NCBI GenBank assembly: GCA_026874595.1
Contig: CM049314.1
Location: 58,514,300 to 58,578,299, forward strand
Origin: Sipunculus nudus
Lineage: Eukaryota > Annelida > Sipuncula > Golfingiida > Sipunculidae
Direction: 5' to 3'
DNA: 64,000 nt
The position numbers were made by a program, and so were the translations under genes. Below the pieces are notes generated by a model. That model was not told the origin of the DNA. It saw only the letters and a list, made by a program, of their open reading frames with translations, and made no database searches. Below, piece by piece: positions 1-64,000 of the stretch (position 1 is the first letter of the stretch; each line of letters opens with the position of its first letter).

Positions 1-540
1 TGACTCTATATTTCAAACACGATTGTTGAAGAAAGCAAACGACATTATAGAAGACTATAGTCATCCGGCGCACTATTTGTTTAAAAAAAAAATGAAACTG
101 GGGGTTCGCTATAGGTCGCTATCAGGCAATTCCAAAAGAACTCAAACTAGCAGTTACGCGTCAGCCTTTCGGGAATTAAATATATCACTTGCAGCACAAT
201 AATCTAGTCAAACATTCTTAGTCATACGTCTTCCTTTTTATACACATTTTATTTTATTATTTCTTGTTTAATGTGTTTGTTCAAGCAAGCCAGACAAGCA
301 AAATACTATTGTATGTGATGATTTTATTGTATATATATAGCAATAAACTATATCTTATCTTATCTTAAGATATAAATGACAGTTGATCTCTGGGTTTTGG
401 AAATAACAGGAAACTTGCACTAAAGAATGACTGATTCCACATTAATCAAAGACTTTTCTTTTTACAAAGCAGCAAAGTATTCATTGATTATGCATTAGGC
501 AGGGGCGTATTGAGGGAAAAGAGAGGGCCGAAATCTGAAA
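1..540. other. No gene seen
   Basis: AT-rich sequence with a short TATCT/TATCTTATC repeat near 340-370. I see no exon or element here that I can support. It is presumably gene A intron. Confidence 0.5.
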
Positions 541-550
541 TATTAGGCAT

Positions 551-646
<96 letters not shown>

Positions 647-3600
647 CATAGATGGGTGGATGGATGGATGGATAGATTGATAAAAAAATCATGTCTGCAT
701 GATCAAACTTGATTAAATGTCAACTATTACAATTAATGTAGCTCAAGTTTCAAGTAACTATCATGATATACCATGAGGAGCGATCTTAATATTGTGTACA
801 TATATTATTGCGTAGCCATTCTAATATAATGTGACTACTGTTAAACATAGTCAATCAAATACGTAAAGGCGAAAATGGTCCATGTCCTAAAATCACGGTG
901 ACCGCACACATAAGTTATATCATCCAATTTTCTATCCTCAAAAAGAAACAAGACAATTCTTAACAGACTGCATGCGACACATTATATGTAATCATAAAAA
1001 ATATCTTGGATTGTAGTGCGCTTTGTCAGAGTTTTGTTTGACTCTTTAAACTCAAGATGCAGTAGACCTTTAACTTTATAATAAGATTTCACAAATTGCA
1101 AAGATGTGAGATGGATCTTTTTTTTTTTTTCTCAATGGGAATAAACTCTATGTACAAACCTGTAGGTCCTGCTGTAGTTTCTGGCACGGCCACTAAAAAT
1201 AAAAGAGAAAATATTCTGTTTCGTCTGCTTTACTTTTTATTTATATATCTTTATCTCAAAATCATTATGTTATGCTATTCTATCAAAGCCACAAAAATAA
1301 CCAAGGTTACTTCTGCAGAAAAGATGATGTGACAATATACAATATATAGCGAAATATACTTTTTTAATTGATGGTCCTTGTAATATGTATCAACTTTAAA
1401 AGCAAGTAGGTCATTCGAAGTGTCTATAAAATAATTGTGAAAAAGGCCTATGCCCGTAAATCATGGTGACCAATTACAAACTTTGTTACCCATTCTCTAA
1501 TCGGAAAAAAAGTAATCATTTTAGACCGCATGCGCTACATTACCTGTTAATGTAAACAAGTAAACCTTGCCCTTAAATCACGGTGACCACTTACCAACGT
1601 TGTTACCCATAATTTCGCATTCTCTAATCGGAAAAAAATGAAATCATTTTAGACAGCATTGGCTACGTTACTTGTCATAAAAGGTGTCTTTCTTTGATTG
1701 TGATGCGCTTTGATTAGAGTTTTTATTAAACTCCTTAAACTCAAGATGTAGCAGACCTTTCGCTTCATTATTAGATTTCACAAGTTTGCAAAAATGTGAG
1801 ACGGATCACTATTTTCTCTAAGGGGTCAACTATATATGTACAAACCTGTCGGCGCTGCTGTAGTTTCTGGCACGGCCACTAATAATAATGGTGATGATAT
1901 TCGTCTTAAACTGCTTCACTTATTTTCTTTTATCTTTTATTCAAAACCATTTTGTCAGATTATTCATAGCCACAACTAATCTAGGAGGTCTTCTGTTTTA
2001 TTATAATGTGACAACCAAAGAAAGATAGTTATTCGAATAATTCAATGTGAGAATGATCCATGCCTTTAAATCACCGATACCATTCATACAAGTTATATCA
2101 TCTAACTTTCTATCCTCGAAACGGAAAAGAGAACAATCTTCATAGATTGCATGCGACTCTTTACGTGTAAACATAAAAAAAAAAATATCTTTGATTGTGA
2201 TATGCTTTGTATGAGTTTTGTTTTGTTCCTTCAGCTGGAAATACAACAGATATTTTAACTTAATGATAAGATTTCACAAACTACAAAAAAATGTTAGACG
2301 GATCACTCTTTTTTCTGTGGGGTCAAGTATATGTACAAACCTGTAGGCGCTGCTGTAGTTTCTGGCACGGCCACTGAAAAATAATGTTAGTGAAGGTATT
2401 GTGTTTTGTCTGCTTCACTGTTTTTCTTTTATCATTTATTCCAAGCCATTTTGTCATGTTAACCTACAAAAGCCACGACTAATCTAGAAATTCTTCTGTT
2501 TTAATATAATGTGACAATAAATGAAAGTTGGCTATTCGACTAATTCAATGCGAGAATAATCCATGCCCTTAAATCACGGACACCACTGATACAAGTGATG
2601 CAATCTAATATTCTATCCTCGAAACAGAAAAGAGAACATTCTTCATAGTTTGCATGCGACTCTTTACGTGTAAACATAAAAAAAAATATCTTTGATTGTG
2701 ATATGCTTTGTATGAGTTTGGTTTGTTCCTTCAGCTGTAGATACGACAGAACTTTTAAATTAATGATTAGATTTCACAAGCTATACAAAATGTGAGACGG
2801 ATCACTCTTTTTTCTGTGGGGTCAACTATATGTACAAACCTGTAGGTGCTGCTGTAGTTTCTGGCACCGCCACTGAAAAAATGATATTGAAGGTATCGTG
2901 TTTCTTCTGCTTCATTGTTTTTCTTTTATCTTTATTCCAAGCGATTTTGTTATGTTAATCTATTAAGCCACAACTAATCTAGGAAGTCCTATGTTTTAAT
3001 ACAATGTGACAACTAATGAAAGTTGGTCATTCGAGTAATTCAATGCGAGAATGGTCCATGCCATTAAACCACGGAGACCATTTATACAAGTTAAATCATC
3101 TAATTTACTATCCTCGAAACGGAAAAGAAAACAATCTTCATAGATTGTATGCGACACTTTACGTCTTTGATTGTGATATGCTTTGTATGAGTTTTGTTTT
3201 GTTCCTTCAGCTGGAGATACAACAGACATTTTAACTTAATGATAAGATTTCACAAACTACAAAAAAATGTTAGACGGATCACTCTTTTTTCTGTGGGGTC
3301 AACTATATGTACAAACCTGTAGGCGCTGCTGTAGTTTCTGGCACGGCCACTGAAAAAATGATAGTGAAGGTATTGTGTTTCGTCTGCTTCACTGCTTTTC
3401 TTTTATTGTTTATTCCAAGCCATTTTTTCATGTTAATCTATCAAAGCCACAACTAATCTTGAAATTCTTCTGTTTTAAAATAATGTGACAACTAATGAAA
3501 GTTGGTCATTCGATTAATTTAATGCGAGAATGGTCCATGCCCTTAAATCACGGACTCCACTGATACAAGTTATATCATTTAATATTTTATCCTCGAAACG

Positions 3601-6600
3601 GAAAAGAGAACAATCTTAATAGATTGAATGTGGCATTTTACGTATAACTATAAAAATTATCATTGATTGTGATATGCGTTGTATGAGGTTTGTTTTGTTC
3701 CCTCAGCTGTAGATGCGACAGAACTTTTAAATTAATGATTAGATTTCACAAGCTACACAAAATGTGAGACGGATCACCCTTTTTTCTGTGGGGTCAACTA
3801 TATTTACAAACCTGTAGGCTCTGCTGTAGTTTCTGGCACCGCCACTGAAAAAAAATGATATCGAAGGTATTGTGCTTCTTTTGCTTCATTGTTTTTCTTT
3901 TATCTTTATTCTATGCGATTTTGTTATGGTAATCTATTAAGCCACAACTAATCTAGGAAGTCCTATGGTTTAATACAATGTGACAACTAATGAAAGTTGG
4001 TCATTCGAGTAATTCAATTCGAGAATGGTCCATGCCATTAAATCACGGAGACCGCTTATACAAGTTAAATCATCTAATTTACTATCCTCGAAACGAAAAA
4101 GAAAACAATCTTCATAGATTGCATGCGACACTTTACGTCTTTGATTGTGAAATGCTTTGTATGAGTTTTGTTTTGTTCGTTCAGCTGGAAATACAACAGA
4201 CATTTTAACTTAATGATAAGATTTCACAAACTACAAAAAAATGTTAGACGGATCACTCTTTTTTCTGTGGGGTCAACTATATGTACAAACCTGTAGGCGC
4301 TGCTGTAGTTTCTGGCACGGCCACTGAAAAAATGATAGTGAAAGTATTGTGTTTCGTCTGCTTCACTGTTTTTCTTTTATCTTTTTTTCAATGCAATTTT
4401 GTCATGTTATTCTGTCATAGCTACAACTAATTTATGAAGTGTTCTGTTTTATTACAATATGCAAACTAATGAAAGTTGGCCATTCGAGTAATTCAATGCG
4501 AGAATGGTCCATGCCATTAAATCACGGAGACCACTTATACAAGTTAAATCATTTAATTTACTATCCTCGAAACGGAAAAGAAAACAATATTCATAGATTG
4601 CATGCGACACTTTACGTCTTTGATTGTGATATGCATTGTATGAGTTTTGTTTTGTTCCTTCAGCTGGAGATACAACAGACATTTTAACTTAATGATTAGA
4701 TTTCACAAACCATAAAAAAATGTTAGACGGATCACTCTTTTTTCTGTGGGGTCAACTATATGTACAAACCTGTAGGCGCTGCTGTAGTTTCTGGCACGGC
4801 CACTGAAAAAATGATAGTGAAGGTATTGTGTTTCGTCTGATTCACTGCCTTTCTTTTATTGTTTATTCCAAGCCATTTTGTCATGTTAATCTATCAAAGC
4901 CACAACTAATCTAGAAATTCTTCTGTTTTAAAATAATGTGACAACTAATGAAAGTTGGTCATTCGACTAATTTAATGCGAGAATGGTCCATGCCCTTAAA
5001 TCACGGACTCCACTGATACAAGTTATATCATTTAATATTCTATCCTCGAAACGGAAAAGAGAACAATCTTAATAGATTGAATGTGACACTTTATGTATAA
5101 ATACAAAAATTATCATTGATTGTGATATGCGTTGTATGAGTTTTGTTTTGTTCCCTCAGCTGTAGATACGACAGAACTTTTAAATTAATGATTAGATTTC
5201 ACAAGCTACACAAAATGTGAGACGGATCACTCTTTTTTCTGTGGGGTCAACTATATTTACAAACCTGTAGGCGCTGCTGTAGTTTCTGGCACCGCCACTG
5301 AAAAAAAAATGATATCGAAGGTTTGTGCTTCTTCTTCTTCATTGTTTTTCTTTTCTCTTTATTCCAAGCGATCTTGTTATGGTAATCTATTAAGCCACAA
5401 CTAATCTAGGAAGTCCTATGGTTTAATACAATGTGACAACTAATGAAAGTTGGTCATTCGAGTAATTCAATGCGAGAATGGTCCATGCCATTAAATCACG
5501 GAGACCGCTTATACAAGTTAAATCATCTAATTTACTATCCTCGAAACGGAAAAGAAAACAATCTTCATAGATTGCATGCGACACTTTACGTCTTTGATTG
5601 TGATATGCTTTGTATGAGTTTTGTTTTGTTCCTTCAGCTGGAAATACAACAGACATTTTAACTTAATGATAAGATTTCACAAACTACAAAAAAATGTTAG
5701 ACGGATCACTCTTTTTTCTGTGGGGTCAACTATATGTACAAACCTGTAGGCGCTGCTGTAGTTTCTGGCACGGCCACTGAAAAAATGATAGTGAAAGTAT
5801 TGTGTTTCGTCTGCTTCACTGTTTTTCTTTTATCTTTTATTCAATGCAATTTTGTCATGTTATTCTGTCATAGCTACAACTAATTTAAGAAAAGAAAACA
5901 ATCTTCATAGATTGCATGCGACACTTTACGTCTTTGATTGTGATATGCTTTGTATGAGTTTTGTTTTGTTCCTTCAGCTGGAAATACAACAGACATTTTA
6001 ACCTAATGATAAGATGTCACAAACTACAAAAAAATGTTAGACGGATCACTCTTTTTTCTGTGGGGTCGACTATATGTACAAACCTGTAGGCGCTGCTGTA
6101 GTTTCTGGCACGGCCACTGAAAAAATGATAGTGAAAGTATTGTGTTTCGTCTGCTTCACGGTTTTTCTTTTATCTTTTATTCAATGCAATTTTGTCATGT
6201 TATTCTGTCATAGCTACAACTAATTTATGGAGTGTTCTGTTTTATTACAATGTGCAAACTTATGAAAGTTGGTCATTCGAGTAACTCAATGCGAGAATGA
6301 TTCATGCCCTTAAATCACGGAGACCACTGATACAAGTTATATTATCTAATTCTCTATCCGCGAAACGGAATAGACAACATTCTTCATAGTTTGCATGCCA
6401 CTCTTTACGTGTAAACATAAAGAATTATCTTTGATTGTGATATGCTTTGTATGAGTTTTCTTTTGTTCCTTCAGCTGGAGATACAACAGAGCTTTTAAAT
6501 TAAAGATTAGATTTCACAAACTACACAAAATGTGAGACGGATCACTCTTTTCTCTGTGGGGTCAACTATATGTACAAACCTGTAGGCGCTGCTGTATTTT

Positions 6601-9600
6601 CTGGCACCGCCACTGAACAAATGATATTGAAGGTATTGTGTTTCTTCTGCTTCATTGTTTTTCTTTTATCTTTATTCCAAGCGATTTTGTTATGTTAATC
6701 TATTAACCCACAACTAATCTAGGAAGTCCTATGGATTAATACAATGTGACAACTAATGAAAGTTGGTCATTCGAGTAATTCAATGCGAGAATGGTCCATG
6801 CCATTAAATCACGGAGACCACTTATATAAGTTATATCATCTAAATTACTATCCTCGAAACGGAAAAGAAAACAATCTTCATAGATTGCATGCGACACTTT
6901 ACGTCTTTGATCGTGGTATGCTTTGTATGAGTCTTGTTTTGTTCCTTCAGCTGGAAATACAACAGACATTTTAATTTTATGATTAGATTTCACAAACTAC
7001 ACAGAATGTGAGACGATCATTCTTTTCTGTAAGGGGTCAACTATATGTACAAACCTGTAGGCGCTGCTGTAGTTTCTGGCACGGCCACTGAAAAGAAATG
7101 TGAGTGAAGGTATTGTGTTTCGTCTGTTTCACTGTTTTTCTTTTATTGTTTATTCCAAGCCATTTAGTCATGTTAATCTATCAAAGCAACAACTAATCTA
7201 GAAATTCTTCTGTTTTAAAATAATGTGACAACTAATGAAAGTTGGTCATTCGACTAATTTAATGCGAGAATGGTCCATGCCCTTAAATCACGGACTCCAC
7301 TGATACAAGTTATATCATTTAATATTCTATCCTCGAAACGGAAAAGAAAACAATCTTAATAGATTGAATGTGACACTTTACGTGTAAATACAAAAAAATA
7401 TCATTGATTGTGATATGCGTTGTATGAGTTTTGTTTTGTTCCCTCAGCAGGAGATACAACAGACATTTTAACTTAATGATTAGATTTCATAAACTACACA
7501 AAATGTGAGACGGATCACTTTTTTTTTCTGTGGGGTCAACTATAAGTACAAACCTGTAGGCGCTACTGTAGTTTCTGACACGGCCACTGAAAAAAATGAT
7601 AGTGAAGGTATTGTGTTTCGTCTGCTTCACTGTTTTTCTTTTATCTTTTATTCTAAGCCATTTTGTCATGTTATTCTGTCATAGCTACAACTAATTTAAG
7701 AAGTGTTCAGTTTTATTACAATGTGCACACTAATGAAAGTTGGTAATTCGAGTAATTCAATGCGTGAATGGTCAATGCGCTTTAATCACGGAGACTACTA
7801 ATACAAGAGATGCCATCTATTATTCTATCCTCGAAACAGAAAAGAGAACAATATTAGTAGATTGCATGCGACACATTACGTGTAAACATTGAAAATTTAT
7901 CTTTGTTTGTGATATGCTATGTATGAGTTTTGTTTTGTTCCTTCAGCTGGAGATACAACAGACCTTTTAAATTAATGATTAGATTTTACAAACAACACAA
8001 AGTATGAAACGGATAACTCTTTCCTGTACGGGGTCAACTATATGTGCAAACCTGTAGGCGCTGCTGTAGTTTCTGCTGTAATTTTCGTCTTAAACTGCTT
8101 CACTGATTTTCTTTTATCTTTTATTAAAAACCATTTTGTCAGGTTATTCTGTCATAGTCACAAATAATCTAGGAAGTCTTCTGTTTTATTATAATGTGAT
8201 AACTGATGAAAGATAGTCATTCGAGTAATTCAATGCGAAGATGGTCCCTTCCCTTAAATCACGGAGACCACTTATACAAGTTATATCATCTAATATTCTA
8301 TCCTCGAAACGAAAAAGAGAACATTCTTCCTAGATTGCATGCGACTCTTAACGTGTAAACATAAAAGAATTATCTTTCATTGTATTATGGTTTGTATGAG
8401 TTTTGTTTTGTTCCTTCAGGTGGAGATACAACAGACCTTTTAACTTAATGATTAAATTTCACAAACGACACAAAATGTGAGACGCATCACTCTTTTCTCT
8501 AAGGGTTCAACTACATATACAAACCTGTAGGCGCTGCTGTAGTTTCTGCCATTATTATTCTTCATTGTTTTTCTAATTTCTTTATTAACGACATTTTTTT
8601 TCAGAAAGTTTCTGCGATTGTTGTAACTAAAACAACGTGGCTGCATGTTTCAGAGTTAACCCCTTTGAAATTCATCACCAGACAATCAACCCCCAACCCC
8701 ACACACACATAAACCAACCCCGGCCATAAACCCGAGTGATATCCCATCCGAATCATATGTTTCTCAGGCCAATTAGTTACAATCCAACAATTTATCCTCC
8801 TGGACATGACCCCCGGATATTTATCCCAAAGTACACTTATCTAGCTGTTATCTATTTGTATGTAAGGTTATGTTATTCTGTCGAATTTTCATATAAAATT
8901 TTGCAAACAAACTTTTTTTTTTAACTTTGGATCATAATGAGACTAAAAATCGATGTTTATATTTTTTTTCATTTTTCATCTTGGATAAGTGGCGGCATAT
9001 ATAAAAAAGGGCTTTATAAAAATAAAAAACCAACATTTTAGACCGGGCAACACAAGAACAATTTGATATCCTCAATAGAAAAGCTGTCTTACTTGATCAT
9101 GCGCTACATTTTACTTTAAAATCGATTCCTGCATCCAAAAATATTGCATTTTACATATTTAATAAGATGATTATATAGTATAAATATGCACATATGAAAA
9201 AAATGGTGGAACTGTTTATATATTAAATAATTATTTTGATTATTTTTTTTTTTTCTAGAAAGAATAACAAACTTAGGGTACAAGTTTTAGTTTTGATCAG
9301 ATATAACGTTTGTCTGTTAAAATGTCTATATTTTTTAATTAATAAAATGCAGATAATTCATGCAAATTAGACAAATTATTTGAGTAAAGGTAGTCGTTTT
9401 TCCTTAAGAAAATCCAAAAGGAAATAGTTGCTCGTTATTTTACTTATTAGCCGTAATATGTTTTAATATTTATTTTAAAGTGTATATACATATTTGTGTT
9501 ATTTTTTAACGAATTTGCATATATAAATATATGTCAAATGAAAAAGCGATACTGACTGAAAATATAAAAAAAAAATATTTGAGACCATATATTCAGTGCG

Positions 9601-12600
9601 ATTAAACAATAGGTCTGCTTCCAATCAAGTTTTCCATTTTATTTTTATATTTCTGTGTGCAATTAACAGCTGGTGGAATCCGTATCAATCGTAAGGTGTT
9701 TGGTGCGAAATAATACAGCAACTGGGTATTGATGTCATGATGTGAAAAGCAAGGATTGTACATGTACCTTATACGTCATGCATCAAGTTAAGAAAATAAT
9801 TTAATTCATGCGTATCAGCATAATTAATAGACATTTAAAGAACAAAGGATGTTCAACTTATGTTCGTATGATATCTCGCTGAAAATCAATATGTTATCCA
9901 TGTGTATAAATGATGTTTGCAGTGTATGCCTTTGAGCATATTTACATGAGTAAAATCAATTTTAACTTAAATATTCAGATTTAAATTTAATCTGATAAAC
10001 AACCATTTTCCAGTTGGACGGTTTCTGTCAAATTGTATTTTAATTTGAAATATAATGGTTAGCACTTTGTTTTTTTTAAGCATATTTGTTCTGTTATATA
10101 TTTTCTTTGAGTCATTATAATACAGTATTAGTTGAACGAAAACAACATACTATGACATTAATTGACATAAGTTAATTCCATCTTATTGCAATTTTCTTTT
10201 AGCGTTTTCAGACAAAACCAAACCCGAATGTATGCTATATATATTTATTTGTTCATAAAACACATTATATATTGGAAAAATATATCATACGAGGTGATTA
10301 TTCGAGGAGTATAATTGTCCTAGGGGAATTATCGGGAGGGGGGGGGGGGGGGTTATTGTGTTTGGGATAAACTTCATTTGGGGATGTTGGGGGGGATGGT
10401 AATATTCTAAGGGGCTTATTGTAGGGGTAATAAAATATAATAAGTTAGACATAAGACACTAAATTGTGACCCAGGAAAGTAAACAACGAAATCTACACGT
10501 CAACCCGTTGTCAATTTACATATTAGATGTTATATATGTAATGATTGATTGACAATGACAAAGATTGTATAGTTCCGATGGCAGCTATATTGAGTATAAA
10601 AGTCAGACATCTCAGAGTCAAATGCGTGATAATGCAACAGAAAGATAATGTAAAATATATATTTATGTCATTATAGTAATGCATAATCTATTTTAATTGT
10701 ATTGTCATAATTTATAAGAGTGTTGGGTTTAAATGCAAATGCAAGAAATTCTAACCTGTAATAGTAATAGTGTAGTAATAAGACCCCTAATAATTTAATG
10801 ATAGCTATTACTTTTACTATAAGCCTTGGCTTAAACGGGTTAGGGCGGGAGTGTTAGTTACCGCCACCAAAACTATTAGTTTGCGATCATGGAACTTAAT
10901 AAATGTGACCTCCCCTAGATGGCTCCAGGTTGAACCCACTGGACCATGACAGGTCCAGAAAAGCCAATCACTTAGGTACCTCTGTTTCACAGCGGGTGCA
11001 AGCGATCAACTAATCGGCGACAACTGCGCTGCACGCACACGCCCTGTTAATCGCTCTTTGCTTTGTGTCTTTTATTACAATGCGACGGAGAAATACGCGG
11101 AGACACACTTCTCAGGGCCTACTCTCACGATCCTGTTGAAAAAGAAATGAATGTACCACAGACGTGACAAGAAGCAGACATAGGTCTGTGGTCAGCTGAG
11201 GCTCGACTCTCATCGAAAACTTTCGACATCCTCCCTGAGCAAGTCTGTCTTGAAACATCTGACAACCGCCGACGTGAACGAGTTCGATTTCGCAAACTAC
11301 TATTAGCGGGAATTGATGGACTGAAGAAAGCAGACAAGTAAGAGGACAGGGTGGTTAGCGGCTCCACACAACCACAAATCACAGAATCCGAGTTGACGGG
11401 TCCAACCGATTTGGCGGGAAATCTGTCTCCTCCGGACGCCATCTTGGGTAGTCTTGCGCGACATACAAGAGGAAAGTCTATGGCCAACCCCCCCCCCCCC
11501 CCTCATACCAGTTTATGTGGCGACAGGTAAAAGGGACTGAAACCAGTACACCGTCAAGTCAATGAAAATGTTGGTATGAATATAGGTTGTCTGGAAACTG
11601 ATATGGCTGCTGCCGTGAGTGCGGCATTGACAAGTATTTCGGAAACACAACCGTAGCTCAGCCCTCCCTACCCACATCTTCTGATACAACACCACCTGAT
11701 ACTGAACATTCTGGTCTGGTTTTTCAACTTATATCACATCTGATCCCTGCTATTTCACAAACTGTAACTGTAGCAGTTACCCAAGACGTTACCAGGGCAC
11801 TCGATCACTACAGTTACAAAATCTTTACACGAAGCTATCGGAGAGCGTATTCTGGCACTGCTGAATGAAAACGATATTGGCTTGAACAGTACAATCACGT
11901 TAATACAAAGAACTTAGCTGTGTTTGTTAGTACATGTGAGAAATAAACTGTCTATATCTATTTATATGTTGAGTATTCGGCTTATATCGCCGATCGCACA
12001 AACGCTGGGTATAGCTGGCATAGCGTCCTAGATTATGACAACGAATACCGTTTCACGCAGTCCGCTTTGGCATTTGAATAGGGTTACGAGCCCACTCACC
12101 CCGCAACTTTGAATTTAAAGCTAAAACAAAGCAATCCATCGGGGCCTCCTAAGCACAAAAAAAAAAAATAAAACACGAGCGAACGAACAGCCCGTTTGCC
12201 GACTGTATAACTTCATTAAATGCAACTTCGGGAACTGTTAATACAGACAAGTTTGTAAAAAACCGGGTTGTAATCGGTCATATCTTCAAACGCACCAAGA
12301 GAACCCCCATCATAAAATCACCACATCTTTCATCTGATCTTAAAGCGAGTGTGTGGTGCACGGAACTGGAACATGACCCTGACAAAATGTTCCTTGTTGA
12401 GGAATTCACAAATGGGTTTCGGGTATTATAGAGCCTCCCGAAACATAAAACAGTTAAAAGTCAATAATTACAAATCGGCTATCGCCCATATAGACAAAGT
12501 TTAAAAACAAATTCGCGATGAATTGGTTGAATGCCGTTATGTCAGTACCTCTACATTAGGATCATTACGAGTGCCTTAGGTAAGGTCAACAAAAGCACGT

Positions 12601-12898
12601 TATTGGATATCCATTTATTCCATGACTGTAGTCGTACCTTCGGTCAGGCAGAAAATGACCACGCGACTATCCACGAAAAAGTACGTTATCAATCCGTCGA
12701 CGGATTTTCTGAACATAAATAGGTTAAATTGGAATCCTATCAGCAGGAGTCACTATAAGTGCGCATTGTTTGTTCTTTAATTGTAGGATATATTATATAT
12801 ATATATTATATATATATATTATATATATGTTATATATAATTAAGAATAGTACATACATATATATTACTGGATTTATATAACTCGAACTGTTCGTGTTG

Positions 12899-12981
<83 letters not shown>

Positions 12982-15900
12982 TGATACTTACCAGTCGTGG
13001 CTGCCAAAGTCGTGCAGAGAAAACTCGAACCTGTAATACAAAAGGACGTAAGGCTTTCACTGAACGGTGTAGAAACAATCAATAGTTTTTACGTATTTCA
13101 TTCATTTAAGTGTGACATAGGCACATTAAATGAATAAACCGGAGGCATCAAACATATTTTCAACCATAACTATCTAGGAGTTCATGATTTCACCTTTGTC
13201 TATTGTTTTTTTTTGTCTGTTGTGCTTTTTGTCTGTTGGCAGGATTATGGGAGACGTTTCCAAGAAATGTTAACATTGGTGGGGTCGAATGAAGGGCCAT
13301 TACCAGGACGGTTGCTTTGTTGATATCATTGAACAATACAGTTTAAAACTTTCACAGACATCTGTCGTCTATAATGAAAAAGTGCTGTGGCAAGTTTGGA
13401 TACGATATCTATAATAATTTTTAATGATATGCAATGTGAAAATGATGTGTCATCTTGTTCTGCTCATAAATGAAAACTGAAGAAGGAGCAACAAAATTCC
13501 ATTCGGTGTTATAGAACTTTAGATATTTTCAGACTATAACAGGTAAATGAAAGATTAGTGGGAAATTCGGAGGCAGGGTTGTTGGGATATAGTGGAAGAT
13601 TCTCGGGGGGGGGGGGGGGGTTGATACGCGGAAATCCGTGACTGTCGTATGTCAGTTAGAAGAAGTCTACTTAAGTTTGCATTCAGCACCCACTATGTCA
13701 CACTCCAGCGACCTATTGCGCTATTTTGGTCCTTAAATCGTAACTACTATCCGGAAAAATGAGTAAACGAGGATGACGAAGTAATGAATCGTGCTGTGCA
13801 TCTAAGCCCTTGATTTATAAACAGACTCTCAACAGAAGTACGGACAGAAGCCCCACCCTGAGACAATGACCCCACATCATCTGCAAAACACCATCTTTTG
13901 ACACAGAGAACTAAAAAAAAACCTTAACAGAAAATCACATTTTCCTTCACTCATCACTTTTATGAAATATTTATACTGGTCATGCAAAATTTGTTTAACT
14001 TTCAGCATTCTGTCTTTTATTATTTAAATTTAACTTTAATCGGCTCTATTCAGAAGCATTTAACTTTGCACTAATATGGGGATCGAGCGGGGTAATGACA
14101 AAATGACAAGACATAATATGATGAATCTGCGAACTTGTTGAAATCGCTATGGTTAAAATAATGCATTTCATTTCCCTGACGGGTGGCATGGACAAAGGGT
14201 ATCTTGCCCCAACTAATAAAAACGTGACTCCCCAGGTCCATGGCCCGAGATTAATCTTGACGAATATATTCTTATACATAACACTACAGCTGTTTTTTTT
14301 AAAATTTATTTGTTATTTAATAATTCGTTCCCATCCAATTCTAAAAAAGTCGTCATTAACATTTACGTCTATGGGTTATTCCTCTTTTTCACATATTACT
14401 CTTCCGCTTTGTTCCCGCTTCGTCTATCTATTATCACATCAGGACTATGTTATCGTAGCCATGTATCCGATGCTGGTAAAAAGGATACCTGCCCATTATG
14501 GACCACCCTAGGTAAATGGCAGCAAACCGGCCCAGCAAACTGCGTTCTTAAGGCCCTGTGTCGGCAGTATGCCATGCGAATATAGAAATATTGAACAGTC
14601 CAGCTTCTGGATAAGTTTCTCTCCGAATGTGTCGCGACAATGGACACCAAATCCTTTCTCGAACAGGTTGTCGTGGTTTTCAGAACCGATGTGCTAATGT
14701 CGTGTATAGCGTTGTCGAATTCTGGCGAGTCCACTTTAACGAAGAACAAATGCGAACAACACAAATCTCGCACGAACCTCGGGCAACATTCAGGGGATTT
14801 TTCGCGAGACAACCGAACTCATTGCGCATATTTTGCGAATAACGAACGTCGCGCGTTTTTCATGCAACATTCGTATATATTCTCACGATATTCTTGCGAC
14901 CGGCGATCCGACCGACACTTGGACAGAATAAATGATTTGAAATGCATTTAAATGCACTGCCTGCATCATTTGTCACCCAGAAGTCGATGACAGGAGATTG
15001 ACCACCAAGCTCTGAAACCTGTCCCGATCTTGGATAAAAAGGAAGCGAGTAACGAAAGTCGAAAGTCGATTGTCTTCCGACCTATTTCAAGGGCTCGCGA
15101 ATGCTTTTCTGAGGAGGTCAGCTGTTCTCAAGAAGTAAGCGAATAGTTCGTCAACAGGTCGAGATATATGTTTGTGATTTCACAATGATTTTGCGAACAT
15201 CACGCACGTCGTGAGTATAAGTTGCGCATATGACAAAGCTTAATAGATATTTCCGAGAGTACATCACGAGCAAATCACAAACGCGGTTGCCAGAAACGCT
15301 CGCAAGAAAATTTTACCTTTTTTTATTCCCGCCGAACTATGATCTCACGAACACATGACGGCGCTTCCGAACCCCTGAGTATGCTTGGAGAACATTTGGA
15401 ACTTAAATTACGAATGTGGACTATCGACTATCTGTAGTCGTTATTAAGCTGGATGTGCGGCTGTTGGCGACTAGTTGGAAACAAAAAAATTGCAAAAAAA
15501 AAAAGCGAGAATTTGCGGCAATTTCAACACGGAATCACACTGAATTCGAACTTACGGATATTGCACGACTGTCGGATGAACCCTCTTCCAAAAAGTTCAC
15601 CTAGAGTTCGCATATATAAGTTGCATGCTATTCACGTTATTTACTTTCGCTGTTTCGCGCCCATGGCATATCTGATTCCCATTTTTTCTCCAACAAATCA
15701 CAATTTACTTTTACGCCAACCCCTCACAATATTGCTTCATTTTTCTCACACTCATTGACTAACGGAAACTAAAGTAAGAAGAGTTCGAGGCATGTGTCGC
15801 ATGAATGTGTTGTTAAAAATTTAGAGCGAAGTGTGAACTAAGCTTTGCAACTCACGCAAGGAAATGGAGAATCACTGTGAACTTTCGCTCGGAGAAATTA

Positions 15901-18497
15901 AGGAACCTCCCTTGGATGCCGTTCGAAAAATGTCGCCAACAGTCGCAACTTAGTGAGATAAAGGATTATACGGCTATCACAAGCCCATCAGCAGCTCTTT
16001 TGCGTCAGTTATCTTGGACAACGCAACAGGGACATGAGCTGTGAGCGTCGTTGCCCTGCTCCCCTAACCTGGTTTAAACACATATATACATTAGCATGAC
16101 CGGAGGCCCCTTCAAACAAAGGTATTACAACCACAAGAAATCATTCACGCACAGGACCCATTCAAACGAAACCGAGCTTGCCAAACACATTTGGACCCTG
16201 AAAGACAAGCAACAATGCTTCACTATCATTTGGTCTATAATCCAGCAGTCAAACACATTTATGACCTCTTCACTTCAGTGCAATCTGTGCTTGACAGAGA
16301 AACTAGCAATCATAAGCTCAAAACAAAAGAACCTTTTGAACAAACGTTCGGAAATTGTTTCCACCTGCCGCCATGGTCAAAGGGCACCCAACCGTGCTAA
16401 AAAGAAATTATAAAAACCAATATCGCAACTAGTTGAATTTCAGTCACCTAACGAGCGGACGAGGCGAAACCGACGGTCGTGATCCAGATTCATCACATAC
16501 CTTCACATATATATTATATAAATATATATATCCCGGACAATTAACAAACTTTGCCGTTTACTTGATATGAAACAAAATCGTGCAGGGCTAAGCTGTTTGG
16601 CCCTCGGATAAAGAAATTGCACGATCTCACAAAACTGCGGATTTTTTTTTTTAAATTCAGAATACATTATTGTAATCAAGGGTACCTCTAGCTTCTAGTG
16701 TTTTAGAGATTATCAAATGTGTCACCATTATATGGTTCAACATATCATCAAGCGAATAACAACTTTAAAACATTATACTCTGCTGCCTGTTTGCACAGCT
16801 CTCTTTATTTTTTTGACTGACGCACTTGATGTAAGGTTGTATTTTTAATCATTTGCAGTCATTCTACTAGGAAAATTTCAAAAATTGACTGGTATCGCAC
16901 TGAACCGGGTGCATATTTCTGACACGGAAAACAGTCCTAGTCACCTCACCCTTTAATTCTGCTAGCAGTTAGATAAATATACCAACGATCAAACAGGCAT
17001 GATTTTAACATAACCTGCTCAATGGAGTTAATAAAATTAATGATAAATTGACCCTGCTTACGACATCACGTACTCGGGTCGAACTGCCATATGTATTCTT
17101 TACTTGTGCCCTGAAGTGCCACTCGACCTAGATTCGACAATAGAGCAGCTATATATCTCACCCTGTGTTATTTTTAGAAAAGGCAGGTGTGGACTTTAGG
17201 TAATTTTCCCAAAAGTAGTCAATGTTAGGACACTGGTTGGCACGTGAGGGGGGACCCTTTTTCAGAGGGTTTAAGGAGATTAGTGTTCGTAAAGAGTGTC
17301 ATTTTCACTGAAATTTAATCAGGGGTGGGTCAAAGTTTCACAAAGTATACTTAAGAAAGGGTGTTCCTTGACACATGATATTTTTTATTTTTTGAAGTTA
17401 GACCCATTGCCTGGGGGGAGGGAGGTTGGGGGTTGGACTTCTTATTGAATGCGGATGAAGGGAACTATACGATAAGAATAATTCTTTTCTGTTTTTTTTT
17501 CTTTTGTTAATATTTTTGTTGTTGATAGAGGTAAACGCCTACGTTTATGAACTTAACTCGAAGTGTATGTACATCTGCGGAATTCTATTCGTATAAGGTA
17601 ACAGGGCAGTGTCGCAAGCTCCCTTTCATTTTTTGATCCTATCTCAACCAGGCCCAGGGAATACTGCACCTGCTGGCTCTGGGTGTGTAATCGTCCCCGT
17701 TGCTGAGTCGTACCCCGAGGAACCCCCAAAACATGCACTCGTTTGTGAATGAAACACGGCCGTTTGGCAGGGCCTTCCCAATTAACTTGCACAGCCCTAA
17801 CCCTCGGTTGAGCCAACCGTGAAAAATCTCCCCGCCTCGGTTGAGATTCGAACCTATTATTTCCCGGCGTTGAGTCATGAGCTCTGCACCTGAGAAAGAG
17901 AAGCCGGTGTTTCTGAGTTTATTTACAAGCGGTAAGAAACAACCCAGGGGACATGACCTCTCTTTAAGACATTAGAGCCAATCAAAATTCCGCTTTTTTC
18001 TCTTTAAGTTCTGGCGGATTTCAACCTTGCCCAAAGGTGCATAAAAGCGAACCTTAATCATTCACCTAGATTATCTGCTATCATCTGCAGTAGGTTGGCA
18101 TCCATTTGTGATTAATATCTTTTTGATGGCAATTTTTTTCTGGGTGCTGAGTTATACAATTTTCTAGTGTAAATTTCGCCAGGTAATAAGGTTTGTCAGT
18201 TACGATTTCCTAGGTAAGTCTTCAAACTACTGGCCATGTATGTTTCACCGTTACATGAGGTGATTTTGTTTCTGGTAAAAGGCGTCTAGACAATATACTT
18301 ACGAGCATTAGGTTGTACAAGGTTGTACATTTGGCCAGCCTCAAATTATAGGACTTTTGTTTATATTAAATTTAGTAGAAACGTTAAACAAGAGCCCTTC
18401 TCGAAAAGTACTTGTTCCTCCGACTTTAAAATAAACAGGGTATTTTAAGAGGAAACTTACAAAGGACAGCGAACAGCATCCCTGAACCGGTGGTCAT
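1..18497 (-). CDS. Gene A: secreted protein with micro-exon-encoded Thr/Pro-rich stalk (3' part off left edge)
   Basis: Minus-strand gene built from exon 1 (18461-18497, signal peptide start), exon 2 (12992-13030, end of signal peptide) and up to 16 micro-exons between 8545 and 1160. Every join is phase 1, so the split codons give C, then V or E at each boundary without a stop. The expected product is a signal peptide followed by as many as about 169 residues of 11-residue VAVPETTAAPT-like repeats, rich in Thr, Pro and Ala and probably O-glycosylated. No C1q exon lies in the window for this copy. I infer one to the left from gene B, whose exon 2 and micro-exon match closely. The exon structure is seen in the sequence; expression and the number of exons used are not known. 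Alternative reading: some array copies are dead exons. Confidence 0.7.
553..643. repeat. (TA)n(GA)n microsatellite with GGAT tail
   Basis: About 56 bp of TA followed by about 36 bp of GA, then a short GGAT/GGTG run. The same TA-GA compound form recurs next to gene A exon 2. Confidence 0.95.
1160..1192 (-). CDS. Gene A micro-exon 16 (last seen)
   Basis: 33 nt, phase 1-1, reading AVPETTAGPT (Ala to Gly). Acceptor ttttatttttag. It is 686 bp from the previous copy, and its flanks are the most diverged at this end. Any further exons lie left of the window. Confidence 0.62.
1846..1878 (-). CDS. Gene A micro-exon 15
   Basis: 33 nt, phase 1-1, reading AVPETTAAPT with a CCG Pro codon. Its acceptor (accattattattag) has a weak pyrimidine tract, so splicing may be poorer. 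Its unit is among the more diverged ones. Confidence 0.6.
2341..2373 (-). CDS. Gene A micro-exon 14
   Basis: 33 nt, phase 1-1, reading AVPETTAAPT. The donor context is gtttgtacat; the acceptor tattttttcag is strong. Confidence 0.68.
2840..2872 (-). CDS. Gene A micro-exon 13
   Basis: 33 nt, phase 1-1, reading AVPETTAAPT with synonymous changes (GCG and GCA Ala codons). Confidence 0.68.
3317..3349 (-). CDS. Gene A micro-exon 12
   Basis: 33 nt, phase 1-1, reading AVPETTAAPT. The acceptor tract catttttt-cag is intact. Confidence 0.68.
3812..3844 (-). CDS. Gene A micro-exon 11
   Basis: 33 nt, phase 1-1, reading AVPETTAEPT (second Ala to Glu). Donor gtttgtaaa as in the copy at 5265. Confidence 0.67.
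4291..4323 (-). CDS. Gene A micro-exon 10
   Basis: 33 nt, phase 1-1, reading AVPETTAAPT. Its flanking intron sequence is nearly the same as that of the copy at 5744. Confidence 0.68.
4770..4802 (-). CDS. Gene A micro-exon 9
   Basis: 33 nt, phase 1-1, reading AVPETTAAPT, with intact acceptor and donor. Confidence 0.68.
5265..5297 (-). CDS. Gene A micro-exon 8
   Basis: 33 nt, phase 1-1, reading AVPETTAAPT with the GCG Ala variant. Acceptor ttttttcag; donor gtttgtaaa instead of gtttgtaca, a variant shared with the copy at 3812, which lies 1453 bp away. Confidence 0.68.
5744..5776 (-). CDS. Gene A micro-exon 7
   Basis: 33 nt, phase 1-1, reading AVPETTAAPT. Acceptor ttttttcag, donor gtttgta. 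It matches the copy at 4291 and lies 1453 bp from it. Confidence 0.68.
6084..6116 (-). CDS. Gene A micro-exon 6
   Basis: 33 nt, phase 1-1, reading AVPETTAAPT. It sits only 340 bp from the next copy because its unit lost about 140 bp at a junction near 5888. Splice sites are intact. Confidence 0.68.
6580..6612 (-). CDS. Gene A micro-exon 5
   Basis: 33 nt, phase 1-1, reading AVPENTAAPT. The first Thr of the pair is replaced by Asn. It carries the GCG Ala codon variant shared with the copies at 5265, 3812 and 2840. Acceptor ttgttcag. Confidence 0.65.
7055..7087 (-). CDS. Gene A micro-exon 4
   Basis: 33 nt, phase 1-1, reading AVPETTAAPT between split Val codons, with acceptor cttttcag and donor gtttgta. 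Confidence 0.68.
7554..7586 (-). CDS. Gene A micro-exon 3
   Basis: 33 nt, phase 1-1, tttttcag acceptor, gtttgta donor. It reads AVSETTVAPT: Pro to Ser and Ala to Val compared with the common unit, the most diverged full-length copy. Confidence 0.65.
8052..8075 (-). CDS. Gene A micro-exon 2 (shortened, 24 nt)
   Basis: Sequence loss removed the normal acceptor. A replacement acceptor (aaaattacag) leaves 24 nt, which keeps the 1-1 phase and reads (A)ETTAAPT. The donor is gtttgca rather than gtttgta. Confidence 0.45.
8525..8545 (-). CDS. Gene A micro-exon 1 (shortened, 21 nt)
   Basis: The donor side is intact (CTACAG then gtttgta), but the usual acceptor and first 12 coding bases are replaced. 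The nearest AG (atggcag) would give 21 nt, still in frame, reading (E)TTAAPT. The upstream tract is purine-rich, so use of this acceptor is doubtful. Confidence 0.4.
8590..10740 (-). other. Gene A intron 2, homologous to gene B intron 2
   Basis: Long stretches match 56.0-58.3 kb and 59.8-61.3 kb in the same order: for example the CCCCCGGATA-type block at 8808 against 56245, TGGATCATAA at 8928 against 56358, GTCTGCTTCC at 9613 against 58102, AACTTATGTTCGT at 9857 against 59807, and ATGCAACAGAAA at 10631 against 61174. No exon was recognised. A G-run lies at 10338-10352. Confidence 0.7.
10740..12730 (+). pseudogene. Degraded DIRS-like retroelement remnant inserted in gene A intron 2
   Basis: This block is missing from the matching place in gene B. 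The plus strand has coding traces. Around 11200-11340 one frame reads a charged gag-like stretch ending GIDGLKKADK. Around 12330-12430 there is a stretch ending FLVEEFTNGF, like the linker before the reverse transcriptase of DIRS-type elements. 12560-12720 reads SALGKVNKST...IHLFHDCSRTFGQ...VRYQSVDG, matching the RT start pattern (S-x-LG-V-x-K...IHDCSR-x-x-G...YQ-S-VD) of DIRS-order elements. Stops and frameshifts are many. No terminal repeats were found. Family assignment is inference from motif order. Confidence 0.5.
11488..11502. repeat. Poly-C run
   Basis: Fifteen C in a row. Similar G or C runs occur at 10338, 13605, 46425, 52857, 58349 and 63844. Confidence 0.95.
12786..12980. repeat. 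TA-rich block and (TA)n(GA)n microsatellite beside gene A exon 2
   Basis: TATTATATA repeats at 12786-12838, then pure TA at about 12903-12946 and GA at 12947-12979, ending about 12 bases from the exon 2 splice donor. Gene B has a TA/TG-rich tract at the same relative place (61345-61440). Confidence 0.95.
12992..13030 (-). CDS. Gene A exon 2, end of signal peptide
   Basis: A 39-nt exon in phase 1-1, bounded by a polypyrimidine-poor but usable acceptor (attacag) and donor gtaagt. It reads SSFLCTTLAATT between split codons. The paralogous exon at 61461-61499 has the same length, phase and splice sites and differs at only a few bases. A (TA)n(GA)n microsatellite starts about 12 bases downstream of the donor on the transcribed strand. 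Confidence 0.75.
13031..14580 (-). other. Gene A intron 1, left part
   Basis: Intron sequence with a G-run at 13605-13620. Overlapping ORFs of up to 120 codons occur on both strands at 14046-14812, but none has a recognisable motif and none is supported by splice sites. Confidence 0.5.
14590..15960. repeat. Block shared with 62400-63560 (TTCGCGA-rich)
   Basis: Segments such as AAGTAAGCGA...GTCGAGA (15133 against 62495), GATTTT-CGAACATCA-GCAC (15186 against 62597), TGTTGGCGACTAGTTGGAAA (15464 against 63060) and AGGAACCTCCC (15900 against 63518) occur in the same order in both places. This can be ancestral intron of the duplicated gene or two copies of one dispersed element. Repeated CGCGA/CGAA words suggest an old transposon. 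Confidence 0.6.
16096..16520 (+). mobile_element. Penelope-like element fragment (GIY-YIG end)
   Basis: A 105-codon plus-strand ORF reads LTGGPFKQRYYNHKKSF-like sequence, then [12 protein letters not shown], a CNLCLTEKLAII block and NKRSEIVSTCRHG. This is the C-terminal endonuclease pattern of Penelope-like elements (conserved R, Y, H, then CxxC-L-EK and RSE-x-x-x-x-CRH). Just after it, a segment near 16449-16475 (acgagcgg..gaggcgaaac) resembles the 3' ends of such elements. Reverse transcriptase is absent, so this is a 5'-truncated copy. It lies antisense in gene A intron 1. Confidence 0.75.
16520..17630. other. Intron 1 of gene A, no feature
   Basis: AT-rich sequence, with a short T-rich and G-rich mixed stretch at 17200-17450. 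Nothing coding is seen. Confidence 0.4.
17640..17900 (-). mobile_element. tRNA-derived SINE, copy 1 (minus)
   Basis: On the minus strand a tRNA-like head (box B GGTTCGAATCTC near 17844-17855) is followed by GGCGGGGAGATTTTTCACGG, then a body with CGGCCGTGTTTCA-TCAC and CACAAACGAGTGC, ending near a TGGTTGAGATAGG segment. The same body follows the tRNA-like heads at 43631 and 48571. Confidence 0.8.
18461..18497 (-). CDS. Gene A exon 1, signal peptide start
   Basis: Coding part of exon 1: ATG at 18497-18495, then twelve codons reading MTTGSGMLFAVL and one base (T) before a consensus donor gtaagt (18455-18460). Spliced to exon 2, the split codon becomes TGT (Cys) and the reading continues SSFLCTTLAATT. 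This makes a typical signal peptide with a short polar start, a hydrophobic core and small residues (LAA) near the likely cleavage point. The exact phase match with exon 2, found 5.4 kb away, is the main support. The matching exon of gene B would lie beyond the right edge. Confidence 0.7.
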
Positions 18498-18550
18498 CTT
18501 TACAGCGTAATCGTTGTCAGGCGGTCTGCTGCCTCGCACCGTGTATGAGA

Positions 18551-18558
18551 CTTATAAG
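18551..18558 (-). promoter_or_regulatory. TATA-like box of gene A
   Basis: On the minus strand the sequence reads ACTTATAAG about 59 bp upstream of the gene A start codon. A TATA box here would put transcription start near 18525 and give a 5' leader of about 28 nt. The position fits, but the motif is short in AT-rich DNA. Confidence 0.4.
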
Positions 18559-18613
18559 TGAGAAAACACCCTGCCAGTTCTCACAGTTTGTGTGTCTCAG
18601 ATCGGGAAGGGTG

Positions 18614-19323
18614 TCATATCATATGGGGCATCTGGAAAAAATTGAGTGCATGTGCTTGTAGTTCATACACACGGTCAAAAGCAAATTTCCCATACCATTT
18701 ATCGCACTGTAGTTTGAGGATTTCGGCAGGGCCACAACAAGTTATATTCACCTGATGCACGGAGCATTGCCGCTTGGTGGATGCATTCCCTCCTGGACTT
18801 TTTGTATACATCATACTTTCCGTTATAACAGCATATCATGATGGTTAAGTAATTTATAATTTGCTCCTAGTGAGAAACAATGATCACTTATTCCCAGAAA
18901 TGTTTGTTGTTTTCTGACAATCTCGGTATATCTATTGGGAGTGACACTACTATATGCAATGGTCTCTAAAGCACCCGATAAATGTGAAGATTTCGTCTTT
19001 TTAATCGCTGTAGGCCATTCTAACAGACCATCCTCAGGTAAACTATCCAACTACCAATGTCCGAACCAACCGAAAATTTTATGTGGTCTTTCATTGCCCA
19101 TCTGCACAAGATCCACTTTTAGAATCAGCTTACAGAAGACAGCAGGCAGGGGCCTGCATGGGTCAACAAGTGAAAAACCAGGGCAAATCAATACTACAGT
19201 ACGGATTGACCTTTTCCAGATCCCGGACAAAACTATAATATTCATTTGGGTTTCCCATGCCTGGTCCCTCTTAAATGTTTCTTGGAAGCCGTTCCAGCAG
19301 TTATTCCATAACCAAACAACCAA
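18614..19323 (-). pseudogene. Degenerate coding-like stretch, unknown protein
   Basis: The minus strand holds 90 codons (19323-19054), one in-frame TAG at 19053-19051, 75 more codons in the same frame to 18823, then a frame change into a 66-codon segment (18814-18614) containing CCGPAEILKLQCDKWYGKF. The composition (W, C, G, P rich, few low-complexity stretches) looks like real protein, unlike the surroundings. I cannot name the family. The CGPA-x-I segment loosely recalls one motif of transglutaminases, but neighbouring motifs do not fit. It lies upstream of gene A in the same direction. It may be a broken gene or transposon fragment. Confidence 0.35.
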
Positions 19324-19369
19324 TAAAACAAAACAAGTGACCCAGGCTTCATGACTCTCAGCTGACTAG

Positions 19370-19690
19370 TAAGACATTGATAAAAGTAATTTTTATCTTC
19401 TGAATCGAAAAATTCTCATTCAACTGGATGTCATGTTAGGTGATTCTAGGTGCAATGGTTACAATTTGTGCTCTGTTAATAGAAGGCTGAAGGTCTCAAC
19501 AATAAAAATTAAAACAAAATGTGTATTTTTTTCTAAATCTAGGTTGCGCAACCAGTCTGCAGACACTGATGAAACACTCCACGATGAATGTGCATGAAAA
19601 GAAACATGGTGATTAATACATTTGTTGTTTAGCAACTGGAGGTTTGTATCAAATTTATCATTTAAGACCAAACCGGAGTATAAAAAGGGC
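19370..19690. repeat. Mollusc-type interspersed repeat, copy 1
   Basis: Contains GGATGTCATGTTAG, GATTCTAGGTGCAATGGTTAC, GAAGGTCTCAACAATA, and GCGCAACCAGTCTGCAG with a following CATGGTGAT. The same chain of motifs, in the same order, occurs at 25540-26040 and 45640-46155. Confidence 0.7.
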
Positions 19691-19699
19691 CCGCAAGAT

Positions 19700-21700
19700 G
19701 GCGTAGCTGTCAGTCATGCACATTTAAATACCTGTCAAGACACATCGCCCAAAATCATGAAAAAAGTCATCATACTTGACTGCCCTAATTAGGCAAAAGG
19801 CAGTGAGAGCTCTAAAGATGATTTTGAGTAATTGCCCTTTAAAGTGTTTTTAGGTGTCCCATTAAGACCAATATCAGCAGGTACCGAACTTTATATTTTA
19901 TATGTACAATATTTATAGCAGTATTTAACTGGTTACTGGAGGAAGCATTCCAGGCATTTGTCTTTTAAATATTACGAGAACTGTCTTTTGCCTCATAACT
20001 GCAGAAGCGATTATATATTACCTCCCAAAGACAAAAAGCTGTAACTGCACAGTCTTTGATTCTGAATTTGATTAATTACCCTTTCCAAGTGGTTCAAGTG
20101 TCACATCACGTCATTAACACAACAATTTTCCAGACTGACGTTAACATCATCTTAAAACCATGGCAACAAGCTCGCAAAAATGTAATTTTAAGCCAAAACT
20201 TGTAAACAAAATAAGGCATAATAAAAATAAACCACAGATGCACATCTGCATAGGGATTTCTACTTATACAAGTAGATGTCTTTTCCTCTAGGTATTTTGT
20301 TTAAAATATTCTATATTTTCTCTATATTGGTCGACTTATTTTTTTTTATTTTTTTTTTGTAATTGTTCCATCTCTTACATGATCAACCAGAACTTGAAAA
20401 ATGAAGTTGAGCTATATTTTAATAATGACACAAATGTCTATTAATGTTTCCACTCAGACCATTATTTTAATATATTTATGGCACTGAGATCGACCAGAAC
20501 AGTCAACAATTCATTGAGCATTAATAACATTGTTTCAAGAATGAAGATAATATTGATTATAAACATTAGGACATGATTTTGAAAATTTGAACCTAAGACT
20601 GTATTCAGCTACAGGTAAAGTTTGTTTAGAAATTTTTATAAAGGTAAACCATCATGTCCTTTGATGTCTTAAATCTGCTTAACCTGACATCATACTAAGT
20701 TCAGTTTCCTCAACGAGATTGTTTAACGTAAAGATCTTTTAACAAATATTTAAAAATTACTTTATTGGGATATGCCGGAAAAAAATACCACAGCCTGTCT
20801 ACATGTAAAGTTTCATCTTCTCTGGGCTGATGGTCTAACTTTATGCTCGGGTAATGATCCATTTTCTGAGCTTCTGAAGTATTACAACTTGCGTCTTTGC
20901 TTCCTATAGTAACAATTTAGGACAGCTATTTACAGTCAGGTATGCTGAAATTTAGGGAAAAGTCGAATATTTCTTTACGTGAAGCGTGATCTTTGCGTCT
21001 AAACGAAGTGTCCTCTGTTTTGGGATAAATGAGTGTCATTTTCAAAAATACAAGAAATGTGATTAAATATGAAAACATTAAAGTGGTTGTACCTGTCTTC
21101 AGCAGCATTTCAAGATTTTCAGGGATCATTTTTTAGATCATATTTCATAAAAATATACATAGCCATTCCCGAAGTGTGATCCTGTATAAATTTACTAAAT
21201 TTTACTTATATATACTGAAAAATTCCCCCCGTAACTGTATTAGTACATGATAGTTATTTCTTATCCCCATACCCAAGACAATCTAGTGGCATTTAAAGTT
21301 TGGATATGCAATATGCTGCCGATCCCATTTTGCCATTTCTGCTCAGTGTACGGATAGACCCATATAGCTGAAATATATGCGTCCAAAGTGACCTGTTAGG
21401 ACGCTGTTTGTCAAGCTGGAACTTCAAAAGTACTGAGAATATTATTTGGACCCTTCTGAATGTAGAGCGAGAACTGTAATATATCAATGACAATTAGCAT
21501 TCTGAATTCCATAACAATCAATCTGACTTATATTTGTTTGGTCTTTTGTTTGATGTTTTACTGAATGGATACTTCACTTCCTAGAAGCGTTTCTTTACCC
21601 AGAGAATATAAGTTAATTAACCTAATCCTGGATTTTCCATAGATTACTAACAAGGACTGTCAGCATGTTGACTTTCTGGCTTAATAGTTTCTATCTTCCT
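19700..21700. other. No gene seen
   Basis: AT-rich intergenic sequence with scattered short ORFs (60-67 codons) that overlap one another and show no motif. Confidence 0.5.
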
Positions 21701-21716
21701 TATATAACCTAAAATG

Positions 21717-21724
21717 CCTCTCTC

Positions 21725-21795
<71 letters not shown>
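21717..21795. repeat. (TC)n(TA)n microsatellite
   Basis: About 48 bp of TC-rich repeat followed by about 30 bp of TA; an inverted form of the TA-GA compound repeats elsewhere. Confidence 0.95.
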
Positions 21796-21797
<2 letters not shown>

Positions 21798-22027
21798 GTG
21801 TCCGTATTTCACCATAGTGTCACGTTTTTCCTACTATATGGTTTCACAATCTATTATGTTTTAATTTGTTATACATCTTTCCTGCAGAGCCATAGAATTC
21901 ATCTGCATGTCGGAGAAAGATCCATCCATCATAGTTTTTCAGAAAGAAATTTGTTTAACAATCACAAACAAATAGCAGTATCTTGATGTCAGTTTAGGGA
22001 ATATATGCTCATCCTTAGGTTAAGAAG

Positions 22028-22120
22028 AGCAGTAAGTGTTCTTACTGCTATTTACCTTAGGATTTCCTAATGCTTCCTGTGCGAAAAAAGCAGTAAGTGA
22101 AGATACTGCTTTTTACCTCA
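22028..22120. repeat. Two adjacent hairpins sharing AGCAGTAAGTG
   Basis: Hairpin 1: AGCAGTAAG (22028-22036), TGTT loop, CTTACTGCT (22041-22049). Hairpin 2: an 11-bp stem, AAAAAGCAGTA (22085-22095) with TACTGCTTTTT (22104-22114), loop of 8. Both are followed by TTTACCT-AG. They look like a 61-bp imperfect tandem repeat whose loops have diverged while the stems are kept. Confidence 0.7.
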
Positions 22121-22659
22121 GTATTGTGGTGTGTAAACGCAAATATGGTGATGTTACTGCCCTCATATCTCGGGATTCCCGAGGGCTAGGACTTAGCAAC
22201 ACATATATCTGATAGCACACATACTGCTATTGGAGATTTGAGCGCTAACTCGTTTTTGCCCAAACATGGACTTCCTGCCTTTTGCCTTAGCACGGCAGTT
22301 GAATTCTAGCCCATTTTCCAGTCTATTTTTTTTCTGACATACGCATTTTAACTCAAGGAATCAAATGTGACCATTAAAATTATCATACGTTATATATTTT
22401 CTTCAATATCTTACGATGTTGCTCACAAGCCGGTGAGCTGTCATGGCCGATCACCCGGCACTCTAAGCTAGGAAAGACTAGATAATTTTAGTTTTATCGA
22501 GCCAATTTCTCTCTCAAGCAAAACGTACACATTATTAATCCATTAAATATTATTATACTCATTTTGAAAGTGATAAAATCAAGAATTTTTTTAGATTTCC
22601 CTAGTTCTAGTGCCGAGGCGGACTGTCAGATTGCATAGGTTTGAAATGGCAGTTGGGAG

Positions 22660-22669
22660 GTCACGTGAC
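22660..22669. promoter_or_regulatory. Palindromic E-box GTCACGTGAC
   Basis: A perfect 10-bp CACGTG-type E-box with a GT/AC extension, the form preferred by USF/TFE-like bHLH-zip factors. A GCACGTG and a GTGGGCG follow within 60 bp. No gene start was identified nearby, so function is not shown. Confidence 0.25.
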
Positions 22670-23116
22670 ATGAAACCCAAATGTAAACAATAACAGACTG
22701 CACGTGTTTTAGTGGGCGTTGTCTGATCCTGTGCCTTCTAAAAACGCGGTGGAATGAGAGTGGTTGTAATGAAACTCTACGTCCATTAACTAATGTTACT
22801 TATATTTCTGCTCATGAAGCACCTCATCGGGACATATATCTGCTTAATTATTGTTATAAACTCAATTTAAGGATGACTACTGATTTTAAGATCATCAAAA
22901 GTTGGTAGGATGGGATTGTTTTGTATGTTATTTAACAAAGATATTCATGAAATATTTTATTGAAACATAAATACCATAATTTCGTGCATATAGCAAAATA
23001 CTGGAACTTTGGCGCTGCCTCTGTAAATTAAGTATTATTCATATTTTAAAAATTCTCAATAAATAGATTTATTTCCTGTTTCACAGAACAAATTAATAAT
23101 CCTTTGTCGCCACACA

Positions 23117-23124
23117 CATATATA

Positions 23125-23176
<52 letters not shown>
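23117..23176. repeat. (TA)n microsatellite
   Basis: About 60 bp of nearly pure TA. Confidence 0.95.
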
Positions 23177-23177
<1 letters not shown>

Positions 23178-23179
23178 CA

Positions 23180-25200
23180 ATCACTTAAACCACTTATTCT
23201 GATTACTTATTTGAACTTTTCTCTGTGTTAGTGAATGAAGTCTGCATGGTCAGTAAACATATTCGGCGAATAGCCATTCTGGGTTTGGTCCTTCGCCTAA
23301 TTAAAAAAAAATCATAAGAAAAATGCTATTGGTTTATTTTCCAACTGTCAGGATAAGGTCATCTAACTGTTGTAGTGTTCGCGGAATCTTTTGCGTGGGG
23401 AAATAGAAAACACAAAGGATGAGACGTCAGTTGGTAGAGACAGAAGAATATTTTAAGATGGGTCTTATAGAAACCCAAAATGATTTTCATCATCACAAAA
23501 CATAACCATGTTATACAAATATTAACTTAAAGAAGAAGTGTATTACTCAAATTAATGTTTTTTTTTAGTGTAGTGTTACTCCGGTATGTTAGATAAGGAA
23601 TGGGTCGTGTACATGTACCGGTAAGTGTGTGTGTGCCGAATATTGTAGTAATCCTATAAATAACATGTATAACTTATATATCACTTTAAAATATTTTTTA
23701 TTAAAAAAAAAAAAAAAAAGGTTTGCCTAAATTACCCATTTTATTTGTTTCTGCATTGCTAAAAGATGTATAATCTTGTTTATGGAACAATTCTGGTTTA
23801 ACGATCGGCTTCATTTTTTTAACATTCCCTAGCGAGGTGTCTTTGAAAACATAGATGTTCACGTTTACAGCAATAAAAACATCAGGTTTGTTCATGCAGG
23901 TTTCCCTCACCGGGTTAAAGCACTTTGAAAAAAAAATGTACGTTTTCAATAAGGTTATGTTATTATCCCTTTTTCTGTTTGTCTTGCATAACTTCATGGA
24001 AACCTTGAGGAAAGAGAAGTTTTGCGACAAGGAGAGATTTGGTTTAATTTTCACTTGCGAATTTTAGATTCTTCTTGCTCGTCTTCTTCACTGCTCTTGG
24101 TTCTATAAATATTTGTTCCTCATATTTCAAAGCACACACTGATCGATACATTCATGTAGGTATGCCTGTGTGTAAATATACGTATACATCATGTATACCC
24201 AAACGTTTTTTTTTTTTTTTTGGCAGGGGAGTTTTTAGTACTTCTTGCAGAGAAACACACACCCGTGACTCCAAACCATCTCTTTTCAGATATGAACCCA
24301 TAACAAACCTCCTCCAAGTGTCATTCAATATTATATTGCCTCATGGGATGACACAACTGTATTTTTTACATATAGGCCTAATGCTGGTCATAACAAACTT
24401 TCATTTGTATGTGCACGCACGCGTTGAACTTATGATAGTTACATTGTTACATATCAAAACCGTAATGTTACAAGTTCAAGAGGCATACAAAAGAGCTGAA
24501 AATAAAAATACACATTCTGTGAACTTATATTAATTTCTGCCCATATAAAGTAACAACGATAACAGTCCAGTGTGTGTATCTGGTAAAAATGGGGATATTT
24601 CGTAAAAGAAAAAGTTGGCTGACATGTGGTCGATAATCAGAAAAACCAAATCAGGTTAATTATATTCTCTATGGAGACAATAATGTGTGAATTGAAGTTA
24701 TAGTGTCATATAACATATTTTCTTTCAAAATAATTCTTGATGACAAAACTTTCAGAATCTTCGAAGTCAAACGAAGTCTTGTTTGAGCAAACTCCACAAG
24801 TGCCATAAAAAATCTGTCTGACAATAAATATATTTTATACCTTCATGCCGATACACCAAAATGAAACGTTAAAAAAATTATTTCAATAGGCCTGCTTCTA
24901 CAAAACTGCATATAAGGCGCGGTAATCATACGTGCATACAGTATAAGTGAGTCGATGCTTTTGCCGGTCATTTCCATTTTTTTTCCACTGCCGCCGGTCA
25001 TGTTCGTTTTTCTACTGTCGTGCGTGGACTGTTATTACAGTATATTAAGGACTCGTATTTAAAAGAAATTTATGTAACGGCCAATACGTTATAATACGCC
25101 TACCTTGTTCACTCGATGTGTCATTTTATAAATCCCTACAAACAAACGTGTTAAAGAATTACTGCGTACATCACTCGCCAGTGTCGACATGTGCGAGTTC
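23180..25200. other. No supported gene
   Basis: Contains overlapping ORFs of 117 (minus, 23701-24054) and 152 codons (plus, 24075-24533). Both are interrupted by homopolymer-encoded Phe runs and lack motifs or splice context, so I do not call them genes. Confidence 0.45.
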
Positions 25201-25221
25201 GCGTTTCGAGGTCATGTCAAA

Positions 25222-25494
25222 CCGGAAGGCTGACGTAATCCCACAATCAAAAGGGACATCAAAGTTTTTGGATTTGGAGTAGCGCTGCGAAACCAAAATT
25301 GATGTTTTTTTTTACATTTAATGAGGATACATTTCTGGTCATTCGCTGGTTATATAATCCTGCACTGCAATAATCTGCCGAGCTCACGCAACTACACGTG
25401 CTAGATATTATTGCCAAACACCATGTCACTCCGCCGCTATTACCATATAAGGTAGACGCGCACTGCGCATGCGACCCGATCCCGCGGGATCGGG
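25222..25494. promoter_or_regulatory. Candidate promoter: ETS, CRE, NRF1 sites and a 20-bp palindrome
   Basis: ACCGGAAG (ETS core, 25221-25228) is directly followed by TGACGTAA (CRE/ATF-like, 25231-25238). TGCGCATGCG (NRF1-like, 25464-25473) lies beside a perfect 20-bp palindrome at 25475-25494 (half site CCCGATCCCG). The local GC and CpG content is higher than in the flanks. Such clusters mark TATA-less promoters in animals. Which gene it would serve is open; a plus-strand transcript into the exon at 31316 is one option, with the Ngaro-like element lying in the intron. Confidence 0.35.
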
Positions 25495-25539
25495 TGGTGG
25501 GTCTTTAACTGAGGGGTATTTACAAGCCCGGTAGCTTAA

Positions 25540-26040
25540 AGAATATGAGTAACAGAGACCTAATTTAAGATGTCCAGGAAGATTTTTCATGTACCTTCTT
25601 AGATGTTTAAATAACAGATTCTAGGTTGAATGGTTACGATTTGTACCCTGTTAACGGACGAATGCATCTTTGAAGGTCTCAAAAATAGAGGGAAATAAAT
25701 CCGTAAAAATTCGAAAAAAATTCAGTTGGCGCCACCAGTCTGCTGGACCTGATAAAGCACGCCATACACTCAATGCATTAGTTCTTCATATACTGAAGCT
25801 TTTGTAACACATTTATAATTATTAATTTCCTTTTAATTTAATAATTTCAGGTTTCCAAGGAATTTTTCATGGACCTCCTTAGATATCAAGTTAGAAGATT
25901 CTAGGTCCAGCGGTAACGATTTGTGCCTGGTTGACGGACAGACGGACAGACAGACAAACAGAGGGACGGACGACAGACAAAGAGCGACCAGTAAAGCTTA
26001 GGCTGACTGAAAGTAAGCTAAGCTAAAAGCTGTTGCGCAA
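25540..26040. repeat. Mollusc-type interspersed repeat, copy 2
   Basis: Motif chain AGAGACCTAATTT, CCAAGGAATTTTTCATGGACC, GATTCTAGGT-CA-CGGTAACGATTTGTGCC, then a GACGGACAGACGGAC run and a CAAAGAGCGACCAGTAAAGCTTAGG tail. Two sub-units are visible (25540 and 25850). The strand of the element is not known. Confidence 0.75.
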
Positions 26041-26360
26041 AACGGCGTGCTCACGGAAGTACCCGTTCAGGCATGTGATCGTGTACTCAGAAATTTAGCG
26101 TAACTCGTTCAAGGAGAACGCAAAATTCTAATTTAACATACCTGTTGTATCAATAAACATGACCGAAATTGGCTGAATACACGCTCTCTTAAAAAAATGT
26201 CAAATAAAGAACGGTGATAATGCAATAGGCTGCTGGTGTTCTGGTTTGTCAGATTTTTACCAGTTGGTGGTACTGTTTACAGAATAATGGGGAACGTAAC
26301 ATGATAACGAGGACACCATATACTGAAATGAACTGGGGTAAGGGAAATAGCATTGCATTA

Positions 26361-26507
26361 AGTGGCAATTATAGTAGTTAATTCTTTTTAGCCAACCACG
26401 GGGACCCGACCGCGGGAGGGGGGTCGCGTCACGCTTCACCGATCTTTACTATTGTTGCCACTTGGCAAAGTGAAAACACGCCAGTTGCTCGGTCGCCGTG
26501 GTACAAG
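26361..26507 (+). repeat. Ngaro A1 repeat
   Basis: 147 bp matching 30763-30910 with few differences. It begins AGTGGCAATTA, contains CCACTTGGCAAAGTGAAAAC, and ends GGTACAAG. Confidence 0.9.
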
Positions 26508-26581
26508 AAACCACGTGTACCGGTAGTTAAATTTTCGTAGGTTAAGGGGCCTTTAATTGCGTCTCACAATATTTAAGCAGA

Positions 26582-27076
26582 ATGAACCAGGAAGAGAACC
26601 AGGAATTAGAACAACAGAAACCTCGCCTTTGCACCTCTTGTGGTAGGCCGTGTAAAGGCCACGAGGGGCCTTATGGCCCTCAATGTAAGCACCATGTCCC
26701 GCAGGGCACTCCAGTGATAGAGAGCCAATTGGGAAAGTGCAGTGATTTTCAGTATTCTGCAGACTAAAAGAATGACAGTATGAACATCCTTATGGAACAA
26801 ATGCAGAAATCTCGCCTTTGCACCTCTTGTGGTAGGCCGTGTAAAGGCCACGAGGGGCCTTATGGCCCTCAATGTAAGCACCATGTCCCGCAGGGCACTC
26901 CAGTGATAGAGAGCCAATTGGGAAAGTGCAGTGATTTTCAGCATTCTGCAGACTCAAAGAATGACAGTATGAACATCCTTATCGAACAAATGCAGAACGT
27001 GAATTTGGACCTTACGGCTCTCATAGAGACACAGGCCACTCTTACAAAACTTGTTATGTCGTGCATCAAGGGCTAG
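26582..27076 (+). pseudogene. Ngaro ORF1 start with duplicated zinc-binding module
   Basis: An ATG at 26582 opens an ORF encoding LCTSCGRPCKGHEGPYGPQC, a compact Cys/His module (CxxC...C...H...C). After an in-frame TAA at 26765-26767, a second copy of the same block follows (26780-27076). The two blocks, about 26610-26800 and 26802-26992, are nearly identical at 192-bp spacing, a recent tandem duplication. The second block continues into MNILIEQMQNVNLDLTALIE, a likely coiled segment. The role is probably nucleic-acid binding by a gag-like protein (inference). Confidence 0.7.
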
Positions 27077-27590
27077 CACATTCAGCTACTAACCAGTGTG
27101 ACGCAAAAGAGGCCGAGCAACCAGTTTCAGGTCCCGAAGTGACAGTGCAGCCTAAGACGCCTCAGCTAGGCTTGTCTGAAAAGGTGATAGCAGTAGCCCA
27201 GCTTGGTGAGTACGTGAACTTACTTGACTTTTTATCTAATGCAGAAAGTTGTAGTCAGGAGCTAGAAGCCATCCTGGTGAATGGTATGTTAGAAATGCAC
27301 CCTAAGAAGCCTAAACCGGTCATAGACAATTTTAACTGTTGGCTATCTACATGGACAAACTTTGAAAGAGTCGTTATACATAAATACCCACAATTGTACA
27401 CAAACTTGGCCGTGTACCGCACCTTCGTGCAAGAGTGGGATAAAAAAATACGTTTGGCTAGCGGTTTACGCGTATGACGTAAGACATCGTACAAAACTCT
27501 CAGGGACGGCTCACCCATTTCAGTTCCACATAGTAAATACGGACTTATACGCTACAATTTTGGAAGCTACAGCCATTAGGAAAGGTGATA
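27061..27590 (+). pseudogene. Ngaro gag-like domain
   Basis: Reads KVIAVAQLGEYVNLLDFL, then a W-rich stretch (FNCWLSTWTNFERVVI) and YPQLYTNLAVYRTFVQEW. The spacing of W and the L-Y-x-x-Y motif recalls the capsid-like region of DIRS-order ORF1 proteins. It overlaps the previous ORF by 16 bases in another frame, and the next part continues from 27362 in a third frame near 27450, so at least two frameshifts have occurred. Confidence 0.6.
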
Positions 27591-28771
27591 TTAGATGTTT
27601 TAAGTGCCGTTCTCATTCCCATTCCGTTCGAGAATGCCCCTTTCGGGCAGAGCTAGCCCAGAAAGAGGCGAGCGACACCTATCATCAGGACCAGAGTGCC
27701 CCTCGTAACTCGAGTATCGGGCGTAAGGCAAGCTCGGAACGATGGTTTCACAATGGGGCAGAAGGATGCAACAACTATCAGATCGGTCGATGCAGTTTCC
27801 CAGCTTGTAAGAGAGCCCATGTGTGCCGGAACTGTAAAGGACCTGACCCGTACAACCAATGTAAAAAGTGTAATCCGAACTACATCGCCATTAAATTTAC
27901 CGGCATGGAAGGAAGCATTACGATTACATCCGGACCAAATTTCGTAAACAGATTACTTTATGGTATAGAGCATGGAGTGAGAATAGGGCACAATGGCCCC
28001 CGAGAAACACGTGTAAGTCCCAACTGGCCATCCACGAAAACCCACGCGGCCGTGGTCAAAGAATCCATTGATAAAGACCTGAAGCTCAAACACAGGGCAG
28101 GGCCATTTTCACAACCACAATTCCGACATTTTGTCGCTTCGCCGTTAGGAGTGTATCACAAGAAGCGCTCAGACAAATATCGTGTCATACACGATCTCTC
28201 GTGGCCGCCGGGCCAAGCTGTAAACCATTACATTACCGATAAGGAATGTGCCGTACGTTATATATCTATGGATCAGGTGGTCACAATCGTGAAATCCTAC
28301 GGGAAAACGCCTTACTCGCTAAGCTTGACCTTAAGGACGCTTACAGACATATCGTTGTCGCTCCAGGGGACTGCGAACTAGTTGGAAGTTCCTTGCCAGT
28401 AACGGACTCCGAAGGGATAGAACGCGTAGAATATTTCGTCGATCTTGTGCTCCCGTTCGGGCTTCGTAGTTCGGCTCGTCTCTAACGATTATGACGACGC
28501 TCTTCAGTACGTAATGCGCGACAGGGGAGCGGCAGTCGTGGAGGATTACCTAGACGATTACGTCACTTGCGGATCTCCGGCATCAAGCCAGTGTAATGAT
28601 AATCTGAAGATTATGCTGAAGAGTTGCGAGGACCTGGGTTTTACCGTCCAGCCTTCTAAAGTGACCAGCCCCTCTACACGTATGGAATACCTTGGTATTA
28701 TTATTGACACAGAAATGATGGCGCTTCAGATTTCCGAGGAAAGAATGTCCGAAGTCATAAGCGAACTATGA
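27590..28771 (+). pseudogene. Ngaro zinc knuckle and reverse transcriptase
   Basis: A knuckle of CxxC-x4-H-x4-C form (CFKCRSHSHSVREC, near 27597-27640) is followed by a CCCH-like finger (27765-27850). RT begins at FVASPLGVYHKK...YRVIHDLSWP (28130-28205), continues after a frameshift near 28310 as LLAKLDLKDAYRHI, then VLPFGLRS, and after another break VVEDYLDDYVTC (catalytic DD, 28540-28565) and PSKVTSP...YLGIIIDT. The motif order is that of DIRS/Ngaro RTs. All three catalytic Asp positions are kept, although the frame is broken at least twice. Confidence 0.85.
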
Positions 28772-29019
28772 CTTTGGAGGGAGAAGCGCACCTGTAAACC
28801 CGCGAGCTTCTATCTTTGATAGGAAACGTTTGTCGCTAAGGTAGTTCGGCCGGGTAGAACATTCACTAGACGCCTTATTGACTTAGCAAAGAAAGTCAAG
28901 CATCTGCATCACCGAACGCGGCTAAGTAAAGCTGCACGTGGAAGACATCGGCTGGTGGTTAGAGTATTTGCCATCATGGAACAGATTAAGCTTGTTCTAC
29001 GATTCCGACTGGACAGTCA

Positions 29020-29415
29020 ATGCAGATTTGTGGTTCGTTCAGTGACGAACGAGGCGGCCTCGCACAGAAAATTATCGCCTGGCGGGAATTGCATGCTCTC
29101 GTTTTAGCGGCAGCCACGTGGGGACATAAATGCGCCAGAAAAAATGTTTTGTTCCATTGCGATAATATGACAATTGTGAACATTCTGCAAAAAGGCGCGT
29201 CTAAAAATGATAAGATTATGTCATTACTGCTATCACTATTCTTTATATGTGCTAATAACAATTTTATGTGTAGTGCCGAACACGTCCCAGGGGCCAAAAA
29301 CCCGGCCGCCGACGGCTTCTCTCGCTGGCAAATTGCGAGATTTAAAGCGCCTGATCCACAGGCTAATGAGCACATGACAGAGATTGGGCGTATCCCCTTG
29401 GATGTTTTATCTTAA
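29020..29415 (+). pseudogene. Ngaro RNase H domain
   Basis: The frame 29020-29415 encodes SFSDERGG, ELHALVLAA, FHCDNMTIVN and HVPGAKNPAADGFSR. These hold the acidic residues of RNase H (E in ELHAL, D in HCDN, D in AADGFSR); the first Asp falls in SDERGG. It ends before a TAA, and a spacer of about 160 bp leads to the recombinase. Confidence 0.8.
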
Positions 29416-29575
29416 ACGAAGGGTTAGTGGTAACTTACTTAATTTCCTTAAATGTATATCAGTTTATTTCAGATGACAGTCGACTGTTACAAAGCGAGGC
29501 CAGAGAGCTGGTGAGAGGAGGCCTTAAATCATCCACCCCACCAGACGGAAATATGAAGTAGGACAGAAACAGTAT

Positions 29576-30400
29576 TTGGACTTTAATGTGAGATATAATC
29601 TAAGAGCTGTACCGGCATCAGAGGACACGCTCCTCATGTTTATAGCTTGGTTGCATCGCCGCTCTCTTAAGCATAGCACTGAGTCCGTATATCTGGCTGC
29701 AGTTAGATCATTACATATTGAAGAAGGTCATTTAATTCCACTTACTAACGCCCTCAGGGTTAAGAGGGCACTTTGTGCCAGCCATCAAAACTATTAGCGG
29801 CCCACCGTCAAGAAAACTGCCGATAACATATAATATCTGTTAAATGTCATTACTACTTCTTACCAACACAAACTATTGTGGTCAGCGATGACCTTGGCAT
29901 ATTACGCCTGTTTTAGAGCAGCTGAATTTACTGTGTCTGGGAGTTTTGATCACAGACGCTACCTTTCATTAGGTAGTATTCAAATACTAAATTCGCCGTC
30001 TTTGCATATGAGACTGCATTTAAAACAATCCAAAACGGACCGGCACTGCCATGGCGTCGACATGTACATTGGCTGCTCCAAATCACAGGTTTGCGCAGTG
30101 TGTGCAATGATCCAGTACTTACAGGTGAGAAATGGCTTGCCTCAAAATTGTGCCACATATGCCCTTTATCGATTCCAAAACAATGTTATCTTGTCAAAGT
30201 CATTATTCTCAAGTCAAATGCGTTTGCTACTGGCGGCCGCGGGATTAACTGGGAATTTCTCCAGTCACTCCATGCGTCGGGGTTTCGCCACTGATGCTGC
30301 CGCGGCACAGCTTCGGGACTGGGACATTAAATCTCAGGACGCTGGAGAAGCCATGTCTACCAATCATACATAGAAACGCCCGCTTACATTAAGCTGAGTT
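29576..30400 (+). pseudogene. Ngaro tyrosine recombinase, frameshifted before the catalytic tyrosine
   Basis: N-terminal SAM-like part (TLLMFIAWLHRRSLKHSTES, 29630-29690), a break near 29797-29876, then the catalytic part: YACFRAAEF (first Arg), SSHSMRRGFAT (H-x-x-R, near 30265-30295), and LRDWDIKS. A one-base loss near 30335 throws the main frame off. In the next frame GRWRSHVYQSYI follows, with the W/H-box and the nucleophile Tyr at 30367-30369. All catalytic residues are therefore present but split between frames. Confidence 0.8.
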
Positions 30401-30404
30401 GTAA

Positions 30405-30590
30405 AACGCTTGGCTCTCTCCGCTGGCGACCCGGGTTCGATCCCCGGCGTGGCTATGAGAGTGGGTTGTAGTTGCCCGTCCAAGGCCGGTGGTTTTCTCC
30501 GGGTACTGCGGTTTCCTCAACCCCTGCAGACTACCGAACGCCATCACCTGAGCCATGGAGAGTGCCTCGATTAGTTATAATAACTATTTG
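30405..30590 (+). mobile_element. tRNA-like SINE fragment inside the Ngaro 3' region
   Basis: Box B-like CCGGGTTCGATCCCCGG (30431-30447), then GGTGGTTTTCTCCGGGTACTGCGGTTTCCTC, a body common in invertebrate SINEs. Box A is weak. It lies between the recombinase and B1, so it is either part of the element or a later insertion. Confidence 0.6.
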
Positions 30591-30700
30591 TACAATCCAT
30601 GTAAAATAAATAAGTTTTTATCAAAATCGGCATCGCAAACAGGGTAGCTAGCTATTGTGACTCGAGACTCGCGGTATCTTAGGTTGATTCGGGCTTTTAT

Positions 30701-30759
30701 CTGAGGTCCAAAATATTTCAGAATCCTCATTTTTTATGTGCGAGAAATGCGTGAAGTGG
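30701..30759 (+). repeat. Ngaro B1 repeat
   Basis: 59 bp (CTGAGGTCCAAAATATTTCA start, GAAATGCGTGAAGTGG end) matching 31109-31167 with two or three differences. Confidence 0.9.
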
Positions 30760-30762
30760 TTT

Positions 30763-31108
30763 AGTGGCAATTAAAGTAGTTAATTCTTTTTAGCCAAACA
30801 CGGGGACCCGACCGTGGGAGGGAGGACGCGTCACGCTTCACCGATCCTTTACTATTGTTGCCACTTGGCAAAGTGAAAACACGCCAGTTGCTCGGTCGCT
30901 GTGGTACAAGCAAAAAATAAAATAAACCACCCATGCCCTCCCAGCTATTCCACTGCGGCTCATTGCACACATTTCTTATATCATTTCCCCTATACCTCCG
31001 TGTTTTGATTTTTTGGTTCCTTTGCACTTTGTCTTTTATGCACCATTCTTTGTTAGCTGGGTTTTATTCAGGCCCTACGAACCGCCGATATCTGTTAAAG
31101 GTCTGGTT
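30763..31108 (+). repeat. Ngaro A2 repeat
   Basis: The first 148 bp match A1. The remaining ~200 bp up to B2 have no counterpart near A1, so A1 is shortened or A2 carries extra sequence. Confidence 0.8.
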
Positions 31109-31167
31109 CTGAGGTCCAAAATATTTCAGAATCCTCTTGTTTTATGTGCGAGAAATGCGTGAAGTGG
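31109..31167 (+). repeat. Ngaro B2 repeat
   Basis: Direct copy of B1; taken as the right end of the element. Confidence 0.88.
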
Positions 31168-31315
31168 CTAAGGGATTAATCAACTATAAGATGGTAAAGA
31201 GGATGTCCACTGAAACCAGGGTCCCCTTATGATCTCTTGTTAGTCTTGTACATTAGTTCTGATGTACTTAAAACACATAATGAAACACTCGTGATGCTCC
31301 TTTTTCCTGTTTTAG

Positions 31316-31475
31316 GCTCACCTTGAGTCCAAACTCGCCCATCTGGAATCATATTCTATGGCAGCAACCATGCTCCTTAGAAATCTCTTTACAGAGCAAG
31401 AAACCTTAGGAAAGACACTGAAGGGTGCAGGTGGGAAACCCGCCGTTTACCAAGAACAGATGTCTATAATCTACA
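31316..31475 (+). CDS. Possible internal exon, BEN-domain-like
   Basis: A strong acceptor (tttttcctgttttag) and a consensus donor (gtgagt) enclose 160 nt that are open in frame 0: AHLESKLAHLESYSMAATML, then LLRNLFTEQETLGKTLKG and GGKPAVYQEQM. The LLR-LFT-x-E-x-L and GKPA segment resembles the start of BEN-type DNA-binding domains in animal proteins. It begins 150 bp right of the Ngaro element, which would lie in the preceding intron. No partner exon with matching phase was found, so the gene model is incomplete. It could also be a transposon gene fragment. Confidence 0.4.
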
Positions 31476-31723
31476 GTGAGTATGAGGATTTACACAAAAA
31501 AAAACATTGTGTAAATAGGATGAAGATTTAAAATAGTTAGACCTTTATAGGACTCCTCAGATCGCGATTGGTTCAAGATAAATCAAAAGCTTTGTAGAAC
31601 TAAAATAAGTATAGAATTATGTTGCATTAATATTGCTTTAAATCATTTCATATTATTGACTACAGTTAATTATTTGCATTATCAGTAACTTATTTTTTCT
31701 CCTTTCCGGGTTTAATCATCAAG

Positions 31724-31822
31724 AAGTTTAGCAAATCCCAAATACAGTACAAGCTGAGTGACCTGCTGAAACCACCAAGGACGAAAAGAACTGAAAAAAA
31801 GCACATATGTTTCAATAAATGA
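31724..31822 (+). CDS. Possible last exon of the same transcript (weak)
   Basis: After a pyrimidine-rich tract and AG, 32 codons (KFSKSQIQYKLSDLLKPPRT...) run to TGA at 31820, which overlaps an AATAAA (31814-31819). The phase does not match the exon ending at 31475 directly, so an extra exon would be needed, or this is chance. Confidence 0.2.
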   Translation, partial: KFSKSQIQYKLSDLLKPPRTKRTEKKHICFNK

Positions 31823-31829
31823 TCACTTT

Positions 31830-32438
31830 CCTTTATCTATTCTGTTCGTTTATTATGTACATCAGTACATACAGCTGTGCCAATACTTAAATATTAAAGG
31901 GATATAGAAAAAGGAATATGAACGGTATCCGTTTGGAACAATATGAGTGTTGTGATAATATCACTAGTGGTGACTTTACCGTCTACTGAATTTGTCATGT
32001 CTGCTTTTCTAGAAAAAATGTACAAGGGTTCCGTGGCTTAATGACTCAATACTAAATATTCATGTTAAAACTACTAGATTTAAGGGGGTGAATAGATGGT
32101 TATTAGTAACATGCTGTTGATAACTAAGACTTAAAGAAATATACATTTTTTGTTATAAGAATTAAGTAATTTAAATTTATGATTTTCTATAGATTTGTTC
32201 AGTTGTAACCACTGGTCAAACATCCATATGCTCTGAGATAAAATCCAATTATATCGCATGCCCGTGGCGTCATCCCTCAAATGGGCTTCCACATAAAACC
32301 AGGTCATTCACAGACCGTCCATCCAGACTTTCGGAGATTTCTCTCTGTAACATCAAAACCGTTCATATCAACTGCAGCTTTAAGATTCAATTGTTTAGGT
32401 TAAATTGTCCGTAAGCAACTCAGTTCTTGATAGCTACA

Positions 32439-32498
<60 letters not shown>

Positions 32499-33300
32499 TT
32501 TCAGGTTTGTCAAGCTTTTTTATATATTAAAGGATGTAATCTATAAATTCATGAATAAATAAATGGAAAGTTCCAATTGTTTTGTAATTGACGGTGCATC
32601 CAATTTAACTTATTTTTGTACGAATAGTTAATTAATATAAATGAAGTTATTAAATGAAAGTAAACCAGCGAAATGAAATATTCAATTTTTTAAATTTATC
32701 CATTAAAAGTTGTGAGCAGATATGTTTCATCAATTGAACTGGCAGCGAAATATATAAACCATGATCTCCTTTTAAAAAAAATATTAGTAATTCTCTTCAG
32801 TAACAAGAATTAAGCCCATGAGTGATGACGATCAACTGAATCTTACCCACCGCCAAAGAACATAGCACATACACATGGTTGGTTTACACCAAAAGCTGTG
32901 GGTTACAAAGTGCCTTTTACCAAAACATGTGTGCATATAAGGTTTGAACATCTGAGGTTTAATGACTATGATTTGTTAACACTGAGTACGTTTGTCTTTT
33001 TTTCTCAAAAAGAGACAAAAGGGTCTTACATTTACTCTGTGTATAGGACTGTGCATGATTATGGATGAATGTAACACAGTGTAAAGTGAATATACTTATT
33101 CACCTCTATCCCAACTATTACAGTCATGATATTCAGTAAGTGTAGAATATAATTTTTGCTCATGTGAAAAAAAGGTCAGCATAATTTTTGCCATATGATA
33201 CTAACATTCCAAGATCAATGTATGGTAAGTAAAAGTTCATCTTATAGTCGAACATTAAAATCACCAGATAGCAAACTAGGTTAACTGAAAGTTAAATAAA
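31830..33300. other. No gene seen; contains a (TA)n microsatellite
   Basis: AT-rich sequence with pure TA at about 32443-32496. No coding signal. Confidence 0.6.
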
Positions 33301-33329
33301 GCTGCAAATATGAGTACTCACAAGGGCTT

Positions 33330-34190
33330 TCTTCTTGTAAGATCTCCCCTCTAGATCTTCTTCCAGCCTACTAAATGCATCACACGTCTGCACCGGTTGC
33401 CCAACACAGAATTGTGTTTCGGAATCCAACAATTCGTCTGATTACATGTCCATCTCCATGTCCCTTGCAGACAGACCACAACATTTCAAGATACTTGCTG
33501 CTTTTTAACTGCTTTTACAACTGTGATAATTTTGATATCTAGCCTTTTTAGTCTGTCGATAACCTCGTCATGTCTCACTTTCGGTTTAGCCGCAAGTTTT
33601 GCAAGTAGCCTCATATTTACTTTTAGAAGCAGTTGCGTTCATCGTAGATTGATCGCTGGTATCCATTCCTGAACGTCCACTATACGACCCGATCCCTAAT
33701 TCTTCTTTTCGTTGTAGAGAAGGATCTTATCCCTGATCTGTGTTGTGAATGGAGGGAGCTTGCCTGCTTGATGGTTCATGTTTTTGAATATTTCGGCAAC
33801 ATTTTTCTTCATTGCTATGGTAGTTAATACTCTAGATAGATTATGCTGCTTGGAACTTCAAAGTGTGTTTGCTAATCCACCATCAATCAACCTGACAAGC
33901 AGCAAGTCCTTTTCATGTAACAGCGAAATGAGTTTGTTTTGCTTTGTTTTTTTTTGTTTTTTTTTTACCTGGCCTATAATACCCGACGTATTTGGTGCTT
34001 TTCCTGTTCTGTCTGTTGCCACGCCTAAGTGGCGAAGTAGTTTCGTAATCTTTGGATCGGCCAGACTGTTTTTATCTTTTGATATATCATCAGTTCCAGA
34101 CTCAGTTTTCGATATCTCTGTTAGAAGATGCTGGGCTACTGCAAGCGAGTTAACGCTGCGCGTGCACGATATGAGAACTTAAGAAGTCCA
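33330..34190 (-). pseudogene. Broken coding-like stretch on minus strand, unknown
   Basis: From 34180 leftward one minus frame reads SLAVAQHLLTEISKTESGTD, then KITKLLRHLGVATDRTGKAP. After an A-rich stretch there is LISLLHEKDLLLVRLIDGGL, then a TGA and IRDKILLYNEKKN ending at another stop. Further left comes LLDSETQFCVGQPVQ. The segments look protein-like but carry stops and a homopolymer insertion. I do not recognise the family; it may be part of a transposon or an old gene. Confidence 0.3.
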
Positions 34191-34295
34191 AGTTTCCCCT
34201 TCTGATGTCGCTAAGCAATTTTGAAGTGCTGTTTTAAAATTAAAATACTCTTCCTTAAGTAGAGTATGGGGCGTTTGGGTTCGAGAAATTCATAG

Positions 34296-34412
34296 TTGAT
34301 GTACAGTTTGTAATCTGACATATTTTGACCTTAAAACTTAGATGGCTGCTGATTTTTGTTTTACCAAATATTCTTTCTCTCATCCATAATTGACTGTTAC
34401 GGTTCGTTACTT
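34296..34412. repeat. Flank repeat A, left copy
   Basis: 117 bp matching 42279-42393 (TTGATGTACAGTTTGTAATC start, GGTTCGTTACTT end). In the right copy this block runs directly into block B (42392-42460). Here it is separated from B (41228-41300) by the LINE and about 120 bp. Confidence 0.9.
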
Positions 34413-34548
34413 CATGCATCTGTTTTCTCTGAATGCTGATTCGAGAATTTGGTAAGAATGACACCCGAGACTTCCGGTTCAATATGGCCACATGAGTGGA
34501 CACACTTTTATTTGCTCTCTCAGTGAATAAGTATATCACGGGATATAA

Positions 34549-35529
34549 TGTCACAGGTGTCTCAAATTACTACAAGGTCAAAAAGCAAAAGTGATATGTC
34601 ATCTTTGGAGCAACCATGTATGGAGAAATATTTGGAACAAGGGCATAAAAAGTCCACCCTTCACAGAGAGACGGGCGAGAACAAGGGTTCGCTCAGGCAA
34701 GTGGTTCAATAATAGATGTTGTAGATGTTGTAGATGCTAAGTGCACCCAACTTCAAGAGGTAATGCAGACTGCTCTGAATGACTTTAAAACATCACTTTG
34801 TGAAGAGATTTCACATATTAGAAGTGGTCTAGAGAAAGCAGAAACTAATTATGCTGCACTGAACTCAAAGGTTGACTCTGTGGTGAAATGTCTTGAATTT
34901 ACACAGGCTGAGCTTCAAACAACAATGACTAAATTGGCAAAAATTGAGGCAGAAAATAAAGCTCTGAAATCTGAAGTAAATGAACTAAAAAAAATAATGA
35001 GAAAAATCAGGAGATTACTTCATTAAAGGAAAAGTTATTGGACTCGGAAAGATATAGCCGGGAGTATAACTTGAGGCTCATTGGGGTCCCAGAACAAAAC
35101 AGGAGGACTGTAAAAAGATTGTTGCAGAGCATATTGTTAACAAAAAAACTCCTGAATGATAATTTTGAAACAATTAATGTGCTGGAAGCTATTAAAAACG
35201 CTCATAGAACCGGTAAACAAAAATCTGAGGGCCATAGAAATATTATAGCAAGATTCCATGCAAGACCGGTACGAATCACGATACTAAAAACACAAAGAGA
35301 GAAACGAGGTCAAGAGGACAAAAACTTCGTACACTTTGTAGAAGACTTGGTCAGGGAAGATTATTATTTGAAGAAGAAAGCCGGGCCACAAATCAGACAG
35401 GCATCCACGTACAAACAAAAAGTACGGTTCTGGCACGGCCGGTTGATTATTAACGGGAAAAAAAGTCCCTATCAACGATGCCTAGACACCGCAACATGGG
35501 CATATTATGCCAAACACAGCTGTCACTAA
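34549..35529 (+). pseudogene. LINE ORF1 (L1 ORF1p-like), frameshifted
   Basis: A start at 34549 (MSQVSQITTRSKSKSD) runs to a stop at 34710, shifts frame to a coiled-coil segment (34763-35026; heptads of L/A/V with many E and K), then shifts again to an RRM-like part (NLRLIGVPEQ near 35070) and a C-terminal domain (ILKTQREKRGQED, then RQASTYKQKVRFW and LIINGKKSPY). Coiled coil, RRM and CTD is the layout of the RNA-binding, trimeric ORF1 protein of L1-like LINEs. At least two frameshifts. Confidence 0.8.
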
Positions 35530-36977
35530 GCCTCTTCCTTCAACGACGACACGTGGTTCTCCCGCTGGATTCTCTATACTTCCAATACTTGTCACCAGGG
35601 CGGAGAGTGACAATTAGAACAGTCTGGCCCCCGTTTTATATTCTGGAATTCGTGACGAGTCAAATCTATTATGGCTATGAGAGACTATCAATGGTTCACA
35701 GAAACTTTACTCATTATCGCCTGGTCGGTACTAGAGGACTTCAAGTAAGTTTTGATAATGAACACTTACCAATAGATTATCTCGCCCAAGGTTGATTACT
35801 TTTTTTTTAATTTTATTCAGGTAGTTTTTCTTTTTATTAAACGCATCAGGAATGCTAATCAATAAAGTACGCCCTCAGATGTAGTTAAGATATTAATAAC
35901 CATAACTTTAATGATATTTAACTTATCACGGAAGCATGATGTATGTCCTTAATCTTGATAACTGATCCGGCATATTACATATTGCATCATGCACATAACA
36001 AATTACTACATATTATTTCAGCTTTCTCAATTTAAACATTAATTCATCCTCATATAATGTGTCTTTGGGACAATTTTAATCTTTAGGTCAGGGTAGATTC
36101 TGTATTTCTGTACAAGAAGTATCTTAACACATATACATGTATTTCTATGATGATTTATTGTTGCATAATATCATTCATTATAGAAAAATGAGTGGCAACA
36201 GGATTCGCACTAAGATGAAAATACATATTTAACAGTCTGTGACTCTGTGAAGTCATTATATTATATTATCTAAAAATACATTTTGGGACAGATTTTAATC
36301 TTCAGGTCAGTTTATATTTTGTTTTTTTTTGCACAAGAAATATCTTAACATATATATTCATATATTTCTAAAATGACTTGTTATTGCATAATATCATTTA
36401 TTATTAGGATGCAACATTATAAAAATGTATGGCAACTAGATTTTCACTAAATGAAAATACATATTTAACAGTCTGAGACTGTCTGCTGTCATAATATAAA
36501 GTTAGCCTGACTTGGTTAAAATAAAAATGTTATATCTTTTATACAGCCCTGAGAATGAGCCATGAGCAACCAAAAACTTAAAACATCTTACTATCACCAC
36601 TATTACTGTATTTCCAGTTTTCATGATGGTGATGCAGGCACTCTTTCTGCCCTAGTATTCAGCAGCACTTACTACCTGTAAGGGCTTGGAAGAAAACTTT
36701 GTGTTCCTATACACTTGTTGTTTCTTTATGAATTTTTTTTTTGTTTTTTTTTTGTCTTCTACTTGTCCTGTTGTTGTTAGAGTTATAACATCTCACTGGC
36801 ATAAGGATGTGAAATTAGTTGAACTGTTTCACAACTTTAGCAGAATAATACAGATCAGCAAGTTCTTTTATGTATGCAGTCCAAGTTGATTGCTGTATTT
36901 TAGATATAATCTTCCTGCTTCTGATATACATGTGTACATGGAACCGAATATATGTAGTACTTTATATTTATTTTTTT
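35530..36977 (+). other. LINE spacer between ORF1 and ORF2
   Basis: About 1.45 kb with no motif. Two related sub-blocks (36090-36250 and 36310-36480) share ACAAGAA-TATCTTAACA, TTGCATAATATCATT and ACATATTTAACAGTCTG, an old local duplication. It is unusually long for a LINE spacer and may include C-terminal ORF1 remains. Confidence 0.6.
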
Positions 36978-39900
36978 ATGTCCAACATAGATATATTATC
37001 ATTGAATACAAGGGGATAACGTGGGTGTAAGAAAAGGAGAGAGCTTTTTCATTGGCTCCAAGGTAAAAAATATAGTGTTATTATGTTGCAAGAAACGCAC
37101 AGTGTTCCAGAAGATTTTATGAAATGGTGAGCTGAATGGGGTCATCATTAAACTATTAGTAGTGGAAACCATTCTTCAAGAGGCGTAGCCATATTGATAA
37201 AAAACAATGTTATTCATGATATACATGATGTATACTTTAATGAAAATGGGAGATTTTCACTTTAGATGGCACTAGGGTAACATTATGTAATCTATATGCA
37301 CCTAACAATTCAGATATAAATTTCTTTAATAATTTTTTTTTCAAATAGAAAACGTGCAATGAAAATGTTATTGTGGGAGGTGACTGGAACATTGTAATGG
37401 AGCCTCATATGGATCGATTAGATGGTTATCATTCTGATAAAAACCAAACACGTAAATTGATAAAGGAAAGGATTTTAGATTTAGACTTAATAGATGTCTG
37501 GAGACACTTTAATCCTAATGTTAAAATGTATACATGGTCACGCAATAATCCAATCTTTACAGCAAGTAGATTAGATTATTTCTTAATATCATTAGGACTG
37601 GTTGGTTATATCCACGTAGTAGATATAGTCCAAGGTTATAAAACGGACCACAGAGGTATTGTTTTAGGTTTAAAGAATCCTCACAATGTTAGATGATCTG
37701 GATTTTTTAAATTTAATAATTCATTATTACATGATCAAGATTATATAAGAATGATAAAATACTTCAAATAATAAAGTAAATACATGGTCACGCAATAATC
37801 CAATCTTTACAGCAAGTAGATTAGATTATTTCTTAATATCATTAGGACTGGTTGGTTATATCCACGTAGTAGATATAGTCCAAGGTTATAAAACGGACCA
37901 CAGAGGTATTGTTTTAGGTTTAAAGAATCCTCACAATGTTAGATGATCTGGATTTTTTAAATTTAATAATTCATTATTACATGATCAAGATTATATAAGA
38001 ATGATAAAATACTTCAAATAATAAAGTAAATACATGGTCACGCAATAATCCAAACTTTACAGCAAGTAGATTAGCTTATTTCTTAATATCATTAGGACTT
38101 GTTGGTTATATCCATGTAGTAGATATAGTCCAAGGTTATAAAACGGACCACAGAGGTATTGTTTTAGGTTTAAAGAATCCTCACAATGTTAGAGGACCTG
38201 GATTTTGGAAATTTAATAATTCATTATTACATGATCAAGATTATATAGAATATATAAATGATAAAATACTTCAAATGATAAAGTAAATAATAAATATTTC
38301 AGATACAATTTCAGATAACAAAGAAGCAAATCCTTCCCTGTTGTGGGATACTATATAAATGTCCATCAGAAGATTTACAATAAGTTATAGTTCTCAGCTA
38401 AAAAAGAAAAAGAATTGCAAATAAACTTTCTTAGAAAAAGAATTAAAAGGATTGCAAAACTCAGAATTATCAGACCTAGAAAAAAAACACTTTGAATCTA
38501 TTAAAAATGAATTTTATAAATTAATCGAAGAAAAAAAAATAGGGGAGCTACGTTAAGAATTAAAGGAAGATGGTATGAGGAAGGAGAAAAATCAACAAAA
38601 TATTTCCTTAAACTTGAGAAATGTAACTTCAATAGGAAAGTAATAAATAAATTAGATGTTGATGGTAAAAATAATTATTGATCAGAGAAAAATTGTGAAA
38701 GAAGAAGAAAATTATTTCAATAAAATATATACTTCTCATATTAAATACAATGCAAACAAATTAAATAGCTTTCTAGATAAATATACCCAAGACTGATATA
38801 ACATAGTCGGAAGAATTAAATGATGAAGAATTATTTAAAAACTTAAATACAATGAAAAATGGAAAATCTCCAGGCACTGATGGCCTTACTACTTAATGTT
38901 ATAAATTCTTTTTGAAAGATATAAACAGTTATTTTATTAAATCTCTACAATATTCATTCCAAGTTTTCTTTAATACAGAGACAAGGGATTATAAGCTTGC
39001 TACCAAAAAAGGGAAAGATTTAAAATATTTAAAAATTGGAGACCACTCACTTTACTAAATTCTGATTATAAGATTATTACAAAAAGTTTAGCAAATAGAT
39101 TAAAGTGTGTGTTAGCAGAATTGATTCACAGTGACCAAACTGGATTTATTAAAGATAGATATATCAGAGAAACTATAAATAAAATTATTACTATAATTAG
39201 TTATGCAAATGAAAAAAAAAATAAATACAATGTTGATGGCAATAGATTTTGAAAAGGCCTTTGATTATTTAGAATGGAATGATCTGTACACAATACTCAG
39301 ACATATGAACTTTGACTTTTATTTCATCTCAATGATAAAAACAGTAAACAATGACGTTACAATTTGTGCAGTCAATAGTGGATGGATATCGGCTTTTACC
39401 CTGTATCAAGGGGGATGCGGCAGTGTTGCCCCTTATCACCCTACTTATTTATATTATATGTTGAAATATTAGCATTAGCAATCAGGTCAGAAAAAGGTAT
39501 TAAAGGTATAAATATATATGGTGAAGAAAATAAAATTTTACAGTATGCAGATGACACCACATTATTTGTAGAAGATCATAAAAATATAGAAAAAAATATA
39601 TGTTTGAAGATTTTAAATCATTTTCTGGATTAAAAATCAATAAGGACAAAACTGTTATTATGTAATTAAGGAAAGGTAATAACCATATGAAAAATAAGTT
39701 AGAAGATTTAGGCCTTGTATATACCGATAAAGTAATAACATTATTAGGAGTGAAGGTATGGTACTTGAAGATATGGTACATGAAAACTTTGCCTCAGTTA
39801 AAAACCAAAATAAATAATATACTATCAGTATGGAATGCTCGAAAACTTACACCTGTTGGTAAAATCACTGAATTAAAGAATTTTGTCTTATCACAGTTGA

Positions 39901-40851
39901 TATATCATCTTTCAATTCTACCTACACCCAGTCAATCATTTATGAAACAAATTGAGAGACGTATATATAAATTTATTTGGGGTAGACGTAAGGACTTAAT
40001 AAAAAAGACAAACTCTAATAGCATCTATTGAAAAAGGAGGCCTGGATATGATAGAGATTTCAATAAAGAATGTAGCTTTAAAATTGGTGTGGATAAAGCG
40101 TTTATTAGATAAAAGTCTACAAAGTGTATGGAGGAAAATTGTTTTAGGATTTTTTAAACTAGGAGAATCATCTTTCAGTTGTAATCTAGCACCTACACAT
40201 GTAAAATATATTATGAAATTTAAACATCCTTTTTTGGGAAGAAATTATGCAACACTAGAACAAATACAGCTTCTACGATAAAAAAAACTTACGAAATTGT
40301 CACAATGTATATTGTTTAATTCTCATATAAAAATTAATGATACAATTTTATTTTACAAGTCGCTTTTCAGTAAAGAAGTCATATTTGTAACAGACTTAGT
40401 TAAAATGGTACAAGGTACAACTATGTTTACGAGTCATAAAGAAATTATTAGTAAGTATGAGGTCAAACTAATTTTTTAATTATGTAAGTTTACTTCAAGC
40501 AATTCCACGAAGGTGGAAACAAATCATAGTGAATGAGAACAAAGAAATAATATCACCTATAAATTTACATAAACTTCTTAATACTGTGTTAAATAATAAG
40601 AAAGGAGCAAATTTATATATGACCAACTGGTGGCCCAACATATAGTCCCTCCAGAAAATGCAATTATAAAATGTAAAGATGATTTTATCGCAATTACAGA
40701 TAGGGATGTGTACCAGGGATTTTCCAAGATATATGGGACCTCTATATCAGCTAAGTTACGTATATTTCAATATTACATCCTTCATCGTAGGCTGACTTTG
40801 AATCCATTTCCCTGTAAGATAAATATTATTAAGCATCACAAAGTAGCTTAA
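36978..40851 (+). pseudogene. LINE ORF2: AP-endonuclease and reverse transcriptase, broken
   Basis: Begins MSNIDILSLNTRG; endonuclease motifs are MLQETHS, NLYAPN, GGDWNIVM and TDHRG (37080-37660), the APE type. RT: MKNGKSPGTDGL (38850), NWRPLTLLNSDYKI, IHSDQTGFIKDRYI, MAIDFEKAFDYLEW (39235), GMRQCCPLSPYLF (39400) and the catalytic YADD (39542-39555). A C-terminal part follows to 40851. Many stops and frameshifts are present. Length and motifs agree with L1/Tx1-group ORF2. Confidence 0.88.
37531..38286 (+). repeat. Triplicated 250-bp segment in LINE ORF2
   Basis: Units start at 37531, 37781 and 38031 with TACATGGTCACGC. Units 1 and 2 look identical base for base; unit 3 differs at several sites, lacks the stop seen in the others (AGAGGACCTGG against AGATGATCTGG) and continues into the rest of ORF2. 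Unit 3 is probably the original 3' side. Confidence 0.9.
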
Positions 40852-41227
40852 GCAAACCTCCATAAAAAATTAAATAAATAAATAAACAAAACAAAAAACA
40901 TAATTAAACCAACTAAGTAACAACAATTCGACTTATTACAATGGAATAAATAGTTTAATTCTGTGTTATATGATCTTTTGTGTGATTCTTTTTTTATCTG
41001 GTTCTGTCATTTCTAAGGTTAAATTATAGCCAGTGATATGTTTGTTTTCATGTTTATGTATTGTTATGTTTATTATGTATTTGTGTAGATGCACATTTAT
41101 GTTTGTATCGTTTGTATGTATCCTTATATAATCTTTTTTGTTAATAAAAAATGACACCCGAAAATGTGAGAATAGAACCGGGAGAAGCAGGAAGTCTTAG
41201 ATGGCCCCCCTCCTCCATTTAGAATTA

Positions 41228-41300
41228 TTTTTCACTTGTTTAGCCTATTTTACCCATCTGTATATGGTTTTTGGACGAGGCAATTTTTTTTTTTTAAATT
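41228..41300. repeat. Flank repeat B, left copy
   Basis: TTTTTCACTTGTTTAGC start, TTTTTGGACGAGGCAA followed by a T-run; matches 42392-42460. Confidence 0.88.
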
Positions 41301-42040
41301 GTGCTTTCGCTGCTAAGGACTTAGGGGGCATATCAATCTACAAGTGTCCACCTATAAGTATTTTTATAAAGAAATGTCCTAGAACTCGTTTTGGGATTAA
41401 CAAGGGGCGCACTGGATTGTTATAAAAATCCTGGATATGTGAAAGTAGAAAATAACAATGGCTTTCAAAAATTAATCTGGGCAAATGTTGTAATTGGCCA
41501 TAAGGTAAAAAACAATATTAGATTACGTCGTTCAGGTGGGATTTTCCCCACATCACAATGCCTTTTTAAGGGGTACAAAGCATATAGGAAACCAAAAATA
41601 AATACTCGATTTTTATTAAGATATTTAATTACTCAAGAGTAAATCTTAGACAGATCATCAAAATGGCGTCAAGAATGGTGTTGAAGTTATGCACCAATTT
41701 TAGTTAAAGGATACACTGAGGGTTTGTGACGTCCTAGGTATGGGATAACGTATGGGAGGCCCATACTAGAACGCCCAGGTAAGAGACAATCAGAGTAGCG
41801 TCTACAGCACCTAGATGAAACCGTCAGATTCGGTTGAGTCGTCTAGACGTCTTCCAGTTGTTCTGAAAACATGTTTTCAATACGCCCTAAATGAAAATAA
41901 TAATTCATCTGAAAGTCATATACAGTAGTATAGAAATATTATATATCAGGAGTACCATCCAAGGCAGAACATCAAAACACCGTGTACATTGGTGTTGCAG
42001 CTCTGAAACTGTTAAGATGATGATTTTAGCAGTCAAGTGA
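41301..42040. other. Unassigned sequence with an 83-codon ORF
   Basis: A plus-strand ORF (41391-41642; IRLRRSGGIFPTSQCLFKGY) preceded in another frame by AAKDLGGISIYKCPPISIF could be a transposon remnant. I see no named motif. The rest is without signal. Confidence 0.3.
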
Positions 42041-42099
42041 CAATAATGATGTGGTGGCAACAAACCCGGATAAAAACTTTAATCTCAGTGTCGGTCGAA

Positions 42100-42240
42100 G
42101 ACGTCGTCGTCAAGAAGTCTTTCAAACGTTCTGCATTATGTAGAATCTGTAGAATACGTCCCCAGTGATAATTCTTCCAACCGTTCTGCATTATATACAT
42201 GTGAAAAATACGTCCCCAATAATAATAATTCATATTAAAT
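42100..42240. repeat. Short imperfect tandem duplication
   Basis: CGTTCTGCATTAT-TA followed by AATACGTCCCCA occurs twice (near 42128-42163 and 42181-42218), a spacing of about 53 bp. Confidence 0.6.
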
Positions 42241-42278
42241 CCATATAAAATTGATGAAAGTAATGTAGGCACATACGA

Positions 42279-42460
42279 TTGATGTACAGTTTGTAATCTG
42301 ACATATTTTGACCTTAAAATCTAAGATGGCTGCTGATTTTTTTACCAAATATTCTTTCTCTCATCCATAATTGACTCTTACGGTTCGTTACTTTTTCACT
42401 TGTTTAGCATATTTTACCCATCAGTATATGGTTTTTGGACGAGGCAACTTTTTTTAAATT
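42279..42460. repeat. Flank repeat A-B, contiguous (no LINE)
   Basis: Contiguous 182-bp copy of blocks A and B that are split at 34296-34412 and 41228-41300. It shows the arrangement without the LINE. Confidence 0.88.
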
Positions 42461-42469
42461 TTGTCATTT

Positions 42470-43620
42470 AGCCTTCTTAGTACACTCTGCTGGAAGACCT
42501 GATCAACCTGAGCATAATAATATGTCGCATAACTATGCTAGGTACACAGTGGTTATCTAATAGGATAAGAAGGCACAATTATAGAAATTAACCTTGCATA
42601 ATACATATATTAGAAAAGTTTAGGCCAAGGCGAGGTAATTAAGCTCCATTTTATAGAAAACTTGAACCAGGCCGGTTGAGTCCAAATCGGAGCACTCGAG
42701 GTCAAATCGACTTACCAGTCCCACCCTCTTGAAACCAGTGATCGAACCCGAATCCTAGTCTGATTATTATTCTTTGAAATTTTTTTATTGTATAAAAAGA
42801 TGTTAACGTCTCTTCATGCATTCTTGGAACTGGTCCATTGTTGAAATTTCTTCATTTACATGGTTTGGAAGAAATACCTATCTATATACACATCGTGCGA
42901 GGGAAAATTTTGTTATATTTAATTTAAACAAGAGACAACGCCTACGGTTCGCACCAGGACAGCCCCCGCTAATTTTCGCATTAACATTCACAAAACACAA
43001 TCCTTGGAGAATCGCACCACTAGGACTTTTTTTAGAAGCCAATAGAACCAATATGATTTAAAATATAACCAATTTAACGTACAGTATTAATTTCCCTTAT
43101 GCAACAATCCCGATCCTTGATAGTAGCGCAGATCACAATGTGGAAACAAACAGTTTTTGCAATATCAGACGGTGGCCTTTTTTACTTCGGGTATGTACGA
43201 TTTCACCTCCATTTCTTTAATCATTTTAAACCAATTATTTGATATGTATTGTACAAATAACGGTATTAATAGCAACTGATGCGTGATATTCTCCATGGCT
43301 CAGATGATTCATTCGGTACCCTGTGCATATGGAGAAAATTCGGAACAAACTTGCCGCAAAAATCTCAGTTCTTTGAGAATGCCAAGAATCGAACCGAGGT
43401 CGTCAGCTTGTTGCCATTCATTATTGTATGGGACATCTCCTATAAATTTTAAATGAACATTTATAGAACCTATCTATTTAGGATATGAAAAAAATGGGAC
43501 CTATGGTGAATGTAGTAGATCCTCTTCACGGCTTGGTAAGCCAATTAACCTAAATAGAGGGATACATTCTATACTTTACCTTTCATTCAAAAAAGTAATG
43601 TTATAGTCAAGGCTATCTCA
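42470..43620. other. No gene seen
   Basis: A tRNA-like B-box on the minus strand (GGGTTCGATCACTGG near 42727-42741) is the only signal, and it is weak. An 81-codon ORF at 42816 has no motif. Confidence 0.4.
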
Positions 43621-43627
43621 TCGTGTC

Positions 43628-43908
43628 GCGTGGCTCAGGGGTAGAAAACAGGACTCCATCCTGAAGATCGTGAGTTCGAATCTCAGCCTAGGAGCGGTGC
43701 GATTTTTACGGTTAGTCACAACCAACCCAAGCTCTCTGCAGGCTTAATGGGAAGGCTTTGCCCTACAGCCGTGTATCACTCATAAACGAGTGCGTCTTTT
43801 GGGGTTCCCCTATGTCATGACCAAGCAACTTGGAAGATTACAAACCCATGACCTGCTGGTGCGTTAGACGCCGGGCCTGTGTGACACCAGGATATAAAAT
43901 AAAATGAC
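43628..43908 (+). mobile_element. tRNA-derived SINE, copy 2 (plus)
   Basis: Box A TGGCTCAGGGGTAG (43631-43644) and box B GAGTTCGAATC (43672-43682), then GCGGTGCGATTTTTACGG, a body with CTGCAGGCTTAA-GGGAAGG, CAGCCGTGTATCACTCA and ACGAGTGCGTCTTTTGGGG, ending CACCAGGATATAAAATAAAA. Same family as the copies at 17640 (minus) and 48571 (plus). Confidence 0.88.
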
Positions 43909-44321
43909 AAGAAGTGCGAGCTACCTCCCAGTCACGTAGTACCAAATCGACATGAAAAGGTGTTAATACATAGCATAAGAATCAGAAAAGTAAGCAGTAA
44001 AAAACCGGGGGCGGAGGTTAAACGGAAGAAAAGAGGGAGACACATGAAAGAAGAAACATAGAGGAAACACCATAGTACAAACACTCCCCGCCGGAGGCTG
44101 GAGCGCTTGAAACTTGTTTACAATTTGTCAGCGATGCAGACTCATTATAATTAAGTACCCCCACAGCCGGGTTTCATAGCAACCGAAACTATTAGGCTTC
44201 ATCGTCTAAAGGTGGAAACACGCTCTGTGCATAACTTTACCTGTGGTACAAAACTAACTACTAATAAAATGCCTGAAAAAAAAATTGGTTAATTCTAATA
44301 GAAATCACGATTATGTAGAAC

Positions 44322-44358
44322 TCTCTCTCTCCCATTCTCTCTCTCTCTCTCTCTCTGT

Positions 44359-44404
<46 letters not shown>

Positions 44405-44440
44405 TTATATAATATATATATTTATATGTGTGTGTATACA
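44322..44440. repeat. (TC)n(TA)n(TG)n microsatellite
   Basis: TC-rich to 44357, TA at 44363-44394, then TG. Confidence 0.95.
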
Positions 44441-44589
44441 AGAATTGAAAGAGCTAGGTACACCGCGTGACACACGAGGCCCATTTAAACCAGTGGTCCA
44501 TTGGCCAGGACGCTCAGCTGAATTCAAGGAATGTTGAACAATGAGAAAAGATGACTGCCAGAGTGCCAAAAAATCATGAATTTTAAGAA

Positions 44590-45420
44590 GAGTTCTTAGA
44601 AATATCTGGTTTACGAGAAAATTCTCAAAGAAGGATTGACATGCAAAATTTCAGACCAATATATTGAACCATTCCTGAGATATGAGCAAATTTTCCGCAA
44701 AAGCACATGTACGTATGGACGTCACAGGAAAACGATTGTAGATGTTGCGCCACCAGTCATGAGTACAAGATGGAGCAGGCCAAATCTATGGACATGCGAA
44801 ATTTCAGGCCAATACTGCACACCATTCCTAAGAAAAGAAAATTAATTTATTCTACAGAAACAGGAAAGTGGTGGTGCCAACTGTCTGGTTTAGGAGAAAA
44901 CTTTCCAAGATGGATGGGCATGCCAAATTTCAGACCAATATATTAAACCATTCCTGAGATATTGGCAATTTTCACCAAAAGCAAATATACCGATGAATGC
45001 CACGCGAAAATGACTGCAGACGGCGCCAGCAGTCTTGTTTTGTTAGATGTAGATGTTGAGGATCTATGAAGATGCACTATTTCAACCTATACATTGAAGA
45101 ACGATTAAGACGAACAGATGGCAAATACACAGATGGACTCTACGCAAAAAGTATTGTAGGTGGCGTCACCAGTCGCAAATAGGAGATAGAGAGATCCAAG
45201 ATCTATGGACATGCAAACTTTCAGCACTACACATTAAGCCACTCCTGAGATATTGGCTGTTATCTAAAAGACACCCAGATTCACACTGCACAGAAAAGAT
45301 TGCCGGTGGTACCATCTGTCTGTGTTAGGTACAACAACATAGGTGAAGGAACAACTATGCTAGGTTTCGAAAAGATCAGTCCAAGGGTCTCAGAGATGTT
45401 CTCTTGAAACTAACGCAGAG
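44590..45420. repeat. Degenerate ~175-bp tandem repeat
   Basis: Motifs ATGCAAAATTTCAGACCAATATATT, CCATTCCTGAGATAT and a GCGCCACCAGTC-type segment recur near 44640, 44795, 44920, 45070 and 45210, each with insertions and losses. The arrangement resembles a body repeat of the interspersed family that follows at 45640. Confidence 0.7.
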
Positions 45421-45639
45421 TTTTTGTATCACTTTAATTATTCTGGGGGGTACTTAGAGAGGTACTTAGCAAGTGCGGCCACCAGTTTGCAGGAACTGAT
45501 AGAACACTCCATGATCAATATTCATGCACAGAATCATGGTGATCCATGTATTAGTTATTCAGATACTCTGGTTTTGTATCAAATGTTTAATTATTCTGAT
45601 CAGAACCCAATAGTTCACAGGTTATGGGTAGCAGAGACC

Positions 45640-46155
45640 TAATTTCAGGTTTCCAAGGAGATTTTTTTTATGGACCTCCCTGGATGTCATGTTAGAAGAT
45701 TCCAGGGCCAGAGGTTATGATTTGTGGTCCGTTAACAGAAGGCAGCTTCTTTGAAGGTATCAACAATAGAGAAAAAAATCGTAAAAATTAGAAAAATACA
45801 GGTGGCGCAACTAGTTTGCAGGAACTGACGGAACACTCTATGATCAATATTCATACAAAGAATCATGGTGACCAAGGCAGTAGTTATTCAGATACTGAAG
45901 CTTTTGTATCAATTTTTTTTATTATTCTGGGGGTACTTCGGTACCCCATAGCTCACAGCTTATGAGGAACAGAGACCTAATTTCAGGTTTCCAAGGAGAT
46001 TTTTAATGGATCTCCCTCGATATTAAGTGAGAAGATTCCAGGTCCAATGGTTACGATTTGTGCCCCTTTTAACGGACGGCCAGACGGACGGACGCCGGAC
46101 AAAGGGTGATCGCTATATCTCAGATGACTTTCAGTCAGCCGAGCTAAAAATTAGG
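45640..46155. repeat. Mollusc-type interspersed repeat, copy 3
   Basis: Two sub-units (45640 and 45970) with AGAGACCTAATTTCAGGTTTC, CCAAGGAGATTTTT, GAAGATTCCAGG and a terminal GGACGGACGCCGGACAAAGGG, then TCGCTATATCTCA and a GAGCTAAAAATTAG end. It agrees with the copy at 25540-26040, including its GACGGACAGACGGAC tail. Confidence 0.8.
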
Positions 46156-46159
46156 TCAA

Positions 46160-47050
46160 TAAACGACCAAGCAAAGACAGACGTCACTGTCAAAAAGAAA
46201 GTATGATGTGGGTTGATCAGTGTTGCTTTGTCCGTGAAATCATGCCTGTGTACATTATTTATATGTGTGTGTATATATTAAAACTGACAAACAGGCGTAA
46301 TGTTGGAATAGTTCATGATGCCATAAATTATTTAAAATGTCATCACCATTCAGTATTTGGTCTTTATCTCGAGATATCCAAATGATATATCGAGATATTG
46401 AGGTATTGTGTTTTTTTTTTTTTTGGGGGGGGGGGGGGTATTTTCGCGCCCTCGAAACAATGTTAGATATTTAGAAAATATTTTGTGTTTTACCAGAAAT
46501 TAAATGCACAACTTTCGTTAAGCAAAACGCAGTTAAGACAGAAATAGAAAGATTTAAAGAAAATACATTTACATCATGGTGAACTGGATCTGAGATTATA
46601 AATATATTTTTTTTAAATTGTTTATATGCTTTATATTTATTGACTCGTTATCTTGGATATAGTCCTTGACAGTTGTCAACTCGATAGCAGGGCAATATTC
46701 AATACGGTTATTTGTAACTCAGACTGTACACGTAATAGCCTTTGCAACCGCTGGACCATAAAGTTATATCGTGCCCCACGTGTATGATAAAAAAATTAAC
46801 TGAACACAATGGTAACACGGAACTGGGTTCCTTAGATAGGAAGGGGAGTATATATAATAAATACAGTAAATGATTTTCCGAGGAGATATTTAAGCCTTTC
46901 CGGAATAAAAGTTGACTAGGTCAATATATAACACAACATTGAGGCAGAAAGAGAAGTTAAATACATAACGAACTACAGGCTTCATACAAATACCAAATAA
47001 AAATCATTTAGTGATGAAAATACTCCAACAGCTGAGGAAGATTAAGGGTT
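46160..47050. other. No gene seen
   Basis: Includes a T-run plus G-run (46411-46438) and AT-rich sequence. This is the region just downstream of gene B. Confidence 0.5.
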
Positions 47051-47060
47051 CTTTTTTTAT

Positions 47061-47255
47061 TTATGTGAACATGTAAAACCCTAGGAAGTTGATGTCTCTT
47101 GACTCGTCGCCTGTATATGCCCTTCCAACTGACCTCACTCTGATAGTCTCGCCCGCTGAACATTCGACAATCATCGACTTGCTCAGAGTTTCGAAGCCCC
47201 CTGGTAAGTCAAAACGAACTCCTCCGACAAACTCGTTATTCTTCAAAACGAGGAG
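47061..47255 (-). CDS. Gene B last exon: end of C1q-like domain 3
   Basis: Phase 0 exon of 64 codons plus TAA, reading [20 protein letters not shown], then [12 protein letters not shown] and closing [15 protein letters not shown] is the last-but-one strand and F-L-G-F the final strand of a C1q fold, completing domain 3 from the previous exon. Acceptor ttaactttcag. An AATAAA (47056-47061) overlaps the stop region and may be the poly(A) signal. Confidence 0.85.
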   Translation of the reverse strand, partial: LLVLKNNEFVGGVRFDLPGGFETLSKSMIVECSAGETIRVRSVGRAYTGDESRDINFLGFYMFT

Positions 47256-50200
47256 CTGAAAGTTAAAAAAAAAATATGATAAATGATAACAATATCTCTT
47301 GTGACGCTTTGATAAATATTCAAATATTTCTCTCGCGATGCTTGATAAGTGTTTGAATAGTCTTTCATACCATTTTGAAAAAAAAAGGTTTAAATATTCT
47401 TTCGTGGTGCTTTGCATTTGGTAAATGTTCAAATATTCTCTTGTGGTGCTTTTATTAATGTTCAAACATTATCCTGAGGAACTTTGATAAATGTTATAAT
47501 AATCTCTTGAGAAACTTTAATAAATCGGTCCGACTTTGGAATCCTTGCTAACACAGAAAACGACTTGGTGGGACTGTAGGATTAGTGCCTGTCCTTCAGG
47601 ACTCTTTATCCACAACGGATACATGTTTAGTGTACGTTAATTGTATCCTATGGCCTCTTCACTTATATCTTAGCCCGTAATAATGTATAATTTATCCTTT
47701 CTTCACGCGATTCAACTTGTCGTATCCGTCATGATTTCTCTGTCTGCTTGTTAACACAACTTAGCTCAATTGCACATGTCCTGCCTACGTCATTCATACG
47801 TGTATTGCGCCCTCGAGGCATTTGTATGTACACGGGTCACGGCTATCCCACGTCTATTTGGTGTATTACACGGGTCAGGGGTTAACAAATAAATTGGTAA
47901 CTTCCCCTTGTCCGCGCAAAGCGCGAGACGAAGTATGCTTTAGTGACAGGTAGTTAACAAACGGCCTAGGGTTATTTTTTAAAGCTTTTTCGGCGTCCGA
48001 AGCGTGCGGACGACGCATACGCTAAACAAAAATTAACCCTCATTTTAACAACTAAGACCAAATCTCAATAGTAGATTTAAATATCTCCATTTGAACCCTT
48101 GTTTCAACTCGTCTTCCATGGCGCATTGGTCGCGCATAGAACGTGATATCGCGCGGTTGCTAGTTCGAGACCCGGTCAACAGATTCACAATTGCATGTTA
48201 TCTGTATTAATAAATCATCAATTTCTCATTACAAATATTTTCTTGTTATTTAATAAATGTTCAAATATTCTCTCGAGGGAGACATTTGTAACTGATTATC
48301 CATTTTGGTTCGATATGACTAAATGAATCCGAATGAATAATAATAATAATAAAGATAATAATAACATTACTAATAATACAGCAAAACCTGGAAAACTGAT
48401 TTAGTCATTAGGTGAGGTTTTATTGTAATAATAATTAAAAAAAAATAATAATAGAAATTATAATAATAAATATCCACAATGGTAGCTAGATAAATAAATG
48501 GGTGATACAATAGTGATTTCTGTTTATATTTTATAGGTGGGAAAGGAAGGGAATCCCAAAAGACCGGCTACTGTGGCTCAGGGTTAGAGCGCAGGACTCA
48601 AAGCCGGGAGGACGTGAGTTCGAATCTCAGCGGAGGCGGTGAGATTTTTCACGGTCGGCCCCCACCCAGGGTGAGCGCTTTGCAGGCTTAAAGGGTTTGC
48701 CGTGCCCAACGGCCGTGTTTCACTCACAATGAGTGCGCCTTTCGGGGGCACCTCGGTGGTATGACCCTGCAATGGGCCCGAAGGTGCAGTAGTCACCGGG
48801 CGTGGTTAACGCCAGGATGTAAATGAGAGGAAGCGTGTGAGATTGCCCTGTAGTCCGAAACCGGAATGGAAATCTGGAGATGTACATAAAGCATTAAAAA
48901 ATATAGTAAAAAAAAGAGTGTCCTAAAAGAAGGCTACTCAAGATAGGTTATGCGTCGTGTCCCGATGTCACCTCAATATGTCCCGAATCTAAATTTAAAA
49001 TATTTATCGTCAACACTTGCCCGATGTGCCCCTTATCATCCCACTTGTTAAGCCAATGGTCGCAAAACAAGGGGTTGTATGAAAGATTGGTCTCACCCTG
49101 AATTGCGCAAATTCTGACGTTACTCCGCTGATGTGAACGTAGTAGAGACCAGTGAAGGCACAGACTGCTTGGTTCTCCTGCCAGGCCCCGCCCTCGTTCA
49201 CTTCGGTGTGATCGAATTCTAGAGGGTCTTGGTTTGATGTCACCGGACTTCCGCGAAAAACGGACCAGGCCGAACGGACAGGTCGCTGTGTGTTGTACTG
49301 GAACCCTCCGAAAGTCGTTAGATAATTACTGTTGGAAAAGCCTTCGTATTCAGAAAACAACTGGACTGTATCGCCTGCGAACATGCTCAACATTACCGAC
49401 CTCTGGAAGCTGTCCACGTCGACCTCGACGTCGGGATGCCTGTGTACACGATACACATTGACACCATTTATCCGTAAATGCAGGTCTGCCCTGTTCCCTT
49501 CTGCAACCCCTGTTGAGAACGTGAAATAATAGATCCCCGTGTCGGGTACTGTGAAAGTATTGGTGTTGTAATTCCAAGTCCCCTGGGTATCAGCAAATAT
49601 CGTATCAAAAGTGACTTGACCAGAGGTGAAGTTTGTGCTCTTGCCCACCGAAAACCCTACCATCGTTTGCATCACTCCGGATAGAGACAGCGTTCCCCAT
49701 GATGTGGCGAGGGTGTCAACGGAACTCATCAGTCTTGGCCCGTCAGATCTGATGGACAGTTGGTCGTTGTAGTTGAAATAAGTGATGAAGTCTCTGCCCA
49801 TCACGGATTCGTCGAAAGTATTACCTGATGCGTCACGATAAATGGCGGTCATGGTGGTGGTTCCTCGCTGAAGCTTGTAACTTGTTAAGCTATTTCCGGG
49901 ATGTCCAGCAGACAAACTTATGAGATACAGGCCCGAATAAGGAATGGTCAGCCTCCACGTGTCCTGGTTTAAGTGACCGCCGCGGTTGAAAACGAGTGCA
50001 TCAAAGTTAGCCGGATCCCTTGCACCGTCATGAGTATAAATGTTGGCGGCAAAGGAGGCCTGGTCTGTAAGAATATTTTTGATAATGAGATAGCATACCA
50101 AATGCTTATATTAAGCGCCTCATTCACCATGCCCTACAACTAGCTCAAAATAATGTAAGTAGCCTCATACATCACTTTTTTTTACAGATACAGATACAGC

Positions 50201-50730
50201 ATTAACACAAAGCAGAAAATTATCAAATACATCTGCGGCGAACTACTCTTAGATATCAAAGGTGCTTACCCACGTCGTGTATAAGGTAATGTGAATATTC
50301 TGGCTTCTATCAAGGTTCTCTACATTATTTGCAAATAGAACTTTATTCAAACTTTAGACGTTATGTAACTTAAAATCGATGGTTGCGCATTTTCGTCCGA
50401 CATGTTAGGTAATTTGTGGCCATATTAAACCCTGGTTGATTGCTATATACCAAGCGAATAGACAGGGCTGAACTATAAAATAATACGATACGCCTCATTA
50501 GAAAAAAATTGCTTATTTTATACTTGGGTATTTTGTCGATACATAGGTTAATTCGTTACTTACTCGCTGCGTAAATGAGGATGATATTAATACTTAAGTT
50601 AGCAGACAAATCATTTAATTACATGAAATATAAGCTTCCAAATAACACCCATTAAAAAAATCCTATCAGTATCGATAATACCATAGATATATACATAAGT
50701 CTATATGTAAATAAGCTGATACGAAAGGCA

Positions 50731-50781
<51 letters not shown>

Positions 50782-53700
50782 CTTTGAAAATTACAACATA
50801 ATATATGTTACAACCAATAGAAAATAATAAGCAATTATTTCAATTATGATGTTCTTATGAAAACTCCTTTTAACACTTCAATAAGTTTTTTTCCAACATG
50901 AGCACGTATCCGCGTTTTGGTAATAGTAAATATCTTTTAATTAAAGTGTATGTTATATTTGATCATATTCGAATATCTTTAAACCGAAATACATTTTTCT
51001 GTATAAAAAGTGATAGTATCAACACCTTCTCTTTATATATAATTAGATTAATGTTTTCTGGTATGCAAATTTCAGCCAATTGTTACCTATAATATGTATA
51101 ATTAATATGTTTTTGCGTTAATCTAGTAAAAAAGGACACCAGAAGAAACTCAGAAAGGTTTTCTGTGGAACATTATCGCATTGTTCTTTGTTTAGTGCTG
51201 TCTATGATGCATATCGTCGAGTGATATTTGACCACCGTTTATCCTACACTCATCACGAAGCACGTTTTATACTGCAGCCGTTCCTTATCTCCTTCCGTTA
51301 AAAAGCTGCTTCTTTAGCAAGTTTTCTGGAGCTTTAACACAGGTCAAGTACAAATGCAACAATAAAAAAAATACAAAAGAGAATACCAAACTCATATAGG
51401 TAAGATTACAGTTCTTTTAATCGCACAAGCTCTGCTGGTGAAACAGCAGAAAACTACTAGATTATGCCCATTAATCCAGTTGCATGAAAAATTATGTTAA
51501 TGTTTCATTTTTAAATCTATTTCCATATTTGCGAGCTTACCGTACCGATATGCTGGTGATTTGCATATTAGAAATAGTTACTTTTAAGACAGTTATTTCA
51601 TTATTAAATCTTAAGTTAGAAACGCACGTTCGACGATAACCGAAACTATCATCCACACAGTGAGCCTCAGGCTCTGGCTGTTTTTGTTTAAATAAGCAGC
51701 TAATAGAAGGTTAACTATAAATTAGCTTAGGAGTTAGTCCAGGAATCAAGTCGAACCTGACAATAACCTTGCGGACCCTATTGGCTTAGCGATTTAGTGA
51801 TTTGAGTAGTTATTTAGTTTGGTGAACTCAGCAACTCAGTAAATCAATAAAAGGTATCGGGACTTGTTTGTTGTACCATGCGAAATTCTACGAATAAAAA
51901 AAATAAATTAATGTCCAGTCTCGAGACTTACATCTCTCATTCCATGAGTAGACCCCACTTTTACTTTTATTGCGCGGCATTTAAAAAAAAGATCTGTGAA
52001 CTACCACTCTCAAGCAACGATTTTTAAACTTATACTTTCACGTACGCATCACTTATTTACGTATTTTAAACTTGATCGGTACATTTTACACCATATGTAA
52101 ATTCTGACCGGGATAATAATGGTGTCCGACACAGTAACTATTTAAAAATATCGAAAGAAGTTCAAAGTTTAGCTCTCTCGGAGTGTGATATATAGGATAC
52201 CTAGGAGTCACGACCCAATATTTATACATGAGATAGCAATACCTTCTTTTCCCTATAATGCCTACTTTCGCGGTATGCTACCCAGGCAGTGATTACACGA
52301 GTCAGTTCTCATTAATTTTGGGCAGGTGAGCCTAACGGAGGAATGTTCTGTAGTTGTCTTCCGTCCTGTCGCATTGATATCGTGGCAGACAGCCAATAAT
52401 CTTCAAATTAGGCTACTATGAAATAAAACAGATGAAGTCGCATCCAAAACTGAAAATTCTTCTCTTTGGTAACGAGTCATTTCCTTATCGCGTACAAGTT
52501 GGTACACGTCCAGTAACCAGATTGAGCAATGCTTGCATTCAGACGGGTAAATATTCAACAAAAATGTACCAATATGTCGATATAAAACAGTATTTTTCTC
52601 GCACCTGGTAGGTCATGATACACAGTATGCTAACCAAGCTAAAGATTGGTCTGGTTTATGTCAAATGGCACCGTACTTGTAGTCCATGAGGAGTTATCAA
52701 AAATGACGAAACTATTCGCATTCTCAAAGATTTTACTCTGACGATAGTACGCCAACAATGAGATAATAATCCCCAGAAGCTGATAAAAAAATACGAGAAT
52801 AAGCAAGACTAGGAACTCTATGTAAAGTCGTATGATTAATCTTCAAAGATTTCTCTCCCCCCCCCCCCCCCAATGAAAGAAAAATCAAGTGCTTACGGTG
52901 CGTTAATATTTACGAATAATCGCTAAATTGTAACGGACACCCAGTGGGGGAACAAATCTTAATTATTCCATACAGTTTAATTTTAAATACTTGCCTGTTG
53001 GTCCTGGTGTTGTACCCGGTGTGTAGGTGGTGTATCCTAAAACAATAAATATGAATAAAATCTTTATTGTTCACGTGGGATAAACAATGTCAAATTTAAT
53101 GCGTACATATATATTTCTAACATATTACAAGGTAACTTTATCTTAGTATATCTCCTTTCAATGCAAATGTGCAGGCCAGAATGAAACAATGTGATTTAGG
53201 AGTTTACCATATATAGAATTTTCTTTCCAAATGAACCCTATATAGCCAGGGGGCCCCAATGCGGCAGTTTGGGAAACCTATTAAAATGTCGGTAAAAATA
53301 TAACGAAAAAAACCCAAACACACGGTATACGGACATTAAGAAAGAGGATCGACTTTTGGCTCTCGGAATTACAGGCAATTCATGAGGCTAGTTTTAAACA
53401 CTTCCTAAAACATCACAGGTACCACAAGCTATTCAATAGGAACAATCTGAAAATTAGCTATACCCGTTCATCTAACATGTCTAACCTGATCAGCAAACCT
53501 AATATGAAGGTCCTAAATAATAACAAAGCTGCAAATGTACCTCTCAAAACGATGTCACTGCCGTGAAAAAGATGGATGCCCTATGAATGGTCAGTGTCAC
53601 CTGAGATGCATTGTCAATAAGGCAACAGTCAGAGCAGACAATGACGAGAAATACTGCATAGGGTGTACGGAAGGTGATTTCAAGACCAGATCAATAACAA

Positions 53701-54620
53701 CAAACACACCTTCCGTGACAGACCCCACGCTAAAAAAATGAGCTGTCTAAACACATCTGGACCCTAAAAGACAAGAATATCAATTACAAGCTTACCTTTT
53801 GCAAGCAACTTAACTCTGTGGGACTAGAAAGTGTGATTTCTGTTTGTCTGAAAAGCTACTTATTGTAACCCCCCCCCCTCCCCGGATCATAGTTGAATTC
53901 AAGAGCTTAAAATCTCTCCAAGTGCCGCCTTCAAAACAAATTCACTTTGAAATGTTTTAAAACCCAGCATTCATACAAATATTAATGTGCTCGCTCACCC
54001 ATCCTTATGAGGATTTGCTCGGCAGACTTTCCTGTTCAAGAAGATGGTCTTTCACTGCCCTGCAGTGTTGGGGGACATAGCCTTGCCGCTACCCCATGAT
54101 GAGTTTGTCGAGTCGTGATCACTTGGTATAAGTGTAGTATATTTGCCTTTTATATTATGTGTATTTTTTAGTATATGTGTATTTTTATATCATATGTATA
54201 TACAACTGAAATGTTCATGGGACCTGGGACGCTATTAAAAACAGCATACTATGCTGAATGGACATCCTTGTAAAATATCTTTGTCTTTTAAAAACAGCAT
54301 ACTATGCTGAATGGGCATCCTTGTAAAGTATCTTTGTCATAAATAATAAAATAATAAACAACAAAAACCTCTTTCCCCTATTATGTTCAAGCATCGCACG
54401 TGTACCCCGACTAATCCTATTGTGCCTCTGAGGACAAAAGGAACAATGTCAGTCATTTACTTGCTAATTATATATTTTATATAAGATTAATCTCCAAATC
54501 TTGATAGGTTATGGCTTTTCAAACCATGCCGTTAGCTTCATTTTTACAACATTCACCTGAGGATCGGGTCGCATCCCGTGAAAGAGTCTGAAGTGAATTT
54601 ACAGTTTTGTTTTCTTCATC

Positions 54621-54657
<37 letters not shown>

Positions 54658-54675
54658 TTTTGTTTTCTTTATCAT

Positions 54676-54731
<56 letters not shown>

Positions 54732-57700
54732 TTTGAATATACATATGAAACACCTAACAATAATTCCACACATCATTCGACATGTTCCACATAACATGTT
54801 TTTATATCAGTTTTATAAGTTGAATAAGCAACAAAAAATCATATTTGCTGGATCAAACCTGAAGAAATTTACGATTAAAAGAAATGTTACTACATGTGCA
54901 ATGCGTACATGTTTCACATTCACCTCAGCCCTCCATTACGTTTTTAATGTAAACAATATTTCTAGGGATTTAAACTGGCAAACTCCAACATGACACCCTG
55001 AGGATCAAGCTAAATGTCTTTGTGCACTGAAAAGAGTGTCAGACTAATGAGTCTCTGATTCTTCGTTGTGTTTTAGACAGGTTAATCAAGAGGAATTCCG
55101 GGAGGACGGGGGGTTACGGATGCGATAGGGAGGGGGGTGGGGAAGGGTGTATGGCATCTGCGAACTTCCTAGGCTACGTCTCTGTTAGGATATGGCTCTT
55201 ATAGTATATTAACAAAGGAATATATATGAAAAGCCGTGCTTCTTCTACTTTTTTTATTTCTATAACCTTTATCTCAAATCAATGTTGTTATTTTACTCTA
55301 TCAGAGCCAAACATTTGGCAGACAGAATAACAAATTGCATTAATCGGAGGATATTATAATCAAATGAGACAAGTTAAATGGCAAGATGGTCTTTTGAATT
55401 ATTATAAATGCGGAAACTTGCATGCCCTTAAATCACCTTTAAACCTTTTAAACTTTATAATAAGATGTCATTCTTTTTTCTAAGGATGACATATTGTGGG
55501 GATCATAACCAGGATGCATTTGCGACAAACTCACACGTCTCTGAGTTGATGTAAAATGTCTTTTATTGTTACTATACAGGGCTTGGCCCCCAGTTTCTAA
55601 CAGACCCTACACCTACAGCATGTCTTCAAGCAAGATTTACAAACAATTAATTAGCCAATCGGAGATTTCCCTGATGTATCCCAACAGATGCATTAAAAGA
55701 AAGGTGTGCACAGGTGCTGAATGAAAGTGCAATTAGACTGAATAGTGTTGCCATGTTATCAAGGCAACGCAATTTTAGTCATTATGTAAATACCCGGCAA
55801 CTCAGCTCTGAAATTTGAATTCTCAATAAACTTAAAACCCTGCATCTTACATATTATAAAATCATGATGAAATGCAGAGGAGAATTGCAGTTAAATAGAC
55901 TGGCCCTTGGTACATCACACAATGTATATACAGACCTGTGTACGCTGCTGTAGTTTCTGGAACGAACACTGAAAAAAAATATGAGTGAAAGTACTATTAT
56001 TATTCATTGTTAACCTTATGTGTTTGATTGACAACAATTTTGCAGGACATTTCTCTGATTGTTCATACCAAAACAATATTGCTTAATGTTGCACGGTTAA
56101 GCTAAAAAAAAAATAGCCCCAGAAAAACATCGATCCCTACCCCCTTCGTCCCGGCCATTAATCCGATGCCCCTAAACCGTCAACCGAAACAAATGTTTTC
56201 CATGGCTAATCACACTCCAGGAATTTATCCCCTTGAACGATAACCCCCGGATAATTACCCCAGGTGGCACGTATCTAACTTTTATGTTTAAGTATATACG
56301 GTTATATTATTCCGTAAAATTTTCATATAGATTTTTGCAATTTCTTTTTCAAAATTTTGGATCATAATTTAACTAAACATCGACGTTTGCGATTTGTTGT
56401 CCCGCCATCTTGGATACTAAATACTGAGCCATACTAAATACAGGCAGGGCTAGCTCAAGAACAATGTGTTTAACCTCAGAAGAAAACCTTTCCTTTAGTA
56501 TCGATTACTCCTCCCGAAAATGTTGCATTTTACATATTTCAAGAGATAATTTTTAAATGTGCACATACACACGTGCATATATGAATTAGTAGTTGTAATT
56601 AATGATATTTTAGATAAATACATTGATTAGTTGGTCTGTTTTAGAGAGTGTAAAGTCTTTCGGGAACAAACTGTTAAATTTGATAATTTGTCTATAATAA
56701 TCTAGTATTCGTTAATTAATAAAATGCAGATAAATTAATCAAATCTGACTAAATATTGTGGTGTTTTTTTCGACAGAAAATAATATAGGAAATAGTTTCA
56801 CATTTTTTGTTTCTTAATTTATTGTTTTTCAATTTAAAGCAAATTTACATTTTAGCGTAATTTATCATTTAATTTGCATACTTAAATATGTACAGTCTAA
56901 CCTCTTTCATTCGCCCCTTGTTCATCCGCCAACGTCACCTATCGCCAACAAATGACAATGTCCCGATTTCCTTATTACATATTTACGCCGGGTGCTTTTT
57001 ACCCAAACATGCCACATTCCCTTGATCATACGCCAACCTACTCATTTCAGCTCTGATTGTCGGAAATATTCGACAAGCAGGGGGGTTATCGTTTAGGCTC
57101 AGCTGAAATGGCAACATGACGTGTTTACAACATGTCACGCCTCAATGGTTATGGATCAAATACCCGGTGCCACTGATTAATTAATGACTTAACACCGGTA
57201 AGTAGTGTAGATAAGTGTCATTTAATGAGGCAAAACATATGAGTAGTTTGGAGCAATTAACAGGGGTACGACGTCAAGCGGCGTATACATATCGTGTACA
57301 GAAAACAGCGAACCCAGGGGGATTGTCCGTAGTGACGCAGTTCGGTGGACGAATCGTGCCTGGGATTCTGTCAGCAATGCAACCATCGGCATTGTTGGAA
57401 ACACAAAGGATTTATACCAGGGGTGACCAGCCAAATGAAACAGATCGGCAGGGGGTTCCTGAAGCAAACAGTATCCTTCCTCTTCTACAATGAGTGACGG
57501 ATTGCCTTGGGATTACCCACAATGCACGCAAGCCTCATCAGGAATGCGTCAATGCCGATCAGAATATAGGAACAGCACAACTTCTGGGCGATCAAGATAT
57601 CATGGGAACAGTGAAAGACAACGATGATACAGCCCGTCCGACCTCTGAACCTAATGAAATAGTTCCCCACTTTCCCTCACATCCGCCGAAGTCCGTCAGG

Positions 57701-60547
57701 TCATGAAGACCATCTTATGATATTTCGAGAGCTCCAACTACAGCGAACAGTCCGATATTGACGTATTTTAATGTACCAAAGAATAACAGCTCTTCAGTCA
57801 CAGCTGGCAAACAATGCTCCATTACGGAATTCTTTTTGGGCTAACTTGTTTTTAATATGACTTTTTAAAGACGAGCCTATGAAATGCATGGCCCGATTTT
57901 AGCTACCATGCACATCTCATTTGGACCCCTCGATCAACCGCCACCCTCGCTTACCGCCAACATTTCCCCAAGTCCGACGGTCGGCGAATGAAAGAGGTTA
58001 TACTGTATATGACAAACAGAAATAGCGATGCTAAATCGAAAATAAAAAAAAAGCAAAAAAGAAAAGTTTTTGAGAGCATATGTTCATTGTGATTTAACAG
58101 TATGTCTGCTTCTAGTCCATTTTACCAGTTAATATATAATTTGCTTATTTTAATATATAGTTAGCTGCTGGTCGAATCATGGTCAATCATCGGGTCTTTA
58201 GTGCCAAATAATACAGCCATTGGTTATTGTGTCAAGGTTGAGAAGCCAAGATTGTAAATGTACTTTTTAATAAAACTTTAAACTGATGCACCAATTTCAA
58301 GAAATGAATTAATTCATATCTGCATAATTAAAAAAAAAAAACAAGGACGGGGGGGGGGGGGGGTTAGGTCGATGCCATTGCAAATGATTTAGGTCCAAAC
58401 CGGGGACTAAAGCCCGGAAACCGACTTGCCTAATTCCGTGAAGTCCTGTCTTAGAGACTTGTCCAATAACGTAATATTACTGGGCCTATATATAGTTATA
58501 ATTACTGGTATAACTATAAGTTAACGAGTACGATTTCAATGACAGTGACGTCGATTTTTTATTCCAAAGTGGTGGTGGCAAGGACTTCCACACACACACA
58601 CACAATCTCACACATTGCAATTAATAATAAGGTTTTAGAAAATAATGTATCATGTAACCGGAATAAGATAGTTCTTAGCCAGGTTTAAACATAATATTTA
58701 ATTGTCAACTCATTTATGGAACCAAAGTCTATAAATCATTTTTTTTAAATAAATTTTCTTTGAAATATATGAATTTTATTCTCCGAAAAGTGGGGGAGGT
58801 GGAATTATAATATTGCCCATCCTCCCCTTGCCATAAAGAAGCGGCATATATATATCCTCTATCCCCCCCCTTATATTGACGGCCCTGTTCAATGTATCAT
58901 GATTATAAATTTTAAAGTCTAAAATTCAAGAAATTCATTTAAATGAAAGCCTTTAATATTTATTTGAATTGATTAATAATAGTTCGTTACATAGACCATG
59001 TGTTAACCAAAAATTAAAAAAAAAGTTTAACACCGTTTCTTTACTTTTGATGAGCTTAATAAATATTTTTTTTGTTATATTTTATAGCATATAATAGTCA
59101 GGATGGATAGACAAATCAATGATATTAGTACAGTGAAATATTTATTACAATCAGTATCTTTTTTCAGGAATAGATAATCTGTATATCGACCATTATGTAG
59201 CATTAAATCCTGTTAAGGAATGACAGTTCAGGAGGAACAGGAAACAACTGTTCCGTTCAGTTTGTCACACGAATGTCAAGGAAACTGCAAATTTTGTTCA
59301 GCAACCAAGCTACCTCTGAGCAAACAACTGTCAGTTTCATTAATTAAGTAGACATTTGCAATTATTTTGAACTGCTGATTACCTCCTTAGGATCTACTAG
59401 TATTTTGCACCTCGCCCGCCCCGCCTAGCATAAAGAGAATGAGTACCGTGACCAGTTGCACTGCGAGCATCAGAATGCCCGTTCTGGGAAACCAGAGACA
59501 GGCAGTGACCTCCCTCTCAACAAATATGCCGGTACGGCGATAGGCAAGTATTGCTTCCCGAAAATACCAAATCAAGTTGCATTTTGTGCCGGGAATGCCT
59601 CAAAACGGTGTGTAAGGTGGTCATGATTTCTGGACTTAAGCCTGCTACCTGACAGCCTTCGGGCTAAAACCCGAAAGCGGACATAAGTTATTTTTGGTAT
59701 TTTTATTGAATCGGGCTTAACTCTTCATCTCGATGGGTTAAGTCACATTCGGTAATTTTCGGGCTTAACTCAGTTTATTTAAACACAACCCCAAGAAGAT
59801 GGTCAACTTATGTTCGTGTGATATCTGGCTGAACGTGGATTAATATATCGATTAATGTCTGCAGTTTTTTGCCTCTGGGTCTATTTGGTGGAGTTTCTTT
59901 GCAATTGAAGCAATTTGAACGAAAATGCAGATTTCATTTGAATGTATCAAAGGGCGTTCAATTAATGACTACGGATGATGTGTACACAGGAAAGTGCTCC
60001 TTCGCTTCCAATTGGTAAGTCTTTATGGTTGAAGAAAGACGATTATGTGAACCATTTGAGTAAGAACAGTTATTGAACTCCATGTAATCACAGCTGCTGG
60101 ATATGGGTTACTCTTTTCATACAGAATTTAAAAAAAAAATAAATGCTTGAGTAAACGTTAATGAAAAATGGTGATAAGTGGTTGTTGAAACTGACTTTTT
60201 ATAACGACACTTGAAGATAAATGTGTAAATAGGAAGCCTACAAGTAAGTGAATATATTTGGATATAAGACTACTACATAAGGGTCTATATTTAATAATTT
60301 GATATATCAAATGATATACCTTGAAATGACATTAATTCCAACTTTTCATGTTAAAGAAATATAAACTTATAAAGAAATATAAATCGTTAACAGTATGCTG
60401 TCTCCATCGTTACCTATGCTTATAAATGTATACCTTACATATTAGGGCTGGGTAATGCCTACAAATTTCGTATTGAAATATATTGCGGTCTGTCTCAACG
60501 TATCGCGATATTTTCATTGTATTAAATTGTTAGTAAATGAGTGTGTT

Positions 60548-60589
<42 letters not shown>

Positions 60590-61036
60590 AAAAATGAGGG
60601 ATATATAATGATTTTTCCTTTTTTTTGGGGGGTATATATTTTTATAATATGTTGTAACTCGGAAATATGGACGTTAATTGTGATCGTCCGCCATAACGTT
60701 ACTCAATACGTCGCGGACGTCAGGATGTCGTATTATATGCCGTATTTCATTTAAAATTTGTATTCGACTTGCAATTTGTTATTCTCCTTATTTTGTAAAA
60801 ACGACTATGATTGGCTTATTCTCACAAACATTGACATCCCATAATATCAACAGCGATGTCAGGATTGATTTTAGGAAGAATTTGACATTATAGTGGATGT
60901 ATAATACAAACAATTGCTCAATATAATGAGGTCACGCTTTTTTTATAAGATAATATTAGATATAAGCCAGATATACCCTGATTTTACCTTTGTAAATGAG
61001 GCATCAGACATGTAAATATGTGTTTGAATGCTCTAG

Positions 61037-61088
<52 letters not shown>

Positions 61089-61376
61089 CTACTGATAGGG
61101 AAAAGATGGTATCGTTCCAATACAGTCTCATTGAATATAAAAGTCAAATATCACACACTCAATTAAGGGAAAATGCAACAGAAATATAATATATGATATA
61201 TTTATTTTATTGTAATAATGCATTATATATGTTTATTTAATTGTCATAATCTACAATAGATATTGTTGAAATGTATAATTTATGTTTTTCATTTTAATAA
61301 TGTAAAGAAATACGTTTACTGTATTTTAACAATATAAAATGCATTTATTATATATATATAATATATATATATAATA

Positions 61377-61425
<49 letters not shown>

Positions 61426-61499
61426 GTGTGTTTGTGTGTGTACAAGAACATGATACGTACCAGTCGTGGCTGCCAGAGTCGAGCAGAGGACACTCGAAC
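47061..61499 (-). CDS. Gene B: secreted protein with short stalk and three C1q-like domains (exon 1 off right edge)
   Basis: Exons in order on the minus strand: 61461-61499, 55936-55968, 52995-53036, 49097-50064, 47061-47255. Junction codons are GTG (V), GGA (G), GAC (D), and a phase-0 join at the last intron; no stop arises. With an exon 1 like that of gene A the product would be about 437 residues: signal peptide, about 26 residues of Thr/Pro-rich linker, then three jelly-roll domains. C1q-domain proteins of molluscs are secreted, form trimers and act as pattern-recognition lectins or shell or mucus proteins; the job of this one is not known. It is a tandem paralogue of gene A. The model rests on splice sites and phase, not on transcripts. 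Confidence 0.82.
48119..48177 (+). other. tRNA-like segment (pseudogene or SINE head)
   Basis: Box A TGGCGCATTGGT (48119-48130) and box B TAGTTCGAGAC (48161-48171) at tRNA spacing, but the acceptor stem does not pair well. Probably a decayed tRNA pseudogene or SINE head. Confidence 0.45.
48571..48830 (+). mobile_element. tRNA-derived SINE, copy 3 (plus)
   Basis: Box A TGGCTCAGGGTTAGAGC, box B GAGTTCGAATC (48616-48626), body GCGGTGAGATTTTTCACGG, TTTGCAGGCTTAAAGGG, CGGCCGTGTTTCACTCAC, GAGTGCGCCTTTCGGGG, end CGCCAGGATGTAAATGAGAGG. It is the best preserved of the three copies. Confidence 0.9.
49097..50064 (-). CDS. Gene B main exon: C1q-like domains 1, 2 and start of 3
   Basis: 968 nt, phase 1 in, phase 0 out, coding 323 residues. 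Domain 1 (about residues 1-132) has [14 protein letters not shown] and NDQLSI. Domain 2 (about 135-257) has [41 protein letters not shown] and a closing FGGFQYN. Domain 3 starts near 262 with [31 protein letters not shown]. The P/F-x-x-G-x-Y-x-h-x-h and G-D-x-h-x-h pairs are C1q/TNF jelly-roll landmarks, and domain 2 fits C1q best. Acceptor attcttacag, donor gtgaga. The ORF extends 12 codons into the intron; the splice acceptor and phase make 50064 the true start. Confidence 0.88.
50065..52994 (-). other. Gene B intron 4, no other exon seen
   Basis: AT-rich; TA microsatellite at about 50741-50781; a C-run at 52857-52871. An ORF of 64 codons at 50898 is not supported. Confidence 0.55.
52995..53036 (-). 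CDS. Gene B linker exon (42 nt) with GC donor
   Basis: 42 nt, phase 1-1, reading [13 protein letters not shown] between split codons. Acceptor attgttttag; donor gcaagt, a GC-AG intron, otherwise matching consensus. It continues the Thr/Pro-rich stalk into the first C1q-like domain. Confidence 0.75.
53370..54600 (+). mobile_element. Penelope-like element fragment in gene B intron 3
   Basis: The plus strand reads [20 protein letters not shown], then [10 protein letters not shown], then the zinc-like linker [15 protein letters not shown] (53557-53605), IVNKATV and [11 protein letters not shown]: the RT-to-GIY-YIG linker and endonuclease start of Penelope-like elements. Frameshifts follow, then [12 protein letters not shown] and [13 protein letters not shown] traces to 53870. 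A GAGGATCGGGTCGCATCCCG segment at 54556-54576 looks like a Penelope 3' end. Upstream RT is missing. Antisense to gene B. Confidence 0.75.
54237..54345. repeat. 55-bp tandem duplication
   Basis: AAAAACAGCATACTATGCTG followed by AATGG-CATCCTTGTAAA-TATC occurs twice in a row with two substitutions. Confidence 0.9.
54622..54731. repeat. Two (TA)n tracts and (CA)n
   Basis: TA at 54624-54655 and 54679-54719, each preceded by TTTTGTTTTCTTTATCATT (a duplicated unit), then CA. A 128-codon ORF here is mostly encoded by the TA tracts. Confidence 0.92.
55230..55490 (-). repeat. Remnant of one gene A-type array unit in gene B
   Basis: Shares ATGCCCTTAAATCAC, ACCTTTTAAACTTTATAATAAG and CATTCTTTTTTCTAAGG with the array units at 1.0-8.5 kb. 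It shows that gene B carries a single unit, later split from its exon by about 430 bp of unrelated sequence (55495-55925). Confidence 0.75.
55936..55968 (-). CDS. Gene B micro-exon (single copy)
   Basis: 33 nt, phase 1-1, reading [10 protein letters not shown], the only copy of this exon in gene B. Acceptor ttttttttcag; donor gtctgta. Part of the array-unit intron is still visible at 55230-55490, followed by about 430 bp of unrelated sequence and then the exon. Confidence 0.75.
55969..56890 (-). other. Gene B intron 2, part homologous to 8.6-9.5 kb of gene A
   Basis: Ordered matches to gene A (see 8590-10740) and no exon. Confidence 0.65.
56893..58005. mobile_element. Non-autonomous TIR DNA transposon, Tc1/mariner (pogo-like) type
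   Basis: Ends are inverted: CAGTCTAACCTCTTTCATTC at the left and the complement of GAATGAAAGAGGTTATACTG at the right, with one mismatch, continuing weakly inward (CGCC/GGCG). It is flanked by TA on both sides (56891-56892, 58006-58007). Each end also has GCCAAC-ACC-CGC-type subrepeats. The element is 1113 bp, contains ORFs of 92 and 70 codons without a DDE motif, and is absent from the matching place in gene A. The TA target and CAGT ends fit Tc1/mariner-pogo types. Confidence 0.85.
58345..59800. other. Segment present only in gene B intron 2
   Basis: Homology to gene A breaks at about 58340 (9845 in gene A) and resumes at 59807 (9857). The extra block starts with a G-run (58349-58363), has CA repeats at 58589-58604 and a closing stretch with GGGCTTAACTC twice (59714, 59760) and GGGCTAAAACCCGAAAGC. 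It is probably an inserted element, but no ends were found. Confidence 0.5.
60552..60586. repeat. (TA)n microsatellite
   Basis: Pure TA, about 34 bp. Confidence 0.95.
61036..61087. repeat. (TA)n microsatellite
   Basis: About 50 bp of pure TA in gene B intron 2. Confidence 0.95.
61345..61440. repeat. TA/TG microsatellite beside gene B exon 2
   Basis: TA-rich tract to 61421 and TG to 61440, about 15 bases from the exon 2 donor, mirroring gene A. Confidence 0.95.
61461..61499 (-). CDS. Gene B exon 2, end of signal peptide
   Basis: 39 nt, phase 1-1, reading [12 protein letters not shown]. Acceptor gcattacag, donor gtacgt. Differs from gene A exon 2 at five positions. Read through the acceptor, the upstream frame is also open, so it could be mistaken for a first exon; phase matching with gene A exon 1 argues against that. 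Confidence 0.72.
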
Positions 61500-62400
61500 C
61501 TGTAATGCAAAATGACGTAAGGCTTTTACTGAATGGTATAGAAAAACTCAATAAACCTCAGGCATTTAAAAATGTTAACAACCCTGTCAAGGGGGTCATG
61601 ATTTTCTGGTTGTTTGCTGGTTTGATTTCTGTTGGCGAAGGTATGCAAGACATTTTCCAGACTGTGATAGCGTCCTGTGCTGGACAAACGTAGATTAATA
61701 ACCGATGTTTACGTGTTGGATCTACTGTTCCTAGATGAATGTCACATGGTAATGTCCCTGAATCCAACCGATCAGTAAATGTTGGGATACTGTTCTCTTC
61801 GTGGAAGGTACTACTACTAGTCCGTAGATAGGAGCAAAATTCTTAATTTGGTGATACAAGCACCAAATTTAGTATGTGCATTTCTCAGGGCATATCTAAA
61901 TCATAAACAATCGTAGGCCAGCGAGAATTTCAAGATGGCAGTCATTTTCTTCTTGAAGGCCGCCATTCGCCGCTCTTATATCAGGCGTTTGGACACAAAT
62001 CATTTGTTCTAATTCCTAGGATTTATTACATGCTCAATCCAATGCAAACAGACAAAGACGTATGCATGCATGCGTATAATATTGTTTTTTAAATACTCAA
62101 CGTAAGTATGTTGACTTTCATAAGAAAATGGCAGTATACCTTCTATATGTTGCTTCGTTGTTTGCTTAATTTCCCAGTTAAACATCTAGGCGTGGTCCAA
62201 AGAAAGCATTTAACTGAATTACTGAGTTAAAGAAATCTTGAGATCTTTATACGTCGTAGTTCACAACCGGATTACCGATATGTGTTTTAACTTGCACTAT
62301 GAAAAAATACACATTTTTGTCACTTAAAATAATGTACAGCAAACAATGTGGACTATTTATAAGGTTTTTAACATCTGAACCCTCAGAGGAAGATCTCTCA
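61500..62400 (-). other. Gene B intron 1, left part
   Basis: The first ~60 bp beyond the exon match gene A intron 1 (TGTAAT-CAAAA-GACGTAAGGCTTT). No other feature was seen. Confidence 0.5.
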
Positions 62401-63560
62401 TATTGAAAATGCAAAAATCTTAATGCAACCTTAATGATTATCTTGCGACCAACAGGCTTCCGTTTGCTTCTTTGCGAAGTCACCTGTTCTCATGAAGTAA
62501 GCGATCAGTTCGTGAATAGGTCGAGAAATAACTTCAAACTTCGTTGCTTTCACTTGATGATCTCAAAACTATCGAAATCTGTTCATGATTTCACGATGAT
62601 TTTACGAACATCATGCACATCATGGTAGGGCCTGCGAATATATGACGAAGCCTGTCAGATATTTCGAGACTACGTCAAGAGCAAATCACGACTGGGAATT
62701 CTTGAAACGTTCGCAAGAAATTTCTAACTGTTTTGTTAGCCAATTATTACCATCAAACCTAAAACGAGACCAGCATGAACAGCTGACCATACTTACTAAT
62801 CCCCCTGAATGTTTGCGAGATTTTGAAGCTTGGATAACAAGTGTTAAACTTTTATTTATTATTTTTTCGCATTCCCATTCTTAAATGAATATTTTGCCTG
62901 CCCCTTGAAAACACATTTCTTTGTGAGCCGGTGTGCTGTCATTCAAACCAAAATGCTACAGCTAAAGGTTAAAGTATGAACAGATATTTAACAAAGATGG
63001 AAGTTAATTCACTTAAGTCTGCAGACTATCTTAAGCCCCTTACCCACTGGGTCTGGGACTGTTGGCGACTAGTTGGAAATACAAAAGAGCCAAAGAATAC
63101 GTGAATTAACGACAATTTCAATTTGGAATCATACTGAATTTGTACTTAAGATTAATACACGAATGTCGTAAGAGCCATCTTCAAAATGTTCACCTTGAGT
63201 TTCCATACATGTGTTGCATGATTTTTTTTTTGTGTGCACTTCCGAATGTTTCGCCCACGAGTATGCCTGAAACCCATTTTTCCTCTTATGAGTCACAATT
63301 TAGGTTCCTAGTTCGCCAACATATTACAAAGTTGTTTCATATATCTCACACACTCTAAATAAAAGAAAAAGAAGTTAGGATATTTCTAGGTGGGTTCAAG
63401 ACTATGATGATTTGAGAGAAAATAAGTCGCAGGATTTTTTTTTTAATTTAATCGAGAGGAGAAGCGAGCCTTGCGACTTACGCATGGAAATTGATAATCC
63501 CTTTTTGAGTCTTCAAGGAACCTCCCTCTCCAATGCTTTTCGAAATTTGTCGCACCTTTG
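62400..63560. repeat. Block shared with 14590-15960
   Basis: Colinear partner of the block in gene A intron 1; here it is shorter and more decayed. See that entry for matching words. Confidence 0.6.
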
Positions 63561-64000
63561 TTATTCTAGTAAAAAATGGATTGAACCCGGAACAAATTGT
63601 TATATAAATGTGACCAAGTGTATTTTACTCATAAACCTTTTAAGAATAACATTTCAAAAGTCACAAAGCGTCCCATTTGGGGAAAGTTATTTGCTTTGAT
63701 GATTTAAATTGGCTAATTAACTATAAAGTTTTACTTAACTCATCTATATAATGTCATATTAAGTTTGGTATGTATCGAAGTATCTTAATAGCCAATTAGC
63801 CAATAAAAATCCTCAATTTAAATGAATTTCTCCATTTTTCTTCGGGGGGGGGGGACTTTTGGCATGTCATTTTCAAGAATCGTCTGGTCATTATTAAAAA
63901 AAAATATTTCTGTCGCAATATGTTCCGGGTTTGGCCTAAATTACAAAAAATATGACTAGACTAAGTGAGATACGGGCTTATGCGGACAGCTTTCGCAAGC
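63560..64000. other. No feature beyond a G-run
   Basis: AT-rich sequence; G-run at 63844-63854. Exon 1 of gene B is not seen here and should lie further right. Confidence 0.5.

Follow-up and report, generated by a model that had tools for sequence, protein, structure and literature searches.

A tandem array of 33-nt Thr/Pro exons next to a C1q paralogue: the probable stalk-coding part of a C1q-type gene

The closest described counterparts of the locus presented here are the SmPoMuc mucins of Schistosoma mansoni, in which a 27-bp exon (9 codons) and its introns lie in genomic tandem repeats of ~1 kb, up to about 20 per gene (PMC2576457). Repeat numbers among the tandem SmPoMuc genes are given as 1, 1-2, 7, 15 and about 20, with none in some genes, and exon repetition is reported as well; as causes the authors consider both unequal crossing-over and gene conversion, favouring the latter for homogenisation between loci (PMC2576457). 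According to the same source, Coccidioides SOWgp and the spider silk genes also code for repeated protein by exon-plus-intron genomic tandem repeats and undergo concerted evolution, and SOWgp has more conserved central repeats and a polymorphic repeat number (PMC2576457). The MEG genes of S. mansoni have long introns, secreted products and alternative splicing; their exons measure 3-81 bp, many of them 15 bp, and in most cases the length is a multiple of three (PMC10526429). Our array resembles the MEGs in its short exons of a length divisible by three, but unlike them it copies one exon. MEG exons mostly differ from one another, and Davis et al. in 1988 reportedly described 81-base tandemly repeated exons in Schistosoma. 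SOWgp, spider silk and the genes with 81-base exons encode other proteins, and 81 bases exceed the array's 33 nt.

The array occupies minus-strand positions 1160-8557 of the window, by which we mean the whole 64-kb stretch of DNA analysed. It comprises 16 tandem units, each with a 33-nt exon or its remnant, at a spacing of 473-499 bp except for one of 340 and one of 686; transcription order runs from high to low coordinates. A neighbouring gene at 47.1-61.5 kb, also on the minus strand and head-to-tail with the array gene, has an exon 2, one 33-nt exon, a 42-nt Thr/Pro exon and C1q exons. The features are as follows.

61461..61499, minus strand: exon 2 of the neighbouring paralogue (12 residues)
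55936..55968, minus strand: the paralogue's single 33-nt exon (11 residues)
52995..53036, minus strand: the paralogue's 42-nt Thr/Pro exon (13 residues), phase 1-1, with a GC donor
49097..50064, minus strand: the paralogue's large C1q exon
47061..47255, minus strand: the paralogue's last exon, with protein end and stop codon
12992..13030, minus strand: exon 2 of the array gene, 39 nt, phase 1-1, SSFLCTTLAATT
8745..9530, minus strand: intron block on the upstream side of the array; its homologue at 56181-56889 precedes the paralogue's single exon
8525..8557, minus strand: E01, remnant with the final 24 nt and the donor but with its acceptor deleted; corresponds in position to the neighbour's single exon
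8052..8084, minus strand: E02, remnant likewise reduced to the final 24 nt and the donor, its acceptor deleted
7554..7586, minus strand: E03, VAVSETTVAPT
7055..7087, minus strand: E04, VAVPETTAAPT
6580..6612, minus strand: E05, VAVPENTAAPT
6084..6116, minus strand: E06, in a 340-bp unit that duplicates E07 (98 percent by TRF)
5744..5776, minus strand: E07
5265..5297, minus strand: E08
4770..4802, minus strand: E09
4291..4323, minus strand: E10
3812..3844, minus strand: E11, VAVPETTAEPT
3317..3349, minus strand: E12
2840..2872, minus strand: E13
2341..2373, minus strand: E14
1846..1878, minus strand: E15, divergent edge unit whose exon departs from the consensus once
1160..1192, minus strand: E16, VAVPETTAGPT, divergent edge unit

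The 33-nt element encodes VAVPETTAAPT or close variants, and 10 of the 14 intact exons read so exactly; the repeated segment holds 41 T, 27 P and 1 S per 154 residues. An AG acceptor and a GT donor are present in 14 of the 16 units, the donor CAG/GTTTGT being identical across those 14, and the two most 5' units (8052 and 8525) have lost the acceptor together with the first 9 nt of the exon. The intact exons contain no stop and no indel. If the frame is continued beyond the donor, all 14 of these units reach a stop after 2 to 23 codons, so the repeat needs splicing. A minus-strand scan of the 64 kb for 33-mers within 11 mismatches of the element returned 17, namely the 16 array units and the copy at 55936: the array is far beyond chance. 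At 33 nt the exon slightly exceeds the under-30-nt definition of a microexon (PMC8627023), and we do not class it as one. The original prediction had placed at 850..8590 an array of 16 units, each with a 33-nt exon and its own acceptor and donor; the location stands with refined limits, as do the 16 units and the 11-residue Thr/Pro repeat, but the splice-site pair is intact in just 14. The stalk maximum of about 169 residues has to be lowered, since the intact copies give 14 x 11 = 154 (166 with exon 2).

Set beside SmPoMuc, the array likewise repeats a small multiple-of-three exon with its introns (33 nt, intact in 14/16 units), would place a mucin-type repeat peptide towards the N-terminus (PMC2576457), and belongs to tandem paralogues that differ in repeat number (one copy at 55936 and 16 units in the array, the two genes lying head to tail). 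The unit is different: ~480 bp with no microsatellite per unit, against ~1 kb separated by GA microsatellites (PMC2576457), and TRF at a score of 50 or more found no microsatellite between array units. The same program marks an AT/AG tract, but beyond the array, at 554-644. Introns in the array are 61-97 percent alike with divergent edges, whereas those of SmPoMuc are >93 percent alike, with no centre-to-edge gradient (PMC2576457). SmPoMuc carries an intronic hammerhead in the 3' part of the gene (PMC2576457); Rfam at the gathering threshold gave neither a hammerhead nor any other match in the array, and no hammerhead in the whole window, which excludes the array gene's 3' part. The sole RNA-element match at that threshold is tRNA-like. 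Variable transcripts are demonstrated for SmPoMuc (PMC2576457) and would be a possibility for the array, whose neighbour, unlike SmPoMuc, encodes C1q domains. The likeness is one of kind, and descent from SmPoMuc is not claimed.

The neighbour is what gives the array its reading frame. Once its exons are joined, the frame stays open across the 33-nt exon and the 42-nt exon and on into three C1q stretches, and the joined product matches the C1q domain PF00386 (2.8e-25, three stretches). This C1q frame fixes the 33-nt exon at phase 1-1, as originally proposed; openness alone could not do so, because the exon's alternative frames are likewise open in the three copies inspected. Exon 2 of the array gene differs from that of the paralogue at 4 of 39 bases, and the two genes have in common intron blocks upstream of the 33-nt exon. 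In both, stop codons lie close by when exon 2 is extended upstream in frame, and exon 2 was therefore kept as a 39-nt exon; in the array gene it probably encodes the end of a signal peptide. Under strict settings, a minus-strand scan of 13030-47000 and of the sequence above 61499 for exon 1 (ATG, hydrophobic stretch and phase-1 donor) gave no candidate. Relaxed settings gave one, at 29864-29900, which was rejected as lying inside a retroelement-like region. The nearest sequence match, a partial hypothetical protein of the annelid Paralvinella palmiformis (P0001; 27 percent identity over 85 percent of the query), has no VPETTAAPT-type repeat, unlike the array. The C1q exons in the window (47.1-50.1 kb) are the paralogue's and lie upstream of the array in transcription order; any C1q exons of the array gene itself would fall below coordinate 1, outside the 64-kb window. 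That the array belongs to a C1q-type gene, also part of the original prediction, is suggested by the paralogous counterparts that its exon 2, its 33-nt exon and its upstream introns have in the neighbour.

Because exon 2 and the upstream intron blocks are common to both genes, the array can be read as the expansion of one ancestral small exon. The ancestor would have had a single 33-nt, phase 1-1 exon between the signal-peptide exon and the C1q exons, a state kept in the neighbour; in the array copy the exon and its ~445-nt intron would have multiplied by unequal crossing-over to 16 units, 14 with both splice sites. The three-unit block E07-E09 matches E10-E12 at 95-97 percent, which, with the 98 percent identity of the 340-bp duplicate, bears out the predicted growth by tandem duplication. 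Edge units are less alike than centre units; E06, though central, has a mean identity of just 80 percent, which we put down to misalignment of its shortened intron. Divergent edges, a more uniform centre and recent block duplications together point to unequal crossing-over, and to the copy-number change by this route that had been anticipated.

We conclude, with a probability of roughly 0.7, that a secreted C1q-type gene, the downstream member of a head-to-tail pair in an animal that may be a lophotrochozoan, has its stalk-coding part in this array, expanded by unequal crossing-over. If the gene is transcribed, splicing would join the exons into ...VAVPETTAAPT... with up to 14 repeats (154 residues), a Thr/Pro-rich spacer, probably O-glycosylated, that would hold a C1q head off a surface or off other subunits. 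Since each exon is symmetric, gain, loss or skipping of a unit would lengthen or shorten the stalk by 11 residues and leave the frame intact. Stalk length is most likely set mainly by germline copy number, which may then vary in populations, and variable exon inclusion is a possible second control.

A protein search that took the stalk region as query and scored the 7991 candidates with the most words in common yielded 15 proteins at E up to 0.01, and the five examined carry Thr/Pro-rich repeats in proteins of other kinds, which we take as convergence. Two are Thr/Pro-stalked MAM-domain proteins of Penaeus: P0002 has EPQTTAAPT or EPETTAAPT repeats of period 9 (69 percent identity over 89 percent of the stalk query) and P0003 has EAPETTAAPT repeats of period 10 (73 percent over 89 percent). 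The array's period is 11, and the precomputed Pfam domains of both proteins do not include C1q; their likeness is best read as convergent Thr/Pro composition.

A bolder version would have each cell include a variable number of the 14 exons, by skipping or exon repetition, such that one allele yields a ladder of stalk lengths and a C1q-type pattern-recognition gene has its reach tuned in 11-residue steps by both inherited copy number and per-transcript exon uptake. We hold this only tentatively. Small exons are often skipped, and any subset of the 14 intact copies would keep the frame, as had been foreseen, since all of them are symmetric, nearly the same in sequence and followed by the same donor. 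SmPoMuc offers a precedent, with transcripts of 1 to 100 repeats from genes with at most about 20 (PMC2576457). Acceptors and donors, however, are nearly uniform, with no clear graded strength across E03-E14, and besides the absence of an Rfam match in the array, its 13 inverted-repeat pairs are 16-36 nt long and 71-88 percent complementary, none being long and perfect. GCATG, which we take to be an Rbfox-type motif, occurs in 15 of 15 between-unit introns, a weak lead because these introns are copies of one another.

It is unlikely that the array is instead decaying or silent, a pseudogene or a set of disused exons spread as a relic by passive unequal crossing-over. The lost acceptors of E01 and E02 would fit such a history, as would the lack of an accepted exon 1 in the minus-strand scans and a window without the array gene's C1q exons. 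In favour of the main reading, the exons have changed four times less than their introns. Parsimony requires 9 steps on 33 exon sites and 492 on 453 intron sites (P 1.9e-7), and among the 14 intact units pi is 0.047 in exons and 0.179 in introns; gaps, absent from all 33 exon columns, occur in 39 of the 453 in the intron. Of the 33-column sliding windows, 16 of 453 are at or below exon diversity, and the 15 inspected all overlap the exon, shifted up to 13 columns donor-ward; none of 389 intron windows free of exon overlap is as conserved. At the edges, where introns have diverged by about a third, exons and splice sites are nearly unchanged: E15 has one exon difference with its intron 33 percent diverged (P 3e-5), and E16 two with 30 percent (P 9e-4). 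These P values are rough, because parsimony steps among duplicated and converted units are not fully independent. The absence of stops and indels from 14 exons and the conservation of exon 2 with the neighbour likewise speak against decay. Among the distinct codon changes in the exon, 3 are synonymous, on about 10.3 sites, and 5 are non-synonymous, on about 22.7. Non-synonymous changes are therefore not clearly depleted, as decay would also allow, and it is not clear that the amino acids are what is conserved; a splicing signal alone could account for part of the conservation.

Tandem exon duplication is frequently tied to mutually exclusive choice (PMC9013439), but a Dscam-like cassette with a single exon per transcript is very improbable here. 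The symmetric length allows inclusion of all copies, and choosing among them would gain little because 10 of the 14 read the same. Equally implausible is false tandem expansion of one unit in assembly, for although tandem repeats are prone to misassembly and E07-E09 match E10-E12 so closely, introns differing by 3 to 39 percent mean that the units are not copies of one read, and the array's upstream edge joins sequence common to the paralogue.

The likely identity of the array as a C1q-type stalk module leaves the design itself familiar. The use of splicing to couple a tandem repeat in the DNA with a mucin-like repeat in the protein had been set apart from the usual repeat within one exon, yet it is not unprecedented: SmPoMuc does so (PMC2576457). 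Its use in a C1q-type gene is new as far as searched. No C1q-type gene with a tandem small-exon array appears among the open-access literature matches listed, which is weak evidence but leaves uncontradicted the earlier expectation of no described case; titles and abstract openings returned for microexon with C1q (a spelling that misses micro-exon) include no C1q gene with such exons. If our reading is right, the exon-in-tandem-repeat design, best known from the mucins of one parasite, arose in a C1q-type gene too, and the single-copy neighbour makes the states before and after readable within one 64-kb stretch. The array would also make it possible to test in nature how a cell copes, in splicing, with a run of over a dozen small exons that are nearly identical, and whether stalk length varies between individuals. 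Should tuning at both levels also prove true, the gene would be an independent counterpart of SmPoMuc, on the side of recognition instead of evasion.

The 33-nt element recurs 17 times in the 64 kb when the minus strand is scanned with up to 11 mismatches allowed: as 16 array units, and once more at 55936-55968. The array, on the minus strand, would be transcribed from 8557 to 1160, and we number its units in that order, from E01 (8525) to E16 (1160). Tandem Repeats Finder returns array periods of 479, 340 and 473 bp, and the units are spaced 473-499 bp apart, with single cases of 340 and 686. In 14 of the 16 units (E03-E16) the element is intact, reading TGGCCGTGCCAGAAACTACAGCAGCGCCTACAG or a close variant, with a pyrimidine-rich tract and AG on its 5' side and GTTTGT on its 3' side. 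In E01 and E02 the donor and the final 24 nt survive, but the acceptor and first 9 nt are deleted; the original prediction of 16 exons, each with its own acceptor and donor, thus stands for E03-E16 and fails for these two. VAVPETTAAPT is encoded exactly by 10 of the 14 intact copies, and reading on past the donor meets a stop within 2 to 23 codons in all 14, so that the repeat becomes protein only via splicing. That this is a real array of tandem small exons, with 14 copies intact and two damaged, in a gene predicted to be of C1q type, is well supported.

The copies listed show three open frames for the element, so its frame must be set by outside evidence. This comes from a neighbouring gene that shares the strand, precedes the array in transcription order and carries the one copy outside it.

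Exons of the neighbouring gene, with borders predicted from sequence alone
61461-61499, minus strand: exon
55936-55968, minus strand: single 33-nt exon
52995-53036, minus strand: 42-nt exon with GC donor
49097-50064, minus strand: 968-nt exon
47061-47255, minus strand: last exon, ending in a stop codon

Joined, these exons form a single frame of 23 residues, a Thr/Pro segment and three C1q stretches, and the product matches Pfam C1q at 2.8e-25. Relatives of the large open frame in the PDB (12 sequences; best E 4.6e-9) are cerebellin-1, C1q, C1q-like 2 and 3, and caprin-2. A protein search with the neighbour's product (E up to 0.001) gave one relative, from the annelid Paralvinella palmiformis (27 percent identity). 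Both small exons are multiples of three and the C1q exon begins in phase 1, so the 33-nt exon has phase 1-1, as had been proposed, and reads VAVPETTAAPT.

The two genes share more than this exon. Array-gene blocks at 8745-9530, 9528-9827, 10560-10720, 12908-13084 and 15068-15790 match blocks inside 56181-63390 at 64-81 percent, with order and strand conserved. Exon 2 of the array gene (12992-13030, SSFLCTTLAATT) differs from its counterpart at 4 of 39 bases and retains the splice sites, and the 5' flank of E01 can be aligned to that of the neighbour's single exon. Single exon and array therefore hold the same place in two gene copies. The array gene is thus a paralogue of the neighbour, with the array as the expanded state; its own C1q exons should fall below coordinate 1, beyond the window. 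Exon 1 of either gene was sought within the window and not found.

Other features accompany these genes. The donor of the neighbour's 42-nt exon, at 52995, is apparently GC rather than GT (CAG followed by gcaagt). The last intron of that gene holds a 33-bp minisatellite (47417-47525; 3.3 copies, 75 percent), equal in period to the exon length yet different in consensus, and a tRNA-like Rfam match (48567-48638, plus strand). The latter may belong to a tRNA-derived short interspersed repeat, to judge from related copies at 17566-17912 and 43630-43904. A retroelement-like region (26358-31167, plus strand) shows a weak match to reverse transcriptase (RVT_1, 3.3e-4, under the curated cut-off) and direct repeats of about 150 bp (26358-26510 and 30760-30913; 94 percent). 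Its frame at 29834-30373, which has no Pfam match, resembles a tyrosine recombinase. LINE-like fragments at 34649-40031 (plus strand) include a weak endonuclease match (Exo_endo_phos, 0.0023, under cut-off) and three copies of a 250-bp unit (37530-38289).

Within the array, exons are conserved far beyond their introns. Excluding E01 and E02, whose exons are broken, per-site diversity is 0.047 in exons and 0.179 in introns; of the 453 sliding 33-column windows, 16 equal or fall below the exon value, and each of the 15 listed overlaps the exon itself. When changes are placed on an intron-based tree, the exon takes 9 over its 33 sites and the introns take 492 over 453 (P about 2e-7). In E15 and E16 the introns lie 33 and 30 percent from those of E03-E14, yet the exons carry one and two differences, respectively (P 3e-5 and 9e-4). 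All these P values assume independent changes, an assumption weakened by duplication and conversion. Among 389 intron windows lying clear of the exon, none shows so few changes (minimum 21), and gaps affect 0 of 33 exon columns and 39 of 453 intron columns. Contrary to a simple protein-level reading, synonymous sites seem as constrained as non-synonymous ones (3 distinct changes on about 10.3 sites, and 5 on about 22.7); splicing signals within so short an exon may be partly responsible.

Growth by tandem duplication, also proposed earlier, is borne out by the introns of E07-E08-E09, which match those of E10-E11-E12 at 95, 97 and 96 percent, pointing to duplication of a three-unit block, and by E06, a 340-bp duplicate of E07 (98 percent). 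Mean identity to E03-E14 is 87-90 percent among those units, except for E06 (80), a value we attribute to poor alignment of its shortened intron. The least alike units sit at the array edges: E01 77, E02 81, E15 67 and E16 70 percent. For the SOWgp gene, PMC2576457 takes conservation in the centre and divergence at the edges as a sign of unequal crossing-over, and it reports that SmPoMuc, the polymorphic mucins of Schistosoma mansoni, lack such a gradient. Copy number is expected to differ between individuals.

SmPoMuc is nevertheless the nearest known system, the same in kind in design and gene-cluster pattern: a 27-bp exon 2 lies within genomic repeats of about 1 kb, and tandem genes carry up to about 20 repeats, with 1 to 100 in transcripts (PMC2576457). 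The two also differ. GA tracts separate the SmPoMuc units, and such unit microsatellites are absent here; AT/AG compound microsatellites similar to one another lie just past the array's 3' edge (554-644) and beside exon 2 (12904-12979), but like tracts also occur elsewhere in the window. The SmPoMuc hammerhead was not found in the window, and C1q is encoded by the neighbour here. We therefore do not class the array as SmPoMuc but as another case that works like it. The earlier claim of novelty accordingly narrows: among the literature matches listed none describes such an array in a C1q gene, but the design itself is known. A stalk search returned 15 proteins, and 5 of the 15, when examined, were Thr/Pro-rich look-alikes.

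What might such a locus produce? Exon 2 probably encodes the end of a signal peptide, and the mature protein would then begin with up to 14 VAVPETTAAPT repeats, followed by C1q domains. Of the 154 residues in fourteen joined repeats, 41 are Thr and 27 are Pro, and the segment is most likely a mucin-like spacer ahead of those domains. GCATG, an Rbfox-type motif, occurs on the transcript strand in 15 of 15 array introns (two copies in 7), 163-187 or 254-278 nt past the donor, or 313 in the longest intron; since these introns descend from one another's copies, the motif is a lead only toward splice control. We take germline copy number to be the main control of stalk length, with splice choice possible since every subset of exons remains in frame.
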